Assembly (NCBI GenBank): GCA_023133595.1
Contig: JAGLWF010000008.1
Location: 1 to 52,576 of the forward strand
DNA from: Nanobdellota archaeon
GTDB taxonomy: Archaea; Nanobdellota; Nanobdellia; Woesearchaeales; WJKV01
DNA: 52,576 nucleotides
Direction of reading: 5' to 3'
Positions 1 to 52,576 of the stretch are shown one piece after another. The notes under the pieces were generated by a model. It saw nothing but the letters and a program-made list of their open reading frames with translations, had not been told where the DNA came from and made no database searches. A program made the position numbers and the translations under genes. Position 1 is the stretch's first letter, and every line of letters starts with the position of its first letter.

Positions 1-111
1 GATTATTTGCAGATGAGTGGAAAAATAATAATTGGTACAAAAGGAATTCTTTGGATACATGCTGAAAGAAAAGAGCTGGATGAACTAATAAAAAGAGGAA
101 CAGAAATATGA
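1..111 (+). CDS. C-terminal end of a probable antitoxin (partial)
   Basis: A frame is open from the first base of the window and reads 36 residues before a TGA. That stop overlaps the ATG of the next gene (ATGA, 108-111), so the two are probably translationally coupled. A small gene ending in a charged helix (residues such as ELDELIKRGTEI) directly before a RelE/ParE-like toxin is the usual order of a type II toxin-antitoxin operon. The DNA-binding part lies outside the window, so the antitoxin family cannot be named. The role is inferred from position only. Confidence 0.5.
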   Translation, partial: DYLQMSGKIIIGTKGILWIHAERKELDELIKRGTEI

Positions 112-464
112 AACCAGTAAGAGTGATTTTATTGGACGAAGCTGATAGAGAATATAAAAGATTAAATGAGGTAGTTGGTCAGCAGATAAAAGAAGAAAAG
201 GAAAACACAACAGAGATGCAATTATTAAGATCAATAAAACAAAAGAGGGATTTTATTAAAGCAAATCCTTTCTATGGAGACAACATTAAAAAGAAACTGA
301 TTCCTAAATCATATAGTGTTCAAAACTTATGGAGAGTAGAGCTGACAGGTTATTGGAGAATGTTGTATACAATAAGAGGAGATGAAGTTCAAATAATCTG
401 TTTTATTCTGGATATTTTAGATCACGATAACTATAATAAGAAATTTGGCTACAAGAAGAAGTAA
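108..464 (+). CDS. RelE/ParE-superfamily toxin-like protein
   Basis: This 118-residue protein has the size and strand/helix pattern of the RelE/ParE fold: an N-terminal strand (VILLDEAD), a long helical region to about residue 65, then the beta core WRVELTGYWRMLYTI, followed by a strand that ends ILDILDHDNY. In RelE members this fold cleaves ribosome-bound mRNA; in ParE members it poisons gyrase. I cannot tell which applies. The ATG overlaps the stop of the preceding partial gene, which supports a toxin-antitoxin pair. The pair sits next to a diversity-generating retroelement. Confidence is good for the fold and lower for toxicity. Confidence 0.7.
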   Translation: MKPVRVILLDEADREYKRLNEVVGQQIKEEKENTTEMQLLRSIKQKRDFIKANPFYGDNIKKKLIPKSYSVQNLWRVELTGYWRMLYTIRGDEVQIICFILDILDHDNYNKKFGYKKK

Positions 465-481
465 GACAGTAGGGTTGGTTT

Positions 482-1600
482 TCAAGTAGGACGCATTAGT
501 TCTTGTTTGATTGTTATGGCAAGTATTTCTCTTAGTTTATACGTGTTTCCTTGCATTGCATAAGCGTTCCAGCCTCTGAGTGTTTCTTGGATATCTTTAG
601 CATCTATATTCTTTGATTTGTAAAACTCGAGCATATCTTTTAGTTTGCTGTAAATTTTGCGAATATTTCGTTGCCGAACCAGTTTGTAATAATAAAAGCA
701 TCTGAAGCCGAGAAAGGAGATTCCTCTTTTTAAGGGAATGATTTTGCATTTGTCAGGATGCAGCTCTAGCGTTAAGCTGTGCAGGAATGATTCTATCTGT
801 TTTTTATATCTGATCAGCATATTTTTACTTTGGTGCAGAATTACGAAATCATCAACATATCTTAAGTAGTATTTGATTTTTAGTTTATGTTTAATGTATT
901 GGTCCAATTCGTCTAGATAGATGTTTGCAAAGAATTGGCTTGTCCAGTTGCCGAGAGGCATTCCTTTCTGAGCTTGCGAAGAAAGGTCAGCAAATCTTTG
1001 ATTTGCGCTGCCTTTTCCAGGTAATTTAGAATAATGATTATTCAGAATTAGTCTGATTAACCAAAGCACCTTTTCGTCTTTGATATAACGATTAATAATT
1101 TTTAAGAGAATCTTATGATCTACTGTGTCAAAATAGTGTTTGATGTCTGCTTTTAGGACAAAACCGCAAACATCATTAGCATTTCTTGCATCCGATCTTA
1201 ATTTACCATTCTTTGTAACTTTTTTAAGAAATGTGTTAAAACGTTTGAGTGCAGGAAATGTTCCTTTATTCTTCCTGCTGGCATAACTGTCATAGATGAA
1301 TCTTGGCTCAAAAATTGGCTGAAGAATATTGACAAGGGCGTGATGGACTATTCTGTCCCTGAATTGACTTACGCAGATAGTTCGTGTTTTTGGGTCGCGC
1401 AAGATAAAAGTTTTTAGGGGCTGTGGCTGATAAGTTCTTGTTTTAAGTTCTTTGTGCAAATTTATTAAATTTAATCGCCAGTGTTTTTCAAATTTGATGA
1501 CTGCAGGACTCTTGGATTTGTGTTTTTTTGCTTTCTGATACGCATCCTGCAAGTTCTCAAGAGATATAAGTTTCTCAAAAAGATGTCTGAATGTTTTCAT
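482..1600 (-). CDS. Reverse transcriptase of a diversity-generating retroelement
   Basis: This 372-residue reverse transcriptase has the catalytic YVDD at about residues 248-251, a KADIKHYFDTVDH palm motif, and a LGNWTSQFFANIYLDELD block. The GNxTSQ signature is typical of DGR reverse transcriptases, where group II intron enzymes have QGxxxS. The frame is open upstream to 1765, but that extension runs through the template repeat in another phase. The ATG at 1600 (MKTFRHLFEKL) gives a normal DGR RT length. The enzyme should copy the template RNA with errors at adenines and deliver the cDNA to the variable repeat of the target gene. TR and target lie just upstream on the same strand, in standard DGR order. 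No Avd-like accessory gene is visible. Confidence 0.9.
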   Translation of the reverse strand: MKTFRHLFEKLISLENLQDAYQKAKKHKSKSPAVIKFEKHWRLNLINLHKELKTRTYQPQPLKTFILRDPKTRTICVSQFRDRIVHHALVNILQPIFEPRFIYDSYASRKNKGTFPALKRFNTFLKKVTKNGKLRSDARNANDVCGFVLKADIKHYFDTVDHKILLKIINRYIKDEKVLWLIRLILNNHYSKLPGKGSANQRFADLSSQAQKGMPLGNWTSQFFANIYLDELDQYIKHKLKIKYYLRYVDDFVILHQSKNMLIRYKKQIESFLHSLTLELHPDKCKIIPLKRGISFLGFRCFYYYKLVRQRNIRKIYSKLKDMLEFYKSKNIDAKDIQETLRGWNAYAMQGNTYKLREILAITIKQELMRPT

Positions 1601-1627
1601 AAAATCCCGAACCCCCCTAAAGCTATT

Positions 1628-1720
1628 CCGCAAGATCGACCATTGTTGTTGAATTGGTTGTTGATATTGACATTGTTGATGTTGTTGTAGTTGTCGACGC
1701 CAAGACCCACAGGCCGGACT
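1628..1720 (-). repeat. DGR template repeat (TR)
   Basis: Read on the minus strand, this segment matches the 3' end of the target gene. The outer 26 nt on one side and 15 nt on the other (TGGTCGATCTTGCGG in RT sense) are identical between the copies. The centre is packed with AAC/AAT codons: in the target frame it would encode 11 asparagines within 18 residues. An adenine-rich core flanked by exact anchors is the hallmark of a DGR template. It lies between the target gene and the reverse transcriptase and is probably transcribed as a non-coding RNA. Confidence 0.9.
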
Positions 1721-1937
1721 CAGTAGCCCTGCACACCTTTTATCATGCACTGCCACTTCAAACATTCATTCTAAGAAAGAATTACTAGCTGTTGTGGCTG
1801 TATTTCATGCCAATGCTCATTCAGAGACTCTTGGCCTGATGGCAGGACGTGTAGCCCAAGGGGTAGTATAACTGCAAGCTGTGCAGTAATAACCCTGCTC
1901 GGGATAAGAATTGAAAAAAGAAGGTAGATTAAAAAGT

Positions 1938-2070
1938 TTATGCAACCATTTGTCTGATCTTTGCATACAAATTTGTACCTGGTCGTTTAATAATGCGACC
2001 TTTGTTTCCTATGGAAATTTCGCGCGCATTGCGTACCCCGCAAGATCGACCACCGCCGCCGAACTGGCCT
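1938..2070 (-). pseudogene. Out-of-phase C-terminal continuation of the DGR target
   Basis: From the VR gap at about 2070 to a TAA at 1938, the phase matching the template stays open. It encodes GRSCG (also encoded by the TR) and then about 33 residues ending IRQMVA. Restoring two nucleotides in the VR would join it to the upstream target gene, giving a protein of roughly 270 residues. I therefore read it as the displaced C-terminus and not as a separate gene. Confidence 0.55.
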
Positions 2071-2751
2071 GACATTGACACCGTCGACGACGCCAAGACC
2101 CACAGGCCGGACTTCGACATAGTTTCCATCAACTCCGATTTCTTCAAGTTTTTTAGATGTTAAAGGCCAAACATGGCTAGTTTCATAACCTCTCTTGTTA
2201 AGCATTTCTGCACGAGGTTCTGCAAAATCAAGGAATATTGCCTTATTCCAATCATTCTGGCCATACTCGGATTTTCCTTCGACTGATTCTGTCTTTAATT
2301 TAAGAGGACAAGTTTCAGTTGCTTCAGCAATCCTGCCGGTTTGTTCTGCTCTTTGCAAAGCACCCCTAACAAGAGCGTCAGTAACAGGCAGCAAATACTT
2401 GCCATCATTTGAATGAGATTCAAAGCCTTCTTGTGCACGAGCCAGAACAATATTTTTTTCAGGATCTACAGTATCATCAATAGCACCATAAAACTTATCA
2501 CCAACTTTAAAACCAAGAAAAGTTGTACGAGTTGCCTGATACAAATCTGCATCATGTTCTCCGTCAGCTTCGATTCCAAAAGCAGCAGCTTCTCTTGCAC
2601 TATGCAAAATAAATCCATCACCCTGGGCAGCTGCAAATTCTACTGCTCTAGGCCAAACAAGATATTCATCAGAATGCTCAGTAAATTCAACACCATCAAA
2701 AGCTGAATTTTTCAGTTTACATCTTATAATTCGGATTTCTTCAACTGCCAT
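1987..2751 (-). CDS. DGR target (variable) protein, frameshifted in VR
   Basis: This 254-residue protein starts at an ATG with a TATA box about 35 nt upstream (minus strand, near 2790). It carries the variable repeat at its C-terminus, after the conserved VEVRPVGLGV segment. Such targets usually have a C-type-lectin or related fold that displays variable residues for ligand binding; I cannot confirm the fold here. As written, the frame after the 2-nt VR loss ends in a basic tail (RNFHRKQRSHY) that looks unlike a designed C-terminus. The TR-encoded phase would instead read GGGGRSCGVRNA and continue to a stop at 1938. The protein is therefore either frameshifted or affected by a sequence error. 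No signal peptide is evident. Confidence 0.7.
   Translation of the reverse strand: MAVEEIRIIRCKLKNSAFDGVEFTEHSDEYLVWPRAVEFAAAQGDGFILHSAREAAAFGIEADGEHDADLYQATRTTFLGFKVGDKFYGAIDDTVDPEKNIVLARAQEGFESHSNDGKYLLPVTDALVRGALQRAEQTGRIAEATETCPLKLKTESVEGKSEYGQNDWNKAIFLDFAEPRAEMLNKRGYETSHVWPLTSKKLEEIGVDGNYVEVRPVGLGVVDGVNVRPVRRRWSILRGTQCARNFHRKQRSHY
2038..2113 (-). repeat. DGR variable repeat (VR) inside the target gene
   Basis: This is the recipient copy of the template at 1628-1720. Outside the gaps, every difference in the aligned core falls at a TR adenine. I count 14 changed adenines of 19, all to G (T to C on the plus strand). The VR is 17 nt shorter: my alignment places a clean 15-nt loss (five codons) near 2085 and a 2-nt loss at about 2069/2070. 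The exact 15-nt block at 2038-2052 is the likely initiation-of-mutagenic-homing sequence. The 2-nt loss changes the reading frame of the target. Confidence 0.88.
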
Positions 2752-2803
2752 AGTAAATCACAATAATACAAAAAAGGCAGTCATTTATAAAGTTTATTGA
2801 TAG

Positions 2804-2953
2804 TTGAAGAGAGAAGAATTCAGATGTAAGCTTGACGACTTTTTCCTTTGCGAGCCTGGCGATGTTCACGAAATCATCAATGATACTCCAGAAGACTTCG
2901 TCATCTTAATCTTCAAGACAAACGAAGAAGATGATGATATCTACTGGCAATAA
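2804..2953 (+). pseudogene. Remnant of a cupin-domain protein C-terminus
   Basis: A 49-codon frame beginning just after an in-frame stop reads LDDFFLCEPGDVHEIIND and ends with KTNEEDDDIYWQ. The PGDVHEIIN strand with its metal-ligand histidine, followed by EDFVILIFKT, is the usual C-terminal half of a small cupin barrel. The N-terminal half is missing and the frame lacks a good start, so it looks like a truncated gene left beside the DGR. It could still be translated from the TTG at 2804. Cupin assignment is from motif reading only. Confidence 0.45.
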
Positions 2954-2964
2954 TTTTTTCTTTT

Positions 2965-3684
2965 TTATATATTTGCTTTTTCAACCTCAAAAGAAGACAA
3001 TTCTCCTTGGTTCTCTTTCATCCGGGCTATCTTGACATCGATTTTAGAATCAAACTTATTCTTCAGCAGCCAGAGATCAGAGGGTATTATCTTTTCTTTG
3101 TCAATCTCAGAAAGATCAAACCATCTCAGCTCTCCAAGTTCTGTCCTACAGAAATCAAAAGTATCTGTCTGCATCTTAGTAAAGAACAAGATAAAACTGT
3201 GCTTGATCATATCATCACCTTCAACTCTTTCGTGAAGCACGTTGTTGACAGAAACAAAAGAAGCATCAATATTTGTTTTCTCTTTTATCTGTCTGATACT
3301 AGCCTCTTCAAAACTTTCTTCAAGATTCATCTTACCGCCGATCATGGCCCAGTATCCCTGATACGGTCTTTTATTTCTTTTAATCAAAAGGATTTTCCCA
3401 TTATTAACCAAAGCAACAAGAACAACAGGCAGAGGACTCATCTTCTCACCAGTCAAATGAGAAACAATTGGAATATATTTTTCAGCTTCTTTGGTAAGAT
3501 AGTAATATTCTCCCCTCTTCTCAAGGAGACCTTCTTCCTGCATCTTCTCCAGATGATAAGAGACCATATTAGATCTGATCTTGATTGCCTTCTCTATTTC
3601 ATTAAATTTCAAGGAAATCTTATCTAAAAACAGTTTGAATATCTTTTCACGCTCTTTCTTGACCAATCCCCCGGTATATTTCAT
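2965..3684 (-). CDS. HTH-Nudix fusion, probable regulator
   Basis: Residues 8-70 form an ArsR-like winged helix (KIRSNMVSYHLEKMQEEGLLEKRGEYYYLT). Residues 85-200 are a Nudix domain. The Nudix box at about 116-139 keeps the glycine, first glutamate and arginine, but two catalytic glutamates are replaced: Gln132 for the E of RE, and Lys136 for the last E of EE. This suggests a domain that binds a nucleoside-diphosphate-type ligand without hydrolysing it, as in NrtR-type regulators. The ATG at 3684 is preferred over the upstream TTG at 3693. The gene is divergent from the intact Nudix gene at 3753, a plausible target. Confidence 0.75.
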   Translation of the reverse strand: MKYTGGLVKKEREKIFKLFLDKISLKFNEIEKAIKIRSNMVSYHLEKMQEEGLLEKRGEYYYLTKEAEKYIPIVSHLTGEKMSPLPVVLVALVNNGKILLIKRNKRPYQGYWAMIGGKMNLEESFEEASIRQIKEKTNIDASFVSVNNVLHERVEGDDMIKHSFILFFTKMQTDTFDFCRTELGELRWFDLSEIDKEKIIPSDLWLLKNKFDSKIDVKIARMKENQGELSSFEVEKANI

Positions 3685-3752
3685 TTTAGTCAAATTAATT
3701 CGAGGGATTATTTAAATATATTCTATCTCTTCCAGAAAAGAGGGAGTGAATC

Positions 3753-4217
3753 ATGGTCGCAACTAAAGTACACTATGTCTCAATAACTGGAATTATAAGA
3801 AGGAATGGCAGATTTCTTATCTGCAAGAGAAGTCCTAATGAAAAGGCTTTTCCGAATAAGTGGTGTGTTCCTGGTGGAAAGATAGAACATTCTGATTTCA
3901 TAAATGCACCAAAAGATACGAATGATCATTGGCTGGACATATTTGAAAAAGTATTAAAAAAAGAAATAAAAGAAGAGACAAATCTTGATATAAAGAACAT
4001 AGGTTATTGTTCTAGTTTGGTTTTCATCAGGCCGAACGGATACTCTACGATAATTGTTAGTCTCTACAGTGACTACGAGGACGGAGATATAAAATTGCAA
4101 GCAGATGAACTATCAGAATATGCATGGGTCACACTGGCAGAGGCAAAGAACTATGATCTCATAGAAAACATCTATGAACAATTAGAGAAAGTAGAAGGAA
4201 TATACAAGAGATCATAG
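3753..4217 (+). CDS. Nudix hydrolase
   Basis: This 154-residue Nudix protein has the Nudix helix at about residues 41-77 (PGGKIE, then EIKEETNL). The catalytic EIKEE glutamates (71, 74, 75) are intact, with Lys replacing the usual Arg. An insertion of about 15 residues between the glycine loop and the catalytic helix (HSDFINAPKDTNDHW) is longer than in typical MutT-like enzymes. The start is preceded by gagggag, a good ribosome-binding site. It should hydrolyse a nucleoside diphosphate linked to another moiety; the substrate is unknown. It diverges from the HTH-Nudix gene, and its end overlaps the convergent acyltransferase by 6 nt. Confidence 0.82.
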   Translation: MVATKVHYVSITGIIRRNGRFLICKRSPNEKAFPNKWCVPGGKIEHSDFINAPKDTNDHWLDIFEKVLKKEIKEETNLDIKNIGYCSSLVFIRPNGYSTIIVSLYSDYEDGDIKLQADELSEYAWVTLAEAKNYDLIENIYEQLEKVEGIYKRS

Positions 4218-4982
4218 ATTTGAGAATCTTCTTAAAGATTCATAGACAATCTTATCCAGATCTTTATCCTGCACATCATATGCTCTTCCAACTCGAACCC
4301 GAACTTTTGCTTTCAGCGTCCATAACGAAGCGAATTTTCCTCGAGAACCCCAAAGTGAAGAATATTCAATGCCAACAGGTATAGCAGGAACTTTAATTCC
4401 ACATTCTTCTTCAATTTCTCTTGTAAAATTAATAGCTAAATTTTCAATATCAAGCATTTCTCCAAAACTTCTAGTGCCTTCTGGATGCACAACAACAACT
4501 TCTCCATTTCTATAGAACTCTTTTAATTTTTCCCGCAATTCTTCTTTGAATCCCTTTGCTTCCTCTTTTTGTGCTCTGAATTTCTCTTTTAGCTTTTTCT
4601 TTTTCTTTTCATTTTTCTCTACTCTGATCTTCTTCCTTAAATTAATAAGATCCAAAGATCGTCCGATCTTCACTGCACCATAAAGTCCAAGAATACCAGG
4701 CAATCCAGATTTCATAACCCAATATGCGTATCTACCTCTCCAATGCCTGAGCAAAATCCCTTCATAGACAATATCTCTTAAAGCCTGATGTTTTGGGAGC
4801 AATAGAACAGGCCCTTCTTCAGGAATGTTCTCCTCTCCAGAATATTCTACATCAAAGTATGAATGCAAAACCCCTCGACATACACAAGAAGATAGATAAA
4901 ACACTGTCTTGTTTCTTTTCCAAACCCCCATATCAGGCAAATATAGTAATGTTTTTATAAAGTTTTGTAAAGCAGACAACAT
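4212..4982 (-). CDS. PlsC-type 1-acylglycerol-3-phosphate acyltransferase family protein
   Basis: The acyltransferase signatures are present: the HxxxxD motif (HQALRD, His65/Asp70) and PEGTR at about 167-171. A lysine-rich charged insertion of about 45 residues lies between them. The family transfers acyl chains to lysophospholipids at the membrane. In an archaeon with isoprenoid lipids the substrate is uncertain, although DPANN genomes often carry such bacterial-type genes. The frame extends up to 5039, but the ATG at 4982 (MLSALQNF) avoids overlapping the divergent gene at 5016 and its promoter. Family confidence is high; reaction confidence is low. Confidence 0.8.
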   Translation of the reverse strand: MLSALQNFIKTLLYLPDMGVWKRNKTVFYLSSCVCRGVLHSYFDVEYSGEENIPEEGPVLLLPKHQALRDIVYEGILLRHWRGRYAYWVMKSGLPGILGLYGAVKIGRSLDLINLRKKIRVEKNEKKKKKLKEKFRAQKEEAKGFKEELREKLKEFYRNGEVVVVHPEGTRSFGEMLDIENLAINFTREIEEECGIKVPAIPVGIEYSSLWGSRGKFASLWTLKAKVRVRVGRAYDVQDKDLDKIVYESLRRFSNL

Positions 4983-4984
4983 AG

Positions 4985-4996
4985 TTTTATATATCA
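4985..4996 (+). promoter_or_regulatory. TATA box for the gene at 5016
   Basis: TTTATATATC is centred about 26 nt ahead of the ATG at 5016, which leaves essentially no 5' leader. The same arrangement recurs ahead of the genes at 5453, 6222, 8690 (minus strand), 8794, 9873, 10370 and 10667. Leaderless transcripts are common in archaea. Confidence 0.6.
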
Positions 4997-5015
4997 AAAT
5001 AATCATCAAAATAGT

Positions 5016-5429
5016 ATGGCAGATCTGACTGATGAACAAAGAGCAAAATTAGAGCGGATATTAGGAGAATTCAATGAAGGTTTAGATGCTGTTGATTGCG
5101 TCTATCTTCCAAGAGCAGAGATTTTTCTTGGATCTGGTTTGATCGAAAATCTTCTAAAATGCGAACATAATCCAATCTTATTTAATCCATTTAGGAATTC
5201 TACAGAAAGGCTTCCACCAGAGGGGACATTAAATCCAGAAACGAATCCTCTTCTGATTATTGATTATGATTATATGGGCAGGGCAGGGGATAGATGGACA
5301 ATACATTATTTTCTCAATGAAGGTTACAAAGGCATACGCTGCTTATACATGCACGGCAAATTCAATGATGATACTTCGAATGATCTTATATTCACTTTTG
5401 GAGAGGATGTGATAAACAAAACTATATAA
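5016..5429 (+). CDS. Hypothetical soluble protein, 137 aa
   Basis: I do not recognise this protein. It begins with a short charged helix (LTDEQRAKLERILGEF), followed by a mixed alpha/beta region with PLLIIDYDYMGRAGDR and IRCLYMHGKFND. There is no signal peptide or membrane segment. A TATA box about 26 nt upstream suggests a leaderless single-gene transcript. The pseudouridine synthase gene at 5453 has its own TATA box at the end of this gene, so the two are probably independent. Confidence 0.7.
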   Translation: MADLTDEQRAKLERILGEFNEGLDAVDCVYLPRAEIFLGSGLIENLLKCEHNPILFNPFRNSTERLPPEGTLNPETNPLLIIDYDYMGRAGDRWTIHYFLNEGYKGIRCLYMHGKFNDDTSNDLIFTFGEDVINKTI

Positions 5430-5452
5430 ACAATTGATTTCTTTAGAAACTT

Positions 5453-6142
5453 ATGCAACAAAGACTACAAAAGATAATGTCAGAAGCTGGGATCGCATCC
5501 AGAAGGAAGAGCGAAGAGCTGATAGAAAAAGGTCTGGTCAAAGTAAATGGAAAGATAGCAACTTTAGGAGACAAGGCAGATCCAAAAATAGACAAGATAG
5601 AAGTCAAAAACAAACCAATAAAACTAGAAAAGAAGATTTACATCATAATCAACAAACCAAAAGACATACTCTGTTCTGTATCTGATGACAGGGGAAGAAA
5701 AACAATAGTACAATTAGTAAAAACAAAAGAAAAGATTTATCCAGTAGGAAGATTAGACTTAGACACTGAAGGGATATTAATCCTGACAAATGACGGTGAT
5801 TTTGCAAACCAGATAATACATCCAAGATACAACATCAAAAAAACCTACCAAGCAACCTTAGACAAACCTCTTCTTCTGAAAGATTTATTGAAATTAAAAA
5901 AAGGATTGACAATAGAAGACAGAAAAGTAAATGTTTTCGACCTAAAACAAAAAAATAAAGAAATTACTTTAGCAATCCACGAAGGAAGAAAGCATATCAT
6001 AAAAAAACTCTTTGAGAAACTAGGATATAAAATAGAAAGATTGAAACGAATAGCTATTGGAAACTTAACCCTGACTTTAAAGCCAGGAGAATACAAAGAA
6101 GTAGAGAAGGACTGGTTATTAAACAAGATAACGAAAGATTAA
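5453..6142 (+). CDS. RsuA/RluB-family pseudouridine synthase
   Basis: An N-terminal S4 RNA-binding domain (QRLQKIMSEAGIASRRKSEELI, about residues 1-60) is followed by the synthase domain. It carries the catalytic-loop signature GRLDLDTEGI, with the nucleophilic aspartate at residue 102, and the C-terminal EGRKHIIKKLF motif. Members isomerise a specific uridine in rRNA. The family is bacterial in distribution, so this copy was probably acquired by transfer, as seen in several DPANN lineages. The length of 229 aa is normal. A TATA box (ACTATATAAAC, 5420-5430) lies about 25 nt before the ATG. Confidence 0.9.
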   Translation: MQQRLQKIMSEAGIASRRKSEELIEKGLVKVNGKIATLGDKADPKIDKIEVKNKPIKLEKKIYIIINKPKDILCSVSDDRGRKTIVQLVKTKEKIYPVGRLDLDTEGILILTNDGDFANQIIHPRYNIKKTYQATLDKPLLLKDLLKLKKGLTIEDRKVNVFDLKQKNKEITLAIHEGRKHIIKKLFEKLGYKIERLKRIAIGNLTLTLKPGEYKEVEKDWLLNKITKD

Positions 6143-6221
6143 TTAAACCAGATTGATGATGCTTCCAGAAGATCCATTCTAATGAAAAAGTTTATAAATT
6201 CGTATTTTTTCAAAGCTGCTA

Positions 6222-6713
6222 ATGAAGCGAATACTCGAGGTACCGAACATAAGACAGCGAAAGATGCACTGCGGTCCAGCCACAACTGCACAGGTTCTTG
6301 ATTTCTTAGGTTTTCTATTCTCACAACAAGAAATAATTGAAGCAATGGGCCTGACACCTTTAACAGTCCTCAAGGAAGGGATCGAAGATAAACATATCAT
6401 TACTGCTGCTGAAGAATTAGGATTCCGGGCAGAAATTTTTCATAGACTAAGTCTGGATAAAATTGTCAAAGTTATTGATTACGGCCTGCCAATAATCGCA
6501 CCGTGCAGATCTGACAGGATTGCTGATCATTACTATGTCATAAGAGGTTATGAACTAAATCCAAGAGAAAGAGTTTTTGTGAATGATCCAGGAGATCTAA
6601 GAAGAAGAAGATTTGAATACGATGCTTTCTGTAAGATCTGGCTGCACGATAAGTATAGAACAGGCATTGTAATATCAGAGAGAAGAAGAGGAAGACCACC
6701 AAAGATCCTATGA
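6222..6713 (+). CDS. C39-like cysteine peptidase with basic AT-hook-like tail
   Basis: The fold is papain-like, of the C39 kind. The catalytic Cys is in HCGPAT (Cys17), His103 in ADHYYVIRGY and Asp122 in VNDPG. C39 domains usually cleave double-glycine leader peptides within ABC exporters; stand-alone versions have diverse roles. There is no signal peptide or transporter domain, so it is probably cytosolic. The last residues, RRRGRPPKIL, match the AT-hook core RGRP and could bind AT-rich DNA. A TATA box (GTTTATAAATT, near 6189) stands about 30 nt before the ATG. It overlaps the convergent gene by 6 nt. Confidence 0.72.
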   Translation: MKRILEVPNIRQRKMHCGPATTAQVLDFLGFLFSQQEIIEAMGLTPLTVLKEGIEDKHIITAAEELGFRAEIFHRLSLDKIVKVIDYGLPIIAPCRSDRIADHYYVIRGYELNPRERVFVNDPGDLRRRRFEYDAFCKIWLHDKYRTGIVISERRRGRPPKIL

Positions 6714-7196
6714 TTCTTTAGCCATTCTTTCTTTTATCATCTTAGCTTTTTCAATCCGGCCTCGTTTAGTATAAGCATGATGTTCTCTGTCCAAAGAGAC
6801 AACAGGAATTCTTAATGCATCATAAAAAACTATTGTTTTAGTTTCTTTGGTCAGATTTTCTTTCCATGTATCTCCATTAGGAATTTTATTTATCATATCC
6901 CCAACCACATCAATGTGAATGTTATTTATCCTGAATGTTCCATGATAAGCTTTGAACTTTTCAACCTCCCGAAAACCAACAGCTTTAGTCATAAATTTTT
7001 TCAAGATTTTTTCAATCGCAAATGCCCCGTCTTTATCTGTCAGGATATCAATATCATCAGTGCCATATTCTAAATCAATTCCTTGAAGAACAAGATTCGT
7101 ACTTCCCATTATTGCCCAATTGATTTCTTTCTCAGGCAATAGCTCAACAAGAATTCTCAAAGCTTCCATGTGTCTCTTTGGTATCAGTTCCTTCAT
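6708..7196 (-). CDS. MNT-like nucleotidyltransferase
   Basis: This 162-residue protein shows the nucleotidyltransferase-fold signature: MGST at about residue 30, then a DDIDI metal-binding motif (Asp47/48 and Asp50), and a later IDVVGD strand that may supply the third carboxylate. Such proteins are often toxin or antitoxin partners (MNT/HEPN, AbiEii) or act on unknown nucleic acids. No HEPN partner is adjacent. The ATG at 7196 is preferred over the TTG at 7202. Confidence 0.65.
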   Translation of the reverse strand: MKELIPKRHMEALRILVELLPEKEINWAIMGSTNLVLQGIDLEYGTDDIDILTDKDGAFAIEKILKKFMTKAVGFREVEKFKAYHGTFRINNIHIDVVGDMINKIPNGDTWKENLTKETKTIVFYDALRIPVVSLDREHHAYTKRGRIEKAKMIKERMAKES

Positions 7197-7261
7197 GCCC
7201 AAACGAGATTAGAAAGAATATTTAAGTGTTGTGAAACGTAAAAACTGAAAATTATAATTAT

Positions 7262-8029
7262 TCAATTAAACTGAGGAAATTCTAGTTTATGTAATCCATT
7301 AATATCAGAACCCACAAAAAGCTCTTGGGAGCTAATATTCAACTTAAAATCCTCTATTTTCAATTCAGAAACAGTCTGAGTACCAATGTTCATCTTCAAA
7401 TTACCAGATTGATCCCACATAAGGAAAAGAGCGAATTTTTCGCCAGTTTTTAGCAGTTTAGAAATATTATGTTTAAGTTCTACTGAATTAAAATTGGATT
7501 GATATATCTTCCAGACTAAAAACCCATGGTTGTCAATATATAGCGAAACTCTATCATTTATATCTGAATCACCAATATCGGATATATAGGCCTTTTCTTC
7601 AATTCGGCTATAGTCTCCTCTAAATGAGAGCCATTGTAGGGTAGTTCCTCTTGGAGTAAAATCCATCGGTTTTATTATTACTAAATCGCACCGTTTGTAG
7701 ATTTCACTTATTCCAACAGTATCTTTATATTTAGTAAAAAGTTCTTCCCGGCACTTTTCTTTTTGTTTTTCGAGAATATTTCTTATTTCGGGATTAGCAG
7801 GATCCTTCTTATAGATTCCATATTGTAATGGAGTTAATCGAGGAGTGAAATCGCCAATTAAATCAATTTTAGAAAGAGTTTCTTTTCCTATTTCAAAATG
7901 TGATACAGATATGTTCTTAATTTCATCTAATGTCTGATCTGTTTTTTGAGAAAAATGATTAGAAATGATAATACTGATTACAATTGTCAGAACAAAAAAG
8001 ACGATAGCAATCTTAGTTCCTGCTTCCAT
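7262..8029 (-). CDS. Hypothetical membrane-anchored protein
   Basis: An N-terminal hydrophobic helix (IAIVFFVLTIVISIIISNHF, about residues 8-27) precedes a soluble region with beta-rich segments and no recognised domain. The helix follows a very short N-terminus, so it is an uncleaved anchor or a signal sequence, with about 225 residues probably outside. The Cys residues (CREELF, YKRCDLV) could form a disulfide. The gene shares orientation with the site-2 protease at 8061, but about 30 nt separate them and a relationship is not evident. Confidence 0.6.
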   Translation of the reverse strand: MEAGTKIAIVFFVLTIVISIIISNHFSQKTDQTLDEIKNISVSHFEIGKETLSKIDLIGDFTPRLTPLQYGIYKKDPANPEIRNILEKQKEKCREELFTKYKDTVGISEIYKRCDLVIIKPMDFTPRGTTLQWLSFRGDYSRIEEKAYISDIGDSDINDRVSLYIDNHGFLVWKIYQSNFNSVELKHNISKLLKTGEKFALFLMWDQSGNLKMNIGTQTVSELKIEDFKLNISSQELFVGSDINGLHKLEFPQFN

Positions 8030-8060
8030 TTGAAAAATAAAAATCTATAAATATATAAGC

Positions 8061-8690
8061 TTACCCACCCATAAACCCACGGATCAATCCCATCAGAACA
8101 CCGCCGCCGTCAAACGGCCTGATAGGGATCATGTTGAATGCGAACAAGAATAAGTTGACTGATTTTGAAAAACCAAGTACCTGCAGATATTTCTCAGGGA
8201 TCTTATATTTTTGATAATTCTTCAATAGATACCATGAACCTAAAAACAAAATTAGATTCACAGCTGGACCTGCAAACGAGACAGCTGCAGTTGGAAAACC
8301 AGGAAGCGGACTGTGGGTGACAAAACCCGGAACAAAGAACAGGAATGGTGCATTTGCCAGCTTCAAAACAAGGCCCAATGCCAAGAACCCATAAGAAGCA
8401 TAGAAAGTTGCTTTTGCTCCATAGATCAAAGCAACAATCAAATGTCCTGCTTCATGAAGAACAACAGCTGGTGTTATTGCTATCATAGAAAGCCAGAACT
8501 TGCTCCGGCCCAACTGCTTGTGATGCAAAAGTGGATCATAAGCAGCCTTTACAACAGGCCTGAAATAGTCCTTGAAAATAAACCCTAATACAACTGCAAT
8601 AATCACTATGTCCAAGATCTCTCCAACAACAGGCGGGAATGTAAATCCGAACGAATCCCTGGTCAGCCCCAATATTGATCCAAATACCAT
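8061..8690 (-). CDS. Site-2-type intramembrane metalloprotease (peptidase M50)
   Basis: The zinc motif HEAGH is followed, near the C-terminus, by the second membrane motif NMIPIRPFDGG, which supplies the aspartate ligand. The order of hydrophobic segments around them fits the M50 core. Such enzymes cut membrane-embedded substrates, often to release regulators. The frame can begin at a TTG (8753). The ATG at 8690 is more likely because a minus-strand TATA box (about 8714-8722) lies about 27 nt ahead of it, giving a leaderless transcript. The promoter overlaps that of the divergent subtilase. Confidence 0.85.
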   Translation of the reverse strand: MVFGSILGLTRDSFGFTFPPVVGEILDIVIIAVVLGFIFKDYFRPVVKAAYDPLLHHKQLGRSKFWLSMIAITPAVVLHEAGHLIVALIYGAKATFYASYGFLALGLVLKLANAPFLFFVPGFVTHSPLPGFPTAAVSFAGPAVNLILFLGSWYLLKNYQKYKIPEKYLQVLGFSKSVNLFLFAFNMIPIRPFDGGGVLMGLIRGFMGG

Positions 8691-8793
8691 ATCACAAAGT
8701 ACAATAGTTATATTTAAAAATGTTATCCTGAAATCACTTGCCAGAGACAACAATATCCATAAGCTTTATAAGGAACCAAAAAAGAGATATAAC

Positions 8794-9840
8794 ATGAAAA
8801 ATACTTCCTTGAGTTGGAATCTCGAAGAATTCTCAAAGCCAAGAGCACCTATTAGTATCGAAGCATTATCTAAAAATCTTAGAAGGGCTAAAAGAAATAT
8901 TCTATACAATCTTATTGAATCCCAGATATATGAGGCAAAAACAGAATATAATGTTCAAGGAAGAGGAATCAAAATCGCTGTTTTTGATACTGGTGTAGAT
9001 CCAGAACATGAAGAACTAGAAGGCAGATGTAAGAAAGGTTTCAATCCAATAGAGGATAATGAAAATACTTCAGATCATGATGGACACGGAACAATGGTCG
9101 CAGGATTAATTGCCGGAAGAAATTTTATTGCGTCAGAAGCAGAGATTTATCCTGTAAAAATTATTGCTCCTGAAGATAAACAGAGCGACAAAATAAAACT
9201 TATAAGAAGATCACTTGAATGGTGTATCAAAAACAATATTAATATAATAAATATCAGTGCGAGAATATCACAATACCGTCCAGATTTAAAGAGTTATATA
9301 TCTAGAACCATCAGAAGAAAAGGAATAATCATTGTTGCTGCTGCAGGTAATAGTAGTAGTGGAGCATTGTTCCCAGCATCATTTGAAGATGTTATCTCTA
9401 TTGGAGGGATAGGTACAGATAAAGGTCAGTATAGGTTTTATGTTTGTAGTAATATGTGGCCAACTGTAAATCTATGTGCCCCTGCTGAAGAAGTCTTTGG
9501 TCCATGTTCAGATCCAAAATATCCAGATGAAAAATATTGTATTGATACAGGCACATCATACGCAACTCCCCATGTAACCGGCGTAATTGCTCTGGGATTA
9601 GAATTATTGAAAAAATATTCAACCCATTTTCCGCCTCAAGAAATTAGAAGATTACTTGAAAAAAGCACAAAACCTCTTGATGATGAAGATATTTACGAAA
9701 TCGCTAGGGGGTACGATCCAAAAGGAGAAATATTCAAAAATAAGAAATTTATTAATAAATGTGCTTTTGGAACTGGTATGTTACAAGCCAAAGATTTTCT
9801 TGAATTGCTTATTAAAAGAAAGAAAATAAATATAGAGTAA
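8794..9840 (+). CDS. Subtilisin-like serine protease (S8), cytosolic
   Basis: The full S8 triad is present: Asp65 in AVFDTGVD, His98 in DGHGTMVAG and Ser255 in TGTSYATPH, with the oxyanion Asn186 in AAGNSSS. There is no signal peptide and no recognisable propeptide beyond about 50 N-terminal residues, so it is probably intracellular. The frame is open to 8572, but the ATG at 8794 lies about 28 nt after a TATA box (CTTTATAAGG) and gives a normal 348-residue enzyme. Five cysteines between residues 218 and the end are more than usual for a cytosolic subtilase. Confidence 0.88.
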   Translation: MKNTSLSWNLEEFSKPRAPISIEALSKNLRRAKRNILYNLIESQIYEAKTEYNVQGRGIKIAVFDTGVDPEHEELEGRCKKGFNPIEDNENTSDHDGHGTMVAGLIAGRNFIASEAEIYPVKIIAPEDKQSDKIKLIRRSLEWCIKNNINIINISARISQYRPDLKSYISRTIRRKGIIIVAAAGNSSSGALFPASFEDVISIGGIGTDKGQYRFYVCSNMWPTVNLCAPAEEVFGPCSDPKYPDEKYCIDTGTSYATPHVTGVIALGLELLKKYSTHFPPQEIRRLLEKSTKPLDDEDIYEIARGYDPKGEIFKNKKFINKCAFGTGMLQAKDFLELLIKRKKINIE

Positions 9841-9872
9841 GCTTTATATACTTAAAATTCTATATTATACTT

Positions 9873-10214
9873 ATGGCAAAAAAAGAACTTTTGAACTGGA
9901 AAAGTGCATTTCATTCTGCTGGAGAAAGTAAAATTACGCTTTATGGTAAAATCGGTTTTTGCCTTGTATTACTTGAAGATATAACTCCAGAAAGAAAAAA
10001 ACAATATCTCGCTAGGCTAAGTTGTTATGGCTCTGTTGAAGCAGAAGAAGGCTTCACTAGCATAGAATTATTTATAACTGACCCTAATAAATTAGAGCAA
10101 TTCAAAAAAGATGCATTAGAAGGAAGATTAGATGATGAAATAGACTGTGTAGCACACATTTCTCCACATCCAGTAAGACTAGGTTATGAAATGGGTCTAA
10201 ATGAATGGTATTAG
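9873..10214 (+). CDS. Small hypothetical protein, duplicated copy 1
   Basis: I do not recognise the family. This 113-residue soluble protein starts MAKKELLNWKSAFH and ends SPHPVRLGYEMGLNEWY. It is paralogous throughout to the gene at 10667 and identical over its last 20 or so residues. Its promoter (TTTATATAC, about 28 nt before the ATG) and downstream region are duplicated with it. The C-terminal identity with N-terminal divergence suggests either constraint on the tail and 3' region or local gene conversion. Confidence 0.7.
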   Translation: MAKKELLNWKSAFHSAGESKITLYGKIGFCLVLLEDITPERKKQYLARLSCYGSVEAEEGFTSIELFITDPNKLEQFKKDALEGRLDDEIDCVAHISPHPVRLGYEMGLNEWY

Positions 10215-10325
10215 ATTTCTATTATAAGATTATCTCATTTAAATACTTCAATATATGTTCTATATATAGTATAGAAAGCACCACTTGATAGTAGTATAAA
10301 AAACGAAACCTTTATATATTAGCTC
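10155..10325 (+). repeat. 171-bp direct repeat, copy 1
   Basis: This segment covers the last 20 codons of the gene at 9873 plus about 110 bp of downstream DNA, ending in a promoter-like CCTTTATATATTAGCTC. It matches 10952-11122 over the same length with only a few differences, which lie in the dyad before the promoter. In this copy the dyad reads CCACTTGATAGTAG and is degenerate. Confidence 0.9.
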
Positions 10326-10369
10326 TCCAGAAACGAAGCTTTATAAATTTTCTTCAGATATCCCCTAAC

Positions 10370-10609
10370 ATGAAACAAAGATTCTATCAAACAATCGACA
10401 ATATTACAGAAGGGGCAAAGCTTTTCTTCAAAGTAGGAGCAACCATTGCTCTTGCAGTATATATCCCATTTATGCTGGCTTCACATGACGGAGTTCTAGA
10501 TTCTGACAGGATAAAAGAAGCAGCAAGAAAACATGATCCAAGCAATCCAGTAAAGACTGTAAGATACGTAGAAGAAGAATGGAAGGATATTTTCTTGATT
10601 TATTTATAA
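10370..10609 (+). CDS. Small single-pass membrane protein
   Basis: This 79-residue protein has one hydrophobic segment (LFFKVGATIALAVYIPFML, about residues 18-36) followed by a charged tail containing ARKHDPSNPV and EEEWKD. Function is unknown. It lies between the two copies of the duplicated gene and has its own TATA box (GCTTTATAAATT) about 30 nt before the ATG. Its first bases, ATGAAACAAAG, recur at 11154-11164 at the equivalent place after repeat copy 2, where the frame stops at once. Confidence 0.6.
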   Translation: MKQRFYQTIDNITEGAKLFFKVGATIALAVYIPFMLASHDGVLDSDRIKEAARKHDPSNPVKTVRYVEEEWKDIFLIYL

Positions 10610-10666
10610 AAAAAGGGGAATAAAAATAGAGTAAACTTTATATACTTCAAATACTATAATATTATC

Positions 10667-11011
10667 ATGTCTAAAAACGAATTTTTAAACTGGAACTTTA
10701 TATTTCACACAGTCAGAGAATCAGAAATCGGATTGCGTGGGAAAATAGGATTTTCATTTGGGTTAGATTTTGACATTGAGCCAAAAAAAAGAGAATTCAT
10801 TATTAGAAAACTTGGTCAATATGGTATAATCAAGACTCAAGAAGGTTTTTCTGATGTTGAATTAAACATAACAAATCCTGTGAAATATAGACGATTTGAA
10901 AATGATGCTTTAGAAGGAAAATTAAATCTCGATGGTCTTGAATGCGCAAGCCACATTTCTCCACATCCAGTAAGACTAGGTTATGAAATGGGTCTAAATG
11001 AATGGTATTAG
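10667..11011 (+). CDS. Small hypothetical protein, duplicated copy 2
   Basis: This 114-residue paralogue of the gene at 9873 shares the pattern LNW...FH, GKIGF, a central YG...EGF..[IV]EL.IT segment, DALEG and an identical end. It carries the same type of leaderless promoter (ACTTTATATAC). The amino-terminal two thirds have diverged substantially while the C-terminus and 3' region stay nearly identical. No membrane segment or known motif is visible. Confidence 0.7.
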   Translation: MSKNEFLNWNFIFHTVRESEIGLRGKIGFSFGLDFDIEPKKREFIIRKLGQYGIIKTQEGFSDVELNITNPVKYRRFENDALEGKLNLDGLECASHISPHPVRLGYEMGLNEWY

Positions 11012-11122
11012 ATTTCTATTATAAGATTATCTCATTTAAATACTTCAATATATGTTCTATATATAGTATATAAAGCACTACTTATAAGTAGTATAAAAAA
11101 CGAAACCTTTATATATTAGCTC
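10952..11122 (+). repeat. 171-bp direct repeat, copy 2
   Basis: This is the second copy of the repeat at 10155-10325. It contains a perfect 14-nt palindrome, CTACTTATAAGTAG (11078-11091), just ahead of the TATA box. That dyad is imperfect in copy 1. Its TACT-N4-AGTA form resembles operators of archaeal HTH regulators. Confidence 0.88.
11106..11117 (+). promoter_or_regulatory. TATA box within repeat copy 2
   Basis: CCTTTATATATT follows the palindrome at 11078-11091. A transcript should start near 11135-11140. The next ORF of any length is TFB at 11233, but a hairpin and terminator intervene, so this promoter probably makes a short RNA. Confidence 0.55.
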
Positions 11123-11134
11123 GTTCATATTATA

Positions 11135-11211
11135 GATAAGAGGAAAAGATGTTATGAAACAAAGCTAAAAATGCTTATTTTTAGCAATCAAGGCCAAAAC
11201 AGCCTTTTTTT
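11135..11211 (+). ncRNA. Candidate small RNA with two hairpins and U-tract
   Basis: Downstream of the TATA box at 11106 the sequence has a perfect 9-bp hairpin (GCTAAAAAT 11164-11172, ATTTTTAGC 11177-11185, loop GCTT). A second stem, AAGGC/GCCTT (11190-11194, 11202-11206), is followed directly by a run of seven T. The only ATGs give peptides of a few residues. The 5' end is estimated from the TATA position. It could instead be a leader or attenuator for TFB, whose ATG is at 11233. Confidence 0.45.
11190..11211 (+). terminator. Hairpin plus T-tract terminator upstream of TFB
   Basis: A 5-bp stem AAGGC/GCCTT with loop CAAAACA is followed by T7. Archaeal RNA polymerase terminates at T-tracts, so this should end the short transcript before the TFB gene. 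Confidence 0.5.
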
Positions 11212-11232
11212 AATATATGAAACCCAACAAAA

Positions 11233-12156
11233 ATGGTAGTTACCCAAGATTATACGGATTTTGGCAGATGCCCTGAATGCAATGGAATGGATTTCAAAGT
11301 GTTCAAGGAAAGGGGCGAAGCTATTTGTAAAAAATGCGGTAGTGTTCTAGAAGGTTCTATGATTGACTTTGGTCGAGATTGGGGCTATGAAGAAGAAGGA
11401 CAAAAATTATCTAGAGCAGGCGCAGCTTTTGACCCTAGGGTTGCAAATAACCTTAGAACAAAACTTGGCAATGCAACTGATTTGAGCAAGATGTCTGGTT
11501 CTAAAAGATATACTATCAAAAGACTGCAAAGAAAGAATAATTGGGGCAGTGCTTTCGAGGCAAACCTAAACAATGCATTAAGCAACTTAAGATTAATGTC
11601 TTCTTACCTGAAACTACCAGACAGAATCGAGAAAGAATCTGCGAACATCTACAGGATGTCTGCACAGAAAGGTCTTACAAGAGCAAGATCTAGTGACAGT
11701 ATTGTGATCGCAGCTATCTATCTAGCTTGTAGAACAGGTGGAATTCCAAAAAGCCTTAAGGAATTCAGTGAAGCTTCTAAGATTGACAAAAAAACAATCA
11801 GCAAGACATTCAAATTGATCGCAAGAGAATTAAACATTAAGATCAATCCAGCAAGTCCAATCGACTATGTTGGCAGATTTGCTTCTGCAATGGACATCGG
11901 TCCTAAATCTCAGAGCAACGCTGTTGAAATGATCGAGAAAGCTCAGAAAAAAGAACTTGTTTCTGGTTGCAATCCAATGAGTGTTGCAGCTGCATGTCTT
12001 TACCTGGCTGGCCTGATGAACAAGGAGAAGAGAACACAGAAGAGGGTCTCTGATGTCTCTGGTATCAGCGAAGTGACATTACGAAACAAGTGCAAAGAGT
12101 TCATCACTGAACTTAAGATCAAAAACAAGGAAATCAGTAAGGTTTTATCCTACTAA
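11233..12156 (+). CDS. tfb: Transcription initiation factor TFB (TFIIB family)
   Basis: An N-terminal zinc ribbon (CPEC at 13-16, CKKC at 32-35) is followed by the B-finger/linker region (SRAGAAFDPR) and two cyclin-like repeats. The first repeat carries ANIYRMSAQKGLTRARSSDSIVIAA-type helices; the second contains CNPMSVAAACLYLAG and an HTH near VSDVSGISEVTLRNKCKEF. It recruits RNA polymerase to TBP-bound TATA promoters and contacts the BRE. The length of 307 aa is standard. Whether this is the sole TFB or a promoter-specific variant cannot be told from the window. Confidence 0.96.
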   Translation: MVVTQDYTDFGRCPECNGMDFKVFKERGEAICKKCGSVLEGSMIDFGRDWGYEEEGQKLSRAGAAFDPRVANNLRTKLGNATDLSKMSGSKRYTIKRLQRKNNWGSAFEANLNNALSNLRLMSSYLKLPDRIEKESANIYRMSAQKGLTRARSSDSIVIAAIYLACRTGGIPKSLKEFSEASKIDKKTISKTFKLIARELNIKINPASPIDYVGRFASAMDIGPKSQSNAVEMIEKAQKKELVSGCNPMSVAAACLYLAGLMNKEKRTQKRVSDVSGISEVTLRNKCKEFITELKIKNKEISKVLSY

Positions 12157-12160
12157 TTTT

Positions 12161-12505
12161 TTATTTCTTTATCTTTCTGAAAAACATAAGAACTATAGTC
12201 ATAAGATAAGCTATGACTCCAAACAGCCCCATCAGGAACATGCTCAGGAAAGCTTCTCCAAAACATTCTGTATAATTTACACATGAAAGTAAAAATATAG
12301 GATTTACTTTTCCAAGGGCAATTGTTGCTGCCATTCCAATTGCAATTGAAACTGGCAGAGCTATAATCACAAATATAAAAGATAGCAATATTGAAGTAAA
12401 TCTATTTCCTTTTGTCACCTTAGAGAACAGCCTGCTGAACACAACTCCCAGAATGATCGCCATGATTACAGTCACAGCGATTGCAACTAATGTCTCTACA
12501 ACCAT
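12161..12505 (-). CDS. Small multi-pass membrane protein
   Basis: This 114-residue protein has about three hydrophobic helices (ETLVAIAVTVIMAIILGVVF; ILLSFIFVIIALPVSIAIGM; SMFLMGLFGVIAYLMTIVLMFF) and a lysine-rich C-terminus that is probably cytosolic. Two cysteines (SCVNYTEC) sit in the predicted outer loop and could form a disulfide. Function is unknown. It is convergent with TFB, 4 nt apart, and divergent from the FKBP gene. Confidence 0.65.
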   Translation of the reverse strand: MVVETLVAIAVTVIMAIILGVVFSRLFSKVTKGNRFTSILLSFIFVIIALPVSIAIGMAATIALGKVNPIFLLSCVNYTECFGEAFLSMFLMGLFGVIAYLMTIVLMFFRKIKK

Positions 12506-12584
12506 ATGTATACCTATGTATATGTTCTATAATAATTTATGCATTATCAAAAATTATATATATTGCTTCAACATCACAAGCAGG

Positions 12585-13016
12585 ATGAAGAAAATCGAAA
12601 CTGGCAAGACAGTAATTCTGAATTATACAGGCAAATTTGAAGATGATACTATCTTTGATTCTTCTTACGGCAGAGGGCCGATTGAATTCGAGCAAGGGTC
12701 AGGAAAAGTAATTCCTGGTTTAGAACAGGGCATCAAAGGCCTGAAGAAAGGGGACCAAAAGAAACTGCACATCAAGGCAGAGGAGGCATACGGAACAGTG
12801 GATCCAACTAAGATCATAAGAGTTCCGATAGCTGTGCTGGGGGAGAATACAAATCCAAGAATCGGAATGGAAGTGCGTATGACAAACAGGACAGATGGGA
12901 CAGACAGATTAGCAAAAATCATGAACATAGAAAAAGACATACTCACATTAGACCTTAATCATCCATTGGCAGGCAAGAATCTTATATTCGAAGTAGAAAT
13001 CATGGACATTAAGTAG
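12585..13016 (+). CDS. FKBP-type peptidyl-prolyl isomerase (SlyD-like)
   Basis: The FKBP core is clear: VILNYTGKFEDDTIFDSS, then VIPGLEQGIKGLKKGDQKKL and EEAYG. After EEAYG comes an IF (insert-in-flap) region, and the chain returns with LNHPLAGKNLIFEVEI, the archaeal/SlyD arrangement. It should catalyse prolyl isomerisation and act as a chaperone in the cytosol. The frame extends upstream to 12453, but the ATG at 12585 follows a TATA box (ATTATATATATTG) by about 30 nt and begins exactly at the domain start. It is 143 aa. Confidence 0.92.
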   Translation: MKKIETGKTVILNYTGKFEDDTIFDSSYGRGPIEFEQGSGKVIPGLEQGIKGLKKGDQKKLHIKAEEAYGTVDPTKIIRVPIAVLGENTNPRIGMEVRMTNRTDGTDRLAKIMNIEKDILTLDLNHPLAGKNLIFEVEIMDIK

Positions 13017-13075
13017 TAACTCTTGATTATCAGTTCTGCATAGCAAATAAGTGTAATCACTGTGACTAGACAAAC

Positions 13076-13108
13076 ATTTATATATAAAAAACACTATATA
13101 AATATATC
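13076..13108 (+). promoter_or_regulatory. Tandem TATA boxes for a candidate small RNA
   Basis: Two TATA-like elements, ATTTATATATAA (13076-13087) and ACTATATAAATATA (from 13093), lie ahead of 13117. A 9-nt element GTAATCACT (13053-13061) upstream is the reverse complement of AGTGATTAC inside the RNA (13151-13159). Confidence 0.5.
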
Positions 13109-13116
13109 TGAAAAGT

Positions 13117-13206
13117 ATGAGTTCGAAAGGGATGAGTGATTTGGTGAGGTAGTGATTACAGTAACAGCAGGAGAGGCGTATAGAGAACCTCTCCTTGCTT
13201 TTTTTT
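13117..13206 (+). ncRNA. Candidate small RNA with terminal hairpin
   Basis: Strong tandem TATA boxes precede this segment. It ends in a GC-rich 10-bp hairpin with one bulge (GCAGGAGAGG 13167-13176, CCTCTCCTTGC 13188-13198) followed by eight T. Only an 11-codon frame (starting at the ATG at 13117) is present. I looked for C/D boxes and tRNA or SRP features and saw none that convince me. The 5' end is estimated. It could be a mini-ORF transcript instead. Confidence 0.5.
13167..13206 (+). terminator. Hairpin plus T8 terminator
   Basis: A 10-bp stem (one bulged T, 11-nt loop) is followed by T8. This arrangement is unusually bacterial-like for an archaeon and closes the transcript that begins near 13117. 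Confidence 0.6.
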
Positions 13207-13252
13207 CTTAATATTATAATTAGAAAAAATCACTTATTCAGAACAAAAATAT

Positions 13253-13420
13253 TTATTGCCCTATATTTCCTATCAAGACTGCGAGTTCGTCGATCCTTTC
13301 ATTCAATGTCCCGACTGCGTATTCACTCAGATTCTCTTCGTTTGCAAACTCTGCTACCCAGTTCTTCAGGTCACGAAGCTTATCTTCAGCAGCCTTTATT
13401 TGTTCATCAAGTTCTGCCAT
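13253..13420 (-). CDS. Small coiled-coil-like protein, 55 aa
   Basis: The minus strand encodes a 55-residue acidic, helix-favouring protein: MAELDEQIKAAEDKLRDLKN, then WVAEFANEENLSEYAVGTLNERIDELAVLIGNIGQ. The heptad-like spacing of Leu/Ile suggests a short antiparallel coiled coil. The start follows GGTGATATT, a plausible ribosome-binding site. It lies immediately downstream of, and in the same direction as, the membrane protein at 13466, though the upstream end is 46 nt away. No known function. Confidence 0.65.
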   Translation of the reverse strand: MAELDEQIKAAEDKLRDLKNWVAEFANEENLSEYAVGTLNERIDELAVLIGNIGQ

Positions 13421-13465
13421 AATATCACCAAAGCCAAAATTTGCTTCCAGGATATAAAAGCCTTT

Positions 13466-14314
13466 CTATGATTCCATCACACTATAGAACAACCACAACA
13501 ATTTATTCTCAGCGCGGACAATATTTTCGTCAGTGCCTTGGACAATTATGCAGTTGCCTCCGTCATAAGAAATACCAACTGGATCTTCGTGCTTGAGCCA
13601 GATCACTGGTTCAATTGTTCCACTGCAACTTTTAACTGGTATACCATGTTTATTCTCACTTACATTATGCGTCAATGCTGGATGGGAATCCAATTGCAGT
13701 CCACGCTTTATGTTACGCATCAATTCATTGTAGGCTAATGCATGTATAGATCCATTCACATCAGGATCAAACAATACAAATGCTGCACCGACTGTCTTGT
13801 TTGTCTGGCCACTGAAGTTTCCAGTATACGGAAGCCAGGCCCGAACATTACCAGTGACAGGAATATCCTCCAGGTCTTTAGGTCCATAGTGCAGAGAGAC
13901 AAGATAGATTGTCTTCAGGACAGGATTGTATACTTCTGTTGACCAGGTGCTGTCTTTGTTCTGACGGAATTCAAAGTCATCGTACATGTACATGTACTTG
14001 TTGATCTTCTCTACATGTTCGCTCGTCTCAGTCCCCCAATTGCCTGCAAAATAAAAGTATGATGCGAGAAATATAACGATCAATACTATCGCAAAAAAAA
14101 TCATCCGTCCTTTCTTATTTCGGACAGGTTCTTCTTTTTTCGTTTCAGGATTTTTCTCCTCCTCTGCAATCTCTTTCTCGATTGCCTCTGCAATATCAAT
14201 ATTATCAGATATGAAATTAGAAGTTTTGCTTTCAATAATATCTAGCTGACCGACATTCTTGCCAACTTCCTTTGCCTGTTCTTTTGTCAGCTTTGGTATT
14301 CCCTTCTTAGCCAT
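13466..14314 (-). CDS. Membrane-anchored hypothetical protein
   Basis: About 70 acidic, lysine-rich cytosolic residues precede a single transmembrane helix (MIFFAIVLIVIFLASYFYFAG, about residues 71-91). About 190 residues outside follow, with no domain I recognise. The outer part contains two cysteines (SCSGTIE, GNCIIV) that may pair. Several NxT/NxS sequons (NFSG, NKTV, NGS, NVSE) in this part could be N-glycosylated. The ATG at 14314 is chosen over the TTG at 14320. The promoter lies in 14330-14350, back to back with that of the RNA at 14363. Confidence 0.65.
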   Translation of the reverse strand: MAKKGIPKLTKEQAKEVGKNVGQLDIIESKTSNFISDNIDIAEAIEKEIAEEEKNPETKKEEPVRNKKGRMIFFAIVLIVIFLASYFYFAGNWGTETSEHVEKINKYMYMYDDFEFRQNKDSTWSTEVYNPVLKTIYLVSLHYGPKDLEDIPVTGNVRAWLPYTGNFSGQTNKTVGAAFVLFDPDVNGSIHALAYNELMRNIKRGLQLDSHPALTHNVSENKHGIPVKSCSGTIEPVIWLKHEDPVGISYDGGNCIIVQGTDENIVRAENKLLWLFYSVMES

Positions 14315-14335
14315 AACCAAAAAAACATAGAATCA

Positions 14336-14347
14336 GTATTTATATCT
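14336..14347 (+). promoter_or_regulatory. TATA box for the structured RNA at 14363
   Basis: AGTATTTATATC lies about 25 nt before the first base of the long terminal helix at 14363. It also reads as a TATA box (GATATAAATA) for the minus-strand gene at 14314. Confidence 0.5.
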
Positions 14348-14362
14348 TTCTAATCAAAGTAT

Positions 14363-14485
14363 GTGCATAGCCATTGCTGCCAAGTGTAGCTATCAGATTT
14401 TTTGTGCGGGATGCATAGACTCGTCTTCTAAAGCAAAGAGCAAAACTAGCAGAACGCAGCAATGGTTACGCTAGGTGCTATGCAC
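14363..14485 (+). ncRNA. Unassigned structured RNA of about 123 nt
   Basis: The two ends pair through 18 base pairs without mismatch. GTGCATAGC (14363-14371) pairs with GCTATGCAC (14477-14485). The abutting CATTGCTGC (14372-14380) pairs with GCAGCAATG (14456-14464). A 12-nt bulge on the 3' side (14465-14476) separates the two helices. The inner 75 nt are less AT-rich than other intergenic DNA here and carry no ORF. A TATA box is correctly placed upstream. It does not match 5S, tRNA, SRP or RNase P RNA by eye. Strand is taken from the promoter; the helices alone fit either strand. Confidence 0.6.
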
Positions 14486-14513
14486 GTTCTGATCAAAAGA
14501 GAAAAAAGAAAAA

Positions 14514-14762
14514 TCAGCGCCTACTTAGACCTATTCTTGATTTTGTCAGCACTGTTATTTTTCCGCGGTTATCCAATGTGAAGGAGACATTTGGGTCATT
14601 TTGCCTCAAAGCTCTTCGGACAAATTCAGAACGTTTTCCAACTTTGTATGTAAACTTTTTCTTTTTTGGTCCTTCAATAATCAATTCCACCACAGAACCA
14701 CTGACTGGCTTGACATCAACAATCTTTCCCTTGTGCGGGCCTAAAATAGAATATGTAGTCAT
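14514..14762 (-). CDS. Small basic beta-rich protein, family member 1
   Basis: This 82-residue, strongly basic protein shows repeated short strands (GKIVDVKP, VVELIIEG, KKFTYKVG, NVSFTLDN, KITVLTKS), suggesting a small OB- or SH3-like barrel. The genes at 17982 and 22863 encode proteins with the same strand order. All three have a strong GAGGTGAT ribosome-binding site and stand alone. RNA/DNA binding (chromatin, ribosome or cold-shock-like) is a reasonable inference. The ATG at 14762 is chosen because it lies 8 nt after GAGAGGTGAT; the frame extends to 14792 but without such a site. Confidence 0.7.
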   Translation of the reverse strand: MTTYSILGPHKGKIVDVKPVSGSVVELIIEGPKKKKFTYKVGKRSEFVRRALRQNDPNVSFTLDNRGKITVLTKSRIGLSRR

Positions 14763-14895
14763 TTGAACATCACCTCTCCCCTTGAAACACAAGTATTGTA
14801 TATAAAACTATCCATGAAAACAAGTTTTTTTGAATTGTTTATTAACTCTGGATGAGAATTTAGATATAAAAAGATGCCATGCAGCTGGAGGAAAA

Positions 14896-15009
14896 ATGAA
14901 AACAAGCAAAAACAACACCAAAATGTATTCATAGATGAAAATCAAGCATAACATCAATAAAATCCTTTTTTTATTGATTCAGGTTAGTATATTCTTTCCC
15001 AATTTTTAA
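14896..15009 (+). other. Two candidate micro-ORFs (12 and 24 codons)
   Basis: A TATA box (TAGATATAAA, 14861-14870) precedes a perfect GGAGG (14887-14891). An ATG at 14896 opens a 12-codon frame (MKTSKNNTKMYS). Its stop is followed directly by an ATG at 14935 opening a 24-codon frame with a hydrophobic core (ILFLLIQVSIFF). The second frame contains a 10-bp hairpin (14953-14962 with 14969-14978). This could be a small membrane peptide, an attenuator or a small RNA. Confidence 0.3.
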
Positions 15010-15021
15010 TTATAGTTTAAT

Positions 15022-15633
15022 CTAGGAGAAGTCCTTTTTAGAATCAGAGGATGGACGATATGTAGCATCTAGATAAATTAATTTTAAAGTGATATCTTCA
15101 GCTTCACCTGCTTCTCTTACTAATTTTTCGAATTCATCTTTTTTCTTTAAATCTTCCTCATAACGAGCAATTACAAAAAAGATACCATATCTTCCAGCAT
15201 CATTGAGCCCAGCAATACCACTAAAAGTACCAGATATAAAATGCTCTAAAGACAATCCTTTTTCTTTAGCTGTGTCCCAAAACTCTTTATCATCAGCAAA
15301 TTTTATATCCAGACACACCTTTAGATAAGCTCCTCGAGAAAATTTCGAATCTATAGGACCACCACCAGTATCAACTCTGTTATTATAATCAACATCACAC
15401 AAATCACAAAACATTTCAAACGCCATATGCACTGCAGCCTTAGTAGATATATCATCTTTGAACTTATTTTCACTATCCAAAAAGAAAATCTCACAATAAG
15501 ATTCCAGATTTTTTTTAACTTCTTCACACAATTTTTCAATTCCACTATAAAATTCTTTACATCTTAATTTTAGATTACTTCCGACACTGCTTGCCCTCAG
15601 ATGCTGTTTCAGAAGCTTGATTTCTGGGTCCAT
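15022..15633 (-). CDS. Possible PD-(D/E)XK nuclease-fold protein
   Basis: This 203-residue protein has a central stretch TGGGPIDSKFSRG followed by KVCLDIK. The pattern Asp (95) - about 13 residues - hydrophobic strand - D109-x-K111 resembles the restriction-endonuclease-like PD-(D/E)XK core seen in proteins annotated with GxGPVDFKFS. If so, it would bind metal and cleave nucleic acid. An acidic helix upstream (LCEEVKKNLES) could supply the first core helix. There is no membrane segment and no methyltransferase partner nearby. Family assignment is tentative. Confidence 0.5.
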   Translation of the reverse strand: MDPEIKLLKQHLRASSVGSNLKLRCKEFYSGIEKLCEEVKKNLESYCEIFFLDSENKFKDDISTKAAVHMAFEMFCDLCDVDYNNRVDTGGGPIDSKFSRGAYLKVCLDIKFADDKEFWDTAKEKGLSLEHFISGTFSGIAGLNDAGRYGIFFVIARYEEDLKKKDEFEKLVREAGEAEDITLKLIYLDATYRPSSDSKKDFS

Positions 15634-15855
15634 TTTATATGGTAAAGATATGCAAAAGTATATAAAACTTTCCCGTTTGATACTCCCGTCGAAGGGTAAA
15701 ACATACCCCTTACTCCAAAATCTCCAAATCTCAAACTTCCTCTGTTTCGCTCCAGACTCTATTTTTTAGACAAATTTAGTATAAATCTTACTATAAGTAG
15801 CTTCCACAACTTTTATAAAGCAACTCAGCCTCAAAATGCACATTCGGGGGATAAT
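15634..15855. other. Intergenic region with divergent promoters
   Basis: These 222 nt hold TATA-like sites for both neighbours: TATATAAAAC near 15660 for the minus-strand gene and ACTTTTATAAAGC near 15810 for the plus-strand gene. A 5-bp stem (GGGTA/TACCC) and a TAGTA/TACTA pair are present but weak. No ORF or RNA gene is visible. Confidence 0.4.
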
Positions 15856-16797
15856 ATGATATGCATTATAGCATTTGTAGTATTTGCAGTGATGGCAATA
15901 TTTTCTGCTAACTACAGACCTCTTGCAGCTGAAGCTTTTGACTGTGTCTTCAGAAAAATGACTTTCAGAAAATGCAAGACACGGTTAGATGAAAGGATCA
16001 AGAGCAAGATCACTGGAAAACTAATGGGGCACACTCCAAAAGGAGCTGCGTTTGTATTCAAACGTTTTGAGATCCTGTCCTGGATTTTCGTGATAGTAAC
16101 TATCGTATCGCTAGCATATTCAGGATATTCAACCTACAATTATATACAATACGGAAACTGTTATGGTCCTGAAGTGACTGGTGGATTTTGCATATACAAC
16201 GCACTTGAAGGAGAAAAATTCACAGAACTGCAGAAAAAGATAGAAGGAGAAACCATACTTCCAGATGCAGATGATGATCCAGCAATCGGTTTGGAAGATG
16301 CAAAAGTCACAATGATTGAATTCGGATGTTATTCCTGCCCGCACACAAGAGAGGCACAGCAGATAGTAAGAGAGGTAGTAAGCCAGTACAAAGATCGGAT
16401 CAAATTTGTTTTCAGGGATTTCCCTATCGAACAAATCTACGGAGACGCTTTTCTTCATGCAGAAGCTGCGAACTGCGCCTTGGAACAGGACATGTTCTGG
16501 GAGATGCACGAACTGATCTTCACTGAGCAAGAAGTTTGCGGTGAAGAGGTTCATCCTGAAGATCATATCGAGGATGCTGCAAAAAGAATAGGATTAAATA
16601 TGAAGGAATTCAAGAAATGCATGAAAGAGCACCGATATAAGGAAGAGATTGAAAAAGACTTCAATGACGGTCTGAAAGCAGGTGTCTCTGGAACCCCGAC
16701 ATTCTTCATCAATGGAAGAAGGATCATCGGCCCTAAACCGATAAAAGCTTTCCAGAAGATAATCGATGAAGAACTGGAAAAAGCAGGTGAGATCTGA
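15856..16797 (+). CDS. Membrane DsbA/DSBA-like thiol oxidoreductase
   Basis: Two hydrophobic segments (residues 1-18 and about 74-90) precede a thioredoxin-fold domain. The active site is CYSC (158-161, followed by PH) and the cis-proline loop is SGTPTFF, as in the DSBA family. The oxidoreductase domain should face outside and form or isomerise disulfides in exported proteins. The gene overlaps the cysteine desulfurase start by one base (TGATG), suggesting coupling. A second such protein is at 19472. The start at 15856 follows GGGGGATA, an acceptable ribosome-binding site. Confidence 0.85.
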   Translation: MICIIAFVVFAVMAIFSANYRPLAAEAFDCVFRKMTFRKCKTRLDERIKSKITGKLMGHTPKGAAFVFKRFEILSWIFVIVTIVSLAYSGYSTYNYIQYGNCYGPEVTGGFCIYNALEGEKFTELQKKIEGETILPDADDDPAIGLEDAKVTMIEFGCYSCPHTREAQQIVREVVSQYKDRIKFVFRDFPIEQIYGDAFLHAEAANCALEQDMFWEMHELIFTEQEVCGEEVHPEDHIEDAAKRIGLNMKEFKKCMKEHRYKEEIEKDFNDGLKAGVSGTPTFFINGRRIIGPKPIKAFQKIIDEELEKAGEI

Positions 16798-17981
16798 TGG
16801 GCCTCAACCCAGAAAAGCTAAGAAAAGATTTTCCGATACTGGATACAAAAGTAAAAGGCAGACCAATAATCTACATGGACAGCGCATGCCAGACTCTAAG
16901 ACCAATACAAGTCATCAATAAAATAAATGAATACTATAATGAATATCCAGTGTGCGGAGATCGAAGCCAGCACAAGCTAGGAAAAAGAGTGGACGAAGAG
17001 ATAGCAAAGGCAAGAAAGATCTTCAGGAAATTCTTTAATGCGAAACATTCCGAAGAATTCATCTTCACAAAAAATACAACAGAAAGTATCAATATTATCG
17101 CAAACGCACTGAAATTCAAACCAGGTGATGCAGTATTATGCTCAGATAAGGAACACAATTCAAACTTGCTGCAGTGGCAGATAAAAAAAGATATCAAGCA
17201 TAATATTTTCGAGTTCGGAAATATAGAAGATTTCAAAAGCAAACTGACCAAAAACACAAGACTGGTATCTGTAGTCCACACGTCAAACATGGACGGAACA
17301 TCAAATCCAATAAAAGAGATGATAAAGATAGCTCATGATAACGAATCATTAGTTCTAATCGACGGTGCCCAGTCAGCACCGCACAGGGAAATCAACCTGA
17401 AAAAATTAGATGCAGACTTTTTCGCATGCTCTGGCCACAAGATGCTGGGACCGTCAGGAACAGGCCTCCTCTTCGGAAAAAAAGAACAGTTGGAAAATTT
17501 AAATCCATTCCTAGTCGGAGGGGGAACAGTCGAGGAATCAACATACACAACACATCACTGGGAACCATTGCCGAACAGAATAGAGCCTGGTCTTCAAAAT
17601 TACGCAGGAATCATCGGATTAGGAGAAGCTGTGCATTACCTTGATAAGATCAGATTGAAAAATATACAAAAGCATGAAGCAAACCTGAACAAAAAAGCAA
17701 CAGATGCACTAGGAGACGTGGTAGATCTGATATCAAAAGATCAGGAGAGAGCAGGAATCTTCAGTTTTAACATAAAAAACTTAACACCTCACAACATAGC
17801 AATCATGCTTGACAATTCAGCAAATATCATGATCAGGAGTGGTGCGCACTGCGTGCATTCGTGGTTCAACAAGCACAATATGACAGGAAGTGCAAGAGCC
17901 TCATTCTATTTCTATAATACAGAAGAAGAAATAGATATATTCATAGAAGAAATAAAAAAATTAAGAAAACATCTTACATAA
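16797..17981 (+). CDS. Cysteine desulfurase (SufS/CsdA type)
   Basis: This 394-residue class V aminotransferase-fold enzyme has an LIDGAQSAPH cofactor motif, the PLP lysine in SGHKMLGPSG (Lys215), and the catalytic-loop cysteine in RSGAHCVHSWF (Cys352). It takes sulfur from cysteine to form a persulfide for Fe-S cluster or thio-cofactor synthesis. The SxHK plus short loop pattern is the SufS/CsdA group. No SufBCD or IscU gene is adjacent; the only coupled neighbour is the DsbA-like gene, which is unexpected. Confidence 0.9.
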   Translation: MGLNPEKLRKDFPILDTKVKGRPIIYMDSACQTLRPIQVINKINEYYNEYPVCGDRSQHKLGKRVDEEIAKARKIFRKFFNAKHSEEFIFTKNTTESINIIANALKFKPGDAVLCSDKEHNSNLLQWQIKKDIKHNIFEFGNIEDFKSKLTKNTRLVSVVHTSNMDGTSNPIKEMIKIAHDNESLVLIDGAQSAPHREINLKKLDADFFACSGHKMLGPSGTGLLFGKKEQLENLNPFLVGGGTVEESTYTTHHWEPLPNRIEPGLQNYAGIIGLGEAVHYLDKIRLKNIQKHEANLNKKATDALGDVVDLISKDQERAGIFSFNIKNLTPHNIAIMLDNSANIMIRSGAHCVHSWFNKHNMTGSARASFYFYNTEEEIDIFIEEIKKLRKHLT

Positions 17982-18212
17982 TTATCTTTGTCTTCTTACA
18001 TTCCATAATTTTCCAGTATCTGGTTTAAGATTAAATGCTACTTCTCCATCCCATCCTGGAAGCGGTCTTACAAGCTGGGATTTTGGCGCGACCTTATGTT
18101 GATACTCTTTTCTTCCGCTCTTGATTGTCAGAATATAGCCATCTGCCACCTTCCTTTTTCTGATGATCTTTCCTGTTTTAGGCATGTTCTTCAGACTTGG
18201 ATATCTTACCAT
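17982..18212 (-). CDS. Small basic beta-rich protein, family member 2
   Basis: This 76-residue basic protein shares its strand pattern with the genes at 14514 and 22863: TGKIIRKRK, GYILTIKSG, YQHKV, then EVAFNLKPDTGKLWNVRR. A GAGGTGAT ribosome-binding site lies a few bases before the ATG at 18212, and a TATA box (TTTATATATAG on the minus strand) stands further upstream. Nucleic-acid binding is inferred from charge and size. It is convergent with the cysteine desulfurase with no gap. Confidence 0.7.
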   Translation of the reverse strand: MVRYPSLKNMPKTGKIIRKRKVADGYILTIKSGRKEYQHKVAPKSQLVRPLPGWDGEVAFNLKPDTGKLWNVRRQR

Positions 18213-18260
18213 ATTATCACCTCATATTGAAAATAAAGGGGTTTCTATATATAAATATTT

Positions 18261-18314
18261 TGAAAATTTCTAGTGAAATTTTCAAATCCACAAAATTATT
18301 GGCTATAATTTTGT
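18261..18314. repeat. Two tandem perfect inverted repeats between divergent promoters
   Basis: TGAAAATTT (18261-18269) pairs with AAATTTTCA (18276-18284), and ACAAAATTA (18290-18298) pairs with TAATTTTGT (18306-18314). Each has a 6-7 nt spacer. They lie between the TATA boxes of the minus-strand gene (18212) and the plus-strand flavoprotein (18364), a natural place for operators. Confidence 0.5.
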
Positions 18315-18363
18315 ACTTTCTAAAGCAAAAAGTTTATTAATAATAGTGCCTATAAAGGAAATA

Positions 18364-19377
18364 ATGAAAAAAAGAGGTACTGTCAAAGTCAAGATAAAGG
18401 GTAAAGCACCCAAGGATGTTCTATACGATGTGATAGTGGTAGGCGGGGGCCCTGCAGGTCTCACAGCAGCAAGCAACACAGCATTGAGAGGCCTTAAGAC
18501 ATTATTAATCGAAGCAGACAAGAAGACAGGTGGAAAACCTCACCAGTTCTATTCAGAGAAATGCGTCTTTGACCATCCTGGTTTTCCAGAAGGGGTAACA
18601 GGAGAAGAACTAGCCCACAGATTATGGCAGCAGGCGCACAAGAACAATGTAATAATCCACAAGCACGAACAGATGACAGACTTAGATGTGAAAAATACAG
18701 TAAAGACAATCAAGACTTCGAAAGGATCCTATAAAGCAAAAGCAGTCATCATCTGCACTGGATTATTAAGCATCCCACGAAGGCTTCCGCCATTAGAAAA
18801 CTACAAAGGAAAAGGTGTGCATTATATAGTAAGGGTTCCAAAGCGTTACAAGAACAAAAACATCCTGATAGTCGGCAGCGGGGATAATGCATTTGACAAT
18901 GCAAACATGCTGGCCAAATTTGCAAAATCAATCACGCTCATAAGCAGGGGCGACAAATTAAGTGCAAAACCTGCTTCCATAAAGTTAGCAAAAAAGAATA
19001 AAGTAAACATTCTCTACAACACAGAACTTGAAAAATTAACAGACGGCGGACGGATCCATAAAGCACATCTTACAAACAACAAGACAAAAAAACAAACAAT
19101 CCTGAAAACAAATGCTGTCATAATAAACATCGGGTTCTTGTCAGCGCAAAAGTTCCTGAAAGAATTAGGCATGAAACTACAGAAGACAGGAGCAATAAAA
19201 GTAGATCAACACATGCAGTCCAGTATCAAAGGTGTGTTTGCAGCTGGAGATGTGGCTGGCCAGTTAAACCTTATATCAATTGCATGTTCTTCGGGCATAA
19301 GAGCTGCGCTAGGAGTTTTCAAATACTTAAAGAAAGACTTTGTTCTAAGGGTCCACAGGGAAACAAAAGTATGCTGA
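18364..19377 (+). CDS. Thioredoxin-reductase-fold flavoprotein lacking CxxC
   Basis: The FAD site is GGGPAGLTAASN near the N-terminus, the NAD(P) site ILIVGSGDNAFDNA lies in the middle, and the C-terminal FAD motif is GVFAAGDVAGQ. The redox CxxC that thioredoxin reductases carry before the NADP domain is absent; that segment reads GVHYIVRVPKRY. It therefore resembles ferredoxin/flavodoxin-NADP reductases of the TrxB-like type, or passes electrons directly to a partner. The DsbA-like protein 95 nt downstream is a possible partner only by position. The ATG at 18364 is about 30 nt after a TATA box; the GTG at 18346 is less likely. Confidence 0.85.
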   Translation: MKKRGTVKVKIKGKAPKDVLYDVIVVGGGPAGLTAASNTALRGLKTLLIEADKKTGGKPHQFYSEKCVFDHPGFPEGVTGEELAHRLWQQAHKNNVIIHKHEQMTDLDVKNTVKTIKTSKGSYKAKAVIICTGLLSIPRRLPPLENYKGKGVHYIVRVPKRYKNKNILIVGSGDNAFDNANMLAKFAKSITLISRGDKLSAKPASIKLAKKNKVNILYNTELEKLTDGGRIHKAHLTNNKTKKQTILKTNAVIINIGFLSAQKFLKELGMKLQKTGAIKVDQHMQSSIKGVFAAGDVAGQLNLISIACSSGIRAALGVFKYLKKDFVLRVHRETKVC

Positions 19378-19471
19378 TTATAGCAAAACAAAGCGTGCTA
19401 TGCACGCACTAAAATTCATAACATTTATAAATAGACATTCTGTCTTGAGAGTAAGCGAAGGGGGTTTTGTT

Positions 19472-21082
19472 ATGATAGAAGAAAAGATTAATCCGGCTAT
19501 TCATTCTGCACCTAAGACAGTGCAAAAAAAAGAAAAAAATCCATGGAAATATGTTTCACTTGTCCTGGCTATCCTTCTGGTCATTTCAATTGTTCAGATC
19601 TACAGATCAGGTGATGGTACAGAAGATATCACTGGATTCGCAATCGATCCGCAGATAGAAGCAAGAAACAAGATATTGATGGATGACGATGCTGTCATGG
19701 GAGATCCAGACGCGCCTATCACAATGGTCGTATTCTCTGAATATCAATGCCCGTTCAGTTCACGGCACGAGATACAGACAATACCTTTGATAAAAGAAAA
19801 TTATATTGATACTGGCAAGGTTAAGTATGTATTCAGGGACCTGCCGTTAAGTTTCCATCCATTTGCGCAGAAAGCAGCAGAAGCGTCTGAATGTGCAGAT
19901 GAACAAGGAAAGTTCTGGGAGTACAACAAAATATTGTTTGAGAACAACCAGGCACTTGATACTCCTAACTTAAAGAAATATGCAGAGAACCTAGGACTAA
20001 ACACAGAACAGTTCGACGAATGTCTTGATTCTGGAAAATATGCAGAAGAAGTAAACAAGGATGCACAGGATGCTAATGCAAACGGTATCAGTGGAACACC
20101 AGCCACATTAGTAAATGGAGAATTGATCTCAGGTGCACAGCCATACCAAGTCTTTGCTGAAAAGTTCGAAGAAATCTTGAACAGCGGAATGCCAACTGGA
20201 GCTGCAGCAGCACCACCACCGCAGCCAGAGAATCCAAACGGATTAAGAGATACGTCCAATGATCCGGAGATAAAGCTGACAATCATCAATGACAAGAATT
20301 GCCCTGCATCACTATGTGATACCAGCAGAGTATTGGAATCAATAGAGCAACAATTGTTTCCAACAACAACTGTCACCTACCTGGACATTGCAGATACACA
20401 AGCTCTTGTAAAACAATTGGATATCCAGGCACTGCCAGCTTATGTCTTTGACAAGAAGATAAAAGAAGCTGCAAACTATCCGCTAGTGCAGGAAGCAATG
20501 ATCGAGAAAGGTGACAAAGTCATGATACAGCCAAGTGCTGTCGAGGCTTCATTATACTTGACACCACCATCCATAGATGACGACCCTATGTTAGGGGAAA
20601 CAGACGCACCAGTCACAATAATCGAATTCTCAGAATATCAATGTCCTTTCTGTGGTAAATATATACGGGAAACTTTTCCAAAGATAAAGGAAGAGTATAT
20701 AGATACTGGAAAGGTCAGATATGTCTTCCGGGATTTTCCATTAGGTTTCCATGAATATGCACAGAAAGCAGCAGAAGCTGCTGAATGTGCAGACGATCAA
20801 GGAAATTTCTGGGAATACCACGACTTATTGTTCGAGCATCAGGCAGAGCTCAACATTGATAAGTTCAAAGAGTTTGCAAAAGAATTAGAATTAGACACAG
20901 AACAGTTCAACGAATGCCTGGACACTTCGAAATACGCAGACGAGGTTGCAAAAGACATCCAAGCTGCAACAGAATTCGGTGTCGGCGGAACTCCAGCATT
21001 CTTTGTGAACGGCTATAGCCTAAGCGGTGCAATGCCATTCAAAGCATTCAAAGAACTGATAGAAGCAGAACTTAAGGACTAA
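19472..21082 (+). CDS. Membrane-anchored protein with three thioredoxin-fold domains
   Basis: A transmembrane anchor (about residues 25-44) precedes three domains. Domain 1 is DsbA-like but its active site reads CPFS (Cys93, Ser96), so it has one thiol. Domain 2 (about 265-345) is thioredoxin-like with a C-x4-C pair (CPASLC, Cys277/282) and a LPAYVF cis-Pro. Domain 3 is DsbA-like with an intact CPFC (391-394) and GGTPAFFVNG. Domains 1 and 3 are clearly an internal duplication. The protein should work in disulfide chemistry outside the membrane, perhaps as an internal relay. The ATG at 19472 follows GAAGGGGG; the upstream frame to 19400 is not needed. Confidence 0.85.
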   Translation: MIEEKINPAIHSAPKTVQKKEKNPWKYVSLVLAILLVISIVQIYRSGDGTEDITGFAIDPQIEARNKILMDDDAVMGDPDAPITMVVFSEYQCPFSSRHEIQTIPLIKENYIDTGKVKYVFRDLPLSFHPFAQKAAEASECADEQGKFWEYNKILFENNQALDTPNLKKYAENLGLNTEQFDECLDSGKYAEEVNKDAQDANANGISGTPATLVNGELISGAQPYQVFAEKFEEILNSGMPTGAAAAPPPQPENPNGLRDTSNDPEIKLTIINDKNCPASLCDTSRVLESIEQQLFPTTTVTYLDIADTQALVKQLDIQALPAYVFDKKIKEAANYPLVQEAMIEKGDKVMIQPSAVEASLYLTPPSIDDDPMLGETDAPVTIIEFSEYQCPFCGKYIRETFPKIKEEYIDTGKVRYVFRDFPLGFHEYAQKAAEAAECADDQGNFWEYHDLLFEHQAELNIDKFKEFAKELELDTEQFNECLDTSKYADEVAKDIQAATEFGVGGTPAFFVNGYSLSGAMPFKAFKELIEAELKD

Positions 21083-21303
21083 TTTTCTTCTTTTTCTTTT
21101 ATTTCTTTTTCTTTAGAGTCACTAGAGTCTTCTGAGACAAAATCTCTCACAGCATGTGCAGTATCTACTATTTTCTCTCCAGAATCCTTGAACTCATCAA
21201 CAAATCCAGAAGAGTGATCATCACCCAATGCTTTATATGCAAAGAAAGCCAGCAGCAAACCAATCACCAGCACCAATAGTATCAGGCCAAGTTTTCTTGT
21301 CAT
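21079..21303 (-). CDS. Small single-pass membrane protein
   Basis: This 74-residue protein has an N-terminal transmembrane helix (LGLILLVLVIGLLLAFFAY) followed by an acidic, Ser/Lys/Glu-rich tail. The ATG at 21303 (MTRKLGL) is preferred over the upstream extension to 21462, which would run under the divergent M16 promoter. Its stop overlaps the end of the convergent triple-domain oxidoreductase by 4 nt. Function unknown. Confidence 0.6.
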   Translation of the reverse strand: MTRKLGLILLVLVIGLLLAFFAYKALGDDHSSGFVDEFKDSGEKIVDTAHAVRDFVSEDSSDSKEKEIKEKEEN

Positions 21304-21442
21304 GTAAATACCTATCAAAAAAACATATATAAATATATGCTTTTCAACAAAAAGATTTATATATGGAATTGCTTCCTCTATAGCGGAAACCCAACTAGAA
21401 GTTCTGGGAGCCCAAGAAAGAGAGAAAAGGGAAGAAAAAGAG

Positions 21443-22735
21443 ATGGTAAGAACACGATACATTTACGGGGCACCTGTCCAGAAAGCGATTCTTGATAATG
21501 GTTTAACATTAATCACATCAAAAGTTAATACTCCGGCCACTGCAATCAATATCAGTTTAAAGGCTGGGATGAATCGAGAACCAAGAGAACTAGGTGGATT
21601 GGCGCATTTTCTTGAACATATGTTATTTGAAGGGACTAGTGGAAGAACACAGGAAAAGATTGCAAAAATGATGGATGAACATGGCAGTGATTACAATGCT
21701 GGCACTGATGTGGAAAGTATTGAATCTACCTCAATGGTTGTTAACGAAGACCTTCCTGAGGCATTAAAGCTTATGGCAGAGATGACATTTGAAGTGGATA
21801 TTAATCCCAGGAGAGTTGGAACTGAAAGAAATGTAGTCCTACAAGAGCTCAGGGAAGATAGAGATGTTCCTGAGGAAGTTGTAGATGATCATTTTCATAG
21901 GGATCTATTAAAAAAACATCCTGCAAGATACCCAGTCCTAGGAAAAGGAAGGACCATAAAAGCTATAAAGCCGTCGCATCTGCGTGATTTTTATGGCGAA
22001 TTTTTTGTTCCTAATAACATTATTCTCACTATTGTTGGAGGGGGTATATCAGGAGGAGTAACTGGCAGGACAAGGGGTCTTGTAGAAAAGCTTCCGTTTG
22101 GAAAACGATCTGCTCAAGAACTTCCAGAATATCCTTTTACAGATGAACCTCTGACAGTAGTCGGGACAGAACGTTTTATTAGGAAAAGTTATTTTGATGC
22201 TGCATATGTTACCTTAGGTGTCTTGCTAAAAGATGAAAAAGGAACTATTAATTACAATCATCCGGATCATCATGTTGCAAGTGTTATAAGTAATCTATTA
22301 ACAGAAGGGGAACGTTCGCGATTATTCTGGCTTGTCAGGAAAAAAGGAGGTCATTGTTATGGCATTGAAAGTGATTTTGATACTTATACTGATCTTGGGC
22401 TTTTTGCTGTTTCTTTCAGCACTGCAAAGAGTAGGGTAAAAAAAGTTCTGAATATCATATATCGGGAGATTGAAAGATTTAAAACTACTCTTGTGCCAGA
22501 AGAAGAACTCAAAAGAGAGAAGATATCAATAGCAAAAGCATGTACGATGGCAGGGCAAGATCTTGATGATCGTGCTGAAGAATTCGCACTATACGAAGCA
22601 TTTAGTAGACGCGGATTAGGTGATCTCGAACGCCATCTGGACTGTATCGAGGCAGTAACACCAGAAAGAATCCGTGATTTTGCAAGAAGATTTTTCGATT
22701 TAAACAAGTTCTCCCTTGTCGCATACACACCATAA
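21443..22735 (+). CDS. M16-family zinc peptidase (pitrilysin type)
   Basis: The inverse zinc motif HFLEH (His55, Glu58, His59) is followed about 75 residues later by NVVLQELRED, which supplies the third ligand. A second, non-catalytic M16 half with YNHPDHHVASVISNLL and an R/Y-containing substrate region follows. The length of 430 aa matches a single two-domain subunit such as the processing-peptidase-like bacterial enzymes, which act as dimers. It degrades or processes peptides, probably in the cytosol as no signal is seen. A TATA box (GATTTATATATGG near 21352) gives a leader of about 60 nt. Confidence 0.92.
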   Translation: MVRTRYIYGAPVQKAILDNGLTLITSKVNTPATAINISLKAGMNREPRELGGLAHFLEHMLFEGTSGRTQEKIAKMMDEHGSDYNAGTDVESIESTSMVVNEDLPEALKLMAEMTFEVDINPRRVGTERNVVLQELREDRDVPEEVVDDHFHRDLLKKHPARYPVLGKGRTIKAIKPSHLRDFYGEFFVPNNIILTIVGGGISGGVTGRTRGLVEKLPFGKRSAQELPEYPFTDEPLTVVGTERFIRKSYFDAAYVTLGVLLKDEKGTINYNHPDHHVASVISNLLTEGERSRLFWLVRKKGGHCYGIESDFDTYTDLGLFAVSFSTAKSRVKKVLNIIYREIERFKTTLVPEEELKREKISIAKACTMAGQDLDDRAEEFALYEAFSRRGLGDLERHLDCIEAVTPERIRDFARRFFDLNKFSLVAYTP

Positions 22736-22862
22736 GAATTCTAGAATTAAATTAAAAATTAAATCCAATCATAACTAGACTCTACCAATAATTTAACCAA
22801 AGAATATATTTCTTATATTATCAGAAAACAAATAAAAAAGAACAATAAAAAAAATAGAAAAT
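22736..22862. other. AT-rich intergenic region, convergent ends
   Basis: These 127 nt lie between two convergent genes and are AT-rich, with scattered short A- and T-tracts that may terminate transcription from both sides. I see no ORF or RNA structure. Confidence 0.4.
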
Positions 22863-23093
22863 TTATATCAATCTTGTTATTTTTGCTAACTTCTTTCCTC
22901 TCTTACCATGAGGTCCTGGCTGTGGATGCAGAGTGAATTTGACAGGAACTTTCTTAGGCAGTGTCCTGAATTTTCCTACTGGCACTTCGAATGGATATAT
23001 CTTTCGGGTGCCTGTCTCTGTTACTTCACCTGTCCAGGCTGTAAAACCTTTAAACACTCTTCTGACCCTTCCGGTATGAACTTTTGCTGGCAT
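22863..23093 (-). CDS. Small basic beta-rich protein, family member 3
   Basis: This 76-residue, very basic protein has strands HTGRVRRVFKG, WTGEVTETG, KIYPFEVP, VPVKFTLHP and KKLAKITRLI. It shares layout with the genes at 14514 and 17982. The ATG at 23093 lies 4 nt after GAGGTGAT, so the three extra upstream codons are excluded. A ribosomal or chromatin role would fit its size and charge, but I do not recognise a named family. Confidence 0.7.
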   Translation of the reverse strand: MPAKVHTGRVRRVFKGFTAWTGEVTETGTRKIYPFEVPVGKFRTLPKKVPVKFTLHPQPGPHGKRGKKLAKITRLI

Positions 23094-23174
23094 TTGTATC
23101 ACCTCATAAACAAACTTATACAGAAAAAGCCTATAATAGTATATAATTGTTTCGATAATTTAAAGCGAAAAAAG

Positions 23175-24122
23175 CTAGAATATCATGAATTGCAGATAGA
23201 TGAAGATAGCATAGATCAGGATCAGGACTGCAGATTCTTTCCGGGTCAGGTTCAGGTTATTCCACAACAGCAAGATAACAATCACAGTTGCAAGTATCCA
23301 GAATGCAAAATCAAAATATAATACAGGCCGTGCAACAGAAAAGCCTGCAATCACAGCACCAGAACCAAGAGCCAGCAAAGGATCACAGATATTAGAACCG
23401 ATCAGGTTACCAAGCGATAATGCTTTTGAACGTTTGGCAACAGCCATAAGGGAAACAGCAAGTTCAGGCAGGGAAGTGCCCAGGCCGACCAAGATACCGA
23501 TCAAAGCAGCTCTTATCCCCCATCCCTCTGCAACAAGCACAAGATTATCAACCATGATGTTGGATGCATAGATCACCAGAGCGATTCCAGCAAAAATAAA
23601 TATAAAGTCAAGCAGGATTCCCCAGAATGTTGCTTTTACATGACCATGAGGCATGATAACTCTTTCTTGTGTAAGAACATAGACAAAGTATGCAACATAG
23701 ATCGCGATCAATACCAAACCTTCTTTTCTAGAGATAAAACCGTCAACAGCTGTCAGGAAGAATGCAGTCACACCTATCAACAGCATGATACCATCCCGTT
23801 TCAGTGATCTTTTTGTTGCACGAAAGATAACAAACAGACCAACAATACCTAAAACAAGAGTTATCTGCGACATTCCAGAACCAATGATATTACCAACCGC
23901 AATACCAGAAGATTCAATTCCATTCAGGTTATTGAATCCAGCAGCAACATTTGTGAATATCTCTGGCAGGGATGTTCCGATAGATGTTATTGTCAGGCCA
24001 ATGACAAAAGGTGTGACTCGTAATGCTTTTGCAATATTCTCAGCTGCGCGGACAACAATAGAACTAGAAAACAACAATAGCACGAGACCAACAACACCAA
24101 GCAATAATTCAAACTGCATCAT
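23175..24122 (-). CDS. CaCA-family sodium/calcium-type antiporter
   Basis: This 315-residue protein has about ten hydrophobic helices and two inverted alpha-repeats. Alpha-1 has GLTITSIGTSLPEIFTN then GNIIGSG (about residues 42-83). Alpha-2 has GILVGLGTSLPELAVS then GNLIGSN (about 209-244). The acidic residue in each GTSLPE coordinates the cation. This is the YrbG-like group, exchanging Ca2+ or a related cation for Na+ or H+. The length matches archaeal members such as the structurally characterised NCX. ATG codons at 24122 and 24119 are equivalent starts. Confidence 0.93.
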   Translation of the reverse strand: MMQFELLLGVVGLVLLLFSSSIVVRAAENIAKALRVTPFVIGLTITSIGTSLPEIFTNVAAGFNNLNGIESSGIAVGNIIGSGMSQITLVLGIVGLFVIFRATKRSLKRDGIMLLIGVTAFFLTAVDGFISRKEGLVLIAIYVAYFVYVLTQERVIMPHGHVKATFWGILLDFIFIFAGIALVIYASNIMVDNLVLVAEGWGIRAALIGILVGLGTSLPELAVSLMAVAKRSKALSLGNLIGSNICDPLLALGSGAVIAGFSVARPVLYFDFAFWILATVIVILLLWNNLNLTRKESAVLILIYAIFIYLQFMIF

Positions 24123-24205
24123 CTATCACTCAAGATCATCAAATCAAAGTATATAAATCTTGCTGAAGTTGTCCTTAGAAAGACAACCTCTCGTGTATCA
24201 ATTGT

Positions 24206-24227
24206 TACAACAAATGTTTAAATAAAT
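24206..24227 (+). promoter_or_regulatory. Shared promoter element, block A site 1
   Basis: TACAACAAATGTTTA (24206-24220) followed by AATAA is a BRE/TATA-type promoter about 45 nt before the ATG of the gene at 24267. The same 15 nt occur exactly at 25188-25202, and looser versions precede block B. Confidence 0.6.
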
Positions 24228-24266
24228 TTGCTGGCATAATATATACAGATAGATTGAGAGGTAAAA

Positions 24267-24977
24267 ATGAAAAGCGCTACACAAAAAGATTCTGTTCAAA
24301 AACCAAAAACCAGTCCGCCTACAGGTGGAACAACAGGAAGATATGGTGGTGAAACAAAACAACCACAAAAATCTCCTAAAAGAGAATACAAACCTACATT
24401 CGAGGATATTGCATACGGGCAATATAATGCGATTTCTCGCACTGCTCTTGCAATCACTGATTCTATTGGATGGACAGATGCAATGAAACGTGCAAGAGAA
24501 TACCAGACAGGGCTTCAAAGTCAAGTAGTTGAAATGGACGAGGCTATTGAAAGCCATCTCAGTGAAAAAGATAGTATCGAAGAGAGGATCTACAATTGCA
24601 GGGTTGGAATTATTGAAACAGAATCAGAGATAAAAAATATAGAAGAAGAACGTAAGAAAGTAGATGCTCAAGTAGCACAATTAGGACAGGAAGCCTTAGC
24701 AACAGAAGATTCAGAATTGAAAAAACAGCTTTTGACGGATAAAGAAGAACAAACAAGACTCAATGGAGAGATAGAAAAGAAAAGAGAAGCTATCAAGTAT
24801 AACCAGGAAGATATCAGGATTCTAGAAGAAAGATTAGGCAGGTATGCCAACTGCACTGCAGGACTGCTTCAGGAAAAGGCAGATCTTGAGAAGTATGCAG
24901 CTGCTGTAACTGCAGTGATAGATGATGAAGCAAACATAAGAAAAATTCCAAACGTCAGAAGACTTGGAGGAAGATAA
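24267..24977 (+). CDS. Coiled-coil protein with GWT motif, first gene of block A
   Basis: This 236-residue protein has a disordered Pro/Thr/Gly/Lys-rich N-terminus (1-45), a conserved TDSIGWTDAMKRAREY segment (about 64-79), then a long coiled coil to about 215. The same GWT[DE]A-KR-R segment precedes the coiled coil of the protein at 27217, so the two are paralogues. There is no membrane segment. A GAGAGGTAA ribosome-binding site stands before the ATG. It is the first gene of a cluster whose other members include membrane anchors and AAA+ ATPases, so a structural or scaffold role is a reasonable inference. The family is not recognised. Confidence 0.7.
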   Translation: MKSATQKDSVQKPKTSPPTGGTTGRYGGETKQPQKSPKREYKPTFEDIAYGQYNAISRTALAITDSIGWTDAMKRAREYQTGLQSQVVEMDEAIESHLSEKDSIEERIYNCRVGIIETESEIKNIEEERKKVDAQVAQLGQEALATEDSELKKQLLTDKEEQTRLNGEIEKKREAIKYNQEDIRILEERLGRYANCTAGLLQEKADLEKYAAAVTAVIDDEANIRKIPNVRRLGGR

Positions 24978-24978
24978 G

Positions 24979-25155
24979 ATGAACTCGTTATACAACGGAG
25001 TAGTTGACAATGATCCAGAAAAACAGAGCGATCTGTTGAAGCGTATAAATGCTGCAATGGAAGCGCACGAAGAACATTACGGATCAAAAAATGAAAAAGA
25101 AAACAGGATGAGACTCCACGAAGAACTGTTCGCAGGATATGTTGAAACATTGTAA
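24979..25155 (+). CDS. Small acidic helical protein, 58 aa
   Basis: This 58-residue charged protein (MNSLYNGVVDNDPEKQ, then a helix with EAHEEHYGSKNEKEN) starts 1 nt after the stop of the coiled-coil gene and has a good GGAGG ribosome-binding site inside that gene's end. Translation is therefore probably coupled. There is no known domain. It is likely a partner of the preceding coiled-coil protein. Confidence 0.6.
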   Translation: MNSLYNGVVDNDPEKQSDLLKRINAAMEAHEEHYGSKNEKENRMRLHEELFAGYVETL

Positions 25156-25187
25156 CTAACACTACAACAAGTAACTGCAACAACAGA

Positions 25188-25207
25188 TACAACAAATGTT
25201 TATATCC
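25188..25207 (+). promoter_or_regulatory. Shared promoter element, block A site 2
   Basis: TACAACAAATGTTTA is identical to 24206-24220 and here runs into TATATCC, a TATA box. It drives the genes from 25310 on, with a leader of about 80-90 nt. Confidence 0.6.
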
Positions 25208-25309
25208 GACAATCGTTCATAAAATTATATTATTCATTAATTTTTGAGGATAGATGAAAAATAAGCAAACTAGCGTTAGCTATATCCAAAACATGGAGGT
25301 TAAAACAAA

Positions 25310-25867
25310 ATGACCGAAAAAGCAGAAAATATTGACACTCAATCCGCGTTCCGGAATAGAATGCAGATTCGAGAGAAGAAAGAAAGTGTTCCAAAACCAA
25401 TCAAGGAAAGACACAACCTTGGAGCTTTCAGCAAGAGGGGGCCAAGAAAGATGATAGGATACGCAACTATCAGAGATTACATCTCCAATCATCCAGTCCG
25501 TACATGGACTGCAGGAATACTGCTTACAGCAGCACTATCATTCGGAGGCGGAATGGTCTATGGTGTGAAAAATGCAGAATCTCTAAGAGATGATTACAGG
25601 CAAGGAGTTGTTGCTACAAAGAACTATGTTGATGGTTTCTTCGGAAACTTGGACAGCACAGTTGAGCTTGAAGAGGTACCGACAATAACACAAGAAGAGA
25701 CACCAGCAACAGATTACAAACAGCCGCTTGAAAAAAAAGCAGCAGGAAAGACAGAGGAACAGAAAAAGGACGAGAAAAGACCTCTTGAAGAAGAATTAGC
25801 AGAACCAGGATACATACCTGAAAATGAAAAAGGTGTTACTGCAGACGAACCTGCAGATAATTTTTGA
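25310..25867 (+). CDS. Single-pass membrane protein of block A
   Basis: This 185-residue protein has a basic N-terminal region (1-63), one transmembrane helix (TWTAGILLTAALSFGGGMVYGV, about 65-86) and an outer part rich in Glu, Lys, Thr and Pro that looks disordered (VPTITQEETPATD, EEELAEPGYIP). An excellent TGGAGGT ribosome-binding site precedes the ATG. Its membrane segment GGGMVYG resembles GGGFLYG of the protein at 26652, so these may be sister subunits. No known family. Confidence 0.65.
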   Translation: MTEKAENIDTQSAFRNRMQIREKKESVPKPIKERHNLGAFSKRGPRKMIGYATIRDYISNHPVRTWTAGILLTAALSFGGGMVYGVKNAESLRDDYRQGVVATKNYVDGFFGNLDSTVELEEVPTITQEETPATDYKQPLEKKAAGKTEEQKKDEKRPLEEELAEPGYIPENEKGVTADEPADNF

Positions 25868-25873
25868 TTGAAA

Positions 25874-26668
25874 ATGTCAGGCTACGATCCAGATGAATTC
25901 CAAGGAAACAATACCTTTGGAAGACAAAAAGGAAAAGGATTTTTGAATCTCACCAAACAGTTTGCAACATCGAGAGTCGGTATGTTTGGCGCACTCTTGG
26001 CATTATATGCTGCAACTTTTGGTATCGGCCAGCTCAAGGAAGATCCTTTGGACTTGTTCAGTACAAAGGAGAGATTGCATATTGAGACTGCAAGACAGCT
26101 TGAAGAGATGGTTGAAAGTGATCAGAGTCCTGCTGTCAGAGAAGAGATCCAGGACAGACTGCAGGAGATCAGCAAGAAGAGCAAGAATGGTCTGGAGTAC
26201 GAAGCAAAGACCATCTTGATTCGAAAAGCTATCGATGCTGGATTCAGAAATGAAGTCAGGGCAAAGTTCCTGAATGCAGATCTGAGGAAAGCGATCGAAG
26301 AAAAACGTCTGGATGCAATCGATACAAAGACATTAGCTGAGATTGCCTGGTATGCTCTATGCGAGAATAAATTCAGTGATCAAGCATACATAGACATTGC
26401 AGAAAAAACACTTGTTGTCTTAGACAATGGCTCGTTCAGCAGGGAAAAGAGAGCTTATGTGAAGAAACTTATGACAGCATGCATGAAAGATGGTGTGTTC
26501 AATGAAGAAGAAATGAAGACCATGACATATCTTCTGCTCGACGAATTCATGGAACGGCCAGAAGGAGACGGGTACAGGCAGGCAATTGAGAAGAAGCTTG
26601 GCACTATCTATATGAAAAGGAATGCTGACAAGATGAAAGGTATGTTCAAAAATGACAATTCGAAGTAA
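25874..26668 (+). CDS. Membrane-anchored helical protein of block A
   Basis: This 264-residue protein has one transmembrane helix (about 35-53, VGMFGALLALYAATFGIG) and then an all-helical domain. A segment DGVFNEEEMKTMTYLL near the C-terminus recalls TerB-like helical domains, which bind metal or membrane partners, but I would not assign the family on that alone. The ATG at 25874 follows 6 nt after the stop of the previous gene. The 3' end overlaps the next gene by 17 nt, so the three membrane-protein genes form a tight unit. Confidence 0.6.
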   Translation: MSGYDPDEFQGNNTFGRQKGKGFLNLTKQFATSRVGMFGALLALYAATFGIGQLKEDPLDLFSTKERLHIETARQLEEMVESDQSPAVREEIQDRLQEISKKSKNGLEYEAKTILIRKAIDAGFRNEVRAKFLNADLRKAIEEKRLDAIDTKTLAEIAWYALCENKFSDQAYIDIAEKTLVVLDNGSFSREKRAYVKKLMTACMKDGVFNEEEMKTMTYLLLDEFMERPEGDGYRQAIEKKLGTIYMKRNADKMKGMFKNDNSK

Positions 26669-27194
26669 GATAGGATCAACTGTTTTGCTTTTAGGAGCTC
26701 TTGGGCTAGGAGGAGGATTCCTCTATGGTACATTGGGCTCGGAAAAAGAGTACAATACCGACGAGATCATCCAGAAAGAACCATTGACTGGCACCCAAAC
26801 TTCATCAGAAAGAACAGAAGCACGAAAAGAGCGAAGCTCTTTTGTGTCCCAGGAATCTTCGATTCCTGTGAAGAAGAAAGAGAAAGACGGAGAGTATGTA
26901 ACCTTTGACGAAGTCAAGATATACAAGGTCATGCGAAGAGGAAGCACAGAACCGACATATCTTATCGAGGATACAACAACAAAAAGACAGTACTGGGTGC
27001 GAAGAGAGCAGGGAGAACTGTTCATAAATGATTTCAGAGGATTCGCAAGACGAATATTCGGCGAAGCACAGGAAGCAATCGAGCCCATGATCGAAGAAAT
27101 AAAACCTTATGCTAAAGAAGCGGCCAGAGTCGGCCTAAAACAAGCAAAAAAAGTTTTTGATAGAGAAGTTGACCTGGATTCCTGGGTCAAATAA
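26652..27194 (+). CDS. Membrane-anchored small protein of block A
   Basis: An N-terminal hydrophobic helix (GSTVLLLGALGLGGGFLYGTLG, residues 8-29) is followed by a polar linker and a small beta-rich domain (about 75-120: VTFDEVKIYKVMRRG, YLIEDTTTKRQYWVRR). A basic helix follows to the end. The beta part looks like a compact barrel. No named family. The overlap with the preceding gene and the 22-nt gap to the next support co-expression. Confidence 0.6.
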   Translation: MTIRSKIGSTVLLLGALGLGGGFLYGTLGSEKEYNTDEIIQKEPLTGTQTSSERTEARKERSSFVSQESSIPVKKKEKDGEYVTFDEVKIYKVMRRGSTEPTYLIEDTTTKRQYWVRREQGELFINDFRGFARRIFGEAQEAIEPMIEEIKPYAKEAARVGLKQAKKVFDREVDLDSWVK

Positions 27195-27216
27195 ACAACT
27201 GGAGGTAAAATAAAAA

Positions 27217-28257
27217 ATGACTTATGCACCTACAACACCAAAATATAAACCTAGAGGAGGCTCACCTAAAACTCGTGAACCACGAGAAAAAACAGGAGGT
27301 TTGTCCCAGATTGAAAAAGAAAAAGAAGCAAGACGTGAACAAAGAGAGCTTATCGATAGTGAGACGACACTTTTCGAGGTAAGTTTGATGGGTGTTCCGC
27401 GTATTGTTCGTCCAGTAGCAAGACCTGTATACAGGTTTACAGACTACGCAGGATGGACAGAAGCTAAAAAGAGGATTAGAAAGTTTGCTGGACATGTAGA
27501 CGATATACTGATCGATCTTGACGAGACAATCGATTTCTGGAGCGCACGATACCAAGAATCCGAGGACGGATACGGTAAAGCAAAAGAAAATCGGATCTCG
27601 CTTCGAGGGGAATACGCAGAAGCTACAAGCCTGATTGCAGCATGCAAGAGAGAACTAGGGAATCTGCAGGCAGAAAAAAAAAGAGTTCAAGAAGATCAAT
27701 TAAAGATTGATGCAAAAGATGAGAACCTGGAAGAATGGAACCGATTGGAAAACGAAAAACAGAAGAGCGGAGCTGAAGTAGAAGGTCTGAGAGAAGACAT
27801 CAGAAAAACAAATGTTGATCTTGGTGAAGTGAAGAAAGAACTGATAATCGCGCACCAGGGTTACAAAACTTTCGAAGGCCAGAAAAATGGTTATCTGAAG
27901 ATCCAACGTGCATTAGAGAATCAGAGAAGCCAGCAAGAGCTTCTAAGAAACCGTCTAAACGACTACCTGAATGACAAATCAGGAACACTGGACATTGCAG
28001 CTGGAATGCAAAAGTCAAAAGCAATCTTCCTGAAAGGAAAAGAGATTGTCAAGGCAGCTGCAGCAAAGACAAAGCATGATTGGAAGCATATCAACAGTAT
28101 CATCGACAATAGCGGCGAACTAGAAAGTCTAGGTATTGAAAATATCTTTGAAGATATCCCTGGAGCAGAAGAGTACGACCAATCTTTCATGGACGAGACT
28201 GTTGAAGAGATTCTCGAAGATGTTGACGAAAATGTTGACGGCCAAGATACGGTCTGA
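27217..28257 (+). CDS. Coiled-coil protein with GWT motif, paralogue 2
   Basis: This 346-residue protein has a disordered N-terminus, a segment TDYAGWTEAKKRIRKF (about 70-85) that matches the protein at 24267, then about 170 residues of coiled coil, and an acidic tail ending EEILEDVDENVDGQD. It probably forms an elongated scaffold with its paralogue. A CTGGAGGTAA ribosome-binding site precedes the start. It is followed by a long T-tract and then the first ATPase gene. Confidence 0.68.
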   Translation: MTYAPTTPKYKPRGGSPKTREPREKTGGLSQIEKEKEARREQRELIDSETTLFEVSLMGVPRIVRPVARPVYRFTDYAGWTEAKKRIRKFAGHVDDILIDLDETIDFWSARYQESEDGYGKAKENRISLRGEYAEATSLIAACKRELGNLQAEKKRVQEDQLKIDAKDENLEEWNRLENEKQKSGAEVEGLREDIRKTNVDLGEVKKELIIAHQGYKTFEGQKNGYLKIQRALENQRSQQELLRNRLNDYLNDKSGTLDIAAGMQKSKAIFLKGKEIVKAAAAKTKHDWKHINSIIDNSGELESLGIENIFEDIPGAEEYDQSFMDETVEEILEDVDENVDGQDTV

Positions 28258-28260
28258 ATC

Positions 28261-28289
28261 TTTTATTTTTTTTATTTTTATTTTTTTTA
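28261..28289 (+). terminator. T-tract, possible partial terminator inside block A
   Basis: Twenty-five of 29 bases are T (T4, T8, T5, T8 separated by single A). T-runs of this kind terminate archaeal RNA polymerase. Because the next gene (28304) has a strong GGAGG site but no clear promoter, this could lower expression of the downstream ATPase genes relative to the coiled-coil and membrane genes. Confidence 0.5.
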
Positions 28290-28303
28290 TGGAGGTTTGA
28301 AAA

Positions 28304-29812
28304 ATGGTAGCTATAGCAGATGCATCTAAAGATACAAAACAAAATCAGTACTTCATAGAGCTAGATGCAAAAGTAATCAGCCAGAATGCTTCTATGTACA
28401 AACGCGAGAAACTAGGAACTCCTGCCATAGATCTTTACAATAAGGTGCTAAGATCCAAGGCACGCACTGATGCGCAGGGTTTTGCTTCTGGATATGACAT
28501 TTCGTTTGACGCTTTTGAACGAATGCTTGGCACTTACAAGACAATCCATGATGAACTTTGCGGGATATTCAATGGAATGTCTTCAGATAGAGAGACAAAA
28601 AAATTCCTGAATTTATTTTCATTCTATATCGCTGCCTCTAGTGCAGAGAAAGTAATCACAAAACATACACAAGAAAAGTCTCCGGTTTCAATTGGCATGG
28701 ACATTACTCTCTTTGAAAGAGATTATAGCCTTTTCAAGGAAATGGTAGATCGTTACATAGACATCGGAAGAAATGCATATGGTGCAGATGATCTGGCAAA
28801 AAGGACTAGTGGTTTTTTCAATTGGATACAGGATTTTACAAGAACACAATTAGAAAGAGCAGAATTCGCAGGACTTATGCAGGGTCTTGAAAGAAAAGGA
28901 ATTCTGAATCCAGATGTTGATCTTAAATTCATGGGTTTAAACTATGTTGATGTCAGAAAGCAACGTTCTGGGCGCATCCTTACTTTAGACGATATCGGTG
29001 GAAATTATAATGCAAAGTCAGAAATCTACATGTTGATCGAAAGATTCAAGGACGAAGATGAATGCGCTGCAAACAATATCGATATATATGAAGGTATAAT
29101 GTTCGAAGGTCCGCCAGGGACAGGAAAGACATTACTGGCAAAAATTCTTGCTGATAATTGCGGTAAAAATTTTGTCGAGATACAGCTTACAGATTTCCTG
29201 AGCAAATTCTGGGGGGAGACAGAAGAGAACTTAAGAAAGATATTGAGCGTGAAGAACAGTATCATATTTTTTGACGAGATGGACTCTACCTGCCCACGGC
29301 AGAGCGGAGACGATACAGAAGGCATGATGCGCCGGATAACTGACCAGGTGGCAAAACATCTTCAGGGATTCCAGGATGATAAGTCTTCAAGTAGAAATGT
29401 ATACATTGCAGCAACTAATTTCAGAGACGGGATCGCTACAAAAATTCTAAGAGCAGGGCGTTTTGACAAGATCGTCGAATTCAATTATCCGGATGAAACA
29501 GAGATCCAGGAAATCCTTGATATCCATCTGCGAAGATCAGATGCAGGATCAAGGATGGCTTTCTTTGAGGATATTGATTCTGCACTTATCGCCCGTGCAA
29601 TATTCGCACGTTCCTTGCAGGTAAAAGCAGCAGCAGCAGCGAATCCAAAACTAGCTGTTCAAGGATTGGTTGGTGCAGATATCGAGCAGATAGTGAAACG
29701 TGCACGAAGTTTTAGGTGGAATGCCAAATATCTTGGACATCCAGTACATCCAGCAACAAATCAAGATTTCATGGATCTAACCCAAAAATACGAGGCTGAG
29801 AAACGAGGTTAA
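28304..29812 (+). CDS. Classic-clade AAA+ ATPase of block A
   Basis: A 225-residue N-terminal helical region precedes one AAA domain: LDDIGGNYNAK (N-linker), Walker A GPPGTGKT (269-276), Walker B IIFFDE (320-325), sensor-1 in AATN (Asn372) and arginine fingers in ILRAGRFDK. The arrangement matches the Cdc48/proteasomal/katanin-type clade with one ATPase ring, so a hexameric unfoldase or remodeller is expected. The N-domain is unlike known N-domains and probably selects the cluster's own substrate. It abuts the MoxR-like gene with 2 nt between. Confidence 0.88.
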   Translation: MVAIADASKDTKQNQYFIELDAKVISQNASMYKREKLGTPAIDLYNKVLRSKARTDAQGFASGYDISFDAFERMLGTYKTIHDELCGIFNGMSSDRETKKFLNLFSFYIAASSAEKVITKHTQEKSPVSIGMDITLFERDYSLFKEMVDRYIDIGRNAYGADDLAKRTSGFFNWIQDFTRTQLERAEFAGLMQGLERKGILNPDVDLKFMGLNYVDVRKQRSGRILTLDDIGGNYNAKSEIYMLIERFKDEDECAANNIDIYEGIMFEGPPGTGKTLLAKILADNCGKNFVEIQLTDFLSKFWGETEENLRKILSVKNSIIFFDEMDSTCPRQSGDDTEGMMRRITDQVAKHLQGFQDDKSSSRNVYIAATNFRDGIATKILRAGRFDKIVEFNYPDETEIQEILDIHLRRSDAGSRMAFFEDIDSALIARAIFARSLQVKAAAAANPKLAVQGLVGADIEQIVKRARSFRWNAKYLGHPVHPATNQDFMDLTQKYEAEKRG

Positions 29813-29814
29813 AA

Positions 29815-31491
29815 ATGTCAAGGACAAGTCTTCCAGGAGTGAGTGACAGAAGAAAAAGAATGCTAGAGAGAAGGCTGAAGAGATTCGGTGCTGGCAACAC
29901 TGCACCAGCATCTCCCACAGACACAACAGTTCCTAGAAGATCCAGAATCGGAAGAGCGCCAAGGAAACCAGCACAGACAACAGCCCCAAAGAATGGAACA
30001 GGCCAGAAGAAAAGATCCATCTTAGACACAATATCACAGGCAGCGAACAAGATGAAGAAGATAGCTGGCTTTGATTACAGTGCAGGAGTCAGGCAGCAAC
30101 TGCATGGATTATACCATCTTGTGCAGGATCGAGGATTATATATCGGTCCAGAAAAAGGGATACAGTTCGATCTCTTGAAAACATTGCCCTTGAATGACAA
30201 TGAAAGCGAGAGTGTTTCGATCTACAAGGAATCGTACAATGCAAACCTGCTATTGACTTTCCTAGTCGGGCTTGTGAACAAAGGAACAATGATTGCATTC
30301 GGTCCTCCAGGTGCAGGAAAGACAACAACCGCAGAGATTGTCGGACATTTTATGTATAATCAAAGTATGAATGATATTTTCGATGCAACTATCTACGGAA
30401 ATCCAGAACTGACACGGGAAGAGATGATCGCACGTCTCCACACTGGAAAATTAATGCTTGGACAGGAAGAAGTTATTGAAAGAGAATTCACAAAAAGCTC
30501 AGTGAAACTGCTTGACGAGATAAACAGGATCCCTCCAGGAACATTAAGTTCATTATATCAAACTATTGATAGAGGTCTTGCAAAATACTATGAAAAAGTC
30601 ATACGATTAAAGGACGGACCGATTTACGCGACTGCAAACGCGCCTGACAGTGGAAACTGGCCACTGCCACCTCCAGTAAAAGATCGGTTTGATCTGGCAA
30701 TTGTTGCGAACGAAATGAATCCTACATTTATCGAACATTTTGATAACAGAGGCAATGAGAATCTGGGAGGAAGTTTAGATGATCTACTTAAGATTCCAAA
30801 ACAACTGCAGCTTGGCCCTACTTCATTGAAAGCTGTCCGGGAAAAGATAAGTGAAGTCGAGATTGACCGTGAAGCAATGAACCAGTTGATCTTTTTCATC
30901 TGCGAGATGAACTACTGTGATCAGGCAGGAATAGACCTTGCAGGAAAAACAAAAGCAAATGCAATGACAGTGAAACCAGGACGATCGCTGTGCAGCAAAT
31001 GCCACTACAAAGAAGGCATCTGCAGTTGTACACAAGAAGCAATCTCTCCTCGTTCATACAAAGCGATTATCACCTATGCAAAAGCTTTGGCGTGGTGGAG
31101 AGGAAAAAATAGTGTGGATGTAGAGGATATCAAACAGATAATACCATACACAATCTGGCATAAGCTTACACTTACTGAAGCTGCAAAGGAATGGGATCCC
31201 AGATATGCGAACGACAAGATTCAGTTTGTGAGAGATTGTTTTGAAGAATCACAAAAAGTTTACCAACAATCAGAATCAGCAATCCCGGAACTAGGAAAGA
31301 TACTATCTTCGATTGTGAAAAGCTACAATCATATCTGCAGGGTCGAATCGAATGGAAAGATGGATGCTCAGAAAAAGACAGCATTAAAGGATGAGATCGA
31401 GGAACAGCTAGGAGAACTCCAGAAACTGGATACACCTGCAAAATACGCGATTGCTGTCGGACTTAAATTTGTATACGAAAGATTGATCTAA
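29815..31491 (+). CDS. MoxR-like AAA+ ATPase with cysteine cluster
   Basis: After a basic, disordered N-terminus (1-65) comes a MoxR-type AAA domain: Walker A GPPGAGKT (163-170), Walker B VKLLDE (230-235) followed by INRIPP, sensor-1 in YATANAP (Asn275), and PVKDRFDL with the arginine finger. A CSKC...CSC cluster (Cys393, 396, 403, 405) in the lid region could bind zinc, which is unusual for MoxR proteins. MoxR ATPases typically act with VWA partner proteins as chaperones for maturation of complexes. The next gene encodes exactly such a VWA protein, 2 nt downstream. Confidence 0.85.
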   Translation: MSRTSLPGVSDRRKRMLERRLKRFGAGNTAPASPTDTTVPRRSRIGRAPRKPAQTTAPKNGTGQKKRSILDTISQAANKMKKIAGFDYSAGVRQQLHGLYHLVQDRGLYIGPEKGIQFDLLKTLPLNDNESESVSIYKESYNANLLLTFLVGLVNKGTMIAFGPPGAGKTTTAEIVGHFMYNQSMNDIFDATIYGNPELTREEMIARLHTGKLMLGQEEVIEREFTKSSVKLLDEINRIPPGTLSSLYQTIDRGLAKYYEKVIRLKDGPIYATANAPDSGNWPLPPPVKDRFDLAIVANEMNPTFIEHFDNRGNENLGGSLDDLLKIPKQLQLGPTSLKAVREKISEVEIDREAMNQLIFFICEMNYCDQAGIDLAGKTKANAMTVKPGRSLCSKCHYKEGICSCTQEAISPRSYKAIITYAKALAWWRGKNSVDVEDIKQIIPYTIWHKLTLTEAAKEWDPRYANDKIQFVRDCFEESQKVYQQSESAIPELGKILSSIVKSYNHICRVESNGKMDAQKKTALKDEIEEQLGELQKLDTPAKYAIAVGLKFVYERLI

Positions 31492-31493
31492 AA

Positions 31494-33332
31494 ATGGCAA
31501 CTGCAACACTGCAACAACAGGGAATTTCAGGACTTGATCCTGCTACATGGAATGCTATCAAGAAGTTTTGGAACTATCCTAATCTGAGAGATCCAATCGT
31601 ACTTACTGACAAGGATCTTGCGCAGCAGATAATGGGGGACAGTATTGCTTTTATCCAGATGGATACCCACGAGATTTTTGTCAATATGCCAAAGCTCGAG
31701 GAAAAAGTAGGGAAACAGCATCTTGACATGATTGTTGCGCACGAGATTGGGCATCACAAACTTATCCCATACGATCTGAGGACAGCTTTGTTTTTGATGA
31801 ATGATACATTAAAAGTTATCAGGGATGAAGAACAGGCAGCTTATGTTCAAAATTTATTTGCAGATATCATAGTTAATACAAAGATCTTCCAGGTTGACCA
31901 GAAGATCGCAGACACATACAATGAGATGCAGAAGAGAAGTGGTGGAGAGACAAATGATGTCTGGGATTTGTACATGCGCATCTATGAAAAATTATGGAAG
32001 CTTCCAGATGGGACTTATGTCAAGAAGTGTTCAAAAGAAGTTGATGATGATGCTGCACACCTAGAAAAAATGCTTTCAAAGCAGATGTTCCGCGCAAAGA
32101 CATGGCGACCAAAGATACAGACATTTGCGCGCGTCTTCAAAAAATATATGGAACGTGTGCATCCATCGAACATGCCTAACAACCAAGGTCAGCAAGGACA
32201 GGGACAGCAGAGCCAAGGTGGAGGCGGTCAAGGCCAGAAGCCGCAGCAAGGTGGCAGCGGCAGTGGAAACCAGCAACAGCAAGGCGGTAATCAAGGTCAA
32301 CAACCTCAGCAAGGAAGCCCTGGCCAAGGCAAGAAGAAACAGAAAAAAGGCGGTGGACAAGGCAAGCAGAAACAAAAAGGAGGCGGCCAAGGAAACCAGA
32401 AGCAGCAAGGTGGAGCAGGCGATCAAAAAGATGACAAAAACAGTCCGACTCCAGACGGAATCTTGATTGATAAACATGAGCCTGGAGATTTTGGTGATGT
32501 TGAGAAAGGTCTGAAAGACATTGCTGGCAACCTTGACAGGGACGATTTCAAGAGATTAGCAGCAGGTATTGGCGGCGCAAACAGCCCCCAGCACGCGAAT
32601 AGGATGTATTATTCTGCTCTGGCAGAAAAATATTCACTCGACATGCCAGAAGAGATGGAGAAAGGCACAAGTTATTTCCGGACACGGGACAGGTTATGGA
32701 CACCGTCACGAGGAGCAAGCCGTCTTGATCTGAAACGGACAATCATGAAAGGCGGACGTCCGATTGCTGCATACAATACATTAGAAAATGTGACAGAAGG
32801 CGCATCACAATTATTCGGTTCAGGAAAAAAGAAAGATCTCATTATTATTATTGATACCAGTATCAGCATGGCAAATCCAAGACGTACAATGTCCTATGCA
32901 ACACTATCAGGAATGGTTGCTGCACACTCAGCACACAACCAGGGATGCAAGGTTGCGACCATTAATTTTTCAGATAGCTGCAAAGTGACACAATTCACGC
33001 GCAACCTAGACAAGATCGATAAAGCATTGTTATGTTATCAAGGAAATGGAACATGCCTTCCAACACACGAGTTGATGGATCTAGTGGATTCAAATCCAAA
33101 CGATCAGCACATCTTGCTGATTACAGACGCTGAGACGTACAACATAGACTCTGCAAAGAGTTATTTCAGGCGCGTATTCAACAAGACAAAAAGCGGAACA
33201 GTATTTTTAGTTGATCCAGACGGAAAGGATGCTCATACATTCAAGAGAATAGGCTACAATATTCAGCCGATGACAGGTGAAGAGGATATGTTAGAGGCCA
33301 CATTAGATGATATGCAGGAGGTATACAGTTAA
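31494..33332 (+). CDS. VWA protein with N-terminal HExGH metallopeptidase-like domain
   Basis: Residues 1-225 contain IVAHEIGHHKL (zinc motif HEIGH, 83-87) and a downstream NLFADIIVN helix that may complete the site, as in DUF2201-type VWA proteins. Residues about 228-310 are a low-complexity Gln/Gly/Lys linker. Residues about 445-600 are a VWA domain with MIDAS motif DTSIS (454-458). The pairing with the MoxR-like ATPase one gene upstream matches known MoxR-VWA modules such as RavA-ViaA and NorQ-NorD. Here the VWA subunit adds a probable protease. No signal peptide, so cytosolic. Confidence 0.85.
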   Translation: MATATLQQQGISGLDPATWNAIKKFWNYPNLRDPIVLTDKDLAQQIMGDSIAFIQMDTHEIFVNMPKLEEKVGKQHLDMIVAHEIGHHKLIPYDLRTALFLMNDTLKVIRDEEQAAYVQNLFADIIVNTKIFQVDQKIADTYNEMQKRSGGETNDVWDLYMRIYEKLWKLPDGTYVKKCSKEVDDDAAHLEKMLSKQMFRAKTWRPKIQTFARVFKKYMERVHPSNMPNNQGQQGQGQQSQGGGGQGQKPQQGGSGSGNQQQQGGNQGQQPQQGSPGQGKKKQKKGGGQGKQKQKGGGQGNQKQQGGAGDQKDDKNSPTPDGILIDKHEPGDFGDVEKGLKDIAGNLDRDDFKRLAAGIGGANSPQHANRMYYSALAEKYSLDMPEEMEKGTSYFRTRDRLWTPSRGASRLDLKRTIMKGGRPIAAYNTLENVTEGASQLFGSGKKKDLIIIIDTSISMANPRRTMSYATLSGMVAAHSAHNQGCKVATINFSDSCKVTQFTRNLDKIDKALLCYQGNGTCLPTHELMDLVDSNPNDQHILLITDAETYNIDSAKSYFRRVFNKTKSGTVFLVDPDGKDAHTFKRIGYNIQPMTGEEDMLEATLDDMQEVYS

Positions 33333-33333
33333 A

Positions 33334-35295
33334 ATGGCAAGACAAAGATTTGACAGGACAAAATTAAAATCAGAAACAGCTATGAGGTTATATGATAGTA
33401 TATTCGGGACAAAAGGAAATATTGTTCCAGCTGAAGATGATGGTGATGCTAGAAAAAGGATGATGCGGGAGAAGAAGCTTGCATTCGATCTTCTTAGGAT
33501 GGAAAGAGGCCCACAGGCAATTGTTGAAGAAAAAGATGGATCATTGTTTCCGTCAGGCAATGGATCCAGAAATGGCTTTGGAAATGATTTTGGTAACCAT
33601 CCAATAAATGGTGGATATGTGCCATCTTTGGAGGAAGTTGCTGAAGTCTCAAAAGAGATTGATCTTAACGAGACACAAGTGCCTGAACCAATAAGCATTC
33701 CAGTGACAGGCGCATCAGAACCAGAAGAGACATCTGTTCCAGTAAAAGGAAAGAAAAAAGGTTTTCTTGCAAATCTGGACAAGCAGTATACTGGTGATGC
33801 AGGTAGCGCAGGCGATAGCACAGATATTTCCAATGTTACTGTTCCAGTTGCATCAGATGTATCAGACGATCAAGATGCAGGACAATTAAGTACAGGTATC
33901 ACAACAAAAATCCCTTCATTTGCAAGGACAGGACAAAGTGCAATAACATCAAAAGTTCCGCAGATAAGCCTTGAACAATACCTGGCATATTTCGAGGATT
34001 ACGGTGTTGTCGGCGAAGAGAAAAATTTGCTTAGGTTTAGTTTCCGATTAAGCCAGTTGAAGCCGACATTTGTCGACGGAAAAGCTGGAAGCGGAAAGAC
34101 TTACATAATCAAAGCAGGTCTAAGTCTGTTGCCAAAGGATTATGTTTTGTCAGTTGACTGTGCGAGCGACACATCATTATTCATAGATGATGATGTTGAG
34201 AAATATCCAATCATCTGGTTCAAGGAATTCCAGAAAGTCGCGTATAAGACAGGCGGAAACAATCAACTGTTGGAGATGATCAAGAGTTGGGCAGAAGGAG
34301 AGGATGCGAGACGAAGAGTGAATGATCACGGAAAATTAAAATTCCAGACCATCAGTGAGAAATGTGTCATTTCTTGTCTTGCAACAGAGAATGCAAAGAA
34401 AAGCAAGTTTGACAAAGATAAAGAAACTCTGCGTAGGTTTGACATTCTTCATACTGACGAGAGCCCGGAACATATCCAGGCAGTCCTGGAATACAAGGCA
34501 AACCAGAGATCAATGACAGCACAGAAGAAAAAACTGAGCAAATTTCAAGAGGATCAGGTAAAGCGTCACTTCAAAGAGCTTGTTGATCTTGCTCAGGACA
34601 AAGACAACCCGATAATGGTCTGTGATCCGTTTGGAGATATTGTCAAGGAATATATTCCAGAGACTCCGAGAGCAATGGCATACGTGGATATGTACTACGA
34701 TTATGTTGATGGTTGTGCAAAATTCCACCACAAGAACAGGTTGGGAGAAGACAATCTGATACTTGTTGATTTGGAAGATCAGTATATTGTCTACCAGATA
34801 TATCACAAAGACTTCTGTGATACTCTGAAGAAATTGGACAATCTTTCAGATGAGGGATTCGACAAGTGCGCAAAAAAATCAAAAGAGCAGGTGGACTGGA
34901 CAAAGATGTTCGAGAAAGGGTACGAAGTTGTGAAAGAACGCTTCTCTGAAGAGGTAGCCGAGGAGTGGGTCGCTAGACAGCTGGTCAATAACAAGATCAC
35001 TGTCTGGGACCCTTTAACTAAAACAGATGTTGTGATTGTTGATTACAACAATCCAACTTCCCATCCTCTTAAACAAGCAAGCTATGATCCAGCTGTTCAG
35101 CAGAGTGATCCAAATGATTCGGATGATCCTGTCCAAGGACCGCAATATTCACCACCACAGATCACACCAGTTCATTCTGGAGCAGATATTGCTGCAGAAG
35201 CATATACTCCAGATGTTCCAGGCGAAGATGAGATCGAGGTTGAGATTGAAGAAGAGATCGAGACACAGCCAGTAGAAGAAATTTCACTTGAATAA
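33334..35295 (+). CDS. AAA+ ATPase with altered Walker B
   Basis: A long disordered, acidic N-terminal half (1-205) precedes an AAA-like domain: Walker A GKAGSGKT (249-256), then IIWFKEF (about 293-299) in the Walker B position, where the magnesium-binding Asp is replaced by Lys while the Glu is kept. A sensor-1-like LATEN and RRFDI arginine-finger-like segment follow. A 75-residue acidic Pro-rich tail ends the protein. It may bind but hydrolyse ATP poorly, acting as a regulatory or structural subunit for its two active neighbours. The ATG at 33334 lies 1 nt after the previous stop; the upstream in-frame start would overlap it. Confidence 0.75.
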   Translation: MARQRFDRTKLKSETAMRLYDSIFGTKGNIVPAEDDGDARKRMMREKKLAFDLLRMERGPQAIVEEKDGSLFPSGNGSRNGFGNDFGNHPINGGYVPSLEEVAEVSKEIDLNETQVPEPISIPVTGASEPEETSVPVKGKKKGFLANLDKQYTGDAGSAGDSTDISNVTVPVASDVSDDQDAGQLSTGITTKIPSFARTGQSAITSKVPQISLEQYLAYFEDYGVVGEEKNLLRFSFRLSQLKPTFVDGKAGSGKTYIIKAGLSLLPKDYVLSVDCASDTSLFIDDDVEKYPIIWFKEFQKVAYKTGGNNQLLEMIKSWAEGEDARRRVNDHGKLKFQTISEKCVISCLATENAKKSKFDKDKETLRRFDILHTDESPEHIQAVLEYKANQRSMTAQKKKLSKFQEDQVKRHFKELVDLAQDKDNPIMVCDPFGDIVKEYIPETPRAMAYVDMYYDYVDGCAKFHHKNRLGEDNLILVDLEDQYIVYQIYHKDFCDTLKKLDNLSDEGFDKCAKKSKEQVDWTKMFEKGYEVVKERFSEEVAEEWVARQLVNNKITVWDPLTKTDVVIVDYNNPTSHPLKQASYDPAVQQSDPNDSDDPVQGPQYSPPQITPVHSGADIAAEAYTPDVPGEDEIEVEIEEEIETQPVEEISLE

Positions 35296-35304
35296 GGAAA
35301 TAAA

Positions 35305-37203
35305 ATGGAAAGAAGCGGCTATGAAAAGAGAAGTAAAAGGATAAAAGCTGTTTTAGACTTCTTCATGGCTAGTTTTTATTCGAATGCGCATGAAGTTGTT
35401 GACAAGATTGAATCTTTGTATCACGAGAATGCTAGCTTCACTAAAGAGAGTCTAAAAGAGGAGAATGACATACCCTCCCATATATCTGCTCTAGAAATCA
35501 AGATCAGGGATATGCCTTCTTCTGGCAAGCTATCTTTAACACTGCGGCAGGAAGGTCTTTCAAGAGCAGGATTAATAGGAGAATTAAATCAAGATGTAGA
35601 AGCTATCAAAAAGAAACATCATGATTTTAAAGAACAATACATCCAGAGCCTGGAGAAGCGGTTTGAAACTCTGCGCAAAGAGATAGAAACTTCTGATGAT
35701 GAGACAGCAATCGAACGGAAAAAAGGAATTCTTAGAGATATTGTAGCATCCTACACTCTATTCAAAGCAGAAGTGATTGATAAAGATGCAAGCTTTAGCA
35801 TAAGCACAAACGAGACCATTGAAAGATATAATAATCTACTAAAAGAACAGGAAAAGTTCGAAGAAGGTCTTAAGCAAGTTATAGTGGAATACATAAGTAT
35901 TGATTCTCCTGCCGGATATGATAGCATATGCAGAAAAGTAGAGATACTAAAAAGAGACCATCAAAAAAGATTTAAGAAACATACAAGATGGAAGAGCAAG
36001 GTATTCTGCGACGATGTAAGTGAATTGTTAGAGGGATTTGAATTTGAACTGGAAAATTTTGAGAGATTGAGGTATCTTAAAAAAAGAGCAGAGATTGAGA
36101 AAGACAGAGCTTTATGCGAACAATTGATTGGCCAAATCCCATTAGTTGACAAAGAGGGAATGCAAGAATTATTAAAGCAGTATGCAGATCTTCCAGAACG
36201 TAAAAATCTCCCATGGGAAAATGTTATCTTTTTACATCAAAGTGTGGCAGAATATAACGCTGCACAGACAAAACTTAGAGAAGAGATGAGAAAGCATACA
36301 GACAGATGCCTAGAGAAACCAGACGAACTTGAATTGACATCAGATCTGGAAACAGATGAAGCACGAATAAAAGAGTACATAAAAGATCTCGATACGAAAT
36401 TTCGAAGAAATATACAATTCTTTTTGCTAGGAAAATCAAAAGCAGTTGAAAATGCAGCAGAAGAGACAATGGCTGGAAAAAAAGCTGCGGAAAAAAAGCT
36501 GGTATTCTTCTATAGATCCAGAGAAGAGATAAAAGAGGTTGATGAAGAGACAGGGAGATTTCTCACAGCACTCGCAGAGCGCGACACTTCGATCGACATA
36601 GAAAAACCAGATAGAGAGTATGCGCTTCGTTCTATAGACAATGAATATTTATCAGCAGCTGTAAGCCAGTATGTAAGAACAGTGCGCAGATATATAGAGA
36701 GAAGAGACCAATGGATAAAAGAAGATAGAGATAGAGATTTTGAAAAACGCCTGGAGAGATCCAGAGCACAAATACAGATTGAAAATTTAAGATCGCAATT
36801 GGGTGAAAAAGAAGCAGAGATCAGGGTTCTCGAGAGAAGAGATACAGAAGCTGCAAAACGCTTTGATCTTGATGACTGGATGAAAAATCATGTTTCCACT
36901 CCAGGAGATGATAGGTTATTCAAAATTGGATTAATTATATCTGGAAATTGTGAAGTTTTTCAAGGCAAATTAATGAGAATTGGAGATTGTTTGTTATCTC
37001 CAGAATTCGAAGAACTTATTGAAAGTTATATCACAAATCCAAAGCATAATTATATTTCTGATAAAGAATTCAGAAAAGGTCTGGCGCTTGGCATAGTCAA
37101 GGCAATTGAATCCCCAGGAGAAATTGCAGATGGAATAGCTGCAGGAGTCTATGAAGCAGAGAAACTTTATGGATTGGCCCGAACAATCAGTTGTAGTGAT
37201 TAG
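35305..37203 (+). CDS. Large helical/coiled-coil protein of block A
   Basis: This 632-residue protein is almost entirely charged helix, with long coiled-coil stretches (for example around residues 95-200 and 450-520) and no membrane segment. A compact C-terminal domain (about 530-632: FKIGLIISGNCEVFQGKLMR) is less charged. No family recognised. It follows the ATPase genes by 9 nt and is probably a scaffold or adaptor of the same complex. Confidence 0.65.
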   Translation: MERSGYEKRSKRIKAVLDFFMASFYSNAHEVVDKIESLYHENASFTKESLKEENDIPSHISALEIKIRDMPSSGKLSLTLRQEGLSRAGLIGELNQDVEAIKKKHHDFKEQYIQSLEKRFETLRKEIETSDDETAIERKKGILRDIVASYTLFKAEVIDKDASFSISTNETIERYNNLLKEQEKFEEGLKQVIVEYISIDSPAGYDSICRKVEILKRDHQKRFKKHTRWKSKVFCDDVSELLEGFEFELENFERLRYLKKRAEIEKDRALCEQLIGQIPLVDKEGMQELLKQYADLPERKNLPWENVIFLHQSVAEYNAAQTKLREEMRKHTDRCLEKPDELELTSDLETDEARIKEYIKDLDTKFRRNIQFFLLGKSKAVENAAEETMAGKKAAEKKLVFFYRSREEIKEVDEETGRFLTALAERDTSIDIEKPDREYALRSIDNEYLSAAVSQYVRTVRRYIERRDQWIKEDRDRDFEKRLERSRAQIQIENLRSQLGEKEAEIRVLERRDTEAAKRFDLDDWMKNHVSTPGDDRLFKIGLIISGNCEVFQGKLMRIGDCLLSPEFEELIESYITNPKHNYISDKEFRKGLALGIVKAIESPGEIADGIAAGVYEAEKLYGLARTISCSD

Positions 37204-37219
37204 GACAACATTAGTTTAT

Positions 37220-38200
37220 ATGGCTAAAAAGATAAATTCTATTTGGTATAGATATAAAATGGATATCTGGAGAGACATATATAATATTGTATTGAATGAT
37301 CAAAAACCAAAAGATAATATCCCATTGACCAGTACAATCACTGCGTATTTGCTAAGAAAGGCAATGGGCAAGAATCCAGGATATAAAAAGGAAGCAGGGA
37401 TCCTGGACAAATTCTTATCACCTATATTCAATGATGAACAGATTCAAGCTGCTTATAAAGGCTTTCATATCTTTTCTCCTGATGTTTCAGACGAATTATT
37501 GAACAGGTATGAAGCAATAAAAAAAGAATTAGATGACACAAAACCAGATCTTCTCATTGTAGGGGCCTGCGGCCTATCACCGCTTGGACTGGCATACGCA
37601 ATGGAAAATCCAGACAAGCAAGTAGTTGATACAGATTTATCAGAGATTGTCGTGACTCGCCAAATTCCAACATTCCCTAAGCCTTCTAATCATCAAATAT
37701 CAAGACTTGATCTGCTTGATGAAGAAGCAATCAAAGAGTTTGGCCAGAGAATCAGAGAAGCCGCTTCTGCAACAGGACTGGAATCCCTAGCAATTGTAAT
37801 AGAAGGATTGACCTTTTATCTGGATGATGAACAAAGAGAGAGATTAAATAAGAATTTGCAGACGTTAGTCAAAAAGATCAAACCAGAGAATCCAGAGGCA
37901 ACATTCATCTTTGACTACTTCACTTGGTGGCAGCCATCAAGAGATCGCGATATTAAATCTAATTCTGACCATTCTTTATGGAAAATCTTTCAAAATCTAA
38001 CAAAAAATATCACTTCTGGCCAGAAATGCTTTATGAAAGATATTGAAGAAGTCAAAGAATATCTTGCTACGCAAAATTTTATAAATATCCGGCATAGCAG
38101 GTATTCAGCTAAAGGAAATGCGCACAATGTATACGTATGCGAATACAGGAGCAAAAAAAATGAGAGATGCATTCAACAACCTGAAATACTCACCAGCTGA
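37220..38200 (+). CDS. SAM methyltransferase, leucine-carboxyl-methyltransferase-like
   Basis: This 326-residue protein has SAM-binding motif I LLIVGACGLSPLGLAYA (about 111-127), VVDTDLSEI for the acidic ribose-binding loop, and EGLTFYLDDE (about 195-204). The last equals the EGxxxYL motif of the LCM/TcmP O-methyltransferase group. Those enzymes methylate carboxyl or hydroxyl groups, including protein C-termini. The ATG at 37220 starts 17 nt after the previous stop. It overlaps the next methyltransferase gene by about 40 nt. Substrate unknown; a protein of this cluster is possible. Confidence 0.78.
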   Translation: MAKKINSIWYRYKMDIWRDIYNIVLNDQKPKDNIPLTSTITAYLLRKAMGKNPGYKKEAGILDKFLSPIFNDEQIQAAYKGFHIFSPDVSDELLNRYEAIKKELDDTKPDLLIVGACGLSPLGLAYAMENPDKQVVDTDLSEIVVTRQIPTFPKPSNHQISRLDLLDEEAIKEFGQRIREAASATGLESLAIVIEGLTFYLDDEQRERLNKNLQTLVKKIKPENPEATFIFDYFTWWQPSRDRDIKSNSDHSLWKIFQNLTKNITSGQKCFMKDIEEVKEYLATQNFINIRHSRYSAKGNAHNVYVCEYRSKKNERCIQQPEILTS

Positions 38201-39101
38201 TCTGTTTTCAGATCAGAAAGTTACAAATACTATTAAGACATTATTATATCAATGGTTAAGATTTCTAGGTCGGAGTGATGAAGAAGCAAGGAGATTGATG
38301 ACCGAAACAATGCTGTCTTGTCTGAGATCCACTCCTGTCAGCGAAGATTTAGAAGAAGATTTGATTGCAAAATACGATCAATTGAATACTGTGAAGACAA
38401 TGATCTCAAAGATGGGTGGTCGGGCAGATCTATTATTTGGGTATATCTCCCCACATCTGCCAAAGGATCTTGTGAGAAGCAACTATAAAGTACTGGATAT
38501 TGGCACAGGTCCTGCAAAAGTAGGAAAAAAATTCCATGAGGAAAGTTTTGACGTACGATTGCAGGATATTATCGGAGATGGAAAAGAAAAGAGGGCGCCG
38601 GATGTTATAGAATTAGTAAAGGCTGGTAAATTACCCTATGATCTAGATAAAAACAACGTCCCTTTAAGGTATAGTGATAATACGTATAATCTTACCCTTC
38701 TTATGACAGTATTACACCATTGTAATGATCCAATGCAAGTTTTGAGAGAAGCAATAAGGGTTACAAAAAGAAAAGGCAAGATTGCAATTCTAGAATCAAC
38801 CTATAGTGTTGATCAGAGTGAACTCCCAGATGAAGTTTATACAGAATATCCAGAACTTTATGATGCATTCTTTGGCTTAGGCAAAGACGGTCAGAAAAAG
38901 TATGGCACATTCCTTGATTGGTTCCTGAACAAGATGTCTTTCAAGAACAATGCTAATGTTCCGTGCAATTTCAACTCGCCTTCTGGCTGGGAAAAGATAT
39001 TCCACGAGAATGGATTGCGTGTTCTAGAGAAACGAGTTGTTGGAATCGATCAGATGGTCACACCAGAATTTCATGTCTTCTATATGCTTGAGAAGATTTG
39101 A
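38160..39101 (+). CDS. Class I SAM methyltransferase (Methyltransf_11 type)
   Basis: This 313-residue protein has motif I YKVLDIGTGPAKVG (about 109-122), then MTVLHHCNDPMQVLREAIRVTKRKGKIAI, the usual motif sequence of small-molecule or lipid class I methyltransferases. The first 100 residues are helical and may recognise substrate. The ATG at 38160 lies inside the preceding methyltransferase gene, so the two are translationally linked. This is the last gene of block A before a T-rich terminator and the convergent TrmB gene. Confidence 0.82.
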   Translation: MRDAFNNLKYSPADLFSDQKVTNTIKTLLYQWLRFLGRSDEEARRLMTETMLSCLRSTPVSEDLEEDLIAKYDQLNTVKTMISKMGGRADLLFGYISPHLPKDLVRSNYKVLDIGTGPAKVGKKFHEESFDVRLQDIIGDGKEKRAPDVIELVKAGKLPYDLDKNNVPLRYSDNTYNLTLLMTVLHHCNDPMQVLREAIRVTKRKGKIAILESTYSVDQSELPDEVYTEYPELYDAFFGLGKDGQKKYGTFLDWFLNKMSFKNNANVPCNFNSPSGWEKIFHENGLRVLEKRVVGIDQMVTPEFHVFYMLEKI

Positions 39102-39122
39102 TTATTTTTTCTAATTTATTTT
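39102..39122 (+). terminator. T-rich terminator at the end of block A
   Basis: Two T-runs (T6 and T7) within 21 nt separate the convergent methyltransferase and TrmB genes. There is no stable hairpin. Confidence 0.45.
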
Positions 39123-39123
39123 T

Positions 39124-39855
39124 TTAAGATTGATTCTCAGAAATATTCCACAACATATCAAAATAATTCTTGTATGCTTCTGCAATCTCTTTATTGTTTA
39201 TTTGGATGATATACGGACTCTTTGTCCATAGTGCAAGAAGTACTAAATCTCCGCAGACAAGATTTGTGACAGGAGAATTAAATTGATTCTTACAATGCCT
39301 TACTTCTGTGAGAGTCAATGTTCGTGCAAATTTTATCCTGCTTTTGTCATTAAAATCATATATGACTTTGATCGGGATTTTCTTTTTTATTCTATTCTCG
39401 TGGAATAATCCAACATGCGGCCTCATACTTTCTGGAGGGGGAGCTCCATATACCTTGACAGTCTCCCCTGATTCCAACAAACCGTTCATAGCAGAAAGAA
39501 ATGCCTGTATGCCTTTAAGGATGAATGTCTGTCCTTCGTGCTGCGCCATCTTTTCTCTTAATTGCAGCTGGGGAAGGATCCGCAATAATTCAGTCTCTTT
39601 TATTTTCAGCATGTTTACCAGATTATCACTAGGTGTTGTCTCATAGTATTTGACATTCTGTTTTACAATGAAAGAGACAAGGCCTCTGCTGATCAGTTTC
39701 TTCAAAGAATCATACACATTTGTCCTGTGCACACCGCTCTTGTTAGCTATATTATGCACAGTAGAAGTGCCAAGTTCGTTCAACGCGAGGTAGACGCGCG
39801 CCTCATTCTTGTTCAAGCCGAGTTCTTCAAGGACTTTTTCCATTTCAGGTATCAT
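39124..39855 (-). CDS. TrmB-family transcriptional regulator
   Basis: A winged helix (residues 1-75: LGLNKNEARVYLALNELGTSTVHNIANKSGVHRTNVYDSLKKL) is followed by a short coiled region (ETELLRILPQLQLREKM) and a C-terminal effector domain with VKVYGAPP and HENRIKKKIPIKVIYDF, typical of TrmB-type regulators. In other archaea these sense sugars or other metabolites. It is the only regulator in the 27-kb cluster and is divergent from block B across a 309-nt region with four copies of TTGTCTA, its likely operator. Confidence 0.88.
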   Translation of the reverse strand: MIPEMEKVLEELGLNKNEARVYLALNELGTSTVHNIANKSGVHRTNVYDSLKKLISRGLVSFIVKQNVKYYETTPSDNLVNMLKIKETELLRILPQLQLREKMAQHEGQTFILKGIQAFLSAMNGLLESGETVKVYGAPPPESMRPHVGLFHENRIKKKIPIKVIYDFNDKSRIKFARTLTLTEVRHCKNQFNSPVTNLVCGDLVLLALWTKSPYIIQINNKEIAEAYKNYFDMLWNISENQS

Positions 39856-39921
39856 CTCCAGATAGGTAACTAAATAATATATATAAAGTTTTAGTATAAA
39901 TAGTCTAGTTGTCTACTTCAT

Positions 39922-39941
39922 TACAACATATTTATATATAG
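39922..39941 (+). promoter_or_regulatory. Shared promoter element, block B site 1
   Basis: TACAACATATTTATA resembles the exact pair at 24206 and 25188: the TACAACA part is identical and a TATA box follows. It is flanked by TTGTCTA sites on both sides. Confidence 0.5.
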
Positions 39942-39993
39942 AATTCTCACATTTTATTAGTAAAATAGACAACACATCGGATGTATGGATATA

Positions 39994-40010
39994 TACAACA
40001 CATCTTTATA
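39994..40010 (+). promoter_or_regulatory. Shared promoter element, block B site 2
   Basis: TACAACACATCTTTATA is a third form of the element: the same heptamer, then a TATA box starting 10 nt from the heptamer's first base. The TTGTCTA copy at 40019 falls where the start site would be, a good place for repression. Confidence 0.5.
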
Positions 40011-40176
40011 TGTAATGATTGTCTATTAATATGAAACCCCTTAGGCAAGCAACAATTCTAAAAGAGGCTTATCAGAGATGACTGTTCACCCCTGTAAGGG
40101 GGCTAACCTTTATAAACAACCAACATAAGAAGTTTGATAAGGGGCAGATAGACAAACATCACACTTGGGGATAAAA

Positions 40177-42921
40177 TTGGCAAGTCGAACCTCCTTGGAG
40201 AATCAAGTTTCTGAACGCTCTGAACAAGGCATCACTATTGGCTGGATTGGTATTGGGGCCCTTGCCAAGAGTTTTCTAATGGATTTTATTAAAGATAAAT
40301 GGTATAATTGGCATGTGAATAATAAACCTCCAATCAAAATTATGATAAACAACCAGGATTCTGAGGATAAAATCAAATCTGTTGAAGCTTTTATAAAAAA
40401 AAAACTTCTAAAGCCTGCAACAGAGATGCGAGATTCGCATCCAGATTTGGATGAAATGATTTCTAATTATGTTACAGCAGCTCCTCTTGAAATAGTTGCA
40501 AACAAAGCAAACGCGATAGTAGTGGCATATGATTCTGGAATAGATGAACCAGAAATAGTTCCTGTATCTAGATTCCTTGTACAGAATCCAAATATTAAAA
40601 CAATGCTGACTTACAAGGTCGAAGTAACAAAAAAAGATAAAGAAGGAAATGCTATTAAAAAAATAGATGGAAATGGAGATGAAGTTAAAGATAATAATGG
40701 GAATACTGTATATGAAAAGATACCAATGCGCATGGTAGATGTTTTAGGAAAATCTAAAGCACTCAAATTCATGATAACAAATTGTGTTGATTATATGACA
40801 TATTTCAGTCAAAGGCATTTGATGAGAGAGCACGTCAAAAAGGATGAAAACCTAATGGAGTTAGTAAAATATTTATCTAAGGACGACAAAGAATGGACAT
40901 ACCAGGAGGATCTATCAGGAATACCAGGAAGACATTTAGTAAAAGCATTACAAGAACATGATGATAATTCAAGAGAATACTTGAAATTCTTAGCAAGAAG
41001 TTGGTTTGGATTTGCTCAAATAGACCCTTCAAGATTAATGTATGAGACCGAAGACATGATTGAAAGAGAATTAAAGAAAAGAGAAATACCATTAACAAGA
41101 GCAGATTATGATCTTCAGGGACTTTTCTTTTCAGGAGAGCACGGAAAATGGGGATTTCCAGCATTATCAAGCCTTAGGATAGCTCTACATGATGAAAAAT
41201 TGAGAGAAAAGTATCCAAATCTAGAATTTCCGTTCAGAGCAAAAGAAGTAACAGAGCAAGGAGAAATAGTTGCAGAAGAAGGAATGTTCTTTGAATATCG
41301 GAAATTTTCACCACAGATAATTGCAGAGAATAAAACGAAAAAAGAGGGAGATAAAAGGCATCCACTCAAAGAGTCTCTTCCTGCTTTAGTTGGAAGTTAT
41401 GTTCCAAGAATGTTTAATGCTGAAGGATTATGGCCTATAGAGGAATTGGCTCCATCAATGACAAAAGTCATAATGGCTATGGCACATATGTTTGTATATC
41501 CTTGCAAAATGCCAGTTCAAGGTATTTTTGGTTCTTTAATGCACATCAACGATAACGAAGATCCTGCAGTGCTTACACTTCCAGCAGAATTCGAAGCATA
41601 TGGTCATCATAAGAGAAAAACTTTAGGAGCTAGAGTGAATCAAAGATTTGCGCATCCAAAAGATGGTAGATTCAATAAAGAAGCAAAAGCAGAAAGCGGG
41701 GTTCCAGTATTTGATAAAATAGATACAGAAACATTTAATAATTTTCTTAATAGCAAAATTCTTGGCACTATAGCTGCTGCAGAAAGAAGCGAACTTGAAG
41801 AACCAAATCTAGGTTTACCTTATATTAATCCTCTTGATGCGATTGTTGCTGTTCATGATTCAGATCGTACTGGAGAAATTCTTTTAACAACTTTCAAGGG
41901 AAGCCGTATACCTGTTGGAAGGATATCTCAGCTTGGCTCGATTGAAGATATATGCGGAAACGGAAAGACACTGATTGCTTTAGCAAACAGTAGAAGTATA
42001 ACAAGGAATAAATTTTTCCGATTTAAATTTAATTTTGAAAAGGGTTTCACATTAAAAGGGGAGTATAATGTCAGACCTGCAGGAGCACATACAATCAAGG
42101 AAGGGATTGAAATTGAACCAGAGGGAGAACATTATTCATACAGATATACAAAAGTTGAAAATACAATTAATTGTTTAGGAATCTCTGGGGAACACTTATA
42201 TGTTTTATATGATAGACATATTGAGATCCGAGATCTAGAGACATTGGAAGTAGCAAAAAGTAAAAGATTCACCAAAGACGTAAGAGAGCCAGAATATATG
42301 GTAATAGATAGCAGAGGTTATGTATTTCTCCAAAGTGCAGATTTAGATGAGATAGACAAGATAACAGTAATAGATGCTGATTTAAATGTTGTTGGCAAAA
42401 TAGATCATAAGAAACAAATACTTGAAAACAACCTGAAAATTCAAGAATTTAAGAAATCCCACTATTTATTCTATGCCATTCAAAATAATACTCATGTGTT
42501 ATGTAAAGATATAACCGAGATCACAAATCCAGCAGAGATTCAATCTGTAGATTTAGAAGTCAAAGGCAATAGAGGAACCGCAATTTTTGGAACAGGAATA
42601 TATAGAAATCCAAAGACAGGGACAGAGCTCTTGTATATTGCAAGAGTCGATAATGGAAGAGATGATAAAAAATGGCTAAAAGTTGAGCTTTATGATAAAA
42701 ATAAAGATGGCAAATTAGTAAAGGTTGGAGATAAAGAGATGTGTCCTTTGACTAATCCTGATGAAATAGGTGATATAAAATCTTATGGAAACTATATCAT
42801 TGTTGGAAACAGATACTACCTGCTTGCAAAACACATGCATCGCACTGATTGGAGTAGAGACATAGAGAAAAAAGGCCTAGATATGATAATGAATTTTCAA
42901 ATATTAAACGAGGGTGCTTGA
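40177..42921 (+). CDS. Lactate/malate-dehydrogenase-like domain fused to a propeller-like domain
   Basis: Numbering starts at the TTG at 40165; this entry uses the TTG at 40177, four codons later. No ATG lies ahead of the domain. A Rossmann fold starts at ITIGWIGIGALAKS (23-36). Further on the LDH/MDH catalytic pattern appears: N206 in ITNCVDYMTYFS (like NPVD), D287 and R290 in IDPSRLMYE (like LDSARFR), and H326 in SGEHGKWGFPALSS (like GEHGDSxVPxWSS). All four catalytic-type residues are kept. Insertions and about 330 extra residues make it far larger than the usual 310-330. The last 330 residues show repeated YVLYD/IEIRD/VFLQS strands, consistent with a beta-propeller. Enzymatic activity is possible but unproven. 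Confidence 0.7.
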   Translation: MASRTSLENQVSERSEQGITIGWIGIGALAKSFLMDFIKDKWYNWHVNNKPPIKIMINNQDSEDKIKSVEAFIKKKLLKPATEMRDSHPDLDEMISNYVTAAPLEIVANKANAIVVAYDSGIDEPEIVPVSRFLVQNPNIKTMLTYKVEVTKKDKEGNAIKKIDGNGDEVKDNNGNTVYEKIPMRMVDVLGKSKALKFMITNCVDYMTYFSQRHLMREHVKKDENLMELVKYLSKDDKEWTYQEDLSGIPGRHLVKALQEHDDNSREYLKFLARSWFGFAQIDPSRLMYETEDMIERELKKREIPLTRADYDLQGLFFSGEHGKWGFPALSSLRIALHDEKLREKYPNLEFPFRAKEVTEQGEIVAEEGMFFEYRKFSPQIIAENKTKKEGDKRHPLKESLPALVGSYVPRMFNAEGLWPIEELAPSMTKVIMAMAHMFVYPCKMPVQGIFGSLMHINDNEDPAVLTLPAEFEAYGHHKRKTLGARVNQRFAHPKDGRFNKEAKAESGVPVFDKIDTETFNNFLNSKILGTIAAAERSELEEPNLGLPYINPLDAIVAVHDSDRTGEILLTTFKGSRIPVGRISQLGSIEDICGNGKTLIALANSRSITRNKFFRFKFNFEKGFTLKGEYNVRPAGAHTIKEGIEIEPEGEHYSYRYTKVENTINCLGISGEHLYVLYDRHIEIRDLETLEVAKSKRFTKDVREPEYMVIDSRGYVFLQSADLDEIDKITVIDADLNVVGKIDHKKQILENNLKIQEFKKSHYLFYAIQNNTHVLCKDITEITNPAEIQSVDLEVKGNRGTAIFGTGIYRNPKTGTELLYIARVDNGRDDKKWLKVELYDKNKDGKLVKVGDKEMCPLTNPDEIGDIKSYGNYIIVGNRYYLLAKHMHRTDWSRDIEKKGLDMIMNFQILNEGA

Positions 42922-42922
42922 T

Positions 42923-45073
42923 ATGGAAATAAACTTAACTTTAGAAGAACTTTTAAGTTTTTCGCGAAAGAGAGATAAATTTCCTAAACATCAGAAGGTT
43001 CTAGACGACCATGGAATCAAATTAATAGAAGAAATTGGAAAAGGTTCTAGTGGGACGTTTATATACGCTGCTGTTGAAATTAAACCTGCCGATGCAGTTA
43101 GATATTGTACTCCTTTTAAAGCTTCAAGCAAGATTGATGATTTTCACCAAACTGTGGGGGTCTCAAAAGAAGAAAGTAAAACAAAAAGAACAAATTCCAA
43201 ATTCATTGCAGTAAAACTTGTTGGGAAAAAAAGACTAGGGGATAAAGTTAAAAATATTTTAACAACTTCAAGTGGTGGGAGAAAAACAGAACAAGGTCCA
43301 GGGCGTATCTCAGGAGATAAATATCTGAAGATTATAATGTCTCTGATGCAGATTGATAATCCATACATTGTAAAATATTATCCAGATAAAGCAGTGATTA
43401 CCCATAAAGACGACCCAGAGAAAGGAGTTATATTTCTTCCAATGGAATTATTAAACTTTAAATTCAGTGAAACTTCAACTGGAAAGAATTCTCTAGATTT
43501 ATTATATGAAATTCTTAGGGGAGAAGATGAAGAACTGAAAAGAAAGACAAGAGAAAGATTTCCCGGGATATTTGCAAAAATTTGTTTTGGATTAGAAAAA
43601 GCATATGAAATTTCTCCAGAAACTCCAATTATTCATAGAGATCTGAAACCTGCAAATATAATGTTTGATTTTCTCTCTAAAAAAGACGATGTAGAAAGAA
43701 TAAACTATTATGACACAATCTATGGGCTAAGTGAGGAGTATGAATGGGATCTTCGGGAGATATTAGAAAAGAAATTAAAAACAGGCGAAACACTAGTTCC
43801 AAAAATAATTGATTTTGGAATTGCAAAAGCAGAAGCCCCAGCAAAGACTATAACATATGAAACAAAAGGAACAGGATTATACATTCCTCCAGAAAGAGAT
43901 CTTTACGTAGAATGCCCGATTACCGCTGATGTATATCAGATTGGTGTTATGCTTATGGATGTCTTTGTACATGATGGGGATGAAAAATCACAAAAATTTC
44001 AACGTTTACTTGCTGAAAAAACAAAGAAAACTATCAAAGAATTAAAGAAAAATGCTAAGATCTCCGGAGATACTCACGATATAGAATTTGATTATACATG
44101 GGTATTAGATAGAGAGGATATTGCACAGAAATCTGAAGAATTGGCAAAAGATCATGAAAGGATTAGGAAGGGAGCACTCAAAAAGGTTACAGAAAGCATT
44201 AAGGTGAAAAACAATCCTCTGATGACAGAAGTTATCAAAAAAGCAATGGCAGCAGATCCAGAAAACAGATACCATTCTATGGCTTCATTAAGATATGATA
44301 TCCTTCTCTCGACAAAAAAAGACGAACTTCTGGAATTAGAAAAGCGGGCAAAAGCAAAAAAAACAAAACTTACAGATAATATTACGTTACTTAATGATAT
44401 TGGATCAATGTTAAAGGACATAGAATTAACAGATGAGAGAAAGATTCGAACAGATTATAGAAATGGAAAAGTTATTGACAATTCAGAAATCAGTATTGGA
44501 GAACATTTCTTAGAAGTGAGCGAATGGGAAGATACAAAAAATATCAGAACCTTATATCGAGAATTCCAGAGAAAAATTGATCAGCTATTGCCTACAATCC
44601 CAAAATTGTGCGAAGTAACTGGAAATAATGGTAGTGCTGATAAAAACAAGATCGACAAGAATGTCGATTATGTTATAGAACAAGCTGAAAGATACAAACA
44701 GATTCTGCAATTTGAAGAAAAATATCGTGGAATAGATACAATCATAAAATATGCTCTTGGAGATTCAAATGCTCCTAATTTTGAAGATAATCCAATAAAA
44801 GAGGTACTTAAAAAATTATTCGAGAGAAGAAAACAGGAAGCAACAGAAGAATGCGATAATTTCTTAAGAGATGTACAAGCATACGAAAAGGAACTGATAC
44901 AAAAACAACTAGAGACTATTGGAGAAGAAGTAGATGGTATAGGCTGGACTGATACTGAATTTCAAAGGATATGCAGTGCATGTGAAATTCTCCTGACAGT
45001 ATATGAACCCGGATATACAAATAAAATCCAAGAGTGCAATAATTCATTTTATGAGGGTAAAAGTCGAAAATGA
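42923..45073 (+). CDS. Hanks-type Ser/Thr protein kinase with helical C-terminus
   Basis: This 716-residue protein has a full kinase core: glycine loop GKGSSGTF (39-46), FIAVK lysine (Lys98), catalytic loop HRDLKPANI (238-246), DFG (297-299) and a GTGLYIPPE segment in place of the APE motif. There is an insertion of about 30 residues between the glycine loop and the lysine and another of about 40 between HRD and DFG, both unusual. Residues 400-716 are helical and coiled. No transmembrane helix. The ATG at 42923 has a GAGGGTG site 6 nt upstream and starts 2 nt after the previous stop. It probably phosphorylates members of the cluster. Confidence 0.92.
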   Translation: MEINLTLEELLSFSRKRDKFPKHQKVLDDHGIKLIEEIGKGSSGTFIYAAVEIKPADAVRYCTPFKASSKIDDFHQTVGVSKEESKTKRTNSKFIAVKLVGKKRLGDKVKNILTTSSGGRKTEQGPGRISGDKYLKIIMSLMQIDNPYIVKYYPDKAVITHKDDPEKGVIFLPMELLNFKFSETSTGKNSLDLLYEILRGEDEELKRKTRERFPGIFAKICFGLEKAYEISPETPIIHRDLKPANIMFDFLSKKDDVERINYYDTIYGLSEEYEWDLREILEKKLKTGETLVPKIIDFGIAKAEAPAKTITYETKGTGLYIPPERDLYVECPITADVYQIGVMLMDVFVHDGDEKSQKFQRLLAEKTKKTIKELKKNAKISGDTHDIEFDYTWVLDREDIAQKSEELAKDHERIRKGALKKVTESIKVKNNPLMTEVIKKAMAADPENRYHSMASLRYDILLSTKKDELLELEKRAKAKKTKLTDNITLLNDIGSMLKDIELTDERKIRTDYRNGKVIDNSEISIGEHFLEVSEWEDTKNIRTLYREFQRKIDQLLPTIPKLCEVTGNNGSADKNKIDKNVDYVIEQAERYKQILQFEEKYRGIDTIIKYALGDSNAPNFEDNPIKEVLKKLFERRKQEATEECDNFLRDVQAYEKELIQKQLETIGEEVDGIGWTDTEFQRICSACEILLTVYEPGYTNKIQECNNSFYEGKSRK

Positions 45074-47334
45074 CAGATATAAGAAAAACTTTGGATCAAC
45101 TCATTGGATTGACCAAAGCATATATCCCTATAGGCAATAAAGTAGTTGAAGAAATCCGGAAAGAGTATTATGCTGGAGAAGGAACAGGAGAAGAAAGAGT
45201 CAAGAGAGCACTAGGAACTTTAGCAACCATACATAAAGTAAAAATAGATTACAAGAGATTCTATCTTATGGCAGAATTACTCGCAAGAGAAGCCCTTGAA
45301 AAAAGAGCAGAAGGAGATATTGAAGCATACAGTTATAATCTGAAGATGGCAGGTTTAATATTCGAAGGAGAAGAAGATAAATTTACAAAGCTTATGCAAA
45401 GCAGAGAGTACATTGTAGAAGACAGAGAGATAAAAGCAAATTTTTTTAAAAAAATGGAGTTTAGTATAAAAAAACTCTACAAAAAGAATGGCACTCTCAA
45501 ATTCGCAGACCGATCAGATTATAAGAAAGCAAAAGCGATCTACGAGTTTGCAAAAAAAGCTGAAGCTAGTAAGAGAGAAAATCCCTGGAAAGATGAAGAA
45601 ATTTTAAATGATAATGCAGATCTTCACGACAAATTATATCATTATCTATTAAAATATGTAGATTTTAAAGATGGCATTTTTCAAATGATTGATTCTACGC
45701 ATGAAGGAAAATTTGTGATGGGTCCTTTAGGCTTCATGGACGATATTGATCCGTTAGCGCAAGAGATTTTTGCATTGAATAATAGAAATCGAAAGGAGCT
45801 TAGAAGGGCTATAGAAAGAAATCCAAATAATCTCAGAATGCAAAAAGAGCTTTTAGAGATTATGTGGCCAAGACGCATGGACCCATATATAGCAATGCTG
45901 ATGCTTGAAACAAAATCAAAAACAGTTATAGCAGATGGGATAATTAGCCAATGGCAAACAATTAGAAGAACATATGAAAATCTTATAGCTGCTAGCTCAA
46001 AAAATCTCCAACGAACAGAATATCTAAAAAGAGAATATGCTGAATTTCTTCACTATTTTGGCGCAGAATGCTATTCAATACTTAAAAAACATACAAGCTT
46101 ATTGTATAAAGATAAACCATTTATCTTTCCTAGCAGATTTACAAATTTTAATTCTCCACAGATGCTAGAAATTCTAATTACAGCTGCAGAAGAGAGCATA
46201 ACAGAATCTAGAAAATTAACAAAGGGCCTTAATAATCCTGAAAAAATCGGCCTAACTATATTTGCTGAAGATAAAGATATTCTTCCAGAATTATATTATG
46301 CAACAGGAAATTTTAAGGCAGCTATTTCATCTGGAGTTCTAACAAATGATGCTAAAAAAACTATCATTCAAGCAGCAGGAGATAGAGTTCAGATATTTGA
46401 TTTATACAAAGATATAGTACTAAATCTAATTAGATTAGAAGAACCTAAAAAAGGGCAGTCTGAATTAGATGAGTTATTAATAGATACTTATGATAGAAAA
46501 AATAGACACAAAATTGAAAAAGAGTTAAGATCACATAACAAGATATGTCTCGCTCTATATAAAGATATTAATTCAAAAGTTCAAAAAGCATTTGAATTAA
46601 TTAAAAAACAGCCATTATTATCCCAAATTAGGTATAGAAGAGAATTCTTCACTATGGTTGCAGCTGTTGAACTAAACATGGAGGAATATTTATCAAAACT
46701 TAGAGAAATTATATCCCTTCGTGGGAAAAGTGATCCTTTTGTAAAAGATCTGTTAATAGAAGCGAGTGCTTGGAATTCTGTTTATAGAAAACTAGAACCA
46801 GATATTTATAGGCATGAAGTAGTGAATATGTTAGAAGAAGAAGCAGGAGAAAATGTTTATCCTATGTATAAACGTCTCAGAGAAATTTTCTCCGGTTTAA
46901 ATGTATTTTTGAAATTTAATGCAGGTTCTTTAGGAGAAATCGGATTAGGTCCTGAAATCGAAGAAAGATTGAGAGACATAAAGGATAAGAAAGACAAATG
47001 GAAAGGAGATTATGGATTTTTAATGGAAACTTTAGAAAATTTAGAAAGAGATTTTAAAAGATGGGAAGGTTTCGAAAAAACCGCTAGAAGTAAATTAGAT
47101 GACCTCTTCGGGAATGTTGATCCTGAAGAAGAAGCAAGAAAAGAAAATGAAAAGAAAGAAGAAGAAAAAAAGCAAAAAACTATTTGGAAATTAATCACAA
47201 CATTACCTAAGGATACAGAAATTGAAAAAAAACGATTAAATGACATAAAAAATTGGAGACCAAGCACTCATGTTAATCTATTACCTCCAGAATATAGGCC
47301 CCCTAAAGGGTGGATCGAAAGGTGGTTTGGATAA
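45070..47334 (+). CDS. Large alpha-helical protein of block B
   Basis: This 754-residue protein has no recognised domain. It is helix-rich throughout with alternating amphipathic helices (for example AELLAREALEKRAEGDIEAY, residues about 68-87) that suggest TPR-like or other helical repeats. It ends in a charged coiled region and a Pro-rich tail with PPEYRPPKGWIERWFG. The ATG overlaps the kinase stop (ATGA), so it is co-translated with the kinase and is a natural candidate for its substrate or scaffold. No membrane segment. Confidence 0.65.
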   Translation: MTDIRKTLDQLIGLTKAYIPIGNKVVEEIRKEYYAGEGTGEERVKRALGTLATIHKVKIDYKRFYLMAELLAREALEKRAEGDIEAYSYNLKMAGLIFEGEEDKFTKLMQSREYIVEDREIKANFFKKMEFSIKKLYKKNGTLKFADRSDYKKAKAIYEFAKKAEASKRENPWKDEEILNDNADLHDKLYHYLLKYVDFKDGIFQMIDSTHEGKFVMGPLGFMDDIDPLAQEIFALNNRNRKELRRAIERNPNNLRMQKELLEIMWPRRMDPYIAMLMLETKSKTVIADGIISQWQTIRRTYENLIAASSKNLQRTEYLKREYAEFLHYFGAECYSILKKHTSLLYKDKPFIFPSRFTNFNSPQMLEILITAAEESITESRKLTKGLNNPEKIGLTIFAEDKDILPELYYATGNFKAAISSGVLTNDAKKTIIQAAGDRVQIFDLYKDIVLNLIRLEEPKKGQSELDELLIDTYDRKNRHKIEKELRSHNKICLALYKDINSKVQKAFELIKKQPLLSQIRYRREFFTMVAAVELNMEEYLSKLREIISLRGKSDPFVKDLLIEASAWNSVYRKLEPDIYRHEVVNMLEEEAGENVYPMYKRLREIFSGLNVFLKFNAGSLGEIGLGPEIEERLRDIKDKKDKWKGDYGFLMETLENLERDFKRWEGFEKTARSKLDDLFGNVDPEEEARKENEKKEEEKKQKTIWKLITTLPKDTEIEKKRLNDIKNWRPSTHVNLLPPEYRPPKGWIERWFG

Positions 47335-47336
47335 AA

Positions 47337-49946
47337 ATGGTAAAATTTCGAAAATTTAGACAAAGGGATTTGAAAGATAGTGAGATCTATAGTCTGATAG
47401 ATTCAAATTCAAAAAGAAGTAGATTAGTAGAATGGGTATTAGATCATTATAAACCAATCGCAGCTGTTGGAGCTTCTGCTCTAGTCATCGCAGGATTAGG
47501 AGGGGCTTTGTTATGGAGTATGGGTCGTGATGAAGGTGAAAGAAACGAAAAGTTGGAACGCGAGATTCATGAAGGGATATTGCGACAAGAGCATGCTAGA
47601 AAAATAAAAGAACTAAAGACAGATTTAGATAAAGAAAAAAAGCGCAATAAAAGATATGAAAAAGAAAAAAATGATCTCGAAGATCAAAGAGATGGATATA
47701 AAAATATGTTTCAGGAGGCTGATAAACTCTCAGGAACTTACAAAACACAAATTGATAATTTAAACGAAAGTGTTAGTAAACTAAGAGGAGATATTAAAGG
47801 CCTTGACGGGCGAATCGAGGAGATAATTAAAGAATTAAAAAGTACTAGAGAGGCAAACACAGGTTTAAAAAAGAATTTAGATGACTCTGAAAGAAACCTG
47901 CAAACTGTACAGAAGAAATATGAAGCAAGAGATAAGGAGTATGTTGAACTAGATGGAAAGCAAAAAGAGATACAAGAAGCATATGATAAATTACAAGAAG
48001 ATATTAAAAAGAATGTTAAAGATACTGAAGCATTGAATAATTCTATAGAAAGAGACAAAACACGATTAAAAAAACAAAAAACAGCTCTAGAAGAAGACTT
48101 AAGAACTGCAAAAGAAAATCACGAGACACTCCAGAAAGCTAAGGTAAAAATCGAAAAACGATATAAAAATACATTACGAGATATAGAAGCATTAAGAACC
48201 AGCAAAGGAGACTTAGATAAAGATTATGCCGGAATTGTTGAGAAAAATAAAGGATACACTACAAATATAGAACGATTAGAAAAATTAGTTAATGATCTAA
48301 CAAATTCATTGAGAGATATAAGCGAACGAACCAAAAAGCTTACAGAAATGCATGAACAAGAGACTAGAAAGCTTAAAAAAGAACATAATACAAAAATCGA
48401 AGAGAGAGAAAAAGCATATTCAAAAGAAAGAACAAAACTCGTCGACGAAAGGGACAAATACCAAGGACAGTTAGAAGGTCATATTGATGAAATTGCTGGA
48501 TTAAATGAGAAGATAACCGGATTAAACAATCAGATTGTTTTATATGAAAAAAAGAAAGAGGAAGATAAAGCAACTATTGATGCACAAAGTAATGACATCG
48601 AAAAGAAGAGAAAAAGAATTGGAGAGCTTGAAAAAAGAATAGAAGAATTAAAAGGAAGTGAAGATTCCAATAAAGAAGAGATCAAAAATCTTAAAGAAGA
48701 GAGAGAGATTCTTAAAGTAAGCTTAAAGAAAAAAACAGAAGAATATGACACCGAGAAAGAAGCTCATGATGAACGAAAAGAAAAATATAAAGATCTTTCA
48801 GAAATATTGGATAACATTCCAGATGAGACAAAAGCACTGAGTGGCACAAGGATTGCATTTGTTCTAGAAGGTAATTTATACGTTGTCGATGCAAATTATG
48901 GTTCTTCTAATAGAGCTTTTGAAATTATATGGGGAAATATCCGAAGACCCCGGCTAAGTCCAGATAAGAAAAATGTTGCTTATGAATACAAACATTATGA
49001 TGATGCAGATAAAGAAGGGATACAGATACTAAGATGGAGAATTGGATTAGTAAAGATCACAGAAGATCTTAGTCAAAAATATTTGCCCATTATTACCAGT
49101 CCAGAATTTAGAAAACCTTCAGAGCCAAATTTCTTAAAGCAAGACATGACTAATCAGGTATGGGCAGGCAACAATCTTCTTGTTTTCATAAGTGGAGAAA
49201 AGAATGATCTTATCTGGACCTATTCACTTACAGATGGAAAAGTTACATGCCTAGTCAAGAACGATGCAGGAAGAATAGGGAATCTTGCAGTATCTCCAAA
49301 TGGAGAGAAAGTTGCGTATGTTGTTCATAGTGATTATGATGAGAGAAACGCATGCCAGATCTTTGTATCTGATATCTTAGGAAATTCTCCTGGCAAACAG
49401 ATCACACTGGAAGACAACAAATACAATACTCAGCCAGCGTGGGTAAATGATTATATTCTTGTTTATGTAAAAGAGGGTCGCGAAAGTGATAGTGAGATTC
49501 AATTAGTAGATACCAGATTAAAAGAGCTTTGGAAAAAAGGAAAGAAATGGAAATACAGGAATGTAACTAAAAATGTTGGTTCTACCTGGTTCCTGCCTGT
49601 TAACTGGTTGTCGAGCAGGAATAAGGCAGACTTCAATCCTGCTGTTAATGAATATGGTTATGTACTGTTCACAAACGAAGATGATGGATTAGTCCTTAAA
49701 CTTACAAAAGGGATGAGCATACCTAACGGAGTATTATCAAAACCAGATAATATGCCTTATGATAAAGAGATAATCTTAGATCCAAAAGGGACAGACAAGC
49801 ACAGCAGAGCTATCTTCTTTCCGGACAGAGAGACCATCCTTGCAAAAGTTGGCGACAAATTATATCGGTTCAAGAAATCAAACAGTGGATATGAGGCTCA
49901 TTTCATAACAAAAGTTGACAAGGAGAGTGAATTCCATGTCAGATAA
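47337..49946 (+). CDS. Membrane-anchored coiled coil with C-terminal TolB-like propeller
   Basis: This 869-residue protein has one transmembrane helix (IAAVGASALVIAGLGGALLW, about 41-60), about 430 residues of near-continuous coiled coil, and a C-terminal region from about 500 with TolB/WD-like blades: RIAFVLEGNLYVVDAN, RRPRLSPDKKNVAYEY and NLAVSPNGEKVAYVVHSD. Such a stalk plus propeller could span a distance from the membrane and present a binding head. The N-terminus is basic, so the stalk is probably outside. The ATG at 47337 starts 2 nt after the previous stop. Confidence 0.72.
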   Translation: MVKFRKFRQRDLKDSEIYSLIDSNSKRSRLVEWVLDHYKPIAAVGASALVIAGLGGALLWSMGRDEGERNEKLEREIHEGILRQEHARKIKELKTDLDKEKKRNKRYEKEKNDLEDQRDGYKNMFQEADKLSGTYKTQIDNLNESVSKLRGDIKGLDGRIEEIIKELKSTREANTGLKKNLDDSERNLQTVQKKYEARDKEYVELDGKQKEIQEAYDKLQEDIKKNVKDTEALNNSIERDKTRLKKQKTALEEDLRTAKENHETLQKAKVKIEKRYKNTLRDIEALRTSKGDLDKDYAGIVEKNKGYTTNIERLEKLVNDLTNSLRDISERTKKLTEMHEQETRKLKKEHNTKIEEREKAYSKERTKLVDERDKYQGQLEGHIDEIAGLNEKITGLNNQIVLYEKKKEEDKATIDAQSNDIEKKRKRIGELEKRIEELKGSEDSNKEEIKNLKEEREILKVSLKKKTEEYDTEKEAHDERKEKYKDLSEILDNIPDETKALSGTRIAFVLEGNLYVVDANYGSSNRAFEIIWGNIRRPRLSPDKKNVAYEYKHYDDADKEGIQILRWRIGLVKITEDLSQKYLPIITSPEFRKPSEPNFLKQDMTNQVWAGNNLLVFISGEKNDLIWTYSLTDGKVTCLVKNDAGRIGNLAVSPNGEKVAYVVHSDYDERNACQIFVSDILGNSPGKQITLEDNKYNTQPAWVNDYILVYVKEGRESDSEIQLVDTRLKELWKKGKKWKYRNVTKNVGSTWFLPVNWLSSRNKADFNPAVNEYGYVLFTNEDDGLVLKLTKGMSIPNGVLSKPDNMPYDKEIILDPKGTDKHSRAIFFPDRETILAKVGDKLYRFKKSNSGYEAHFITKVDKESEFHVR

Positions 49947-49974
49947 ACTTATGTTCCATACGGAGGAAAAGACT

Positions 49975-51813
49975 ATGCCAAGCAGACTGCAGACTTATCT
50001 GGCAAAATTATCTAATTTTGCTAGTGGGCTTGCTCTCTGCTCAGCTTTTCTCTTTGGTACCAGTGACTTTGCAGAGGCTGAAGAAAAACCAGAAGAAGAG
50101 ATCACTCCTAAAACAATAGTTGTTCATCCGGATAGATTTGAAGATAAGAAAGATGAGTATACAAGGGAAATTGAAAAGATTGTTGAAAGAGTTGTAAGTG
50201 GAATATACAAGCCAAAAAAGGATAGAGATGTTGAATTAAGTTCTTCTGAGGAGGGTGTTGCCAGAGAAGCTGTCATTAAAAGATTCGGTTATCTTTGGCA
50301 AAAGTATGATATCAAATTAGATGATCTTATAAAAGCAGAACAAGAAAGGCAGAGACCAGGAATATTAAGAAAATTCCTAGATGATTTAGGATCGTCCAGC
50401 AGAGATTTCTCAGGAGAGGTTATTGGTTTTATGAGTGAATTTCATCAGGAAATGCCAGAAGAGGATTATTATGAAGATGATGTTGAAGAAGATTATGCAA
50501 ACTCGCTTTACTTCAGGCATTTGGGTGATGAGAATTTTGGCTTATTCCTTAAAGGAACATATCTATCAGAAGAAGATAAGAATTCCCGGTCTGACGGAGA
50601 GTTTTATGGAGATGCATTGATCACAATCTTAGGTGATGCTAAAAATAGCGGCTTCTTACATAAAAATACCAGCTTCTTGCGTCTGCTACCAGTAGTTAGA
50701 GTCGGACCGCATGTCTCAAACGGAGTTGGGACTTTGGAGTTAGCACTTAAATTAGGAGAGGGATGGAAACTTACAACCTATGTTTTCGGAGGCTTTTCTA
50801 GAAGTGATGATTTTTACAAAACCGACGGATGGATGGATGCTTCAACCTACAAATGGGTAGATGTAGATAAAAGAAACATCATGGTTCAAAGTGAAGTTGC
50901 AGTAGAGATCTCAACAGGGGATAAAAACAAAAACAGGTACAGATTATGTCTATTTGCATACTATAGGGATCAAGAGGTTCTATTCGATTATGAGAAAGAT
51001 TATGAAGGTGGAATCAACACTAAAAATTACAAATATGATTGGGACTTTTTTGAAGAGGAATCAACAGTAAAAATAGCATTCGTCATTGATCCAAAGAATG
51101 CAAAAGGCATCTATCTCAAAGCTTATGGAAGATATACCCAAGTTAAACAAAGAGAGATTTTTGATAACCAGAACCCGCCTGCAAATCATTATAACAAAGT
51201 AACATACGAGAAAGAGGGAGCAGGAAGAGTCATGTTTAAGTTTCCATTGGAAGATCCAGACAAGAAAAATGAATTCATCGCACAAGGATCTGTCATATTT
51301 GGCGGAGAAAAATACAGGCATTATGGTTACTTGAGCCTTATGTTTGAAGATGGTAATTTCAATGAACATAGTTTATTGAGAAATGAAGAAGAAGAACCTA
51401 TGCGGCCAGAGCACTATGCAAAGAGACATAGATATTTTAGAGAGAGCCTAGGAGAAAGCGGTACTTTCCATGGTTTTAAGATTGGTTATCATTCCATAAA
51501 TGTTAAGGATGGAGAAAAAGACAAATTATTCTTATATGCAGGATACACCGGAATCTGGAACACCAAAGAACGACGATACGCAGGGAGCTGGAGCTTCGAA
51601 AATCTAGTGATTAAAACAAATGTGGGATATTATCACGATATTGCTACAAGCAAGCAACCATTTAATCTGGAAGCAAGCTTAGAACTGCAGTTCAGGACAA
51701 ATCATCATCATATCATTGGAATAAAAGGATCTATTGATATAGAATCTGATGAATTTGATAATTCAAAAGAAAGAGAATTGGAAGCAAGATTATCTCTTTT
51801 CTGGTCTTTCTAA
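49975..51813 (+). CDS. Exported beta-rich protein, outer-membrane-barrel-like
   Basis: A signal peptide (hydrophobic core FASGLALCSAFLFGTSDFAEA, cut expected after AEA, about residue 34) precedes an acidic helical region. About 400 residues of alternating strands follow, with aromatic ends (for example RLCLFAYYRDQEVLFDYE, KLFLYAGYTGIWN, LEASLELQFRTN). It ends in LEARLSLFWSF. Regular strands and a terminal Phe are the marks of bacterial outer-membrane barrels, a puzzle in an archaeon. It might instead be a secreted beta-solenoid or lectin-like surface protein. The ATG at 49975 is favoured by CGGAGG 8 nt upstream. Confidence 0.65.
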   Translation: MPSRLQTYLAKLSNFASGLALCSAFLFGTSDFAEAEEKPEEEITPKTIVVHPDRFEDKKDEYTREIEKIVERVVSGIYKPKKDRDVELSSSEEGVAREAVIKRFGYLWQKYDIKLDDLIKAEQERQRPGILRKFLDDLGSSSRDFSGEVIGFMSEFHQEMPEEDYYEDDVEEDYANSLYFRHLGDENFGLFLKGTYLSEEDKNSRSDGEFYGDALITILGDAKNSGFLHKNTSFLRLLPVVRVGPHVSNGVGTLELALKLGEGWKLTTYVFGGFSRSDDFYKTDGWMDASTYKWVDVDKRNIMVQSEVAVEISTGDKNKNRYRLCLFAYYRDQEVLFDYEKDYEGGINTKNYKYDWDFFEEESTVKIAFVIDPKNAKGIYLKAYGRYTQVKQREIFDNQNPPANHYNKVTYEKEGAGRVMFKFPLEDPDKKNEFIAQGSVIFGGEKYRHYGYLSLMFEDGNFNEHSLLRNEEEEPMRPEHYAKRHRYFRESLGESGTFHGFKIGYHSINVKDGEKDKLFLYAGYTGIWNTKERRYAGSWSFENLVIKTNVGYYHDIATSKQPFNLEASLELQFRTNHHHIIGIKGSIDIESDEFDNSKERELEARLSLFWSF

Positions 51814-51815
51814 AG

Positions 51816-52277
51816 CTAGTCTTCGTCTTCCTCGTCTTCTCGCCTGATAACTTTTAATGCATCAGTCTTCAAAGTGATAGGAATCGGAACTGCTGCTTCC
51901 AGCAGCTCGACAACAACTTCTTCTTTGTCCTTGTCAACCTTTGTGATCTTACACTTCTCTCGTTTGAATGGTCCTGATATGATCTCTGCAATATCTCCTT
52001 TTTGTATCCTGATATCTTTCTTTATTGTCTCGACCATATGTTCGATCTCTTCGTACGGCACAGGTTCTGGCAGTACTCCTCGAGCATATGGAACTTCGAA
52101 TACAGCAGCTTCTGCCTCTAATCGATTCAGAGTCTCTATAAATATATAAGAACGCATTCCGTGCGGTCTTATGACTGCAAAAACTTCAATGCCTTTCTTT
52201 TTTGCATTTGCAGAAAGAAAATCAACGACTTGTTCTTCCCTGTTTGCAGTTGTCCGTACTGAAAATATCTGTGCCAT
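51816..52277 (-). CDS. spt5: Transcription elongation factor Spt5 (archaeal NusG)
   Basis: This 153-residue protein has an N-terminal NGN domain (IFSVRTTANREEQVVDFL, then YIFIETLNRLEAEAAV, about 1-88). A KOW domain follows (IQKGDIAEIISGPFKREKCKITKVDKDKEEVVVELLEA, about 97-135). It joins Spt4 and clamps RNA polymerase during elongation. It is convergent with block B (2 nt apart) and follows secE on the minus strand, the conserved archaeal secE-spt5 order. The acidic C-terminal tail (REDEEDED) is slightly longer than usual. Confidence 0.96.
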   Translation of the reverse strand: MAQIFSVRTTANREEQVVDFLSANAKKKGIEVFAVIRPHGMRSYIFIETLNRLEAEAAVFEVPYARGVLPEPVPYEEIEHMVETIKKDIRIQKGDIAEIISGPFKREKCKITKVDKDKEEVVVELLEAAVPIPITLKTDALKVIRREDEEDED

Positions 52278-52296
52278 TTTTCAATTAACCTCTTTT

Positions 52297-52576
52297 TTAT
52301 AATCCACCTTTTATTAATAAAATATGTGCCATCTTTATGACAAAACCTATCATACCAATTATCAACATACCTAGAGCAGAAATCTTGATCACTGTGAGAG
52401 CTTCGTTCTTTGACGGCTTCTGAGTAACTTTCAGGACACGTCTGCATTCAAGATAGAAGCTCTTCAATCGTACACTCATGTTTTTCACGGTGTTTAGTGT
52501 TTCTGATTTCTTCTTTTCTTTATGCTCTTTATGTTCTGCTTTAACTCCTACTTCTGGTTTAGCCTCTACTTTTGGC
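52297..52576 (-). CDS. secE: SecE/Sss1 translocase subunit with long N-terminus (partial)
   Basis: The C-terminal part is a SecE/Sss1 gamma subunit: an amphipathic helix (RLKSFYLECRRVLKVTQKPSKNEALTV) followed by one transmembrane helix (ISALGMLIIGMIGFVIKMAHILLI). The subunit clamps the SecY channel. An ATG at 52488 would give a typical 63-residue protein. However, the same frame stays open to the window edge with a Lys/Glu/His-rich stretch (EHKEHKEKKKSE), so the protein may carry a charged N-terminal extension. The true start is outside the window. Confidence 0.85.
   Translation of the reverse strand, partial: PKVEAKPEVGVKAEHKEHKEKKKSETLNTVKNMSVRLKSFYLECRRVLKVTQKPSKNEALTVIKISALGMLIIGMIGFVIKMAHILLIKGGL

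Follow-up and report, generated by a model that had tools for sequence, protein, structure and literature searches.

The gene analyzed here lies in a window of 52,576 nucleotides (contig JAGLWF010000008.1, Nanobdellota archaeon assembly GCA_023133595.1), and its closest described counterparts are the enzymes of the L-lactate/malate dehydrogenase (LDH/MDH) superfamily (PF00056, PF02866), with which its product shares the predicted fold, the GxGxxA turn, and the equivalents of N140, D168, R171, and H195. It differs from the ordinary enzymes in scoring below the sequence cut-offs and in carrying large insertions and a C-terminal extension, and its family falls outside the ordinary-enzyme clade; unlike ordinary NAD-dependent LDH/MDH, it has no acidic residue after β2 and sits in a kinase/AAA+ operon. 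The locus also resembles prokaryotic phospho-switch operons of a kinase and a PP2C phosphatase, since several relatives pair a Ser/Thr kinase and a PP2C gene beside the sensor gene; here, however, the candidate sensor is an LDH-type domain, and the window cluster itself has no PP2C gene. Finally, the window cluster joins MoxR, vWA, and further AAA+ ATPase genes, as do the MoxR-vWA ternary conflict systems described mainly in bacteria (PMC7159879). The text of that paper mentions neither lactate, TrmB, nor Woesearchaeota, and "dehydrogenase" occurs only in its reference list.

A divergent dehydrogenase-like protein

The gene and the residues on which its assignment turns are as follows.

40109..40116 (+): TTTATAAA, TATA-box-like element 56 nt 5′ of the TTG, putative function
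40165..42921 (+): LDH-like protein gene, 918 aa, TTG start giving the longest ORF
40570..40572 (+): R136, which may correspond to LDH loop R109 (R-x6-N spacing preserved; an insertion makes the alignment ambiguous)
40780..40782 (+): N206, equivalent of LDH N140 by alignment
41023..41034 (+): D287-P-S-R290, equivalents of LDH D168 and R171 by alignment
41140..41142 (+): H326, equivalent by alignment of catalytic LDH H195, invariant across the family

In-frame TTG codons at 40177 and 40195 are alternative starts. The first-pass annotation of this DNA had begun the gene at 40177, one of these alternatives, although the longest ORF begins at 40165 and the residue numbers of that annotation count from there. 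The encoded protein comprises a core (approximately residues 14 to 480) followed by a β-rich C-terminal region. The same annotation had read an LDH/MDH catalytic pattern from the sequence, and the alignment located all four of its residues where they had been placed, in the contexts MITN206CVDYM, QID287PSR290L, and SGEH326GKW. H326 and D287 align with the His195/Asp168 catalytic pair of the superfamily, and R290 and N206 align with Arg171/Asn140 of the LDH substrate pocket. The Gly-rich dinucleotide turn, also noted earlier, is GIGALA, beginning at residue 29 (G29-x-G31-xx-A34), and the large insertions that had been reported in the core span roughly residues 125 to 180 and 226 to 278. At the position of R109, R136 shows the R-x6-N spacing of the family, whereas MAFFT pairs K156 with it. 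At the level of sequence alignment, the catalytic pattern in 40165 to 42921 is thereby confirmed as real.

Searched alone, the query matched no Pfam or NCBIfam model above its cut-off, did not reach the gathering cut-offs of PF00056 and PF02866 (passed by the relatives L040, L042, L044, L137, and L138), and found no match above the cut-off among PDB sequences. Single-sequence searches of 60 and 353 genomes yielded nothing usable, a match at L002 (E = 0.008) being rejected since it sits in an unrelated deaminase/kinase-like ORF, and searches of genome-contig and viral-contig collections likewise gave no usable match. When the query alone was compared with LDH profiles by hhalign, a partial match was obtained with a score of 26.7; two GAPDH-like proteins scored higher, and shuffled sequences reached up to 23.4.

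A Pfam Ldh_1_N search across 60 genomes of the phylum returned ordinary 300-aa enzymes together with odd long LDH-like proteins, one of which adjoins a kinase gene. A profile built from six of the long proteins matched LDH/MDH in the PDB at 1e-30 and, run on 338 genomes of the order, retrieved about 20 further long members. A 24-member profile was built from divergent LDH-like proteins of the query's own archaeal class, with the query left out. Against this profile, the query ranked first of 609 proteins (E = 5.5e-4; best decoy, 0.022) and scored 14.7 bits versus at most 11.3 bits for 500 shuffles. The matched segments are colinear (residues 16 to 145, 281 to 342, and 390 to 441).

AlphaFold2 models were built from family alignments without ordinary LDH rows. 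The full-length model showed a β-α-β LDH-like core whose two best PDB matches are L-LDH structures (6k12 and 4b7u). In the core-only model (28 rows), many central elements rose to a pLDDT of 70 to 92, and L-LDH structures account for every one of the 50 PDB matches listed (best E = 3.7e-7, probability 1.00). The target-normalized TM score of its superposition on L-LDH is only about 0.5 with an rmsd of about 7 Å, probably because of the insertions. Structure prediction and superposition, the check suggested at the outset, thus gave an LDH-type Rossmann fold, and the models support assignment of the N-terminal half to the LDH/MDH fold class. Together, profile and predicted structure support placing the query in the LDH/MDH superfamily.

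The C-terminal part had been described as propeller-like. Its β-rich nature was borne out by the full-length model, which contains some consecutive antiparallel strands; its pLDDT there is mostly below 50, however, and no sequence match pointed to a propeller. This part of the query matched nothing in Pfam/NCBIfam or among PDB sequences, and the corresponding part of L040 matched no PDB sequence. A C-terminal β-propeller is a plausible candidate fold.

Family conservation and the cofactor site

The query is one member of a family of LDH-like proteins from Nanoarchaeota/Woesearchaeota. In the tree, ordinary LDH/MDH form one clade (support, 1.0), which includes none of the 28 family members. Alignments of 25 and 28 sequences with divergent relatives showed H326 to be invariant, G29, N206, and D287 to be conserved at 90% or more, and R290 at 89%. 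Across 27 relatives, conservation is highest in the columns that correspond to H195 (27/27), N140, D168, and R109 (25/27 each), R171 (24/27), and the first glycine of the Rossmann turn (25/27). Around these residues, the family has diverged to 12 to 20% identity. Since the catalytic and substrate residues of LDH are the most conserved columns of the family, we reasoned that the pocket is under selection. Ordinary LDH of the same class also conserve the four tested residues.

At the cofactor site, the GxGxxA turn is present, and the acidic residue that marks NAD-type enzymes at the end of β2 is missing from the query (MINNQ) and from nearly all relatives. Many relatives carry N/G/S-R at this point, which is a pattern seen in NADP-binding Rossmann proteins. 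Thus, the cofactor, if there is any, would probably be NADP(H).

C-terminal additions vary across the family, and single members show further parts: L096 has a possible transmembrane segment, and L099 has a weak receiver-like C terminus (26.3 bits, below the cut-off). A PP2C fusion suspected in L093 received no support from the PP2C profile.

Kinases at the locus and in relatives

The LDH-like gene is embedded in the following cluster.

28304..29812 (+): classical AAA+ ATPase, assigned to F2 in the conserved gene order (family match)
29815..31491 (+): MoxR-type AAA+ ATPase (family match)
31494..33332 (+): vWA-domain protein (family match)
33307..35295 (+): second AAA-type ATPase, family F7 (family match)
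35305..37203 (+): coiled-coil-like protein in the F8 position (no match to the F8 profile)
39124..39855 (-): TrmB-type transcription regulator, oriented divergently to the LDH-like gene; the family's most frequent neighbor
42914..45073 (+): Ser/Thr protein kinase (Pkinase, 47.2 bits; cut-off, 31.7)
45070..47334 (+): 754-aa helix-rich protein, joined to the kinase gene by an ATGA overlap (no family match)
47310..49946 (+): protein reading, from its ORF, as membrane segment, coiled coil, and β-rich part

The kinase placed directly downstream by the first-pass annotation is borne out by this Pkinase score and by its catalytic motifs (AVK, HRDLKPAN, and DFG). Its gene overlaps the LDH-like ORF by 8 nt, which implies coupled translation. 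Two overlapping genes lie between the AAA cluster and TrmB (37151 to 39101, +); the second encodes a methyltransferase domain, and the first reads similarly and matched no family. The last gene of the operon (49915 to 51813, +) encodes an exported β-rich protein, whose C terminus, ARLSLFWSF, resembles the end of an outer-membrane β-barrel and is unusual for an archaeon.

Clustering of neighboring genes in the relatives revealed a recurring order: AAA+ (F2), AAA (F7), F8 (about 600 aa), TrmB (often on the opposite strand), LDH-like, PP2C, Ser/Thr kinase, and further proteins. The window has F2, MoxR, vWA, F7, TrmB (-), the LDH-like gene, and the kinase at matching positions. When searched with the profiles built for F2, F7, and the kinase family, the window genes matched at 1e-129, 1e-208, and 8e-15, respectively; the window F2 and F7 proteins were included in their own profiles, and the window kinase was left out of the kinase profile. 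The label "restriction-endonuclease-like" for F5 was dropped, as Pfam gives no support for it. The nearest relative of the cluster is on contig JAHIVG010000016.1 of Nanoarchaeota archaeon MM_PC_MetaG.mb.67, and another is found in Woesearchaeota archaeon UBA153.

A separate kinase gene within 1.5 kb was found for 12 of 32 family members versus 0 of 40 ordinary LDH/MDH loci (Fisher P = 1.5e-5), and a TrmB gene within the same distance for 18 of 32 versus 1 of 40 (Fisher P = 1.6e-7), both P values being indicative only because the loci are related and the control is unmatched for phylogeny. For over half of the members, no kinase gene lies within 1.5 kb; TrmB is present beside many of them, and some of the contigs end nearby. 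PP2C genes are frequent near family members, and in several relatives the kinase and PP2C pair directly adjoins the LDH-like gene.

In two relatives, the LDH-like domain and a full kinase domain occupy one reading frame: L137 (590 aa; Ldh_1_N, 30.8 bits; Pkinase, 123.9) and L138 (679 aa; Ldh_1_N, 41.2 bits; Pkinase, 114.8), each with TrmB as the next gene. These fusions are the strongest evidence for a functional link of the LDH-like domain to kinases, which is strongly supported. Searches of the open-licence literature turned up neither this operon nor a kinase fused to an LDH-like domain, an absence that is not proof of novelty.

Other arrangements were seen near family genes. At L136 (1195 to 6041, -), four tandem paralogous Ser/Thr kinase genes lie beside a single LDH-like gene, and at L090 (5687 to 11726, +), the genes downstream of an LDH-like gene encode five proteins that look exported and carry signal peptides; four of these resemble one another.

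A candidate sensor and competing explanations

We know of no described mechanism by which nanosized DPANN archaea sense their metabolic state. Selection on the pocket, together with the kinase fusions and the shared operon, favors a ligand-gated sensor acting on a kinase, and a metabolite or nicotinamide-nucleotide sensor is the most likely role of this protein, with ligand, activity, and direction of signaling put forward as proposals. We therefore consider it probable, although well short of certain, that the protein supplies the sensory subunit of a kinase signaling module in archaea, with a highly diverged LDH/MDH-type domain whose active site is intact. The domain would bind a small metabolite resembling a 2-oxo or 2-hydroxy acid, probably together with a nicotinamide dinucleotide, which is more likely to be NADP(H) than NAD(H). 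Binding, possibly with one turn of hydride transfer, would close the pocket, and closure may raise or lower the activity of the Ser/Thr kinase that the operon also encodes. In relatives, this domain is built into the kinase polypeptide itself, and a PP2C phosphatase gene often comes next. The C-terminal β-rich domain would probably dock partners, and the output would probably reach the AAA+/MoxR-vWA proteins and, via TrmB, transcription.

This is close to the earlier proposal of an LDH/MDH-type sensor that signals to the kinase: its fold and catalytic residues were upheld, as was the kinase link (by the fusions and the 12/32 versus 0/40 count), while the sensing step stays conjectural. Family conservation, kinase fusions, and recurring neighborhoods thus give that interpretation more support than the sequence alone had offered. 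The broader claim, that a catalytically intact LDH/MDH fold is the input of Ser/Thr kinase/PP2C/TrmB circuits throughout an archaeal signaling family, so that the 2-oxo acid or NADP(H) state directly sets phosphorylation, has in our estimate an even chance of being right. The data suggest a metabolic enzyme turned into a cell-signaling sensor. If this is true, a dehydrogenase serving as a kinase input domain would offer a rare example in which an enzyme of central metabolism has become a dedicated signaling sensor, and the natural fusions L137 and L138 make the idea directly testable with one purified protein.

The main rival, which we regard as unlikely, is a working metabolic dehydrogenase of unusual specificity, whose activity the kinase, phosphatase, and TrmB regulate rather than listen to. 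Judged from sequence, the full retention of the LDH residues is equally compatible with plain enzymatic activity, and no ordinary Ldh_1_N protein was found in the query's own genome, so the protein could fill that role. Against it stand the extreme divergence, the large insertions, and the variable C-terminal additions; the surrounding genes encode signaling and AAA+ proteins, none of them metabolic, and the kinase fusions and the weak receiver-like match of L099 fit signaling better.

The MoxR and vWA genes of the window (29815 to 33332), which recur at L045 together with PP2C, raise the question of whether the protein is an accessory part of a conflict (defense) system, its LDH-like domain sensing a metabolic change induced by an invader. 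Bacterial ternary systems of this kind have been described (PMC7159879), but a MoxR-vWA pair is absent from most LDH-like loci, and the majority of the MoxR-vWA loci in the order lack an LDH-like gene. Moreover, no third component or effector of such systems (VMAP, iSTAND, FtsH, or effector domains) was recognized in the window cluster, where the 28304 protein matches AAA only and no peptidase, and the LDH-like protein has no PADLOC match. We consider this role quite improbable. As a separate observation, arrays of about 3 to 12 genes lie beside MoxR-vWA pairs at L053, L054, L050, L058, and L045; the array genes have a short N-terminal motif in common and differ behind it (for example, KKKSLEESLSGHTAQ at L053), and one at L045 carries TPR repeats.

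We give little credence to a structural adaptor, in which the LDH-like domain would be a scaffold and its pocket a relic. Such a role would fit the NAD-type acidic residue having been lost from the query and from nearly all relatives, and it would fit variable C-terminal domains able to bind partners. A relic, however, would not retain precisely the residues for catalysis and substrate binding in a sequence that otherwise falls to 12 to 20% identity. Chance resemblance, by which an unrelated Rossmann-like or α/β protein would carry scattered matching residues, agrees with the negative single-sequence searches but is hardly credible and already contradicted by the top rank against 608 decoys and 500 shuffles, by listed structural matches that are LDH only, and by the equal place in a conserved gene order.

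The cluster is surrounded by archaeal chromosomal DNA, and ORFs on the same contig read as TFB and Spt5. A diversity-generating retroelement (482 to 2751, -) with a reverse transcriptase (RVT_1, 91 bits) lies about 21 kb away from where the AAA/kinase cluster begins; its template repeat (1624 to 1720) and its variable repeat (2034 to 2113, near the end of ORF 1987 to 2751) differ at template adenines and by a 15-nt gap.
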